NCBI GenBank assembly: GCA_937867175.1
Contig: CALMKG010000428.1
Span: 1-37,142, forward strand
Source of the DNA: an uncultured Propionibacterium sp.
GTDB taxonomy: Bacteria; Actinomycetota; Actinomycetes; Propionibacteriales; Propionibacteriaceae
Reading direction: 5' to 3'
DNA: 37,142 nucleotides
A program made the position numbers and the translations under genes. Positions 1 through 37,142 of this stretch are shown piece after piece; the stretch's first letter is position 1, and the number at the start of each line of letters is the position of its first letter. Below the pieces are notes generated by a model. It did not search any database. It was not told the origin of the DNA and saw only the letters and a list, made by a program, of their open reading frames with translations.

Positions 1-5
1 CAGGC

Positions 6-422
6 ATGACTACACCCAACGCGGCAGCCCGACTGTTCTGGTGCAGAAAAGAGCTCGGTCACGTCATGCTCCACGGCCCTGACAACGCCGACGCTGCCAT
101 GCACCGCGGCAGCGCCGAGGTCGAAGCCGAGTCGGTCGCCCTCATGGTCGGAGCAGCGCACGGGTTGGCGACCGATGACTACACGATCCCGTACGTCGCC
201 TCGTGGGCATCCGGCGTTCCCGGCAAGACGCCGGTCGAGGTCGTGCAGTCGGCCGCCGAACGAGTGCGCGGCGCGGCCGTCACGATCCTCGACAAGCTCG
301 ACACCCCGCAGGTCGGCGACGGCAACCCGCCCGGACTCGACCGCGAGGCGCTCGCCGCCGACCGGGGTGCTGCTCCAGTGCAGACGGTCGCGCAGCGACA
401 GGTGGAGCCGATCGGGCTATGA
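6..422 (+). CDS. IrrE/ArdC-like metallopeptidase C-terminal part, possibly truncated
   Basis: This 138-residue frame begins at the window edge. Only one codon precedes its first ATG, so the true start may lie outside. The stretch KELGHVMLHG resembles the HExxH zinc helix of ImmA/IrrE-type peptidases that form the C-terminal half of ArdC-like antirestriction proteins of mobile elements. The downstream text (AMHRG, AEVEAESVALMV, YTIPYVASWA) fits that family as I remember it. The first zinc histidine is replaced by Lys (residue 15), and the residues before it do not look like the family. This suggests a truncated or frame-shifted, inactive copy. Its stop overlaps the next start (ATGA), so it is the first visible gene of the transfer operon. 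Family assignment is moderately sure; activity is doubtful. Confidence 0.55.
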   Translation: MTTPNAAARLFWCRKELGHVMLHGPDNADAAMHRGSAEVEAESVALMVGAAHGLATDDYTIPYVASWASGVPGKTPVEVVQSAAERVRGAAVTILDKLDTPQVGDGNPPGLDREALAADRGAAPVQTVAQRQVEPIGL

Positions 423-937
423 GCATGACTAGCAGAGCCGCGCCCTACCGCCGCGACGACCGCCAGACCATGCGCGTGCCCGTGGTGATGCCGCTCGTCG
501 AAGTCGACATCGACCACAAGGGCTACCTGGCAGTTGCGCTCGACCGCGAGCCCTACTCGGCCGACGGGTCGCTCACCCGCGATGACCTTAAGCCCCTGGT
601 CAGCGACATCGCGACCGACCTCCGCACGCCGATCCGAGTCGAGGTTCGGGAAGCCGATGACTCGAGCTTCATCGACATCGTCATGCCGAGACGACAGGCA
701 GCCGAGCCCGCGCCTCCTGCCGCCCGCGCCGCGCTGGCGTCTGCCTTCGGGATCTCGGGCGATGGCTTCTCTGCCGGCGAACAAGTGGAGGTGTGCGTTG
801 TCGTGGCTCGACAGGTCGCGGACGGCGACGGCACCGCCCAGCTTCGCTTGCCACCCGCGCTGCTCGCGGAGCACCCGCGGGTTTTCCTGGTCGGACGAAC
901 GTCGGGGGTTGTCGCCCTCAGCGAGGGAACGCCGTGA
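419..937 (+). CDS. Conserved hypothetical protein of the transfer operon
   Basis: This 172-residue protein starts at an ATG overlapping the previous stop (ATGA), and its own stop overlaps the next gene's GTG (GTGA). The three genes are therefore translationally coupled. I recognise no catalytic motif. The first half (about residues 18-95) is mixed alpha/beta with a PLVEVDIDHKGYLAVALD segment. A linker rich in Ala and Pro follows (about 97-108), then a compact C-terminal part. No signal peptide or membrane segment is visible. Position directly before a coupling ATPase suggests a role in conjugation or its control, but that is inference from context only. Confidence 0.65.
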   Translation: MSMTSRAAPYRRDDRQTMRVPVVMPLVEVDIDHKGYLAVALDREPYSADGSLTRDDLKPLVSDIATDLRTPIRVEVREADDSSFIDIVMPRRQAAEPAPPAARAALASAFGISGDGFSAGEQVEVCVVVARQVADGDGTAQLRLPPALLAEHPRVFLVGRTSGVVALSEGTP

Positions 938-2697
938 ACCCGCGAGGGCAGGGCGTCGACGACGACCTGGCCAACCTCGGGCTCATCCTCATCGCAGCCG
1001 TTGGCGTCCTTGCCGCGATCCTGCGACTTGCCGGATCGGTCGCCGCCTTCGCGTCGGGAAGCGCGCAGCCCCAGGGTGGCTCGGAGGCAGGCTTCCGAGT
1101 AATCAGCCATCCCGGTGATCCTGCCACCGCCCTCGCCGCCGACGGCCTCGCCGCGTGGATCTACTGGCTCGTGCTCGTCCTGATGGTCGCAGCGGTCGTG
1201 GCGAGTGCGCTGGTGTTGTGGCGGCGCATCGGATCGATAAAACACAAGACCACGCACGACCCGCGGCGCCTGGCCGGCGTTGCGACTGCTCGCGACGTAC
1301 GGTCTGTTGCCTCACAGAAGGCACTGCTGTCGCGCGGCCGGACCTTGCGGCCGTCGCTCGACGAACCCGAGCCGTCCGACATCGGCTACCTGCTCGGCCG
1401 CTCCCGTGGGCAGGGTGTGTGGGCATCCGTCGAGGACTCGATCCTCCTGCTCGGTCCACCGAGGTCGGGCAAGGGCTTGCACCTCGTCATCAACGCGATC
1501 CTCGACGCACCCGGCGCTGTGATCACCACCGCGACCCGGCCCGACAACATCGCCGCCACCCTTACCGCCCGACAGGATCGCGGCCCGGTCGCCGTCTTCG
1601 ACCCGCAACGCCTGGCCGAAGGTCTGCCCGCTGGCCTTCGCTGGTCACCCGTGCGGGGCTGCGAAGACCCGCTCACCGCGATGATCCGCGCCACGGGTCT
1701 CGCATCGGCCACCGGCCTGTCGGCCGGAGGCGTCGAGTCCGGCGGATTCTGGGAAGGCAAGACCAGAACCGCTCTCCAAGCCCTGCTCCACGCAGCCGCA
1801 CTCGACGACCGTTCCCCCCGCGAGCTATTCGGCTGGACCCTCGCACCCTCGGCTGCTGCCGACGCGGTCGCGATCTTGTCGAGCAACCCCAAGGCTGCAC
1901 CCGGCTGGGCCGACTCCCTGGAGTCGATGATCCACTCAGACCCTCGCACCCGCGACTCCGTCTGGATGGGCGTCTCGCTCGCGCTGTCGTGCCTCGCCGA
2001 CCCTCGCGTCCTCGACGCGGTATCCCCGAAGCCGGGCGAGCACTTCGATCCCGTCGACTTTCTCACCAACAACGGCACCCTCTACCTGCTCGCCACCGGA
2101 GCCGGAGCGGGCGCATCCTGGTCTCTCGTCGCAGCGTTCATCGAAGACCTCGTCGAGACCGCCCGCCACCTCGCAGCCTCGTCGCCGGGGGCACGACTCG
2201 ACCCACCGCTGCTCCTTGCCTTGGATGAGATCGGCAATCTCTCGCCGCTCCCGTCCCTTCCCGTGCTCATGGCGGAAGGCGGCGGCACGGGGATCACGAC
2301 CATGCCCGCCCTCCAGTCGCTGTCCCAGGCACGCGACAAGTGGGGCGACCACGCAGCCGGCGCAATCTGGGACGCCTCCATCGTCAAGGTCATCCTCGGC
2401 GGTACGTCGTCAGCCCGCGACCTCCAAGACCTCTCAGCGTTAATCGGCGAGCGCGACGAGCGCACCGACACCACCTCTGTCGGCGAGTACGGCTCCCGCT
2501 CGCTCCAGCGTTCGACCCGGCGCGTCCCGGTGATGCCGCCAGAGACCATCCGCACGCTGCCCTTCGGCACGGCGCTCGTCCTGCTCCGCAGCGCCCCACC
2601 ACTGATCACTGACCTGCGTCCTTGGACCGCTCGGAAGGAGGCGGCGCAGCTCCGCGACGCTCGCATCGCGGTCGAGGGGGCCTTACAACGACGGTAG
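934..2697 (+). CDS. TraG/VirD4-type conjugative coupling ATPase
   Basis: This 587-residue protein would link the relaxosome to the secretion channel during conjugative DNA transfer and sits in the inner membrane. Two hydrophobic segments lie near the N terminus (about residues 13-40 and 73-96). A Walker A motif, GPPRSGKG, is at 174-181, and a Walker B, LLLALDEIGN, is at about 426-435, as in TraG/TraM-recognition-domain proteins of actinobacterial integrative elements. The GTG start at 934 overlaps the previous stop; the frame is open further upstream, but the coupling and the position of the first membrane helix favour this start. Length suits the family. No relaxase, channel protein or recombinase is visible in the window, so the rest of the element must lie to the left. 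Confidence 0.88.
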   Translation: MNPRGQGVDDDLANLGLILIAAVGVLAAILRLAGSVAAFASGSAQPQGGSEAGFRVISHPGDPATALAADGLAAWIYWLVLVLMVAAVVASALVLWRRIGSIKHKTTHDPRRLAGVATARDVRSVASQKALLSRGRTLRPSLDEPEPSDIGYLLGRSRGQGVWASVEDSILLLGPPRSGKGLHLVINAILDAPGAVITTATRPDNIAATLTARQDRGPVAVFDPQRLAEGLPAGLRWSPVRGCEDPLTAMIRATGLASATGLSAGGVESGGFWEGKTRTALQALLHAAALDDRSPRELFGWTLAPSAAADAVAILSSNPKAAPGWADSLESMIHSDPRTRDSVWMGVSLALSCLADPRVLDAVSPKPGEHFDPVDFLTNNGTLYLLATGAGAGASWSLVAAFIEDLVETARHLAASSPGARLDPPLLLALDEIGNLSPLPSLPVLMAEGGGTGITTMPALQSLSQARDKWGDHAAGAIWDASIVKVILGGTSSARDLQDLSALIGERDERTDTTSVGEYGSRSLQRSTRRVPVMPPETIRTLPFGTALVLLRSAPPLITDLRPWTARKEAAQLRDARIAVEGALQRR

Positions 2698-2772
2698 CCC
2701 GGCCGATCCTGTCGGACCCCACTGGCATGGTGACTCCCGAAGCCCCGGACGCACGTAACCAGGAGAAGACAG

Positions 2773-3615
2773 ATGAGTGAGGGCCGGATCACCAAGAGCG
2801 ACCTCGACTGGTGGTTGGAGTTCGCCGTCACTCGAGAGTGGACGTTCGCCAAGACCTACGCGGAGACGGCGCCGCACCACTACATCGTCGAAGGCCGCAC
2901 CCCCGGTGTGACCCACGACGACATGGTTCGCGCCGCCCGTGTGATTCACACCCTCGGGTCGCCGGGGAAGTACTACTCGCTGACCAAGATCTACCTCGTG
3001 AGCCCCGACGGGCGGTACCGCTGGTGGACCGAAGACAACCACTTCACCGACACGACGCTGGTCAACCGCGCAACCACTGAGCTGTCCTACGGCATTCAGA
3101 ACGCGCCGCTCACCGCCAGCGGAGCCTGGTCGATCTTCGACGGCGTGGCGACGACCTGGGACGCCGACCATCCCGCGTACGACGGCGAGGCTGAGAGCCA
3201 CGCCGTCATGCTCAGCAAGGTGCGTGGCTCCTTTCCGCCGCATGTCCTCGACCTCGGCTGCGGGACAGGGCGAGTGCTCGACCTCGGACTCGCGACCCCT
3301 GATCGGTACGCCGGCGTCGACTCCAGCCAGGCCATGCTCAACATGCTCGTGCGCAAGCATCCAAAGGTCGCCGCCGTCTACCCGATGAACGTCACCGATG
3401 CGGTGGAAGCGGGGACGTTCACCGACGGACAATTCGACTGGGTCTTCCTGGACTCCACCGTCGAGCTAACCGACGCCCACAGCGCGCAAGTTGACCGGAT
3501 CGCCCGGCTGGCCGTCATCGAAGTCCGCGGCCAGGTGTGGCAACTCAAGGACGTCCGGGAGGCCACTGCCCAACGCCTGGTCGCGGCGAGTCGCAGAATG
3601 AGCGAGGCGTCGTGA
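2773..3615 (+). CDS. Class I SAM-dependent methyltransferase of mobile-element type
   Basis: This 280-residue protein has a C-terminal Rossmann methyltransferase domain. The SAM-binding motif LDLGCGTGR is at 159-167, followed by YAGVDSSQAML at about 177-187. The N-terminal 120 residues (WWLEFAVTREWTFAKTYAETAP, cut here to its key residues W13-W14, W23 and the TYAET segment) look like an extra domain often placed before this kind of methyltransferase in actinobacterial mobile elements. The substrate is unknown, and no DNA-methyltransferase catalytic motif (NPPY, PCQ) is visible. An AGGAGA ribosome site lies 6 bases before the ATG. The gene lies 75 bases after the coupling ATPase and 72 bases before the DUF262 pair. 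It could be an element core gene rather than a partner of the defence genes. Confidence 0.8.
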   Translation: MSEGRITKSDLDWWLEFAVTREWTFAKTYAETAPHHYIVEGRTPGVTHDDMVRAARVIHTLGSPGKYYSLTKIYLVSPDGRYRWWTEDNHFTDTTLVNRATTELSYGIQNAPLTASGAWSIFDGVATTWDADHPAYDGEAESHAVMLSKVRGSFPPHVLDLGCGTGRVLDLGLATPDRYAGVDSSQAMLNMLVRKHPKVAAVYPMNVTDAVEAGTFTDGQFDWVFLDSTVELTDAHSAQVDRIARLAVIEVRGQVWQLKDVREATAQRLVAASRRMSEAS

Positions 3616-3674
3616 CGAGCTTCCCGACTCCCGGCTCGAGGGCTCGATCGTCCCCGCGCCCACGGCACCATCCA

Positions 3675-3680
3675 TAGGAT
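3675..3680 (+). promoter_or_regulatory. -10 box TAGGAT, candidate leaderless promoter
   Basis: TAGGAT fits the actinobacterial TANNNT -10 pattern and ends 7 bases before the ATG at 3688. Transcription would then start on or next to that A and give a leaderless mRNA. No ribosome-binding site lies upstream of 3688, and no good -35 is visible. This suggests the DUF262 genes have their own promoter, separate from the transfer operon. Confidence 0.4.
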
Positions 3681-3687
3681 TGTGCCG

Positions 3688-5469
3688 ATGACCCACTACA
3701 CCCGTTCCGCCGAATTGATGAGGAAGCTCGTGATCAGCGACGAGCTGTCCGGCGAGTTCGTCATCCCGTCGTACCAGCGGGGCTATCGCTGGGGCGCAAC
3801 CGAGGTTGTGAAACTCCTGGACGACATCGACAACGATGTCATCGCTGCACCGATGCCGCGCAGCTACTACCTTCAGCCCATCGTCGTCACTTGGCGGGAG
3901 TCCTCGGGCAACTGGGAGTTAATCGACGGCCAGCAGCGCCTCACCACCCTCTATCTGATCGTCAGGTACCTGCGCGACAGCAACTGGCTTCCCCGGGCCA
4001 AGGTCAACTACTCCCTGACGTACGAGACTCGGGAGAACAGCCGCAAGTACCTAGACACTCTCGACCCAGCGCTGCGGCACGAGAACATCGACTTCCACTA
4101 CATCTACTCGGCCTACGAGGCGATCGAGAAGTGGTTCGAGGACCAACCGGACCCCGAGGGTGCAGCGATCAACGTCCGCAAGGCGTTGGCCGAGAGCGTC
4201 TACCTGATTTGGTACGAGGCACCCGAGGGCACTGACAACAACGAGCTGTTCAGGCGCCTGAATGTAGGGCGGATTCCGCTCACCGATGCCGAGCTGATCA
4301 AGGCCCTCGTCCTCTCCAAGATCGGCGCCGGCGGGAGTCGGTCAGAGCGCCAAGAGCAGGTGGCCGTGCAGTGGGACTACTTCGAGCGGGAGCTGCGTGA
4401 CCCTGAGCTTTGGGCCTTCATCACAGCATCGAGCAAGGAGTGGCCGACCCACATCGACCTCCTGTTCCGAGCAATGGCGGGAAGCACCGACGGCAAGGAG
4501 CAGCACCGATACTGGGTGTTCGAGGAGCTAAGGCCACGCATCGAGAACTCGGCTGCTGAGTTCTGGCGAGACGTCGTCCGGATGCACGGTCTCATTACAG
4601 GATGGTTCCACGACCGCACGCTGTACCACCTCATCGGCTTCCTCATCGCCACGGGAGGCCGGTATGAGTTCGAGCGCATCGTCGAGTTGGCGGAGGGCCG
4701 GACTAACAAGTCATTCCGGCAGGCGCTGGTGCAGCGCATCCGCAGCCGAGTCGGCGAATCCCGATCTGGACTCGATGCTCTCAACTACGAGGAGAACCGA
4801 GACGAGTGCCAAGACATCCTGCTTCTGATGAACGTCGCAACTGTTCTCGGCGCCGTTAACGAAAATCTGGTCGCCAGCGAGGACGGCGAGCGGTTCTCCT
4901 TCTATGCCCATGCCAGGAGCAGCTGGTCCGTGGAGCACATACACGCGCAGAATGCAGCACCCCTTACCCGGGCAAAGCAGTGGAGGACCTGGCTGGAGCT
5001 TCATCGCCGAGGCATCGACGCACTCCCAGGGCGCTCTCAGAAGGAGAACGCCGACTTGTTCAGCCGGATCGATTCACTAATCGAGTCCATCGACGCCCGC
5101 GAGGTGGGCATTGAGGCGAGGTTCAGGAAGTTGGAGAACGAGATCGTCGCCGCCTTCGCAGCAAGCGGCGATCCCGTGATCGGCGACGACGTTCACCTAC
5201 TCCCAAACCTTGCGCTTCTAGATCGAGGGCACAACAGCGCGCTAGGCAACTCTGTATTCGAGGTGAAGAGGCAGGAGATCCTTCGCCTTGATCGTGCGGG
5301 TTCCTACATCCCGCCGTGCACACGCAACGCCTTCCTCAAGTACTACACCGACGATGCCGACCAGCAGATCCACATGTGGGGACCGCAGGATCGGAAGGCG
5401 TACTACGACGTCATGCGCGACGTCCTCGCCCCCTACCTAGTGCCCGAGCCTGCGGAGGTTTCGTCGTGA
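3688..5469 (+). CDS. GmrSD-like DUF262-DUF1524 restriction protein
   Basis: This 593-residue protein matches the two-domain layout of type IV modification-dependent restriction nucleases of the GmrSD group. The N-terminal DUF262 (ParB/Srx-like NTPase) domain carries PSYQRGYRW at 27-35 and IDGQQRLTTLYL at 79-90, the hallmark motif. The C-terminal DUF1524 nuclease part shows EHIHAQN (416-422) and later NLALLDRGHNSALGN followed by F..KR, the usual HNH-like pattern. ATG 3688 is preferred over the GTG at 3682 because it sits at the expected start of a leaderless transcript. The stop overlaps the next gene (GTGA), so the two DUF262 proteins are made together. A defence role is known for the family and inferred here; which DNA modification it would read is unknown. 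Confidence 0.82.
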   Translation: MTHYTRSAELMRKLVISDELSGEFVIPSYQRGYRWGATEVVKLLDDIDNDVIAAPMPRSYYLQPIVVTWRESSGNWELIDGQQRLTTLYLIVRYLRDSNWLPRAKVNYSLTYETRENSRKYLDTLDPALRHENIDFHYIYSAYEAIEKWFEDQPDPEGAAINVRKALAESVYLIWYEAPEGTDNNELFRRLNVGRIPLTDAELIKALVLSKIGAGGSRSERQEQVAVQWDYFERELRDPELWAFITASSKEWPTHIDLLFRAMAGSTDGKEQHRYWVFEELRPRIENSAAEFWRDVVRMHGLITGWFHDRTLYHLIGFLIATGGRYEFERIVELAEGRTNKSFRQALVQRIRSRVGESRSGLDALNYEENRDECQDILLLMNVATVLGAVNENLVASEDGERFSFYAHARSSWSVEHIHAQNAAPLTRAKQWRTWLELHRRGIDALPGRSQKENADLFSRIDSLIESIDAREVGIEARFRKLENEIVAAFAASGDPVIGDDVHLLPNLALLDRGHNSALGNSVFEVKRQEILRLDRAGSYIPPCTRNAFLKYYTDDADQQIHMWGPQDRKAYYDVMRDVLAPYLVPEPAEVSS

Positions 5470-7754
5470 AAGGGTTCCCCACCACCTACTCCGGGATCTT
5501 CGACAGTGCCCCTGACGAGCGCCCGACCATCAGCAGCATCGAGATTCCCATCATCCAGCGCGACTACGCGCAGGGACGGGAGGACAGCGACACAGTCACG
5601 ATCCGCCGCGACTTCCTTGACGTACTCATCCGCGCTCTGACCACGGCGGACTCCGTGGGTCTGGACTTCATCTACGGTGAAGTTGCCGGGGGCGTTCTCA
5701 AGCCACTCGATGGCCAGCAGCGATTGACCACGCTGTTTCTCTTGCACTGGTACGTGGCTTCACGGGCCGGAACGCTGGACGCGAGTGCGCCGTGGAGCGA
5801 GTTCCGGTATGCCACCCGCCTTAGCGCCGAGTACTTCTGTCGCGAAATCGTTTCCCACACTTGGCCGGCGGACGACGCTGATCCGGTGGACTGGATCACC
5901 GACCAGCCCTGGTACCTATTCCCTTGGCGTACCGATCCCACCATCGAATCGATGCTGGTGATGATCGGTGCGATCCACGAACGTCTATCCAGCGGCGACC
6001 ACGACTTCGAGACGCTGTGGGAGCGTCTGACATCTCCAGATGACGCCGCGATCTCGTTCTTGTTCCTGCCAATCGACGACATGGAGTCAGGAGACGATCT
6101 CTACATCAAGATGAACTCGCGGGGGAAGCCCCTCACCGAGTTTGAGGTGTTCAAAGCGCGGCTGGAGCAGTTGCTCGCTAGCACCGGACCTCAGACAGAG
6201 CTCAGCGAGAAGCTGGACCGAGAGTGGTCGGACCTCCTGTGGCACTACGAGGGTGGGGACTCCCTCGTCGACGACGAGTTCATGCACTACTTCGCCTTTA
6301 TCGTCGACGTTTGCGAGTGGCGGACCGGATCGACCCGAACCCCAGACACACTGCTCCAACGTGCACAGCGGGTCTTTGTCGATCACGAGGACGCGCAGAC
6401 CCACCTTGGATTCTTGTTTTTCGCGTTCGACACCTGGGTCGGCGAGACGGCATCCAGCAACGTGCCCGCGGAAGTGCTCACCGATCTGTTTCGAGTGGAT
6501 GGCAACGCGGAGTCGGGGCTGCTGTTGTTCGAGTCGCAGGACCCGAATCTCTTCGCGGCCTGCCTCGAACACTACGGAACCAAGCAGTTCTCGCTCGCCG
6601 AAACGATTCTGCTGTTCGCCGTGATCATCTTCCGGCAAAAGTGTCCTGAAGGATCAAGAGAGGACCTCGGTCAACGGTTGCGGTCGCTGCGCAACATCGC
6701 GGAGTCCGCACCGGACGATGTCCGCAATGAGTACATGCCCGAACTGATCGCGTCAACGATCAGGTTGATGACCGCCCCACCCGACTCATACCTCGATGGG
6801 TTGAAGAGGTTCAACCAGGCTCGCATCGACGACGAGAAACTCAAGCGTGACCTGCTTTCGGCGCATCCCCAGCTGCAGGAATCGGTGCATGCGCTTGAGG
6901 ACCACGAGCTACTCAGGGGACGACTCTTCGCGTTCAACCTGGACGCCGCCACCATCGATGCGCGCGGCGAGACCTTCCGTGCCGTCACCTCAATCGACGC
7001 CCTGCCACGACTGGCCCCAGCCCTTCTCACCAAGGGCGACTACTCGCGATCCCTCGGCACCCGGAGACAGTTCGGCATGCCCGGGCAACGTCGCGGTGGC
7101 GGCTCGTGGAGAGACGTCCTCACGGGCGGATCACGAGACGGACGAGCAGCGCTGCGGGATGCCGCCGACCAACTCCTCGAAGATGTAGCGAGCCGCGACG
7201 AACCCGCAGTCGACGCCTTGGAAACAATCGTGAACGAGTGGCTAACGGAGCAGGAGGCGGCTTGCCGCTACGACTGGCGCCACTACTTCGTACGCTACCC
7301 GAGCATGCTGAGCGCACCGCAGGGGATCTATGTGGGCGAATACGACTCCGATGGAGTCGGGTACGGCTACCGGGTCGACATGCTCAAAGGCGGCGACTAC
7401 CGCGCAGCCTTCACCGACCCATACCTCCTCGCGGTGTGGGAGGAGCTTGGACAGCCTCAAGGGCTCACGAAGCCGGAGTTCCGTAGCTGGGACTACACGG
7501 GGACCGAGAAGACGATGAAGCTGTCGGCGTCCGGAACCGGCATTCGCAGCCGGGATGCAGGATTCGAGATCCTCCCGCCGGACGACGCAGCCCAAGTAGC
7601 CCTAGTCCACGCCGCCCTGGAGCCCTTAGGCATCGATAGCGACAACATCGTCCGCGTGAGCCCGAGGGACAGGCACTCCGAATCCCTGGATTCGGAGGAC
7701 CGCATACAGGTAGGCATCCAATTGACACAAGCGCTGCTCAAGGCCGGCCTGTAA
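5466..7754 (+). CDS. Large DUF262 protein, partner of the preceding gene
   Basis: This 762-residue protein starts at a GTG overlapping the upstream stop. DUF262 motifs are clear: IIQRDYAQGR at 29-38 and LDGQQRLTTLFL at 81-92. A second conserved block, KMNSRGKPLTEFEVFKARLE, follows at roughly 216-235. I see no DUF1524 HNH motif. The C-terminal 250 residues contain a Trp/Tyr-rich segment (RYDWRHYFVRYP, then GYGYRVDML) of unknown function. A nuclease-bearing DUF262 protein overlapping a larger nuclease-free one suggests a two-component complex with one NTPase/nuclease subunit and one sensor or regulatory subunit. The anti-phage role is inferred from the family and the mobile-element setting. Confidence 0.78.
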   Translation: MKGFPTTYSGIFDSAPDERPTISSIEIPIIQRDYAQGREDSDTVTIRRDFLDVLIRALTTADSVGLDFIYGEVAGGVLKPLDGQQRLTTLFLLHWYVASRAGTLDASAPWSEFRYATRLSAEYFCREIVSHTWPADDADPVDWITDQPWYLFPWRTDPTIESMLVMIGAIHERLSSGDHDFETLWERLTSPDDAAISFLFLPIDDMESGDDLYIKMNSRGKPLTEFEVFKARLEQLLASTGPQTELSEKLDREWSDLLWHYEGGDSLVDDEFMHYFAFIVDVCEWRTGSTRTPDTLLQRAQRVFVDHEDAQTHLGFLFFAFDTWVGETASSNVPAEVLTDLFRVDGNAESGLLLFESQDPNLFAACLEHYGTKQFSLAETILLFAVIIFRQKCPEGSREDLGQRLRSLRNIAESAPDDVRNEYMPELIASTIRLMTAPPDSYLDGLKRFNQARIDDEKLKRDLLSAHPQLQESVHALEDHELLRGRLFAFNLDAATIDARGETFRAVTSIDALPRLAPALLTKGDYSRSLGTRRQFGMPGQRRGGGSWRDVLTGGSRDGRAALRDAADQLLEDVASRDEPAVDALETIVNEWLTEQEAACRYDWRHYFVRYPSMLSAPQGIYVGEYDSDGVGYGYRVDMLKGGDYRAAFTDPYLLAVWEELGQPQGLTKPEFRSWDYTGTEKTMKLSASGTGIRSRDAGFEILPPDDAAQVALVHAALEPLGIDSDNIVRVSPRDRHSESLDSEDRIQVGIQLTQALLKAGL

Positions 7755-7756
7755 CC

Positions 7757-7927
7757 CTCGGAGACTGGCTCGCCCAGTGGCCGATCCTGCCGAACCTGCC
7801 CCGTCGTACAGTCCATGACGAAACCGATCCGGACCTTCAGCGTGCCTACAGGGTGCTCGCCACCATCGATGACCGTAGACCTATACAAACAGCACACTTG
7901 TGGTGGCCGTTGTCTTGGCCGCCGCGT
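7757..7927 (+). pseudogene. Possible coding remnant between convergent genes
   Basis: The frame beginning at 7757 reads LGDWLAQWPILPNLPRR, then DPDLQRAYRVLATIDDRRP, then TAHLWWPL. This has the composition of real protein rather than a shadow frame. It has no start of its own and runs into the 3' end of the opposite-strand gene. It may be the tail of an element gene cut off when the DUF262 cargo arrived. The call rests only on composition, and I do not recognise the family with certainty. Confidence 0.25.
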
Positions 7928-9334
7928 TTACGACGAGCCGACCGGCATTCCACCGAGGTCGAACGACGCGGTGGGCAGTGCCCAGGTGATCGAACCCGCT
8001 GGTGTGTGGATGTTGGTGAAGCCGACGCAGCCGTAGACGCCGTGGGCGCTGCATCCGTAGTCGTTGCCGAAGATGGTGTCGTCGCCGACGTAGATGGCGA
8101 CGTGTCCGACGCCGTCGTTGCTGTCGTATGAGATCACCGCCCCGACTGGGGGCGCAGAGCTGGCGCCCGTCCCATGGGATTGGGCCAGTCCCGCGTCGAT
8201 GATGCCTTGGGCGACGTCTTGGCCGTTGCCGTACCCGCGGCCGAGGCCAGTCCCCCCATAGAGGGCGTCGACCACCTTCGGGCACTGATTGCTGTAGGTG
8301 CAGGGTGCTCCGATCGTCCACGACAGTTCACACAGGCCGGTTGGCGTGTCGAGCATCGCGGCGATGCGCTCATGAAGGTCGGTCAAGAGCTCGGATGAGA
8401 CGTCAGTCAGGGATGTTGTGGCCGTGGTGTCGCAGGTCGGATTGACAGAGGTCGCCGAGTCTGGGGTGGGGGCGTCGCGACGCTGCGCGGTCGTTGCAGT
8501 GGTGTGGACGTACGGGTGGTCGGTGTAGTGCTGCGCACCGTCGTTGGTGGTGCGGTCGACGACGGTGTCGGTGAAGGTGACGGTTGGGCTCCCGGCGATC
8601 CAGTCGATCTGGTCGTCGGTCGGGTTGGCGGTCGCCCAGCCGATGGTCAGTTCTTGGAAGAGTTCCCGGAATCGGGTGCGGTCGTTCATGTCTCCGGTCA
8701 GGAGCAGCGGGGTGTCCGGGGCGCTGGCGTGCAGCTCGAGGAGGGTTCGCGTCTCGATCCGTACCGCGGCGTCGCGCATGGTTGGGCTGCCTCCGACGGC
8801 GTCGGCGGGGTGGTGGGTGTTGAGCACCCAGATGGCCGTTCCGTCGTGGGTGGAGGTGAACCGGACGAGCGGAACTTGAATGATCGGGCGGCCGTAGTGG
8901 ATGGAGACGTGCCTGATGTCTTCTACGGTCCATGCCGCGGGTTGATAGGCGATGGCGTCGGCGGTGGAGTCCTGTCCCTGCCGTCGACCCTGCACGAGGG
9001 CCCACGCTCCGTCGGTGGCGGAGAGGAATGCGTCCGCCTGGGGCTGCTCGAACTCCTGGAACCCGACAATCGAGGCCCCTGAGGCGTCGATCTTCGACAC
9101 CATGTGCGGCACTCGTTCACGGAATGGGCGCTCGCCCGGGTGGGGGTTCGAGGTGTAGTGCGAGGCGCCGCGCCAGTTCAGCGTGCCAATCCGGAACCCG
9201 TCGCTAGCTACCGCGGCGGGTGGGTAGCAGGCGGCACGTGCGCCGTCGATGGTCGCGTTGCCCAGACCAAGAACGAGCAGCAGGAGCGGCCCCACCACTA
9301 TCAGCGGCAGCAGGAGCAGGATCCGCTTCCTCAC
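7928..9334 (-). CDS. Secreted EEP-nuclease/phosphatase and CHAP-like peptidase fusion
   Basis: This 468-residue protein begins with a hydrophobic signal or anchor (about residues 5-26). Domain 1 (about 45-290) is an endonuclease/exonuclease/phosphatase fold with GTLNWR, VGFQEFE, LNTHHPAD, LLLTGDMND, QIDWIAGS and YTDHP, which are the usual metal and catalytic blocks. Domain 2 (about 340-465) resembles CHAP/NlpC peptidoglycan amidases: a Cys in SNQCPKVVDAL, then PPVGAVISY and GHVAIYVGD. Ser/Thr/Pro-rich text links them. GTG 9334 is chosen because TGGAGG precedes it by 7 bases; the TTG at 9340 is too close to that site. Conjugative elements often encode a secreted wall hydrolase, and domain 2 would serve that role. 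Domain 1 could act on DNA or phosphoesters outside the cell. It is convergent to the DUF262 genes. Confidence 0.78.
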   Translation of the reverse strand: MRKRILLLLPLIVVGPLLLLVLGLGNATIDGARAACYPPAAVASDGFRIGTLNWRGASHYTSNPHPGERPFRERVPHMVSKIDASGASIVGFQEFEQPQADAFLSATDGAWALVQGRRQGQDSTADAIAYQPAAWTVEDIRHVSIHYGRPIIQVPLVRFTSTHDGTAIWVLNTHHPADAVGGSPTMRDAAVRIETRTLLELHASAPDTPLLLTGDMNDRTRFRELFQELTIGWATANPTDDQIDWIAGSPTVTFTDTVVDRTTNDGAQHYTDHPYVHTTATTAQRRDAPTPDSATSVNPTCDTTATTSLTDVSSELLTDLHERIAAMLDTPTGLCELSWTIGAPCTYSNQCPKVVDALYGGTGLGRGYGNGQDVAQGIIDAGLAQSHGTGASSAPPVGAVISYDSNDGVGHVAIYVGDDTIFGNDYGCSAHGVYGCVGFTNIHTPAGSITWALPTASFDLGGMPVGSS

Positions 9335-9425
9335 AACCAAGCCTCCAGCTCATTCGCAGATGGAGCTGCAGGAATGGCGCGGCCGGTGCGAGGGGTTAAC
9401 GGCTTGCTCGCCGGGCGTGGCGGTC

Positions 9426-9584
9426 TCATCGGGTTGTCTCTAGGAACTCAGGTTCGATCGTGAGGTAGCGGGTGGCGCCTTCGACGCTGAGCCCGAAGAG
9501 GTCGTAGATGCGGCGTACGTCGCCACCGGTGGCGTGGGTCTCGTGCAGGATGCGAAGGGCCTCCGGGCGTCCGATCGATCGAGC
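9426..9584 (-). pseudogene. C-terminal remnant resembling a tyrosine recombinase/integrase
   Basis: The last 50 or so residues of a minus-strand frame read GRPEALRILHETHATGGDVRRIYDLFGLSVEGATRYLT, given here by its key parts EALRI, GDVRRIYDLFGLS and GATRYLT. This strongly recalls the C-terminal tail of large actinobacterial site-specific integrases. The upstream part of the frame is unrelated low-quality sequence, so only a fragment remains. No catalytic Arg/His/Tyr set is left. It may mark an old element boundary. The 9585-9869 stretch beyond it shows no gene I can support. Confidence 0.35.
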
Positions 9585-9869
9585 ACCTCGACCTGAGGAA
9601 CGACGGCCAGCCCGGCAACCGGCCATGACCATGTCTTTACGTACCGCGCGGCGCGAGCCAGCAGTCGTCGCACCATCCTCACGCCACGGATAAGCATTCG
9701 CAGCGCGCACGAATCGGACACTCGGACGCCCCTGACTTTGGTCACGGGCCGCAGCGTGGCGGCTCAGCGTCCCCGTATCCGTCCCCCGGAGCACTCCAAC
9801 CACGGGGGGACGCGGCAGCCCGTGCCACATTGGCGCAGGTCAAACAGCGTCCCCTGAAACCCGAGCAAC

Positions 9870-10487
9870 TTAGTTGAGTCCGGGTCGCTCGGACGGTGAA
9901 GGAGAAGTCCCGCAAGCAGATCGCGAACAGGGTCGCGCCGAGGGCGACGACGCCCCACAGGCCACCCAGGAACAGCGCCTCGAGGATCGGCAGGTGGCCG
10001 AAAACGGCCGCTGATGGGGTTCCACCGCAGGGGCAGCCTCGAGCTGGAATCGTACGAAGGCGATGGCCAGGGACGGCCATGGCCAGCCCAGGGCACCGAC
10101 GACGATGCCCACCGGCTTGAAGGCCGCGAGGGTCGTGGCGTTGGCCTCCTCCACAGCGTCGGCGTAGAGCGCGCGGTGTCGTCACAGGTAGACGCCGGCG
10201 AAGAGCAGCAGCGCACCGAAGCCGGCGGCGGGCTGGCCGAACGCGATGTTGGCGCACTCGGAGCCGCCACCGCCGAATGGCCACGTCACCGTGGTGTGGA
10301 TGCCCAGCGCGAACAGCAGCACGCCGGTCACGCCGAAGGCCCAGCCCTCGCTGTCGATGTGGCGACCCTTGATCAGCTGGGTCAGGAAGGCCGCGAACCC
10401 CAGCAGGCCCGCACCCGCGGTCAGGGCTACCAGCTCGTTATAGACGACCAGGTCGTCCACGCTCCTCTCGTGCCCGACGGGCACCAT
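9870..10487 (-). pseudogene. Broken DUF981-like membrane protein gene
   Basis: Reading leftward from ATG 10487, 101 residues form a membrane protein (YNELVALTAGAGLLGFAAF, GVTGVLLFALGIHTTVTWPF, then an NIAFGQPAAGFGALLLFAGVYL-type helix). They recall the DUF981 family, including its HxTxTWP and AFG segments. The frame then hits TGA at 10184-10182 but carries on in the same frame with plausible family sequence (RHRALYADAVEEANATTLAAF, then FKPVGIVVGALG). Further on, the homology appears to jump frame (FGHLPILEALFLGGLWGVVALG). One nonsense codon and at least one indel make this a pseudogene. Family assignment is from memory of motif layout. Confidence 0.5.
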
Positions 10488-10645
10488 CTAGTTGGCATGC
10501 CCGGCTCGGGAGCCGTGGCGGTGCCCTCCTACCTCTCAGTCGCGCGGCGGCACACCAAAGTGCGGGAAGACCGTGCGTGCGGGCGAGGGGTCGCTCCTAC
10601 GGCGGGACACTGATGGATGGGCCGACCGGTCCGGAGGTGGCCCTC

Positions 10646-11074
10646 ATGCCCGAACGTCACATCATGGTGCAACGCCGCATGTCGGCGCCCACGAGCGCTG
10701 TCTGGGCCGTGGTCTCCGACTTCCCCGACCTCGCGAGCCACTGGAACGGTCTCCGGTCGACGAGGGCCCTCGGCGCCGCGTCGAGCTCAAGCCGATGGGC
10801 GCCAGGGACGAGACCGTCACCATCTGGGAGAACGGTCACCGGATCGGGACGGAGAACCAGCCCAAACACTTTGGTGCCGTTCCCGCACGTCGAGTCCACG
10901 CTCACGCTCGAGTCCGACGGCGACGGCACCCTGGGCCTCTTCGACTACCGGTACGTGCCCCGTGGCGGGCCCCTCGGCCACCTGACGGGGCCACTGATCG
11001 ACAAGAGGCTGACCGCGACGTTCGCCGACATGCTGGCCGCCACGGAGGAGGCTGCGCTCGGCCGCAGCCGGTAG
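10646..11074 (+). pseudogene. SRPBCC-family protein gene with two frameshifts
   Basis: The N-terminal part (VQRRMSAPTSAVWAVVSDFPDLASHWNG) and C-terminal part (LTLESDGDGT, DYRYVPRGGPLG, LTATFADMLAATEEAA) are in one frame and match a polyketide-cyclase/SRPBCC lipid-binding protein. The middle (VELKPMGARDETVTIWENG, RIGTENQPK) lies in another frame. The joins fall near 10765 and near 10862, the latter at an AAA run that looks one base too long. Restoring both would give a continuous protein of about 143 residues. The gene is decayed or mis-sequenced. It lies among other broken genes. Confidence 0.6.
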
Positions 11075-11191
11075 CCCGCTGCGGCGGCGGGGGTCCTCCC
11101 CCACCGCGGGATTGTCGGGCGATGGCGCCTCGCGTCAGGTGCGCCGAGGACGAACGTGGAGGTCCCGGGGGGCTCACCGAGAGGAGACGTC

Positions 11192-11545
11192 ATGTCCGAG
11201 AAGCAGAACATCGACACGCCGCACGAAGGGGGCCCGTTCCGGGACCACGGGCACATGGAGGTGATCGCCCTGGGCGGCTTCACCGTGGGAAGGGTGTCTT
11301 CGAGCCAGCATGGCGATGGTCCACCGACGTGCAGCCGATCGCCGGGACGAGCTCGTGCCAGGTCCACCACACGGGGATCTGCCTGTCCGGACGGATGACC
11401 GTCAGGTCCGACGACGGCGAGGAGATCACCATCGGCCCCTGCGACGTCGCCGACCTCGACCCCGTGCCACGACGCGTGGACCGAGGGCGACGAGCCCAGT
11501 GTGCTCATCGACGCCGGCGTGGTGGCGTACGCCAAGCCCAGCTGA
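11192..11545 (+). pseudogene. Cupin-domain protein gene with two frameshifts
   Basis: The gene starts at ATG 11192 behind GAGGAG with MSEKQNIDTPHEGGPFRDHG. It then shifts near 11295, where a G run appears one base short, into VFEPAWRWSTDVQPIAG, CQVHHTGICLSGRM and DGEEITIGP. It shifts again near 11466 into DAWTEGDEPSVLIDAGVV and ends at TGA 11543-11545. The HHTG...G pattern and GEEITIGP are typical of small single-domain cupins. The intact form would be about 117 residues. As written it cannot make a full protein. Confidence 0.6.
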
Positions 11546-11561
11546 GGATGCCGCCAGGGGC

Positions 11562-12272
11562 TCAGGTGAGGTGCCACCCGCGGTTCACGACGAGGCTCGT
11601 TCCCGACATCCCACGATTGCGCAGCAGGAACTGAGTCGCATCGACGATGTCGGCCATGGTGGCGAGCTCGCCGCCGGGCGTTCGTGACGTGTACGCGTCC
11701 AGCACCCCTTCCGGCTTGGCGGCCCAGAAGGGGCTGTTGCCGATGATGCCGGGATGCAACGAGTTCACCCGGATGGGAGCAAGCTCCAACGCAAGTGTGC
11801 GGGCCATTCCATCGACCCCGGCGTTGATGGTCGAGACCGTGGTCGAACCCGGATACGGCAGGTCCTTCGCCCCGCCACCGAACAGGACGATGCCCGTGTC
11901 CACCGTCGGCTCCAACCGATCCAGGAGTGCATGCACCGTCTCGGTGTAGCCGACGAGCTTGAGAACAGTCAGTCGCGTCGCTCGCGGGACGCTGTAGTCA
12001 CGCGCGCTGTTCGCGTCGCGCTCGATGGCGCTGAGCACGAGGCCGTGGACTGGACCGTCGATGGCGGAGAGGGACGCGGTTATCGTCTCGGGCTCGGAGA
12101 TGTCCAGCGCGATGCCCCTGGCAGAGTCACCCAGCGACGAGGCCACTCGGGTGGTTCGCTCCCGGTGACGGCCCGTGATGATCGCCGTGTCGCCGCTGGC
12201 CACGATGTCTCTCGCGAGCTCCAAACCGATTCCTGACGTCCCCCCGACGACGACAACGGTCCTGCCTGCCAC
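11562..12272 (-). CDS. Atypical short-chain dehydrogenase/reductase-like protein
   Basis: This 236-residue Rossmann protein has the nucleotide-binding GGTSGIG at 10-16 and the SDR tail ALELAPIRVNSLHPG. The usual catalytic YxxxK is absent: the lysine position is Asn150 (TVSTINAGVDG) and the tyrosine position is Val146. It belongs to, or resembles, the atypical SDRs with Asn in place of Lys, whose chemistry is uncertain. GTG 12272 is chosen because AGGAGG lies 6 bases upstream; the frame extends nine codons further without a good site. It is last in the seven-gene minus-strand operon, 84 bases after the reductase gene. It may act on a late carbonyl or alcohol intermediate, but oxidoreductase activity is unproven. 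Confidence 0.78.
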   Translation of the reverse strand: MAGRTVVVVGGTSGIGLELARDIVASGDTAIITGRHRERTTRVASSLGDSARGIALDISEPETITASLSAIDGPVHGLVLSAIERDANSARDYSVPRATRLTVLKLVGYTETVHALLDRLEPTVDTGIVLFGGGAKDLPYPGSTTVSTINAGVDGMARTLALELAPIRVNSLHPGIIGNSPFWAAKPEGVLDAYTSRTPGGELATMADIVDATQFLLRNRGMSGTSLVVNRGWHLT

Positions 12273-12356
12273 AATTTCCTCCTGGGTTGATGGCACCACC
12301 CGGGATTCCGGGATGGCGAAGTCGAGTGGGTCGATCGCCTCGGGCGGCCGATGCAG

Positions 12357-13220
12357 TTACAGCAGGCCGCGACGCGACACCTCGGCGATGCCACTCCAGT
12401 CGGACTCGGCCAGCTCGGGATCCTGCAGCGCACGCTCGAAGACCTTGAACAGCGCCGGCATGGTGGCAGGACTCACGTGGCCTGCATCCGCAACTTCGCG
12501 AGCCAGGACGAGATCCTTGTGACCCAGGCTCATCTTGAATGCTGGGGTGTAGTCCTTCGCCGCGATCGCCGCGCCGTACGTCTCGTACACGACGCCGCCG
12601 AAGAGACTGCTCGTCAGCAGCTCGACGAAGAGATCCGCGTCGACGCCGTGCCGCTCGACCATGGAGATGCTTTCGCCAAGGGCCTGCAGGGCGTGGATGA
12701 TGTTGTAGTTCACCGCGATCTTGACGACGCTGGCCATGGGCGCGCTGTCCCCGAGCCGCCAGATGCGTTTGCCCAGCTGCGTCAAGTACGGCGTGACCGC
12801 CTCGACGAGGTCGAGAGGGCCGGCCGTCAGGATGTTCAGCTGACCCGAAGCAGCCACCTCGGGACGACCGAGCACCGGGGCTGACACGTAGCCGGCACCA
12901 TGGTGAGCGTACAGAGTCGCCAACCTCTCCGTGGCCGCTGCGCTGATCGACGCCGTGTTGACATGGATTCGACCCGCTGCAGCTCGACCGGCGCCGCCGA
13001 GGACCGTCTCCGCTGCCTGGTCGTCGGCGAGCATGCTGAATGACACGGCTGGCGCCAGTGCCTCCTCGGGCGTCTTCGCGCGGGTGGCGCCGGCGGCAAC
13101 GAGCTCGTCAACGGGACCCACTGATCGGTTCCACGCCACGACGTCATGGCCGCTGTCCAGCAGCCGTCTCGCCATCGCCATGCCCATGGAGCCCAGGCCG
13201 AGGAACCCGAGGGTGCTCAC
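12357..13220 (-). CDS. 3-hydroxyisobutyrate-dehydrogenase-family NAD(P) oxidoreductase
   Basis: This 287-residue beta-hydroxyacid dehydrogenase-family protein has the N-terminal dinucleotide motif GFLGLGSMGMAMARRLL (5-21). The conserved interdomain Lys lies in SVVKIAVNYN, the active-site position of this family. Such enzymes interconvert beta-hydroxyacids and semialdehydes (3-hydroxyisobutyrate, tartronate, 3-hydroxypropionate, 4-hydroxybutyrate types) or reduce imines. GTG 13220 overlaps the upstream M24 stop (GTGA), so the two are translationally coupled. In the operon it would handle a semialdehyde or imine released by ring opening. The exact substrate cannot be told from sequence, and an imine-reductase role is an alternative. 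Confidence 0.82.
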   Translation of the reverse strand: MSTLGFLGLGSMGMAMARRLLDSGHDVVAWNRSVGPVDELVAAGATRAKTPEEALAPAVSFSMLADDQAAETVLGGAGRAAAGRIHVNTASISAAATERLATLYAHHGAGYVSAPVLGRPEVAASGQLNILTAGPLDLVEAVTPYLTQLGKRIWRLGDSAPMASVVKIAVNYNIIHALQALGESISMVERHGVDADLFVELLTSSLFGGVVYETYGAAIAAKDYTPAFKMSLGHKDLVLAREVADAGHVSPATMPALFKVFERALQDPELAESDWSGIAEVSRRGLL

Positions 13221-14599
13221 CCCTCACCACGTCCAGATGCCGTGTTGAGATGGGACTGGCTGTCACGGTTGAGGTTGAGCGGGCCGTCGACGGTGAAGTA
13301 TTGACGGCCGGCGACGATGAGTTCTTCAGCGGGGAACTTCGTGATCACTTCACAGCCGTCCGCAGTGACCACCACCTCCTCCTCGATCCGGGCCGCGCCC
13401 CAACCGTCGGCCGACGGCCAGTACGTCTCCAGCGCGAAGACCATGCCCTCCTCCAGGACCTCCGGATGATCGAGGGACGTGAGCCGGGAGAAGATCGGCT
13501 TCTCCCAAATCGAAAGCCCGAGGCCGTGTCCGTACTGAAGGGCGAATGCATCCATCTCGTTCGCAAATCCGAACTCGTGGGCCTCGGGCCACAGCCGCAC
13601 GATGTCTGCCGTCGTCGCGCCAGGCCTCACTGCCGCGATCGCACGGTCGATGTACTCGCGGGCACGCGTGTAGGCGTCCCGCTGCTTGCTCGATGCGGAG
13701 CCCACCGCAAACGTGCGGTAGTAGCAGGTGCGATATCCGTTCCAGCTGTGCAGGATGTCGAAGAACGCTGGATCCCCGGGCCGGATCAACCGGTCGGAGA
13801 ACACGTGAGGGTGTGGGGCACACCGTTCGCCGGAGATCGCGTTGACACCCTCGACGTACTCCGACCCGAAGTCGTAGAGCGTCTTGGCGACAAGGCCCAC
13901 GGCCTCGTTCTCCCGCACGCCGGGCCTCAGGAAGCGGTACAGCTCCTCGTAAGCCGCGTCGACCATCGAGGCGGCCTGGGTGAGCAACCGGATCTCATCA
14001 GACGTCTTGATCCGGCGCGCATCCATGAACACCTGCTGACCGTCGACGACGTCGATACCTTCCTTCTGCAGTGCAAACAGCACGGGCAGCTCGATCACAT
14101 CCACACCGAGCGGTTCATCGGCCAGGCCGAACTTCTCGAGTTCGCGCTTGATCTTCTTCGCGAGGTCGGTCGCCATCTCGGCGTCGGGAGGGAACGCGCC
14201 ACGCAGCGTCGATATCCCCGCGCGCGCCCCAGACTCAAGACGTGGGCGTTTCACACCCTCATGAGGTGCGTGAGGGTTGGCGTCCATCTCCGATGACGTC
14301 ACATCCAGCCACGGGTTGTAGAGCGCATGATGCTTCGCTGCTGACCCGAAGTCCCACACGACCGGGTCGGTGTTGCGTGTCAGCAGCGCAAAGCGGATGA
14401 GCTTGTCCATCGCCCAGGTGCCGATGTGGGTTGCGCTCATATAGCGGATGTTCGAGAAGTCGAAGGCCAGGACCGCGCCCAGCTCAGATGCCTCGAGCTG
14501 GTACTTCAGTCGTGCGAGTCGTTCGTCGCGCAGTTTGTCGAAGTCGACGCGCTCCTCCCAGTCGACGGCGTTGGTTCCTGACGTGCCTGTGTTCTTCAC
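13217..14599 (-). CDS. M24-family (creatinase/prolidase-fold) hydrolase with altered metal site
   Basis: This 460-residue protein has an N-terminal creatinase-type domain (about 20-185) and a C-terminal pita-bread domain. Expected metal and substrate residues are seen as Asp281 (FFDI), His358 (YGHGLGL), Glu391 (ALETYW) and Glu406 (ARIEEE), plus His265 in PHPHVFSDR. The second metal Asp of the family, 11 residues after the first, is Cys292 in GYRTCYYRTF. The family includes C-N hydrolases such as creatinase, ectoine hydrolase (DoeA) and the DMSP lyase DddP, not only peptidases. In this operon a ring-opening or amide-hydrolysing role is more likely than peptide turnover. GTG 14599 follows GGGGAG at 4 bases. 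Confidence 0.8.
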   Translation of the reverse strand: MKNTGTSGTNAVDWEERVDFDKLRDERLARLKYQLEASELGAVLAFDFSNIRYMSATHIGTWAMDKLIRFALLTRNTDPVVWDFGSAAKHHALYNPWLDVTSSEMDANPHAPHEGVKRPRLESGARAGISTLRGAFPPDAEMATDLAKKIKRELEKFGLADEPLGVDVIELPVLFALQKEGIDVVDGQQVFMDARRIKTSDEIRLLTQAASMVDAAYEELYRFLRPGVRENEAVGLVAKTLYDFGSEYVEGVNAISGERCAPHPHVFSDRLIRPGDPAFFDILHSWNGYRTCYYRTFAVGSASSKQRDAYTRAREYIDRAIAAVRPGATTADIVRLWPEAHEFGFANEMDAFALQYGHGLGLSIWEKPIFSRLTSLDHPEVLEEGMVFALETYWPSADGWGAARIEEEVVVTADGCEVITKFPAEELIVAGRQYFTVDGPLNLNRDSQSHLNTASGRGEG

Positions 14600-14608
14600 G
14601 GTGCTCCC

Positions 14609-14995
14609 CTACACCGCGGCGATCGCGTCGATCTCGATCGACGCACCGTTGAAGAGCGAGTACACACCGATGATCGTGCTCGCCGATGGCTCCTCTGTCG
14701 CGATGATCCGGTCGCGGGTCTCGCGCCACACCTTGAGCTTTTCCTCGTCCAGATGCGTGACATAGACGTTGACTCGGACAAGGTCCTCGTAGGTGGCACC
14801 TCCGGCCTTGAGCGCTCGCTCCAGCTCGCCATACGTGAGCTCGATCGCGCGGGCGAAGTCTGACGGGACGGAGCCATCGGCTTCGAAGCCCACAGCTCCG
14901 GAGATGAAGAGGAGGTCGCCCGCGGTCACCCGCACGCTGTCAGAGATGCCAGGTATGACCGGGGCGGGGTTGTGGGTGATGCGATCATGCGACAT
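14609..14995 (-). CDS. RidA (YjgF/YER057c/UK114) family protein lacking the key Arg
   Basis: This 128-residue protein is of RidA size and pattern (SDSVRVTAGDLLFISGAVG, then EDLVRVNVYVTHLDE, ending in SIEIDAIAAV). Canonical RidA deaminases use an Arg in a PxR motif near residue 105; here the segment is EPSASTIIGV, with Ala in its place. That puts it with the Rid subgroups not expected to act as classical 2-aminoacrylate deaminases. In the Rut pathway a RidA protein (RutC) helps hydrolyse an unstable oxygenation product, and a similar role for an enamine or aminoacrylate-type intermediate is plausible here. It lies 9 bases upstream of the M24 gene in the same operon. Confidence 0.82.
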   Translation of the reverse strand: MSHDRITHNPAPVIPGISDSVRVTAGDLLFISGAVGFEADGSVPSDFARAIELTYGELERALKAGGATYEDLVRVNVYVTHLDEEKLKVWRETRDRIIATEEPSASTIIGVYSLFNGASIEIDAIAAV

Positions 14996-15111
14996 AGGTC
15001 TTCGTTTCCTTTCTTGGGGTGGCAGGCTCTGTCTGCCGTCCCGCGGTTCTTTTACGGCACGTGCCGGATGTCAGCTCCAGGGCCTCGCGGCAGCCGAAGC
15101 GGATGGTGGCG

Positions 15112-15714
15112 TCATCCGATGGACGAGCTCGGCCCGAGTCGATGCCACTCACGGTTGACGTAGGCGAGTCCATCTCGCGACTGGAGCGCAGTGAGGGCCT
15201 CGGCCGGCATGCTCGCCTCGACTCCTTGCGCGACCATGACCGTCGAGCTGCCAGCAATCATGCGCTCGATGGGGTGCACGCGGATCCATGCAGGAACGAC
15301 GTGATAGACCGGCTCCCCGGTCTCCAACCTGCTCCACTGCGTGGTGTCGGCGAACCTGTCCACCCCGCTCGTGGCCGCGAGCTTGGCAATGTGCATCGAC
15401 TCCACATCGATGAAGTGCACGACCGCCGTGTCGGCGGCGACGATGGCCGCGGTGCTGGAGGAGAGCCCCGAGAGCGAGAAGACCATGAGCGGGGGGTCAG
15501 CGCTCACCGACGCGAGCGAGGATGCGGTCAACGCGACCGGCCCGCCCGGACCTTCTGCCGTGATCACGACGAGCCCGCCGGGGTGACGACTGAAGATGGC
15601 CTTGAACTGCTCGGCCGAGATCGCCGGATAGCGGCGATAAAGCCCCAGCGTGTGCCAGTCGTGCTTGCCGTCGAAGTAGGACTCGAAAGGATTGATGATC
15701 TCTGTCATGGTCAT
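15112..15714 (-). CDS. Flavin reductase component of the two-component monooxygenase
   Basis: This 200-residue flavin-reductase-like (FMN-binding split-barrel) protein shows RRYPAISAEQFKAIFSRHPGG, VVITAEG, ALTASSLASVSADPPLMVFSL and a VVHFIDVES block, as in HpaC/RutF-type reductases. It would reduce FMN or FAD with NAD(P)H and hand it to the monooxygenases encoded just upstream. ATG 15714 is chosen because AGGAGG lies 6 bases before it. A longer frame upstream is rich in Arg and Ser and has no family character. One reductase apparently serves two oxygenases. Confidence 0.85.
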   Translation of the reverse strand: MTMTEIINPFESYFDGKHDWHTLGLYRRYPAISAEQFKAIFSRHPGGLVVITAEGPGGPVALTASSLASVSADPPLMVFSLSGLSSSTAAIVAADTAVVHFIDVESMHIAKLAATSGVDRFADTTQWSRLETGEPVYHVVPAWIRVHPIERMIAGSSTVMVAQGVEASMPAEALTALQSRDGLAYVNREWHRLGPSSSIG

Positions 15715-15760
15715 TGCCTGCCTCCTGAGGAGCGGGTCGTACGTGGTGGATGGAGAGTGG

Positions 15761-16966
15761 TCACACCAGCGGCGTGACGGGGTTGCTCTCCTCGCCGGTG
15801 GCAAGCCACCTGCCGTAGACCTCGAGCCCCGTGTCCGGGAGCGTGAGGCCGTGCCGAGCGGCGGTCGCCTGGTCGCGCCAGAAACGCTGCAGGACGCTGG
15901 ACTCCGCAAATCCGGCCGAGCCGTGTGCGGTCATCAAGGCGTCCACGGCGCTCCTCACGTTCGACACGACCTGCGCCTGTTGGCCGCGTTGGCGCGCGCG
16001 TGCCGCATAGTCGAGGTAGGTGCCGTTCCGGGCTGCGTCATCGATCTCGTCGGCCGCGCGATAGGCAAACAGCTCGGCTGCATCCAGCAGAAGAGCGGCC
16101 CTTGCGAGCTCCAGCTGGAAGGGGATCGAGTCGCTCTGACGCCGATAGGTCGTGTAGGCGATGCTCTTGGTCGGCGCTGCGGCACGGACGAGATCCAGGA
16201 CAGCGTCGCCCATTCCCAGGTGAGCCCCCAGCAGCTGGGCCTCCAGCTCCGGGATGAACGCCGTCCGGTAGGTGTCGTCGTCACCCTGTCCGACGACTCC
16301 GGGGTAGTCGCCGCGCAGGGCTGGACCAACGCGCAGCACTCGATGTTCGGGCACGAGGATGTCGTTGGCGACGAAGCTGTTGCTGCCGGTCGACTTCAGG
16401 CCCGCGACATGCCAGGTGTCCTTGTACTCCAGGTCCTGCCGCGGAGCGAGCACGATCGCGTTGTCCTCGAACCGGCCGGCATCGTCGTGGAGGGGGGCGC
16501 CGAGGATCGCCCAGGAGGAGTGCCAGGACCCGGAGTTGTACCGCCATTCCCCGCTCATCCGGTAGCCACCACCCTCGACAGCGCTCGCCTTCGATGACGG
16601 CGCGAGCATGATCGAGACGTGGGTGTCCGGCCCGCTCCCGAAGACTTCCTCCTGTGCCTCGTGCGGGAACCACCCGACGACATACGCGCCTGAGTTGAGC
16701 AGCCCTGTCACCCATCCCGCACCGCCGTCGGCGCGCGCGACGGCCCGGGCAACATCGATCTGCTCACGCGTGGTTGCGGCAAGCCCGCCGAATCGCCGGG
16801 GGACTCCGGTTCGGAACACGCCAGCCGCGCGCAGCGCCTCGATCGTCGGCTCGTCGAGATGACGATTGGTCTCGTTTCCGGCGGCGCGATGGCGGATCAG
16901 CGGCGTGATCTCCTCGATGCGGCCAAGCACTCCCGCGATGTCCGGCACCAGGGCCTGTTCAGTCAT
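15761..16966 (-). CDS. Acyl-CoA-dehydrogenase-fold flavin monooxygenase, copy 1
   Basis: This 401-residue protein has the acyl-CoA dehydrogenase fold in the version used by group D flavin monooxygenases (HsaA, DszC, isobutylamine N-hydroxylase and pyridine monooxygenase are of this type). Recognisable blocks are RRFGGLAATTREQIDVARAVARADG (abridged: FGG, ARADGG), SGEWRYNSGSWHSSWAILGA, the GLKSTGSNSF loop and a C-terminal helix bundle ending PVTPLV. It lacks the catalytic-base context of true acyl-CoA dehydrogenases, and a flavin reductase gene follows within 50 bases. ATG 16966 is preferred because GAGGAG is 5 bases upstream; GTG 16972 is too near that site. Oxygenation of an N- or C-position of the imported compound is inferred. 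Confidence 0.82.
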   Translation of the reverse strand: MTEQALVPDIAGVLGRIEEITPLIRHRAAGNETNRHLDEPTIEALRAAGVFRTGVPRRFGGLAATTREQIDVARAVARADGGAGWVTGLLNSGAYVVGWFPHEAQEEVFGSGPDTHVSIMLAPSSKASAVEGGGYRMSGEWRYNSGSWHSSWAILGAPLHDDAGRFEDNAIVLAPRQDLEYKDTWHVAGLKSTGSNSFVANDILVPEHRVLRVGPALRGDYPGVVGQGDDDTYRTAFIPELEAQLLGAHLGMGDAVLDLVRAAAPTKSIAYTTYRRQSDSIPFQLELARAALLLDAAELFAYRAADEIDDAARNGTYLDYAARARQRGQQAQVVSNVRSAVDALMTAHGSAGFAESSVLQRFWRDQATAARHGLTLPDTGLEVYGRWLATGEESNPVTPLV

Positions 16967-17049
16967 CGTCACTCCTCAGTGCCGTTCACAGCTCGGATCG
17001 GTACGCCCGTCGCGGCCGGCCGGACCGACCGGTCGCGACAGGCCGCACC

Positions 17050-18246
17050 TCAGACCAGCGGGGTGACGGTGTCGCCGTCCTCGCGTCCGAGAAGCGCCTT
17101 TCCGTAGAGCTCGTAGCCCAGCGCGGGAAGGACAAACGCATGCCTGGCTGCGACCGCCTGGTCACGCCACAACCGCTGCAGCGGGTTGACCTCGGCGAAG
17201 GACCCCGAGCCATGCGCCGTAAGGAGCATCTCGATCGCTCGCGACACGTGCTCGACAATCCATCCCACGTACGCACGGTTTCGTGCCCTGGTGAGGTAGT
17301 CGGGATACGCCCCGAGCTCGGCGGGCCGATCGATCTCGTCAGTCGCCCTTAAAGCGAACGCGTCGGCAGCATCGAGCAGCAGGGCGGCCTTGGCGATGTC
17401 GAGCTGGAAGGCGACCGAGTCGCTCTGGTGCGCGAAGTTGGTATAGGCGATGCCCTTGTCGGCCTTGGCGATGACTCGATCCAGGACGGCCCGTCCAATA
17501 CCCAGCTGGGGCCCCACGAGGATGATGTTGAGCACGGGAATCCAACCGGCGCGATACACGCTTGGCGTGTCGTCGTCCGTGCCTGGGTAGCTGCCTAGCA
17601 GTGCGGGCTGCCCCGGCATGACCCGGTGGTCTGGAACGAAGACGTCCTTGGCGTACAACGTGTTGCTGCCGCTGGAACGCATCCCGGCGACGTACCACGT
17701 GTCCTTGAACTCGAGCTCGCTCCGGGGGATCAACAGCTGCGCGGTGTCCACGAAGTTGCCGTCCTCGTCCACCAGCTCAGCGCCGAGGATCGCCCACGAG
17801 GAGTGCCACGACGCGGAGTTGTAACCCCATTCGCCGCTCACGCGGTATCCGCCCTCGACACGAGTCGTCTTGCCGTTGGTGGCCAGCACCACCGAGACCT
17901 TCGCGTCGGGGTCGTCCCCCCAGACGTCGTCCTGGGCGCGCTCGGGGTACAGCGACGTGAGCCAGTTCGCGATGTTGGTGAGGGCGACGACCCATGCCGT
18001 CCCTCCGTCGGCGCGCCCCACAGCAGCCCCCACATCGATCTGGGCGCGTGAGTTGCCTTGGTACCCGCCGTACTTCGCGGGCTGCGTCACCCGGAAGGCA
18101 CCGATCGCCTCCAACGCATCGATGGACTCCTGGACAACGCGCCGATCCGTCTCGCTCTGGGCCGCATTCCTCTCCAGCAGCGGACGCAGCTCGTCGATGC
18201 TCTTGAGCAGGCTTGGGATGTCGGGCGGGAGATTGCTGTCGACCAT
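17050..18246 (-). CDS. Acyl-CoA-dehydrogenase-fold flavin monooxygenase, copy 2
   Basis: This 398-residue paralogue of the next gene in the operon shares SGEWGYNSASWHSSWAILGA, VAGMRSSGSN, QSDSVAFQL, LLLDAADAFA, LTAHGSGSFAE, QRLWRDQAVAARH and the same VTPLV tail. It is the first gene of the minus-strand operon, behind the divergent control region. ATG 18246 follows AAAGG at 8 bases; an ATG seven codons earlier has a poorer site. The two copies may form a hetero-oligomer, act on successive intermediates, or have different substrate ranges. Sequence shows conservation through the core of both, so neither looks decayed. Confidence 0.82.
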   Translation of the reverse strand: MVDSNLPPDIPSLLKSIDELRPLLERNAAQSETDRRVVQESIDALEAIGAFRVTQPAKYGGYQGNSRAQIDVGAAVGRADGGTAWVVALTNIANWLTSLYPERAQDDVWGDDPDAKVSVVLATNGKTTRVEGGYRVSGEWGYNSASWHSSWAILGAELVDEDGNFVDTAQLLIPRSELEFKDTWYVAGMRSSGSNTLYAKDVFVPDHRVMPGQPALLGSYPGTDDDTPSVYRAGWIPVLNIILVGPQLGIGRAVLDRVIAKADKGIAYTNFAHQSDSVAFQLDIAKAALLLDAADAFALRATDEIDRPAELGAYPDYLTRARNRAYVGWIVEHVSRAIEMLLTAHGSGSFAEVNPLQRLWRDQAVAARHAFVLPALGYELYGKALLGREDGDTVTPLV

Positions 18247-18324
18247 GGGACGGGCCTTTCTCTGCATGTCGCTCTCGTGGGTCAGCTACCGCGGTCTGTA
18301 CGGGATCGACCCGGGCAGGACGCG

Positions 18325-18354
18325 ACAGTATCGAATGTCGTATGCGAAACGCAA
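18325..18354 (-). promoter_or_regulatory. Candidate promoter of the monooxygenase operon
   Basis: On the minus strand TTGCGT (18354-18349) and TACTGT (18330-18325) are separated by 18 bases, an acceptable -35/-10 pair for actinobacteria. It lies about 80 bases upstream of the first monooxygenase start. The palindrome at 18333-18364 covers the -35 and spacer, as expected for a repressor site. Confidence 0.35.
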
Positions 18355-18364
18355 TAATACATTC
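18333..18364. promoter_or_regulatory. Inverted repeat, candidate GntR operator between divergent operons
   Basis: Outer arms GAATGT (18333-18338) and ACATTC (18359-18364) enclose a perfect inner palindrome TGCG-AAA-CGCA (18343-18353). It sits between the monooxygenase operon and the GntR gene and would be well placed to control both directions. The left part, GAATGTCGTATGCGA, recurs in pieces at the transporter promoter. Binding by the adjacent GntR protein is inference. Confidence 0.5.
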
Positions 18365-18476
18365 AGAGTCTGTCGTCGCCTGGCGCTCCGAGTCGACGCC
18401 GACACATCGGATACCGTGTGTGAACAGGGTGGCCCTGCGGCCACGCACGATCGAGGCAGCGAAAGGCGGCAGACCG

Positions 18477-19151
18477 GTGAAGGTCGCACGCATCGAGCGA
18501 GATCCCAGCGCCCTCACGTCGGAGGTGCGCGGCAAGATCATCGACGCCATGATGGCCGGCGACCTGCTGCCTGGGGATCGGTTGATCCTCGACAAGCTCG
18601 CCGACCAGCTCGGAGTGAGTCGCACACCTGTTCGCGATGCGCTGCTGCGCCTGGTCGCGGAGGGGATCGTCGAGCCCGCGGACAAGAGAGGGTACGTGTT
18701 CCGTCAGTTGACCGACATCGAGGTCGAACACAACCTCGAGTCGCGCCTGGCGATCGAGTCCTACGCCGCGGAGATGCTGGCCAGGAAGGGTGGCGCGGCG
18801 ATCCGCTCGGTCAGGGACTCACTGGAGGAGGCTCATCGAACGCCGAAGAACACGATGCGCGCCTATTTCGACGCCAACATGCAGGTGCACCGTGCGATTG
18901 TCGCGGCCACCGAGAACCCCCAGCTCCTCAGCTTCTTCGACACAATCTGGGGCCAGGCAGCGTCCAACCAGATCTACGGCCAGTACTTCCAGACGACGGC
19001 CGACGAAGCGTTCTTCCAGGACCATCTCCGACTCATCGACACCATCGCGCTCGGGCAGCCCGACAACGCGCGCGCTGCCATGGTCGAGCACATCTGCAGC
19101 GGCCAGGAGTTGTCCCGTCGCGTCCGGATGGAGCTTAACGTTCCCACTTGA
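18477..19151 (+). CDS. GntR-family (FCD/FadR-type) transcriptional regulator
   Basis: This 224-residue regulator has an N-terminal winged helix (about 12-75) with LADQLGVSRTPVRDALLRLVAEGIV, here cited by its core GVSRTPVRDAL, which is the classic GntR recognition helix. A C-terminal FCD ligand domain follows, with Asp and His residues in YFDANMQVHRAI and His in FQDHLRL and MVEHICSG as likely metal ligands. FCD regulators commonly sense carboxylates or amino-acid-like molecules and repress adjacent catabolic genes. GTG 18477 gives the usual family length; GTG 18420 and 18429 are in-frame alternatives. It is divergent from the monooxygenase operon and precedes the ligase and amidase genes. Confidence 0.85.
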   Translation: MKVARIERDPSALTSEVRGKIIDAMMAGDLLPGDRLILDKLADQLGVSRTPVRDALLRLVAEGIVEPADKRGYVFRQLTDIEVEHNLESRLAIESYAAEMLARKGGAAIRSVRDSLEEAHRTPKNTMRAYFDANMQVHRAIVAATENPQLLSFFDTIWGQAASNQIYGQYFQTTADEAFFQDHLRLIDTIALGQPDNARAAMVEHICSGQELSRRVRMELNVPT

Positions 19152-19155
19152 AGTG

Positions 19156-19170
19156 TTCAGTGTCACTGAA
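19156..19170. promoter_or_regulatory. Perfect palindrome TTCAGTG-T-CACTGAA
   Basis: A perfect 7-base-arm palindrome with a single central base starts 4 bases after the GntR stop and lies about 58 bases before the leader ORF. Its AGTGTCACT core and location suggest an operator for the ligase-amidase genes or a short hairpin. It differs from the TATGCGA-type palindromes elsewhere in the island, so it may bind another regulator. Confidence 0.4.
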
Positions 19171-19227
19171 TATGCTCTCTCGTGTAGTGGGTCGCCGGGA
19201 CTTTGACCGAGGGCTGAGGGAGTCGAC

Positions 19228-19284
19228 ATGAAGCACATCTGTAACGCGCCGCCGCCCCAGCGCAGATCTCGGCGCGACTCTTGA
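19228..19284 (+). CDS. 18-residue leader peptide ORF coupled to the ligase gene
   Basis: An ORF with the sequence MKHICNAPPPQRRSRRDS starts at ATG 19228, 5 bases after a GAGGGAG ribosome site. It ends in TGA at 19282-19284, and the last base of that stop is the first base of the ligase ATG (TGATG). The ligase itself has no visible ribosome site, so its translation probably depends on ribosomes finishing the leader. The Pro-Pro-Pro run and the Arg-rich end are features that can stall ribosomes. This ORF is too short for routine gene finding. It may control expression by translational coupling or attenuation, but no alternative RNA folds were tested. Confidence 0.5.
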   Translation: MKHICNAPPPQRRSRRDS

Positions 19285-20708
19285 TGCTCCAGCGGGACGA
19301 CTGGGGATCGATCTTCGCCCGATTGCGCTCGGAGAACATTCGCCGCGTTCGCGTGGTGTGGGCGGACCAGCACGGTGTCAGTCGCACAAGGGTGGTGGCG
19401 ACGAGGGCGTTCCCGAAGATCTGCGCCGAGGGACTGCGCTGCAACCTGGGCACGCTCCTCAGCGACTCCTCGGGGAAGATGACCATGGACCCGTTCGCCC
19501 CCGGCCGGGTGCTCAACAGCTCCGACCTGGCAGGAGCACCCGACATCCTGCTTCGGCCCGACCCGTCCACGTTCCGCGTGCTGCCCTGGGCTCCACAGAC
19601 GGCATGGATCATCGCCGACGTGTTCACCACGGCGGGAAAACCTCTACCATTCTCACCACGAGCGCAGCTTCGTGCTGCCGCCGACCTGGCCTCGGGGAGC
19701 GACATTCGACCGGTGATCGGGATCGAGCTCGAGTTCCACCTGCTGAAGGTTGCCGACCTCGCTCGAACCGGGTCGGTCGAGTCTATCGATGCGCAGGCGG
19801 TGCGCCCCACACACTCGGCGTACCAACACCAGTCGGAGGCCGCCCTCGACAACGTGAGCGAGTTCCTGGACGTCTTGCAGGACCATCTCGAGGAGCTCGG
19901 CCTGCCCGTCCGTACCCTTGAAGTCGAGCACGGCCCATCTCAGTTCGAGATCAGTCTGGACGTGTTGGGCGCCCTGGAGGGCGCGGACGCCGCTTTCGTG
20001 GTGAAGAACGCGGCGAAGATGATCGCGCGGCGACACGGCTATCACATCACGTTCATGCCTCGACCGGCGATCCGCGGCTTCGACTCCTCGGGATGGCATC
20101 TACATCTGTCGATCACCGACGAGCTCGGCCAGAACCTGTTCGTGCCGAAGGACGACCTGGAGCTGCTGTCGCCCTACGGTCGCCACTTCGTCGGCGGCAT
20201 CCTCAGGCACGCGCGCGAAGCAGCGTTGTTGGCCATCCCCACCGTCACGGGATTCAAGCGTCTGCAGCCGCGCTCACTCGCCCCCGACAGAGTCACCTGG
20301 GGCGCCGACAATCGAGGTGCGATGATCCGCGTCACGGGTGACCGCAGTCTCGGGTCGACACACATCGAGAACCGGATCGGCGACACCGCCGCGAACGGCT
20401 ATCTCTACATCGCCAGTCAGATCTTGACCGGCCTTGACGGCGTCTCGATGGCCGAGGAACCACCTCCGGCGACGGACACCCCCTACGAGGATGACGTCAC
20501 TCGATTGCCGACCAGCCTGCCCGAGGCGATCAGCGAGTTCGAGAACAGTGAGCTCTTCCTGAAGACCATGGGCGAGGACTTCGTCGCCTTCTACGCCGCG
20601 CACAAGCGCAGCGAAGCCGAGCGGTTCGCCGCTTCCGAGCTCGGCCGCACCGATGAACCGCACGCGGTCAGCACATGGGAACAGCTCGAGTACTTCGATC
20701 TGTACTGA
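19284..20708 (+). CDS. Glutamine-synthetase-family ligase (gamma-glutamylamide synthetase type)
   Basis: This 474-residue protein has the two GS parts: an N-terminal beta-grasp (VRVVWADQHGVSRTRVVATRAF, residues about 22-43) and a catalytic domain with GIELEF (146-151), EHGPSQFEIS (215-224) and SSGWHLHLS (268-276). These are the metal-binding Glu and His blocks. It is not a housekeeping GS: the beta-grasp lacks the GS pattern and no adenylylation-site context is apparent. Relatives such as PuuA, IpuC and the gamma-glutamylanilide synthases add glutamate to amines for degradation. Its pairing with an amidase and importer suggests ATP-dependent glutamylation of an amine. The ATG at 19284 overlaps the leader stop; a TTG at 19281 is less likely. 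Confidence 0.8.
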   Translation: MLQRDDWGSIFARLRSENIRRVRVVWADQHGVSRTRVVATRAFPKICAEGLRCNLGTLLSDSSGKMTMDPFAPGRVLNSSDLAGAPDILLRPDPSTFRVLPWAPQTAWIIADVFTTAGKPLPFSPRAQLRAAADLASGSDIRPVIGIELEFHLLKVADLARTGSVESIDAQAVRPTHSAYQHQSEAALDNVSEFLDVLQDHLEELGLPVRTLEVEHGPSQFEISLDVLGALEGADAAFVVKNAAKMIARRHGYHITFMPRPAIRGFDSSGWHLHLSITDELGQNLFVPKDDLELLSPYGRHFVGGILRHAREAALLAIPTVTGFKRLQPRSLAPDRVTWGADNRGAMIRVTGDRSLGSTHIENRIGDTAANGYLYIASQILTGLDGVSMAEEPPPATDTPYEDDVTRLPTSLPEAISEFENSELFLKTMGEDFVAFYAAHKRSEAERFAASELGRTDEPHAVSTWEQLEYFDLY

Positions 20709-20745
20709 GGGCATCTGCCCCCACCGACGCCTGAGGACGTGACGA

Positions 20746-22215
20746 ATGAACCCATCGGACTACGCGTGGATGTCGGCTGTCGAGCTCATCGAGGCACTCC
20801 GGTCCCGGCAGCTGTCTCCGGTCGAGCTCGTCGAGGCCGCGATCGCTCGCATCGAGGAGCAGAACCCGGCCATCAATGCCGTGGTCCACCTCGGCGCCGA
20901 CGATGCACGGGCCGCAGCACGTGCTGCGGAGCACTCCTTGGCGGACGGGACAGCGGGTCCCTTGACAGGTGTCCCGGTTCTCATGAAGGACCTGTTCGAC
21001 TTCAAGCCCGGTTGGCCATCCACCCTCGGAGGCGTACGCGCCCTTGCCGGCAACATCGCCCAGCACAGCTGCCTCTTCGTGGAACGCATGGAATCCGCAG
21101 GCGCAATCGTTCTCGGCAAGACGAACTCTCCCGTGTTCGGTGCCCGCGGCATCACCGACAATCCGCTGTTCGGACCGACGCGCAACCCGTTCGACGTGAC
21201 CCGCAATCCCGGTGGCTCCTCTGGTGGCGCAGCCGCCGCCGTTGCTGCTGGCTTCGTTCCCATCGCGGAAGGCACCGACGCCGGCGGGTCCATCCGCATA
21301 CCCGCCGCCTGGACCTCGACGTACGGATTCAAGCCGAGCGCTGGGCGCGTTCCCTCCATCGTCCGACCGCTCGGATTCCTGAACTCAGCCCCGTTCATCA
21401 CCGAAGGGCCGATCACCCGCACGGTGGCGGACGCCGCGCTGGCAATGAGCACGCTGGCTGGTCCCGACCCCCGCGCGCCTCACTGCCTGGACGGCAACCT
21501 CGACTATGGCGCCGCCTTGGAGCGCTCGGTTGCGGGACGCCGCGTCGGCTACTCGCCCGAGCTCGGAGCGTTCACCGTCGAGGCCGAGGTGGCACGTGCG
21601 GTCGATCACGCCGTGACCGGCTTCGAGGAGTGCGGTGCCCATGTGGAGCTGGTGGAGCTGTCGCTGCCCGCCGATCACGCGGAGCTCGCGGCCCTGTGGC
21701 ACCGGTCGATGATGCAGATCAGCTTGGCATCCCTGGAGGCCATGCAGGCGCAAGGGATCGACCTGCTCACAGACCTCGCCGCACACTTTCCACCCAGCCT
21801 GACAGAACAGATCGAGCAGGCCCGCAGCATGAGCGCCCGCCAGCTCAGGAACGACGATGCGCTCCGGACCGAGGTCTATGACGCCTTGACGCCGGCGGTC
21901 AACGCCTTCGACCTCCTGGTGAGCCCGACGGTGGGTGCCCTTCCAGTCCTCAACGCCGATGATGGGGACACGATCGGCCCCTCGCAGATCAACGGGCAGG
22001 CCGTCGACCCGCTGATCGGCTGGACTCTCACCTTCCCGCTCAACTTCACCGGCAATCCCGCGGCGTCGATCCCAGCCGGACTTGTCAACGGCCTGCCGCT
22101 CGGGATGCAGCTCATCGGACGACAGATGCGGGACCTGGACGTCCTGACGTTCAGCGCCGCCTACGAGCGCGCAAGACCGTGGGCGGCGGACTACCGCCTC
22201 ACCGAAAACGACTGA
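20746..22215 (+). CDS. Amidase-signature-family amidase
   Basis: This 489-residue protein has the complete Ser-cisSer-Lys machinery of the amidase signature family. Lys81 is in VLMKDLFDF, the glycine/serine-rich signature NPGGSSGG is at 154-161, and the nucleophile Ser182 is in GTDAGGSIRIPA. Length is normal. Members hydrolyse linear or aryl amides to acid and ammonia or amine. It is placed 37 bases after the ligase gene, with GAGG nine bases upstream of its ATG. It could cleave the imported amide, or release a product from a glutamylated or ring-opened intermediate. It shows no signal peptide, so it should be cytoplasmic. Confidence 0.88.
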   Translation: MNPSDYAWMSAVELIEALRSRQLSPVELVEAAIARIEEQNPAINAVVHLGADDARAAARAAEHSLADGTAGPLTGVPVLMKDLFDFKPGWPSTLGGVRALAGNIAQHSCLFVERMESAGAIVLGKTNSPVFGARGITDNPLFGPTRNPFDVTRNPGGSSGGAAAAVAAGFVPIAEGTDAGGSIRIPAAWTSTYGFKPSAGRVPSIVRPLGFLNSAPFITEGPITRTVADAALAMSTLAGPDPRAPHCLDGNLDYGAALERSVAGRRVGYSPELGAFTVEAEVARAVDHAVTGFEECGAHVELVELSLPADHAELAALWHRSMMQISLASLEAMQAQGIDLLTDLAAHFPPSLTEQIEQARSMSARQLRNDDALRTEVYDALTPAVNAFDLLVSPTVGALPVLNADDGDTIGPSQINGQAVDPLIGWTLTFPLNFTGNPAASIPAGLVNGLPLGMQLIGRQMRDLDVLTFSAAYERARPWAADYRLTEND

Positions 22216-22225
22216 AACCGTCGTT
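22207..22225 (+). terminator. Small hairpin at the amidase stop
   Basis: AACGAC (22207-22212) and GTCGTT (22220-22225) form a 6-base-pair stem with a 7-base loop that contains the amidase stop codon. There is no T-run, so it is at best a weak terminator or RNA-processing site between amidase and transporter genes. Confidence 0.2.
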
Positions 22226-22233
22226 CAGAACTA

Positions 22234-22263
22234 CTGTACGGATCTCGTTTCGTCGCATATGGT
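22234..22263 (+). promoter_or_regulatory. Candidate promoter of the ABC-importer genes
   Basis: CTGTAC (22234-22239) and TATGGT (22258-22263) are 18 bases apart, about 60 bases upstream of the binding-protein ATG. The -10 overlaps the left part of the palindrome at 22251-22285. The match to the -35 consensus is poor. Confidence 0.35.
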
Positions 22264-22285
22264 ATTCGACATTCCACATGCGACG
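22251..22285. promoter_or_regulatory. Inverted repeat CGTCGCAT...ATGCGACG, candidate operator
   Basis: Perfect 8-base arms (22251-22258 and 22278-22285) are separated by 19 bases and lie between the amidase and transporter genes, over the candidate -10. On the minus strand the sequence contains GAATGTCG and TATGCGA, both also present in the 18333-18364 operator. This suggests one regulator acts at both promoters. Confidence 0.5.
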
Positions 22286-22321
22286 CGGCGCCAAGGCGCC
22301 CACCGATCGAGAGGCCCTTCC

Positions 22322-23632
22322 ATGTCAGGTGAGATCCGCAGTACCCAGCTCGGACGACGCACCCTCCTTGGCGCCCTGGGAGCAGGCGCCGCAGCCGTCG
22401 GGTCCTCGTCGATGCTGAGCGCCTGCTCCGTGAAGGGAGCCGCGAAGTCCGGCAGTGACGTCCTCAAGATCGGCCTGGTCAGCCCCCAGACAGGAGCGCT
22501 GTCGAGCTTTGCCGCAACCGACAACTACGTCGTGGCGGCCGTGCAGGAAGCCCTGCGCAACGGCTTCACGGCCGGCGGGAAGAAGCGGAAGGTCGAGATC
22601 GTCGTCAAGGACACCCAGTCAAGCCCCACCCGCGCCACAGAGGTTACCAAGGAGCTCATCACGCGCGATGGCGTCGACATCATCGTCGCCTCCAGCACGC
22701 CTGACACCGCCAACCCCGTGGCAGACCAGTGCGAGATCGACGGCATCCCCAACACGACCACGATCGTCCCGTGGCAGTCCTGGTACTACGGACGTGGCGG
22801 CGAGCCCGGCGGCCCCGGGTTCACCTACGGCACCAACTTCTACTCCGGGATGTTCGAGTTCGCGGACTCCTACGTGGCCATGATGAACAGGCTGGGAGGC
22901 GGGTCCAAGAAGATCGCGACCTTGTGGCCGAACGACACCGACGGCAATGCGTTCCGCAACGGGATCGGCCCCTTCTTCGGCGACGAGGGGTACCAGGTGG
23001 TCGACGGGGGTGACTACCAGAACGGTACGGCCGACTACGCGGCCATGATCAACCGCTTCAAGTCCGAGGAAGCCGAGTTCCTCAACGGCATCCCGATTCC
23101 GCCGGACTGGCAGACCTTCTGGAAGCAGTCGGCATCGCTCAACTACAGGCCGCGATTCGCGACGGTCGCCAAGTCCATGCTCTTCCCGTCCGAGGCGGAG
23201 GCACTCGGCCCGCTGGCAGAGAACCTCGCGGTCTGCGTGTGGTGGACCGACTCGCTCCCCTACGCCTCGAGTCTCGACGGCACCACTGCCGCTGACCTCG
23301 CAAAGAACTACACAGCGCAGACGGGGAAGCAGTGGACCCAGGCGCTGGGCTCGCTGTACTCGCTGTTCGAGGTCGCCGTCGAGGCGTTCAAGGCTGCAGA
23401 TGACCCGAAGGACCGGAAGGACGTGGCGGACAAGCTCAAGAGCCTGAAGTACGAGGGCTTGAGTGGTCCACTCGACTTCACGACCGGCCCGGAGAAGGGC
23501 ATTGCTGTCATCAAGTGCGTCGGTGGGCAGTGGCGCCCCGGCAAGAAGTTCCCGTTCGAGGTTGTCGTGGTGGACAACTCCACCAACGCCGACTTCCCAG
23601 TCGGTGGCGACCTCAAGCCCCTCCGCTCGTGA
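22322..23632 (+). CDS. LIV-type ABC transporter substrate-binding lipoprotein
   Basis: This 436-residue type 1 periplasmic-binding protein starts with a twin-arginine-type signal (LGRRTLLGALG, Arg12-Arg13) and a lipobox LSAC with Cys35. It should therefore be exported, possibly through Tat, and anchored by lipid. The mature protein begins with the usual KIGLVSPQTGALSSF and has TPDTANPVADQCEIDGIPN-like text at the ligand cleft (key parts SSTPDTANP and GIPN). Family members bind branched-chain amino acids, amides, urea, aromatic acids and other small molecules. A tryptophan-rich cleft segment (TTIVPWQSWYYGRGG) hints at an aromatic or heterocyclic ligand, but this is a guess. Its stop overlaps the next start. 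Confidence 0.88.
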   Translation: MSGEIRSTQLGRRTLLGALGAGAAAVGSSSMLSACSVKGAAKSGSDVLKIGLVSPQTGALSSFAATDNYVVAAVQEALRNGFTAGGKKRKVEIVVKDTQSSPTRATEVTKELITRDGVDIIVASSTPDTANPVADQCEIDGIPNTTTIVPWQSWYYGRGGEPGGPGFTYGTNFYSGMFEFADSYVAMMNRLGGGSKKIATLWPNDTDGNAFRNGIGPFFGDEGYQVVDGGDYQNGTADYAAMINRFKSEEAEFLNGIPIPPDWQTFWKQSASLNYRPRFATVAKSMLFPSEAEALGPLAENLAVCVWWTDSLPYASSLDGTTAADLAKNYTAQTGKQWTQALGSLYSLFEVAVEAFKAADDPKDRKDVADKLKSLKYEGLSGPLDFTTGPEKGIAVIKCVGGQWRPGKKFPFEVVVVDNSTNADFPVGGDLKPLRS

Positions 23633-24375
23633 CCGCGCCACGGTTGGAGCTGCGCGACCTGTCCAAGCGTTTCGGCAGCGTCATCGTCGCCGACGGACTG
23701 AGCCTGACAGTTCCTCCCAACCAGGCCCTGGGGATCGTCGGCCCGAATGGTGCAGGGAAGAGCACCCTCTTCGCGATGATATCGGGTGAGCTGAACCCAG
23801 ATCGCGGCACCGTGCTGCTGGACGGTGTGGACGTCACCCGGCACCGCGCCGACGTTCGGGCCGCTCACGGGATCGGACGGACCTTCCAGATACCTCGACC
23901 CTTCGAAGGAATGACGGTGTTCGAGAACGTGCTGGTGTACGCGACCGCGGCAGCCGGGCTGCGGAAGGCCGAGGCCTACCGGCTCGCTGCCGCGACGCTA
24001 GAGCGGTGCGGTCTTGGTGACGTCGCAAACCGACCGGCCGGGGCACTCGGCCTCCTCAACCGGAAACGACTCGAGGTTGCCCGAGCGTTGGGCAGCAATC
24101 CCCAGTTGCTGCTGCTGGACGAGGTGGCCGGTGGTCTGACAGACCCCGAGGTCGCCCTCCTGGTGGATCTGGTGAACGGCCTCAAGGCCGAAGGGCTGAC
24201 TGTCGTGTGGATCGAGCACGTCGTGCATGCGCTGCTGGCCAGCGTCGACCGTCTCGCCTGTCTGGCAGGTGGTCGTCTGGTCGCCGACGGAGATCCGGAC
24301 GACGTGCTGAAGGACCCTTCCGTCCGCGACCTCTACCTCGGACATGCGGGCGTGCTCGAGGAGGATCTCCAGTGA
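23629..24375 (+). CDS. livG: LIV-type ABC importer ATP-binding protein (LivG-like)
   Basis: This 248-residue ATPase has Walker A GPNGAGKST, Walker B LLLLDEVAGGL and the long GRTFQIPRPFEGMTVFENVL segment typical of LivG. The ABC signature is degenerate: the usual LSGGQ or LPYGxQ region reads LGLLNRKRLEVARAL, which is within LivG variation but has no Gly-Gly. The GTG start overlaps the binding-protein stop (GTGA). It works with the adjacent LivF, LivH and LivM proteins to import the binding-protein ligand. Confidence 0.88.
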   Translation: MTAPRLELRDLSKRFGSVIVADGLSLTVPPNQALGIVGPNGAGKSTLFAMISGELNPDRGTVLLDGVDVTRHRADVRAAHGIGRTFQIPRPFEGMTVFENVLVYATAAAGLRKAEAYRLAAATLERCGLGDVANRPAGALGLLNRKRLEVARALGSNPQLLLLDEVAGGLTDPEVALLVDLVNGLKAEGLTVVWIEHVVHALLASVDRLACLAGGRLVADGDPDDVLKDPSVRDLYLGHAGVLEEDLQ

Positions 24376-25085
24376 CGCTCCTCCGCATCGATGCCATCGA
24401 CGTGCACCATGGGCTCCTGCGAGCCATCACAGGCTTCAGCGTCGCCGTGGACGAGGGCGAGGTCGTGTCCGTGATAGGGGCCAACGGTGCTGGGAAGTCG
24501 ACACTTATGCGAGCCGTCGCCGGCTCCATCCCGGTGAGCAGCGGGCGCGTCGAGGTCAATGGGGACGACGTCACTCGGCTGCGAGCGCACCAACGGATCG
24601 CACGAGGTGTCGCCTTGGTACCTGAGGGGCGCAAGCTCTTCCCATCATTGACGCTCGAGGAGAACCTGCTCACCGGCGCGTACCGGAGACGGCCCGGCCC
24701 GTGGGATCTGGACACCGTGTACGACATGTTCGGCTGGATGCCGGACAGGCGGAACCAGAACTCGCGGCTACTCTCAGGCGGCGAGCAGCAGGCGGTGGCG
24801 ATCGGTCGGGCACTGATGAGCAACCCGGACATCCTGCTCATCGATGAGCTGTCCCTCGGCCTGGCGCCGATCGTCGTCAAGCAGATCTACGCATCCTTCC
24901 AGCAGATCGTCGTGAACGGATGCGCGATCCTCTTCGTCGAGCAGGACGTCTCCCAGGCTCTGGCCATCGCGGACGAAGTCGTCTGCCTGCTCGAGGGACG
25001 AACGATGTTGGCGGGCAGACCGGCCGATCTTGATCCATCAGACGTCGAATCGGCCTACTTCGGTGCCACGACAGGAGGCCACTAG
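24372..25085 (+). CDS. livF: LIV-type ABC importer ATP-binding protein (LivF-like)
   Basis: This 237-residue second ATPase has Walker A GANGAGKST, the signature LLSGGEQQAVAIGRAL and Walker B ILLIDELSLGLAP. The LVPEGRKLFPSLTLEENL segment is diagnostic of LivF. The GTG start overlaps the LivG stop. With LivG it forms the ATPase pair of the importer, and its signature motif is canonical, unlike that of LivG. Confidence 0.9.
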   Translation: MTLLRIDAIDVHHGLLRAITGFSVAVDEGEVVSVIGANGAGKSTLMRAVAGSIPVSSGRVEVNGDDVTRLRAHQRIARGVALVPEGRKLFPSLTLEENLLTGAYRRRPGPWDLDTVYDMFGWMPDRRNQNSRLLSGGEQQAVAIGRALMSNPDILLIDELSLGLAPIVVKQIYASFQQIVVNGCAILFVEQDVSQALAIADEVVCLLEGRTMLAGRPADLDPSDVESAYFGATTGGH

Positions 25086-25087
25086 CC

Positions 25088-25951
25088 ATGGATGTCCTCA
25101 ACGCGCTCACGCAAGGCATCCTGCTCGGAGGGGTCTTTGCCCTCTTCGCATCGGGACTCTCGATCATGTTCGGCGTCATGCGCATCGTGAACCTGGCGCA
25201 CGGTGATCTTGCGGTTCTGGCTGCCTTCATCGCGGTGGTCGCGCTCACCTACACGCCACTCCCCTTCGGGGCCCTCGTCGTGGTCGCCCCGATCTTCGGC
25301 CTGCTCGGATACGTCATGCAACGACTGCTGGTCACACCCAGTCTCGAAGCGGGCCCGCTGGCGACGCTGGTCGCCACGTTCGGATTGTCGATCGTGATCC
25401 AGAATGCGCTGATCGAGGGGTTCTCGGCGGACGTGCGGTCGCTCGATGCGGGAGGCCTGGCCACCGCTTCCATCAGCCTGGGAGGGGGGATCGACCTTCC
25501 TCTCGTCGGGGTCCTTGGCCTGGGTACCGCGATCGCGGTCATCGGCGGTATGCAGATCTTTCTCTCGCGGTCGCGAACGGGGCGCATGATGCGAGCAGCG
25601 TCTGACGACGTCGACACTGCCGCACTCACCGGCGCCAACTCGAGGCACATCTATGCAGTAGCGACCGCTATCGCGTTCGGCACGCTGGCGTTGGCCGGAG
25701 TCCTGTTCGGGACCAGATCGTCGTTCAGTCCGACCTCCGGCACGCTCACACTCATCTTCGCCTTCGAGGCGGTCGTCATCGGTGGGTTGGGCTCCTTGTG
25801 GGGCACCCTTCTCGGCGGTCTCTCGCTCGGCCTGACCCAGAGCATGGTCGCCTACTACGACCCGGCGGCTGCGATCCTCGCCGGTCACCTGGTCTTCCTG
25901 GCCGTGCTCGCCCTGCGGCCGCAAGGACTCATTCCAGCTAGGAGCACCTGA
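25088..25951 (+). CDS. livH: LIV-type ABC importer permease (LivH-like)
   Basis: This 287-residue membrane protein has about eight hydrophobic segments. It opens with the family's typical ILLGGVFALFASGLSIMFGVMRIVNLAHGD text (key parts GLSIMFGVMRIVNLAHGD) and ends with a VIGGLGSLWGTLLGG cytoplasmic-loop motif that contacts the ATPases. AGGAGG precedes the ATG by 9 bases. Its stop overlaps the next ATG by one base (TGATG). Confidence 0.9.
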   Translation: MDVLNALTQGILLGGVFALFASGLSIMFGVMRIVNLAHGDLAVLAAFIAVVALTYTPLPFGALVVVAPIFGLLGYVMQRLLVTPSLEAGPLATLVATFGLSIVIQNALIEGFSADVRSLDAGGLATASISLGGGIDLPLVGVLGLGTAIAVIGGMQIFLSRSRTGRMMRAASDDVDTAALTGANSRHIYAVATAIAFGTLALAGVLFGTRSSFSPTSGTLTLIFAFEAVVIGGLGSLWGTLLGGLSLGLTQSMVAYYDPAAAILAGHLVFLAVLALRPQGLIPARST

Positions 25952-26979
25952 TGGCCGTCGACACCTTGCCCACCCACACGGACACGCCGGTGAGCAGGTC
26001 GGCCTCAGGCATCAGGATCGGTACCTCAGCGTCCCTGCTGACCATCCTGTTGCTTGCCTTCCTGCCCTTCATCGTCTACCAGTCCGCCACGAGCGTGATG
26101 ATCCAGCTGTTCATCCTCGTCGTGCTGGCGAGCATGTGGAACCTGCTGGCCGGTTTCGGCGGCCTGGTGTCCATCGGCCAGCAGGCCTATATCGGAGTCG
26201 GCGCCTACACCGTCGTGGCCCTCGACAACCAGGGCCTCAGCCCCTTCCTGGCGATCCTGTTCGCAATAGTGACCGCATCGCTCTTGTCCATCCCCACCTC
26301 CTTCCTGGCCTTCCGGCTGAGGGGGGACTATTTCGCCGTGGGAACCTGGGTCATCGCCGAGGTCTACCGCCTCGTCGTGATCCGCTTCGACAGCGTGGGG
26401 GGCGGTGACGGCAAGTCGCTGAGCGGACTGGCGGGGATCGACCCCACCATGCGGGCAGCTGTGGTGTATTGGACGGCACTGGGCCTCGCTGTGGTGACGG
26501 TCCTTGCTTGCTTCCTTCTTCTCCGCGGCCGGATCGGTCTTGCCCTCACGGCCATCCGCGACGATGAAGTGGCAGCACGCGCTGGAGGGGTGGACGCGAC
26601 ACGCGTGAAGCGGATCGTCTACCTGATCTCGGCAGCTGGATGCGGCGCCGCCGGCGCGGTTCTTGCCATTGACGCGGTTCGGGTCCAGCCGGACGCCATC
26701 TTCAGCGTTCAGTGGTCGGCCTACATGATCGTGATCGTGATCATCGGTGGCATCGGACACCTCGAAGGTCCTGTCCTCGGCGCCATCGTCTTCTTTGCAC
26801 TGCAGCAGCTCCTTGCCGACCTCGGCACGTGGTACCTCATGGTTCTAGGGATCCTGGCCGTCTTCTTCGCCATCGTCGTCCCGAGAGGACTCTGGGGACT
26901 CATCGCCGATAGGACCAGCTTCCGGTTGTTCCCGACCTCGTACAGGCTCGAGAACGACCATGATCGGCGTGCCCGATGA
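25951..26979 (+). CDS. livM: LIV-type ABC importer permease (LivM-like)
   Basis: This 342-residue membrane protein has LivM hallmarks: LASMWNLLAGFGGLVSIGQQAYIG (key parts NLLAGFGGLVSIGQ), AIRDDEVAARAGGVD in the large loop, and VIVIIGGIGHLEGPVLGA as the ATPase-coupling motif. About nine hydrophobic segments are visible. Its stop overlaps the hydrolase start by four bases (ATGA). This completes a full five-gene importer. Confidence 0.9.
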   Translation: MAVDTLPTHTDTPVSRSASGIRIGTSASLLTILLLAFLPFIVYQSATSVMIQLFILVVLASMWNLLAGFGGLVSIGQQAYIGVGAYTVVALDNQGLSPFLAILFAIVTASLLSIPTSFLAFRLRGDYFAVGTWVIAEVYRLVVIRFDSVGGGDGKSLSGLAGIDPTMRAAVVYWTALGLAVVTVLACFLLLRGRIGLALTAIRDDEVAARAGGVDATRVKRIVYLISAAGCGAAGAVLAIDAVRVQPDAIFSVQWSAYMIVIVIIGGIGHLEGPVLGAIVFFALQQLLADLGTWYLMVLGILAVFFAIVVPRGLWGLIADRTSFRLFPTSYRLENDHDRRAR

Positions 26980-27845
26980 CGCTGTATGCGGGCTTCGGCT
27001 CGCAAGAGGAGATCGACGGCGAGTACGACGTCCTCGCCGCGGAGGAGGACGCGGATCGCCTGCTCGCCTCCCACTTCGAGCTCAGTGCCGAGACGCGGTC
27101 GACGTATCGAGCACACCTCGAGATTCCGTACGGGCCAACCCGTTCCGAGTACCTCGACATCTACCCCGCGGACCAGAGCGACGCGCCAGTTCTCATCTTC
27201 TTCCATGGCGGCTGGTGGTCCCTCCCGATCAGTGGTCCTGATCACGCGCTGTGCGCACGCGGGCCCGTCCGACGCGGGATCACCACCGTCATCGTCAACT
27301 ATGCGTTGGCGCCCCAGGTCTCGATCGACGAGATCGTGCGCCAGGCAAGGTCTGCTGTTGCATGGGTCCATCGCAATGTCTCCGCCTACGGCGGCAGCCC
27401 GGACAAGTTGGTTGCCGCCGGGCACTCGGCTGGTGGCCACCTGGTTGGCATGCTGGCGCTCACGGACTGGGTGGGTGACTACGGGTTGCCTGCCGACACC
27501 CTCAAGGCTGGACTTCTGCTCAGTGGTCTCTTCGACCTGGACATCTTCCGGTACAGCTGGCTGGCTCCGAAGCTGCTCCTCGATGCCGAGACCGTGCACA
27601 GGCAGTCGCCGCTGCGACATGTCCGCAGCACGGGGGTTGAGATGCTTGTGGCACTCGGCGGATGCGAGTCACGCGAGTTCCATCGGCAGTCCCGCACCTT
27701 CGCAGAAGCATGGCAACAGGCGGGAAACAAGGCGCAGTTCCTGCCGATACCGGGCGAGACCCATCTGACCGTCTACGCGACGCTCGCAGATCCCACCAGC
27801 GTGCTGATCGAGCGCGCTGTCGACCTCATCCGACGTTCGACCTGA
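26976..27845 (+). CDS. Formamidase-like alpha/beta hydrolase
   Basis: This 289-residue hydrolase has the oxyanion-hole motif FHGGWW (76-81) and the nucleophile elbow GHSAGGH with Ser151. A late GETHLTV supplies a likely catalytic His. The HGGWW form and overall length are those of kynurenine formamidase-like and BD-FAE-type hydrolases. In N-heterocycle breakdown such an enzyme could remove an N-formyl group or open an amide after oxygenation, or act as RutD does in the Rut pathway. It overlaps the LivM stop, which couples import with hydrolysis. It has no signal peptide. Confidence 0.8.
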   Translation: MTLYAGFGSQEEIDGEYDVLAAEEDADRLLASHFELSAETRSTYRAHLEIPYGPTRSEYLDIYPADQSDAPVLIFFHGGWWSLPISGPDHALCARGPVRRGITTVIVNYALAPQVSIDEIVRQARSAVAWVHRNVSAYGGSPDKLVAAGHSAGGHLVGMLALTDWVGDYGLPADTLKAGLLLSGLFDLDIFRYSWLAPKLLLDAETVHRQSPLRHVRSTGVEMLVALGGCESREFHRQSRTFAEAWQQAGNKAQFLPIPGETHLTVYATLADPTSVLIERAVDLIRRST

Positions 27846-27877
27846 TGCGCGTCGGTGATGCCCCACCACGGGGGGCC

Positions 27878-27917
27878 CACCTGCAGCAACGGCACGACCT
27901 GACCGATGCTGCAGGTG
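27878..27917. terminator. Bidirectional terminator-like hairpin between convergent genes
   Basis: CACCTGCAGCA (27878-27888) and TGCTGCAGGTG (27907-27917) form a perfect 11-base-pair stem with an 18-base loop, between the hydrolase stop and the aldehyde dehydrogenase stop. There is no T-run on either side, as is common in actinobacteria. It probably ends both converging transcripts. Confidence 0.55.
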
Positions 27918-27926
27918 ATCAGCTGG

Positions 27927-29303
27927 TCATGCTTTCCAGATGGTCTTCAAGTTGGTGAACTCCCGGATGCCGGCGGCAGCCAGCTCTCGACCGAAGCCTG
28001 AGTCCTTGATCCCACCGAACGGGAGCTCGGGGTACGACACGGTCATGCCGTTCACGAACACCGCCCCTGCAGCCAGGGCCTGGATGAACCACGCCTCCTC
28101 GTCGGGGTCTTCGGTCCAGACCGCCGAGGACAGTCCGAGCGTCGTCTGGTTCGCGACCCGCGCTGCTTCTTCGCGGTCTGCGACGCGGTAGAGCGAGGCC
28201 ACCGGGCCGAACGCTTCCTCGAGGACAAGGCGCGCTTCGTCCGGCAGGTCTGCGATCACGGTGGGTTCGAAGAACCAGCCAGCACGATCTGGCGCTTTGC
28301 CACCGGTCAACACGGTGGCGCCTCGAGCAACGGCGTCGTCCACCAGTTCTGCCACGTCACGTCGGCCGGACTCGGTCGCGAGCGGTCCCACTTCCACCGA
28401 CTCGTCGAGTGGATCGCCGATCTTGAGTGCGGCCATGCGGTCGACGAAGAGCCGCGCGAACTCGTCATAGACATCGGTGTGCACGATGAAGCGCTTGCCG
28501 GCGATGCAGGATTGTCCGTTGTTCGACGTGCGTGCCTTGACCGCCGTCGCCGCTGCCGCGTCGAGGTCCGCGCTCGGCATCACGATGAAGGGATCGGAGC
28601 CGCCGAGCTCGAGGACCGTCTTCTTGATCTCCCTGCCCGCCGTGGCTGCGACGGCCCGACCCGCTGGCTCAGACCCCGTCAAGGTCACCGCCTGGACGCG
28701 GCGGTCCGCAATCACGCCCTCGACCTCAGACGATCCGATCAGGAGCGTGCGGAAGGACCCCTCCGGGAAGCCGCCCCGCTCAAAGAGACGGTCAAGGTAG
28801 AGGGCAGCCTGGGGAACGTTCGATGCATGCTTGAGCAGACCCGTGTTTCCGGCCATCAGGGCGGGCGCCGCGAATCGGATCACCTGCCAGAGGGGGTAGT
28901 TCCACGGCATGATCGCCAGAACCACACCGAGTGGCTGATACGTGGCATGTGCCTGCGACGCCCCGACGACCCGCGGATCGGCAAGGGGTTCATCGGCAAG
29001 GAAGACCTGCGCGTTGTCCGCGTAGAATCGCAAGCACTTGGCGCTCTTGAGGACCTCTGCGCGTGCTTGCGCGATCGGCTTGCCCATCTCGAGCGTCATG
29101 GTGTGCGCCACGTGCTCGACCTCAGCCTCCAAGAGGTCCGCTGTGGAGCGCGCCCACACGGCGCGCTGATCGAAGGTGGTCGAGCGCAGCAGCGACGCAG
29201 CAGCGTCGGCCTGGGCGATGCGTCGTTCGATCTCAGCACCATCGTGCGGTTCGAACTTCTGCATGGTCTCCCCTGTCGTGGGGTTCATGCTTGCGATTGC
29301 CAT
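27927..29303 (-). CDS. NAD(P)-dependent aldehyde dehydrogenase, succinate-semialdehyde type
   Basis: This 458-residue ALDH-superfamily enzyme has MPWNYPLWQ (132-140), the cofactor-binding TGSEPAG (209-215), the base Glu232 in LELGGSDPF and the nucleophile Cys266 in NNGQSCIAGKRF. The GQSCIAGKRF form is that of the GabD1 group of succinate-semialdehyde dehydrogenases. It would turn a semialdehyde from the pathway into succinate or a related acid entering the TCA cycle. ATG 29303 follows AAGGAA by 7 bases. It lies 91 bases after the GntR gene on the same strand. Confidence 0.85.
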   Translation of the reverse strand: MAIASMNPTTGETMQKFEPHDGAEIERRIAQADAAASLLRSTTFDQRAVWARSTADLLEAEVEHVAHTMTLEMGKPIAQARAEVLKSAKCLRFYADNAQVFLADEPLADPRVVGASQAHATYQPLGVVLAIMPWNYPLWQVIRFAAPALMAGNTGLLKHASNVPQAALYLDRLFERGGFPEGSFRTLLIGSSEVEGVIADRRVQAVTLTGSEPAGRAVAATAGREIKKTVLELGGSDPFIVMPSADLDAAAATAVKARTSNNGQSCIAGKRFIVHTDVYDEFARLFVDRMAALKIGDPLDESVEVGPLATESGRRDVAELVDDAVARGATVLTGGKAPDRAGWFFEPTVIADLPDEARLVLEEAFGPVASLYRVADREEAARVANQTTLGLSSAVWTEDPDEEAWFIQALAAGAVFVNGMTVSYPELPFGGIKDSGFGRELAAAGIREFTNLKTIWKA

Positions 29304-29394
29304 GGGCTACTTCCTTGTGTCGTGTTGGGCAGTGTGGGCGCGTCGGCGGTCGCTGAGCGCGCGTGGTCCGGGGTCCAGCCACCGAGCTGAGGCA

Positions 29395-30123
29395 CTACTC
29401 GGCGAAGATCTCGGGATGTCGCGCGAGCTCGACGCGCGTACGCCGGATGTGGCGGTGCAGCACGTCCTCGGCCTCATCTGCGTCCTGGCGTCGGAGCGCA
29501 TCGACCAGAAGATGGTGGTCGAGGTGAACCGCTGTGTCTGCACCGTCCACACGGGCAACGCGCATGAAGGCCCGGCGGTAGTGATGGGTTCGATTCCAGA
29601 GTCGGATTACTGTCTCGCGCAGGACCACTGTCTCCGCTGCCGCATAGGTGGTCAGGTGAAAGGCACGGTCCAAGGCCAGGAACTCCTCAGCGTCGGCCGC
29701 TTCCTCCATCCGCGCGGCCAGCTCGTCGAGCGCCCCCACGGTCCCTGGCGTCAGCAGCGGCACGTTCATGCGCAGCAGCAGGGGCTCGATCCGCTCGCGA
29801 ACGCGGTAAAGCTCCTCACCCTCAGCGCGGCTGAGCTGCGACACCCAGGCACCTGCGTTGGCGACGCGCGTGATCAGCCCTTCGCCTTCGAGCATGCGGA
29901 GGGCCTCACGGACAGGTGCTCGACTGGCGGCGTAGCGCTCGGCCAGGTCTTCTTGTCGGATCCTGGTTCCTGGTGGATAGGCACCTTCCAGGATCGAGTC
30001 ACGCACTCCATCTGCGATTCGCGCCCCTGCAGCGCCGTGACCCGAATGGGTCGGGGTGCCAACGCCATCCAGGCGGCCCTGTGTGATGTCCGGTTCCATG
30101 TCGATCACCTTGCCCGAAGCCAC
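29395..30123 (-). CDS. GntR-family (FCD-type) transcriptional regulator, second copy
   Basis: This 242-residue regulator has the winged-helix core YAASRAPVREALRMLEGEGLI and the FCD domain with LDRAFHLTTYA and LDHHLLVDAL supplying likely metal ligands. It is not a close copy of the first GntR. GTG 30123 follows AGGA by 5 bases; ATG 30099 is an alternative and would remove eight residues. It sits between the VOC and ALDH genes and faces the E1-E2 genes, so it likely controls this third module, perhaps through the inverted repeat at 30786-30810. Confidence 0.85.
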   Translation of the reverse strand: MASGKVIDMEPDITQGRLDGVGTPTHSGHGAAGARIADGVRDSILEGAYPPGTRIRQEDLAERYAASRAPVREALRMLEGEGLITRVANAGAWVSQLSRAEGEELYRVRERIEPLLLRMNVPLLTPGTVGALDELAARMEEAADAEEFLALDRAFHLTTYAAAETVVLRETVIRLWNRTHHYRRAFMRVARVDGADTAVHLDHHLLVDALRRQDADEAEDVLHRHIRRTRVELARHPEIFAE

Positions 30124-30130
30124 CGCCTTC

Positions 30131-30673
30131 CTACTTCGCGGGATGTGCCGGGTGCCACAGCCGGTGACCCGGCGTGTCCTGGAACGACTCGTCGGTCTCG
30201 TACCGCTTTCCTTCCGGGAAGCTCACCAGCTCGAACTGCATCCCCCACGGGGACCGGAAGTACGTCCACCGTTGACCTGCGGAGGCACCGGCAGATTCGA
30301 CGGGCTCGCCCATGACATCCACCCCCCGCGCACGTAGGTACGCGACGGCGTCATCCATGTCGTCGACGTAGAGAGCGAGGTGGTGTCCTCCGATGTCGCT
30401 GTTGCGAGGTTGGGGCCGCTGTCCATCGGCAGCGACGTAGTGGAACACCTCGAGGTTCGCCCCGTTCCCCAGACGGTAGAACCGAATCTCGCGGATGACC
30501 GTGCGGGCGTGCACTCCGAGCTGTCGGGCCATCCAGTCGTCGTCGGCGCGCTTCGAACCCAGCGTGTAGATCCGCACAGCGCCCAGCACGTCGACGAGGA
30601 AGGCCTCCGCCTCCTCCATGTCCGGGACGGTGAAGCCAATGTGGTCCGACCCGCGCAGTCCGGGAATGGGCAC
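30131..30673 (-). CDS. VOC-superfamily (glyoxalase/dioxygenase-fold) protein
   Basis: This 180-residue protein has the paired beta-alpha-beta units of the VOC fold and the expected metal set: His in GSDHIGFTV, Glu in ANLEVFHYV, His in GGHHLALYV and Glu in MQFELVSFP. All four ligands are present, so it should bind a metal. Possible activities include lactoylglutathione lyase, epimerase or ring-cleaving oxygenase; the sequence does not decide between them. GTG 30673 is preceded by AGGAGG. It is first in the minus-strand group with GntR and ALDH. Confidence 0.8.
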   Translation of the reverse strand: MPIPGLRGSDHIGFTVPDMEEAEAFLVDVLGAVRIYTLGSKRADDDWMARQLGVHARTVIREIRFYRLGNGANLEVFHYVAADGQRPQPRNSDIGGHHLALYVDDMDDAVAYLRARGVDVMGEPVESAGASAGQRWTYFRSPWGMQFELVSFPEGKRYETDESFQDTPGHRLWHPAHPAK

Positions 30674-30783
30674 GGCGCCTCCTGCTTCCGAGGGGAAGCA
30701 CCACCGTCGACCAGTGGTGCGATTGGCGCCAATCTACTCGCCTTTTGCACTTGCACGCAAACGCGGTCACGCTAGACCCCGGC

Positions 30784-30813
30784 TTGTATTGGATCCGATC
30801 TATGGAATACGGT
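30784..30813 (+). promoter_or_regulatory. Candidate promoter of the E1-E2 genes
   Basis: TTGTAT (30784-30789) and TACGGT (30808-30813) are separated by 18 bases and lie about 50 bases before the E1 start. The GTATT/AATAC inverted repeat at 30786-30810 falls between and over them. Confidence 0.35.
30786..30810. promoter_or_regulatory. Inverted repeat GTATT...AATAC, candidate GntR operator
   Basis: Five-base arms (30786-30790, 30806-30810) flank a 15-base centre in the divergent region between the VOC-GntR-ALDH group and the E1 gene. GTAT half-sites are common in FCD-type GntR operators. The arms are short, so the call rests mainly on position over the candidate promoter. Confidence 0.35.
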
Positions 30814-30864
30814 ACGTCGAACGGTTCAGGCACCACGACGGCACCCACGACGGAGGCGGCGGCC

Positions 30865-33054
30865 ATGGCACGGCGAAAGCGACTTGCGACCGGGGTCGAT
30901 TGGATCCATTTGGAGTCCACTCCGGCGGACTGGAAATCTGCCGACCCGGTGATGCTGCGGACCATGCTCGGCGAGCTGCACCTGATCCGCGCCTTCGAGG
31001 AGAGCGTGCTGGAGCTCGCGGGAGAGGGCCTGGTGCACGGGCCGGCGCACTCGAGCATCGGGCAGGAAGGGGGCGCGGTGGGGTCGATCCTCGGCCTCCG
31101 GTCCACGGACGCCGTCAATGGTTCACACAGAGGTCATCACCAGTTCCTGGCGAAGGTGATCACCCATGTCTCGGGCGGAGTGCTTGATCTGGGCTCTCTG
31201 GTCACCCCCGAGCTCCAGGCCGTCCTCCAGCGCACCCTCGCCGAGATCCTGGGCCTTGCTCAGGGCTTCTCAGGCGGTCGCGGGGGGTCCATGCACCTCC
31301 AGTGGCTGGAAGCCGGAGCCCTCGGCACCAACGCGATCGTCGGCGGCGGAGCGCCATTTGCCGCCGGTAACGCTTGGGCACAGAAGCAGAGCGGCACCAC
31401 GGACCTGACCATCAACTACTTCGGGGATGGCTCCGCGCAGATCGGCTCCGTGCTGGAGTCGTTCAACTTGGCCGCCACCTGGAGGCTTCCAGTCGGCTTC
31501 TTCATCGAGAACAACCTATACGCGGTGTCGACGCACGCGGACGAGGTCACCGCCGACCCACGCTTCTCGGTCCGCGGCCAAGGGTTTGCGATCCCGTCCT
31601 GGCGGGTTGACGGCATGGATCCTCTGGCCGTGCACTTGGCGACGCAGGAAGCTGCGGAGCGCATGCGCGCGGGCGACGGTCCCGTGATCATCGAAGCCGA
31701 GGTGTACCGGTTCTTCCACCAGAACGGCGCTTTCCCCGGGAGCGCCTTCGGCTATCGGACCAAGGCGGAGGAGGCCGCCTGGCGCGAGCGCGACCCGCTC
31801 GACCGCACGGCGAAGGAACTGCAGACACTCGGTCTGGTCGACGCCAAGGAGGTCTCCGACGTGCGCAAGCAGTCGCAGGCGGCATTGAGCACTGCCGTGG
31901 CCGCGCTGACCGAGACTCACCCCGACGACCCTGACAAGCGACGGATCCGTCCGGACACGTGGCCTGACCGCGCCGTTGTCGATCACGGGATCCGGTCGGA
32001 TGCCTCAGAGCTCGAGCGTCTGCCAAAGCTCGACCCAGCAGCGCACGAAGGGCCTTGGAAGCCGACGAAGTTCGTCGACGCGGTGGCCGCTTCCCTGGAC
32101 CTGCGGATGGAGCAGGACCACCGGATCATCCTGCTCGGCGAGGACGTGCACAGGCTCAACGGAGGCACCAACGGGGCGACCAAGGGGTTGGCGAAGAAGT
32201 ACGGTCCCGAGCGCGTGATCGGCACACCCATCAGCGAGAACGGTTTCCTCGGCCTCGCGGGCGGGATCGCCCTCGACGGACGATTCCGGCCCGTCGTCGA
32301 GTTCATGTATCCCGACTTCATGTGGGTTGCCGCAGACCAGGTCTTCAACCAAGTGGCCAAGGTGCGCCACATGTTCGGAGACAACAACCGGATGCCGCTC
32401 GTCCTGCGCACCAAGGTCGCGATGGGATCTGGCTACGGCTCCCAGCACCTGATGGATCCCGCGGGCATCTTCGCGACCTCACCTGGATGGCGCATCGTCG
32501 CCGCCTCGAACGCAGCGGACTACCGCGGACTGATAAACGCCGCGCTCGCACTCGATGATCCGGTCTTGGTGATCGAGCACGTCGACCTCTACGGCCGCGC
32601 CGATCAGGTGCTCGAGACCGAGACCGACTACATCATCCCGCCGGGATCCGCCGCAGTTCGGCGAGCCGGCTCGGATGTCACCGTGCTCAGCTATCTGTCC
32701 ATGGTGCATCACTCGCTGGAGGCGATCGAGCTGACTGGGGTCGACGCAGAACTGATCGATCTGCGTTGGCTCGACCGTGCATCGCTGGACTGGGACACCA
32801 TTGGCGAGAGCGTGCGCAAGACCAACAGGGTCTTGATCGTCGAGCAGGGCGCTCAGGGCACGTCGTACGGCGGCTGGCTCGCCGACGAGTTGCAGCGGCG
32901 GTTCTTCGACTGGCTCGATCAGCCCATCGAACGCGTGACGGGAGGGGAGGCTTCTCCGTCCATCTCGAGGGTCCTCGAGCGAGCCGCGATCGCCAAGACC
33001 GAGGAGGTCGTGACCGCACTGGAGCGCGTCCGAGCCGGATGGGGCGGTGCCTGA
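30865..33054 (+). CDS. Fused E1 alpha-beta subunit of a 2-oxoacid dehydrogenase complex
   Basis: This 729-residue thiamine-diphosphate enzyme fuses alpha and beta E1 parts. The alpha half has LHLIRAFEESVLELA, the GRGGSMHL loop and the ThDP motif GDGSAQ...ENN. The beta half, from about residue 370, has FVDAVAASLDLRMEQD, ILLGEDVHRLNGG and TPISENGFLGLAGG. Together with E2 it would oxidatively decarboxylate a 2-oxoacid (pyruvate, branched-chain or acetoin-like). ATG 30865 is chosen because GGAGG lies 8 bases upstream; ATG 30802 lies inside the candidate promoter. Its stop overlaps the E2 start. No E3 gene is in the window, so a housekeeping lipoamide dehydrogenase is presumably used. Confidence 0.85.
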   Translation: MARRKRLATGVDWIHLESTPADWKSADPVMLRTMLGELHLIRAFEESVLELAGEGLVHGPAHSSIGQEGGAVGSILGLRSTDAVNGSHRGHHQFLAKVITHVSGGVLDLGSLVTPELQAVLQRTLAEILGLAQGFSGGRGGSMHLQWLEAGALGTNAIVGGGAPFAAGNAWAQKQSGTTDLTINYFGDGSAQIGSVLESFNLAATWRLPVGFFIENNLYAVSTHADEVTADPRFSVRGQGFAIPSWRVDGMDPLAVHLATQEAAERMRAGDGPVIIEAEVYRFFHQNGAFPGSAFGYRTKAEEAAWRERDPLDRTAKELQTLGLVDAKEVSDVRKQSQAALSTAVAALTETHPDDPDKRRIRPDTWPDRAVVDHGIRSDASELERLPKLDPAAHEGPWKPTKFVDAVAASLDLRMEQDHRIILLGEDVHRLNGGTNGATKGLAKKYGPERVIGTPISENGFLGLAGGIALDGRFRPVVEFMYPDFMWVAADQVFNQVAKVRHMFGDNNRMPLVLRTKVAMGSGYGSQHLMDPAGIFATSPGWRIVAASNAADYRGLINAALALDDPVLVIEHVDLYGRADQVLETETDYIIPPGSAAVRRAGSDVTVLSYLSMVHHSLEAIELTGVDAELIDLRWLDRASLDWDTIGESVRKTNRVLIVEQGAQGTSYGGWLADELQRRFFDWLDQPIERVTGGEASPSISRVLERAAIAKTEEVVTALERVRAGWGGA

Positions 33055-34385
33055 TGGCCACGATCATCCGGATGCCGCAGCTGACTGCGGACGCGACGGC
33101 AGCCATCGTGCAAGGCTGGCTCGTCGAGCCGGGGTCGCCAGTCGAGGCAGGCCAGTCGGTCGTCGAGATCGAGACCGACAAGGCGGTCGTCGAGTACGAG
33201 GCCGAGTCCGGCGGCGTCGTCGCCGCACTGCTCGCATCGGCGGGCGACGAGGTGAACGTCGGGGCCCCTATCGCAGTGATCGTTGCACCCGGAGAGGATC
33301 CCGCGGCGGCACTCGCTGAAGCGGGTGCCTCCTCACAACCTTCTGCCGGAACTTCTGGTGGCTCACCGGCTCCCCTGCCGAGCAGGGAGGAAGGCTCCCC
33401 CGATGTTCCCGAACCATCCGCGGCCAGCGGCTCTGGCGAGCCGGCCGTCGAGGTGGGCACACCGAACGGCGGCAGGCTCTTCGCCACGCCTCTCGTACGT
33501 CGCCTGGCGGCGGAACGCGGTATCGACGTGAGCGTCGTCCAGGGTCGAGGGCCGAACGGCCGGGTCACCCGCCGCGACCTCGACGCCCACCTCGCCACAG
33601 TTGCAGCCAACGCAGACCAACGCGACGAGCCCACCGTGCTCCTGCCCGCCGCGGCGCCCGAGGCGACCCGGGAGCAACAGCTCGGCGGCGCACTGCGAGG
33701 CACTGGCTTCACCGATGTGCCTCACAGTGGAATGCGGCGCGCCATCGCACGCCGCCTGTCGGAGAGCAAGGCCACCGTGCCGCACTTCTACCTGGTGGCC
33801 GAGACCCGGGTGGACGACCTTCTCGCGCTCCGGGCCAGCATCAATGCTGCTGGATCGACGAGGATCTCGGTCAACGACCTAGTTCTCAAAGCAGTCGCCG
33901 GCGCGCTCATGGATGTGCCCGACGCGAACGCCATCTGGACCGAGGACGCCGTGCGCCGCTATGACACCGTCGACCTGGCAGTCGCTGTGGCCGTGCCGAA
34001 CGGGCTGCTGACGCCGGTGATCCGCGGTGCGGACAGCCTCTCGGTCGCCGCACTCAGCTCGGTTGTCCGGGACTATGCAGCACGTGCACGAGACGGCAAG
34101 CTGAAGCAGCACGAGCTCGAGGGCGGGGCATTCTCGGTGTCGAACCTCGGCATGCACGGAACCCGAGAGTTCACAGCGATCATCAACCCACCGCACGCCG
34201 GAATTCTCGCGGTGGGCGCCGCCACGAAACGACCCGCGGTCGACGCGGATGGCGAGCTCGGGGTCGCGACCATGATGACCGTGACGCTCTCGGCAGATCA
34301 TCGGGTGCTCGATGGTGCGCTAGCGGCGGAGTGGCTGGCAGCCTTCCAGCGGCGGATCGAGAATCCGCTGACGACCCTGCTGTGA
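33054..34385 (+). CDS. Dihydrolipoamide acyltransferase (E2)
   Basis: This 443-residue protein has one N-terminal lipoyl domain (lipoyl Lys43 in EIETDKAVVEYEAES), a Pro/Ala/Ser-rich linker, a peripheral-subunit-binding domain (about 140-180, ATPLVRRLAAERGIDVS then GPNGRVTRRDL) and a C-terminal catalytic domain. The latter carries the active-site SADHRVLDGALAAEW (about 413-427). The ATG overlaps the E1 stop by one base (TGATG). It transfers the acyl group made by E1 to CoA. Which 2-oxoacid is used is not determined by the sequence. Confidence 0.88.
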   Translation: MATIIRMPQLTADATAAIVQGWLVEPGSPVEAGQSVVEIETDKAVVEYEAESGGVVAALLASAGDEVNVGAPIAVIVAPGEDPAAALAEAGASSQPSAGTSGGSPAPLPSREEGSPDVPEPSAASGSGEPAVEVGTPNGGRLFATPLVRRLAAERGIDVSVVQGRGPNGRVTRRDLDAHLATVAANADQRDEPTVLLPAAAPEATREQQLGGALRGTGFTDVPHSGMRRAIARRLSESKATVPHFYLVAETRVDDLLALRASINAAGSTRISVNDLVLKAVAGALMDVPDANAIWTEDAVRRYDTVDLAVAVAVPNGLLTPVIRGADSLSVAALSSVVRDYAARARDGKLKQHELEGGAFSVSNLGMHGTREFTAIINPPHAGILAVGAATKRPAVDADGELGVATMMTVTLSADHRVLDGALAAEWLAAFQRRIENPLTTLL

Positions 34386-34419
34386 GCGTGGGGACGGCGC
34401 AGGCCGGCGTGTGGCGCAC

Positions 34420-35110
34420 CTAGGCGATGGGCAATGAGTCGACCACCGCGAGCGCGTCCGCTGCAGATCGAATGCTGCCGCCGTCGCGTGTGACGCCGAC
34501 ATGGTCACCCGGCGTCCCCCCGTCGTCGTGACGACCCACGACGAACCACAGGCCTCGAGCCGGAGCATCGGTGTCATTGCGATAGATATGTGGGCGTTGC
34601 GAGTCGAAGCACACCGAGTCTCCTGGACGTAGCGTCCACTGCTCGAAGTCGAGCAGCAGCGTCAGCTCACCCTCGAGAACGAAGCCGAACTCGGTGCCGC
34701 GATGGCGTACGAGCTTGCCCTCGATCGACCCCGAAGCTCCGGGCTCGTAGGTCACCAGGAGCGGATCCACCCCACGCTCGTGGGCAGTCGCCAGCCTCTG
34801 CCAGACGACGCCGTTCTCCATCTCGATCGTGGGCCGGTCTTCCCGCCTTTGGACAACGGCAGCTGGTGCCGCGGCGCGCACGGGGGTCAGTGTGGTCGCC
34901 TCCCGGCGTCAGCCCCAAGAGCTTGTCCAGGGAGACCCCGAGCAGGGACACGAGCGCGTACAGGGTCGTCACCGAGGGGTTGATCTTCCCTGTCTCGACC
35001 TGCGACAGCATGCTCGGCGAGATGTCCGCCTGAGCAGCCACGGCTCGCAAGCTCAGACCCTGCTCCATCCGGATCTCACGCAGCCGCTCGCCCAACAACC
35101 GTTCCTTCAT
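34420..35110 (-). pseudogene. HTH-cupin transcriptional regulator split by a one-base frameshift
   Basis: From ATG 35110 (behind GGGAGAGG) a frame encodes an XRE helix-turn-helix (LREIRMEQGLSLRAVAAQAD, then ISPSMLSQVETGKINPSVTT). A cupin sensor domain (MENGVVWQRL, RHRGTEFGFVLEGELTLLLD, RPGDSVCFDSQRPH, abridged) lies in the next frame and ends at 34420. Removing one base from the C5 run near 34890-34886 joins them into a 229-residue XRE-cupin protein of normal layout. The cupin frame could start independently at GTG 34881, giving two proteins. Whether this is decay, a sequencing error in a homopolymer, or real frameshifting is open. It faces the crotonase gene and would regulate it. Confidence 0.6.
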
Positions 35111-35245
35111 GCCTCTCCCTCGTTGGTCCGGCGCTGTCGCCAAGGCCGCGACTTCAGTGGGGATGAAATCGTAGCCGACGGGGCAGCCGTGGCGAGTCCG
35201 CCGATGTTCAGCAACCCTTGACAATTCCTCACTCACCATGGTCGC

Positions 35246-35261
35246 ATTCCGTATACGAAAT
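35246..35261. promoter_or_regulatory. Palindrome ATTCCGTATACGAAAT upstream of the crotonase gene
   Basis: This 16-base near-perfect palindrome is centred on GTATAC; 7 of 8 arm pairs match. It lies 26 bases before the crotonase ATG and just downstream of a TTGACA (35219-35224) that could be a -35. GTATAC centres are typical of GntR/FCD operators, though the neighbouring regulator is of XRE-cupin type. It shares the GTAT-CGAAA text with the 18333-18364 operator. Confidence 0.5.
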
Positions 35262-35287
35262 CCGTTTATAGTAGACAAGGAACCGAC

Positions 35288-35971
35288 ATGGCCAATGACA
35301 CCCGTATCGCCACCGTGGAGATTGCCGGCCCGGGCCGCAACCTGCTCAACCCTGAGGTGCTCGCCAAGATCGAACAGGGTCTTCTCGATGCGGCCGCCGA
35401 CGCAACCGTCGCGGGGATCGTCCTCACGGGCGCCGGCGACGACGCGTTCTGCGGCGGACTCGACGTCCCCGCGATCAAGGCCGGCGCTGACCCCGTTCCG
35501 TTCTACGAAGGGCTGATCTCCATCCTGAAACTGCTTCCCACTCTCCCCAAACCCGTCGTGGCGGCCGTCAACGGGGACGCTCTTGCGGGAGGTGCGGGCT
35601 TCGTGGCCGCAGCAGACCACGTGATCGCGGTGCCGTATGCGAAGATCGGCTCCTACGAAGTGAGCGTGGGGGTCTGGCCGATCGTCGCGCAGGTGCCCCT
35701 GGTCAAGCGTCTAGGAGTTCGTGCGGCCATGGAGAACATCGTGCCGGGTGAGCCCTTCACCGCTGAACGCGCCAAGGAGGTCGGCCTAGTCAACGAGATC
35801 GTGCCTGCCAACCAGCTGCACGCGCGTGCCGGCGAGTGGCTGGGCAAGGCATCCCGAGGGGGCGCCACGGTTGCGACCGGCCGTCCCTCGTTGTACGAGG
35901 TTGAGCAAATGAGCTACGGCGATGCGTTGGATGCCGCCCTCGCGAGGATCACCGACGCCTACAGGCAGTAG
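35288..35971 (+). CDS. Enoyl-CoA hydratase/isomerase (crotonase) family protein
   Basis: This 227-residue crotonase-fold protein has the two oxyanion-hole regions AFCGGLDVPAI and NGDALAGGAGFVAA. It is on the short side for the family (usually 255-290). The active-site helix that normally carries the first catalytic Glu reads IGSYEVSVGVWPIVAQ, where Glu is followed by an atypical text. It may be an isomerase or hydrolase rather than a classical hydratase. AAGGA lies 6 bases upstream of the ATG. It is last in the island, facing the split regulator, and would act on a CoA thioester in the lower pathway. Confidence 0.82.
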   Translation: MANDTRIATVEIAGPGRNLLNPEVLAKIEQGLLDAAADATVAGIVLTGAGDDAFCGGLDVPAIKAGADPVPFYEGLISILKLLPTLPKPVVAAVNGDALAGGAGFVAAADHVIAVPYAKIGSYEVSVGVWPIVAQVPLVKRLGVRAAMENIVPGEPFTAERAKEVGLVNEIVPANQLHARAGEWLGKASRGGATVATGRPSLYEVEQMSYGDALDAALARITDAYRQ

Positions 35972-36005
35972 CGCGCCGAACCAGCGGGGCAGTAGAACGT
36001 TCGAC

Positions 36006-36446
36006 ATGGCTGGCATCAACCGGAGCAAGCAGCACCCGCGCGAGTGCGCAGCGATGGTTGCGCTCGACAAGGAGGCCAACGCGGTCGTCGCCCAGTCCGG
36101 CCTGTCCCGCCTTCTCGCCGAGCTCGTCAAGATCCGCGTGTCACAGATTAACGGGTGCGCATTCTGCCTCCGCAGCACACCCGCGAGGCCCTCGCCTTGG
36201 GTGAGACAAGTGATCGTCTCGGCGTGCTGGCCACGCGGTGGGAGTCCCAGTATTTCACGGACGAGGAGCGAGCCGCTCTTGCCCTGTCGAAGGACGTCAC
36301 CCGCCTGCCTGTCGAGGACGCCCGCAGGTGGGACAACGGGGCGCGCAGCGACAGGTCTCCGCGATCACGTGGTTGGCCATCACCTGAACGCATGGAACCG
36401 CATCGCGATCCGCAGCCACTACAGGGGTCGCGCCGTCAGAGACCGC
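36006..36446 (+). pseudogene. Broken carboxymuconolactone-decarboxylase-family (AhpD-like) gene
   Basis: Starting at ATG 36006 the frame reads into the family hallmark LVKIRVSQINGCAFCLR with the CxxC pair. It then shifts near 36171, where one T seems missing, into HTREALALGETSDRLGVLATRWESQYFT (abridged: HTREALALGE, DEERAALALS, VTRLP). The end (NAWNRIAIRSHY) lies in yet another frame after further single-base losses near 36350 and 36393. The intact protein would be about 150 residues. It lies just outside the island and mirrors the broken genes on the left. Confidence 0.6.
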
Positions 36447-36483
36447 TCTCTGAAGTGGGGAGCCCGCTGTCAGGAGGATGGTT

Positions 36484-36516
36484 GAGGCGTCCAGCGCTGG
36501 GTGCGCCGGACGCCTC
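36484..36516. terminator. Hairpin GAGGCGTCC...GGACGCCTC
   Basis: Perfect 9-base arms (36484-36492, 36508-36516) with a 15-base loop lie just after the broken AhpD-like gene. No T-run follows. It may be the terminator of that former gene. Confidence 0.4.
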
Positions 36517-36632
36517 GTCCTCCCACTCGTGTCCTTCGAGGTTCGGCCGGGGCGGACCGCTGTCCAGCGATGAGCTGTGTCGAGCTGGCGTCTGCTGCTC
36601 CCAGGAGAACTCGCGGGTCACTCCTCGCTCTG

Positions 36633-36658
36633 CCGCCGGTTGTCGGGACAACCAGCGG
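36633..36658. terminator. Strong hairpin with GGTTGTC/GACAACC core
   Basis: The core GGTTGTC-GG-GACAACC (36638-36653) is a perfect palindrome, extended by CCGC (36633-36636) and GCGG (36655-36658) across one mismatch. It lies beyond the 3' end of the minus-strand membrane-protein gene and could terminate it. Further hairpins follow at 36661-36713. Confidence 0.4.
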
Positions 36659-36660
36659 CA

Positions 36661-36713
36661 ACCCGTCCACGCCGCTCGGTGGCCATGGGCCACGGCGGAC
36701 GGCGCGGACGGGT
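36661..36713. repeat. Nested inverted repeats
   Basis: Outer arms ACCCGTCC (36661-36668) and GGACGGGT (36706-36713) enclose an inner palindrome TGGCC-ATG-GGCCA (about 36680-36692). Between the AhpD-like remnant and the last gene I see only these hairpins and no coding sequence. Confidence 0.35.
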
Positions 36714-36724
36714 CGTGACGTTCT

Positions 36725-37087
36725 TCAGTCCTTCGGGTTGTAGAGCGCCCCCAGGTGAACGGCATACACGACGTGCCACAGCACGTTGCCGACGAATCCA
36801 TTGAAGCCGAAGAAGGTGTACCCGAACACGCCCGCGTCGAACAGCTGCGGCACCCACCAGAAGCCTGAGATCAGCGTCAGGACTGCCGCGAAGATGAACG
36901 CCTTCGCCATGTTGCCGGCTGCGGTGTTCGGTAGCGGGAGCTTCGGATGAATGACCAAGCAGTACACCAGCGAGAACCCCATGCCGGTCATCACGTGGAA
37001 GACCTCGCCAGTGACGAACTGCTTCGTGGGCGACGCGTCTGGCAGCAGAAGCATGCCGTTGAACGTCGGCCAATCCATGTTGTCCAA
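36725..37087 (-). CDS. Small membrane protein of unknown function, possibly partial
   Basis: The visible 120 residues contain three or four hydrophobic segments (VFHVMTGMGFSLVYCLVI, AFIFAAVLTLISGFWWVPQLF, and the C-terminal GFVGNVLWHVVYAVHLGALY, given in part). His residues lie inside the first and last, and the layout recalls DUF6789-like proteins. The frame stays open to the window edge, the first usable start is a TTG at 37087 with an ATG at 37078, and no ribosome site is clear. The 5' end may therefore lie outside the window. The stop is at 36725. Function is unknown. Confidence 0.55.
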   Translation of the reverse strand: MDNMDWPTFNGMLLLPDASPTKQFVTGEVFHVMTGMGFSLVYCLVIHPKLPLPNTAAGNMAKAFIFAAVLTLISGFWWVPQLFDAGVFGYTFFGFNGFVGNVLWHVVYAVHLGALYNPKD

Positions 37088-37142
37088 GAGTTGAGTCCAG
37101 GGACGTGGTGTACGACGGGCCCGGTGTGAGCGTGGCGTTCTG

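Follow-up and report, generated by a model that had tools for sequence, protein, structure and literature searches.

An 18-codon reading frame ending on the start codon of a glutamine-synthetase-fold ligase gene: probably a coupled upstream ORF or a broken gene start

In the stretch of DNA analysed here, 37,142 nucleotides in full (hereafter the window), a reading frame of only 18 codons ends on the start codon of a predicted ligase gene. This raises the question of whether the short frame delivers ribosomes to the ligase, acts through its peptide, belongs to the ligase itself, or is there by chance. We find that the arrangement is real and that it probably represents either a functional coupled upstream ORF (uORF) of a documented kind or a broken ligase start.

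The short frame and the ligase

The features at the overlap are as follows.

19216 to 19222, forward strand: Shine-Dalgarno (SD) sequence GAGGGAG, belonging to the short frame and 5 bases ahead of its start (-8.7 kcal/mol for the duplex formed by the upstream region)
19228 to 19284, forward strand: short ORF of 18 codons, MKHICNAPPPQRRSRRDS, with stop TGA, identified from the sequence and the duplex energy
19284 to 20708, forward strand: ligase of 474 amino acids with a glutamine-synthetase fold, similar to gamma-glutamyl organic amide synthetase (GoaS; Pfam PF00120, 1.9e-75)

The short frame opens at ATG 19228-19230 and closes at TGA 19282-19284, which overlaps the ligase ATG (19284-19286) in a TGATG at 19282-19286, just as the first-pass annotation had described. 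Predicted pairing with the 16S tail is -8.7 kcal/mol at the short-frame start and -1.7 kcal/mol at ATG 19284, in agreement with the earlier view that the ligase has no ribosome site of its own. A ribosome site is also present upstream of the short frame, but calling it strong was generous: the amidase (20746) and permease (25088) of the same cluster reach -10.3 and -11.9 kcal/mol, and the site is best described as fair. Upstream of ATG 19284 in the ligase frame, TTG 19281 is the only other open start, and we find no other ligase start with an SD. The locus combines three properties expected of a coupled uORF: a stop/start overlap, an initiation signal belonging to the short frame (SD and ATG), and a downstream gene lacking an independent site. 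The weak SD of the ligase on its own proves little about coupling, as 14 of 95 relatives share it.

The encoded peptide carries the Pro-Pro-Pro and the Arg-rich tail that had been noted, the latter reading RRSRR, so that four Arg fall within the last eight codons.

The description of the downstream gene as a glutamylation-type ligase also fits. The best chain in the structural database is 8wwu (9.4e-109), the glutamyl organic amide synthetase NpaA1 of Pseudomonas sp. JS3066 (PMC11335346), and the next one, a glutamine synthetase, reaches 5.9e-45. NpaA1 is the closest solved relative, with 40% identity and the same fold; the AF2 model of the ligase (pLDDT 89) has a TM score of 0.95 to 8wwu chain C, and ranks 1-13 of a Foldseek search with this model are all NpaA1 chains. 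Five NCBIfam models match (putrescine ligase and glutamine synthetases), all of them below cut-off. The ligase is thus predicted to be a divergent glutamyl organic amide synthetase. Read from ATG 19284, it models as a complete glutamine-synthetase fold, with a predicted first helix from residue 4. In the available text of PMC11335346, the GoaS feature is an extra loop of the N-terminal domain, the "15th motif" (V68-M81 of NpaA1); over this loop, the window's ligase aligns without gaps and with few identical residues.

Initiation ahead of the ligase and known coupled systems

Upstream of the short frame and downstream of the ligase, the following features were located.

18414 to 19151, forward strand: GntR/FCD-family regulator, start codon uncertain, helix-turn-helix from about 18516 (Pfam GntR 9e-15, FCD 5.4e-19)
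19148 to 19176, forward strand: candidate promoter, TTGAAG-17-TATGCT, with 8 of 12 consensus positions and a -35 box overlapping the GntR stop
19156 to 19170, no strand assigned: perfect palindrome TTCAGTG-T-CACTGAA in the promoter spacer, a candidate operator of the GntR/FCD regulator
20746 to 22215, forward strand: amidase, the next gene downstream of the ligase, with its own SD (-10.3 kcal/mol; Pfam Amidase 1e-95)

If the promoter at 19148-19176 is real, then transcription would start near 19183, and on the likely transcript no start site would precede that of the short frame. This site is one of four in the whole window, on both strands, under a relaxed rule that was fixed only after the site had been noticed, and a stricter promoter scan found none at 19148-19176. 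Likewise, the palindrome is one of six perfect 7-1-7 palindromes in the window, and a second copy with up to 3 mismatches was not found anywhere in it.

We favor, with slightly better than even confidence, a reading in which the short frame is a uORF from which ribosomes pass to the ligase through termination-reinitiation. Specifically, transcription would begin at about 19183, downstream of a promoter at whose palindrome the GntR/FCD protein probably acts as repressor. After binding the SD at 19216-19222, a ribosome would translate the 18 codons and terminate at the TGA, and the same ribosome would go on to synthesize the ligase by re-initiating at ATG 19284, which overlaps the stop; the sequence of the short peptide would probably be irrelevant. 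The earlier proposal that ligase synthesis depends on ribosome passage is accordingly the best-supported reading of this sequence, as suggested by the TGATG overlap, the fair SD, and the ligase without one. A leaderless ligase mRNA is unlikely because no TANNNT box occurs in the 18 bases preceding ATG 19284.

Small ORFs of this kind have been described in actinobacteria. Shell et al. 2015 (PMC4633059), in the text available, report an over-representation of coupled small ORFs with unconserved peptides in mycobacteria; specifically, the peptide is not conserved in the example shown, and ribosome delivery is the function proposed. That over-representation concerns ORFs on leaderless transcripts with an RTGA overlap, whereas the window has an SD, a TGATG, and a 5' UTR inferred to span about 45 bases. 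A closer likeness is seen in M. tuberculosis, where PPE2, which lacks an SD, is reported to depend on uPPE2, mostly through termination-reinitiation (PMC11260477, 2024). There too, going by the parts of that article available, the uORF has an SD, the downstream gene has none, and stop and start overlap; it differs in standing behind a B12 riboswitch and in its AUGA overlap, whereas the window has a TGATG and no riboswitch was found in it. More generally, TGATG and ATGA overlaps are reported as common across many prokaryote genomes in the accessible portion of PMC6728339; the overlap type of such gene pairs is identical to ours, but the window's first partner has only 18 codons. Finally, a review (PMC12548453, as far as its text was available) mentions, as a proposed function, that a short upstream ORF supplies the ribosome.

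Given these precedents, the suggestion that this is a control layer not known for the enzyme family has to be narrowed, because short-ORF coupling is already in print for actinobacteria in the available parts of PMC4633059, PMC11260477, and the review PMC12548453. It is a control layer of known kind, described for this enzyme family or not. Among titles and the opening lines of abstracts, no published upstream-ORF, coupling, or leader case was found for this family, and the word "leader" does not occur in the available text of the NpaA1 paper (PMC11335346); such silence in the literature is weak evidence of absence. If the coupling is real, a catabolic amine ligase can be added to the list of genes under translational control of a short coupled ORF.

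The codon use of the short frame speaks against a uORF. Codons 2-18 are matched or undercut by only 1 of 54 strong-SD gene starts, and the frame as a whole stands at 2.7% of coding stretches. Such non-coding-like codon use carries little weight where the peptide has no function, and it fits better with the frameshift alternative considered below.

Relatives of the ligase and a possible split gene

The annotation overlooked one alternative, i.e. that the ligase gene really begins with the "leader" and has been split by the gain or loss of a single base between about 19243 and 19262, either through an assembly error in the draft genome or through a real mutation. ATG 19228 would then be the current or recent ligase start. 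We consider this a tentative reading that deserves to be taken seriously, and rank it second to the coupled uORF because the N-terminal motif of the relatives is absent in every frame of the window and because one relative, L109, is itself short and coupled. The signal that recommends a split gene lies in the ligase-frame codons ahead of the ligase ATG:

19245 to 19283, forward strand: codons in the ligase frame before ATG 19284, RAAAPAQISARLL, with coding-like codon use, as a frameshift would leave

A composite of six leader codons continued in the ligase frame has a coding log-odds of +5.4, which resembles average coding sequence (the 40th percentile of coding stretches); 2.3% of 4771 non-coding stretches and 2.6% of 4699 shuffled ones score as high. 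The leader frame alone scores -4.7, and its second half is non-coding-like. Among other strong-SD starts, in-frame upstream codons are equally coding-like in only 2 of 38. The position of the start points the same way: ATG 19228 stands 45.7 codon lengths before the DQHG motif, and ATG 19284 stands 27 before it, while the chosen start is 38-53 codons before DQHG in 77 of 88 relatives (93 loci, 88 with a start). Starts below 30 codons are found in L098 (18), L086 (22), and L109 (27); two of these are miscalled, the usual N-terminal segment being present further upstream, and L109 alone looks truly short.

Frame breaks occur in contigs of the draft genome (G000), where 49 orthologues aligned over 39.8 kb yield 2 candidate pairs; nine of the 40 contigs, mostly N, were left out of this survey (L137, L143, L145, L148, L149, L213, L214, L223, and L228). 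At 2.5-5 breaks per 100 kb, however, the prior for a break within these 57 bases is about 0.2%. In the available part of PMC3711429, a frame transition confined to a single genome is taken as a likely indel or sequencing error, and about a third of some classes of frame transition are counted as false positives or gene overlaps. The two candidate pairs are at L227 (G000:C437, about 1364-1769), where a gene of the draft genome has a G039 relative spread over two frames that abut exactly, and at L230 (G000:C440, about 10673-13236), where the G039 relative also lies over two frames, in an ambiguous case that is possibly two genes.

The N-terminal sequences of the relatives argue against a split gene. 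A profile built from 89 of 93 N-termini gives 57.6 bits when the ligase is read from ATG 19284 and at most 57.1 bits with any upstream frame or composite, against a median of 57.2 and a maximum of 62.6 bits in 300 shuffles. Among the 97 of 101 loci with a DQHG-type anchor, the motif F[IVAT]xx[HFYN]x[LIW] occurs in 86 in its strict form (0.1 expected from shuffles) and in 90 in a loose form (5.7 in shuffles); of the 11 without the strict form, most show a variant of the motif by eye, and L109 lacks it. This motif is a criterion derived in the present analysis and not a published definition. It is found in none of the three frames of the window, and the F[IV]xxHGLW-type segment of the relatives is also missing from the ligase itself (19284-19370). 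Furthermore, the exact TGATG overlap would be a coincidence if the gene had been split, and the complete fold predicted for the ligase read from ATG 19284 also speaks against a split.

L109, a betaproteobacterial draft genome whose ligase has 41% identity, tips this choice slightly towards coupling and away from a split gene. At about 400-720, its ligase has no usual N-terminal segment, and starts are called 27 and 21 codons ahead of DQHG. The second of these is an ATG, and an upstream ORF in another frame, longer than 18 codons, ends in a stop that overlaps it as ATGA. Judging from this sequence, a short start reached by coupling is possible in the ligase family.

Conservation of the leader upstream of orthologous ligases had been proposed as a check, and its outcome is negative but weak, as the relatives are at most about 43% identical and so not close orthologues. 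Of the 101 loci, 95 could be scored for a start at 34-75 codons (the six left out include L109), and 93 have enough upstream sequence; in one of the alignments, six rows carry start positions assigned by eye. An SD-bearing short ORF overlaps the ligase start in 8 of the 95, vs 4.45 expected from shuffles over 93, and one of the TGATG type does so in 1 relative, vs 0.55 expected. By eye, none of the 8 encodes a peptide resembling that of the window. One of them (L119) has a false coupled frame created by a repeated stretch around an N; specifically, its record at about 2800-3020 repeats the ligase start region around this N.

Closer relatives were not met in wider searches. In genome_contigs, a pattern scan matched 17 stretches, none encoding a relative, and among the best 80 of at least 578 relatives from an alignment search, none exceeds 43% identity. 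Genome searches returned at least 197 relatives at the family level (E up to 0.001), 394 at the class level (E up to 1e-60), 391 at the order level, and 396 at the phylum level (both E up to 1e-100), in partly overlapping sets; the best has 43% identity apart from the window itself, under limits below which short fragments would fall. Plasmid records with relatives number 55, all under 60% identity, with 41.8% for the best of the 40 listed. At the DNA level, pieces of 18400-20740 match 12 of 57 related genomes, one of which is G000 itself, and the best other match has 68% identity over 381 bases. The 24-base start pattern of the short frame has no match in viral_contigs.

The two readings may also be joined. 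In this third version, a real mutation split the gene, the old start and its SD were kept as the 18-codon uORF, and re-initiation at the TGATG now makes a shortened but still complete enzyme. We regard this history as improbable; if correct, it would be a snapshot of a coupled leader in the making and would add a new layer of control to a GoaS-type ligase, with a hint that such leaders may come from split gene starts. Should the frame break instead lie in the assembly, the locus is a caution that coupled leaders and broken N-termini are easily mistaken for each other, and that codon use and the position of the start codons in relatives should be checked before a leader is claimed.

Chance, peptide sensing, and the neighboring genes

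Returning to the coupled uORF, we asked how often its overlap would arise by accident. Short ORFs were counted when they had an ATG or GTG start, 6-40 codons, a TGATG or ATGA overlap, and an SD at least as good as that of the short frame. Across 3234 ATG triplets in any frame and on both strands of the window and the readable G000 contigs, 26 are overlapped by such an ORF, 11 if an ATG start is required, and 6 if the overlap must also be TGATG. When the 132 upstream bases were shuffled 20,000 times, such an ORF appeared in 0.4% of the shuffles (0.15% with an ATG start). The chance at a named start is thus 0.15-0.8%, and about 0.1-0.2 cases are expected over the 26 genes of a crude gene model of the window, which misses at least two genes with Pfam hits. 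The overlap is unlikely at one named gene, and not astonishing across the whole window.

These numbers bear on the view that the short frame is accidental and without useful translation, with the ligase initiating at ATG 19284 or TTG 19281 without an SD. We find this unlikely. It gains from the 0.1-0.2 such ORFs expected over the window's genes, from the lack of conservation of the frame among relatives, and from the weak-SD ligase starts in the 14 relatives mentioned above. Against it, the short-frame stop falls exactly on the ligase start, and no good ribosome site other than that of the short frame was found from the inferred transcription start up to the ligase.

The peptide itself could also be the active part. 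A sensing leader would respond to a metabolite or to the state of translation, by attenuation or by arrest at the Pro-Pro-Pro or the Arg-rich tail, and the presence of both elements is what speaks for it. The remaining evidence makes such a role very improbable. No terminator-like site is present in 18300-19400, fold z-scores are +0.7 to +1.9 with energies no better than those of shuffles, and there is no room for a terminator or alternative hairpins because the leader overlaps the ligase gene; transcription attenuation was rejected on these grounds. A riboswitch was also rejected, as nothing in the window matches an Rfam family. An 8-base-pair helix between GGGAGUCG and CGACUCUU could pair the SD with the ligase start and sequester it, but pairings at least as good arise in 670 of 5000 shuffles and in 868 of 6000 random pairs, and it was not retained. 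A known leader-peptide family was likewise dismissed, as NCBIfam gives no match for the 22-residue frame that includes the peptide. Copies are also lacking: a search for the first eight codons in every synonymous spelling hits a single one of 194 family genomes, that of the window itself, and the DNA of 19140-19300 has no match in plasmids. The annotation's candidate regulatory leader peptide, in the sense of proline or arginine sensing, is therefore left without support, given that terminator, Rfam, fold, pairing, and copies are all negative.

The ligase is followed downstream by the amidase and by genes for a periplasmic binding protein and for ABC-transporter components. The minus strand at 15761-18267 carries two tandem acyl-CoA dehydrogenase-fold genes divergent from the GntR gene, and the first of the pair resembles the flavin monooxygenase HsaA, below the NCBIfam cut-off. 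A second GntR/FCD regulator is encoded at 29395-30123 on the minus strand, with glyoxalase and aldehyde dehydrogenase genes next to it. The left end of the window encodes a TraG/TraD-type coupling protein (793-2694) and GmrSD-type restriction-family proteins (3682-5466 and 5316-7751), and the sequence of 793-7754 suggests a mobile or plasmid-like region adjoining the catabolic cluster.
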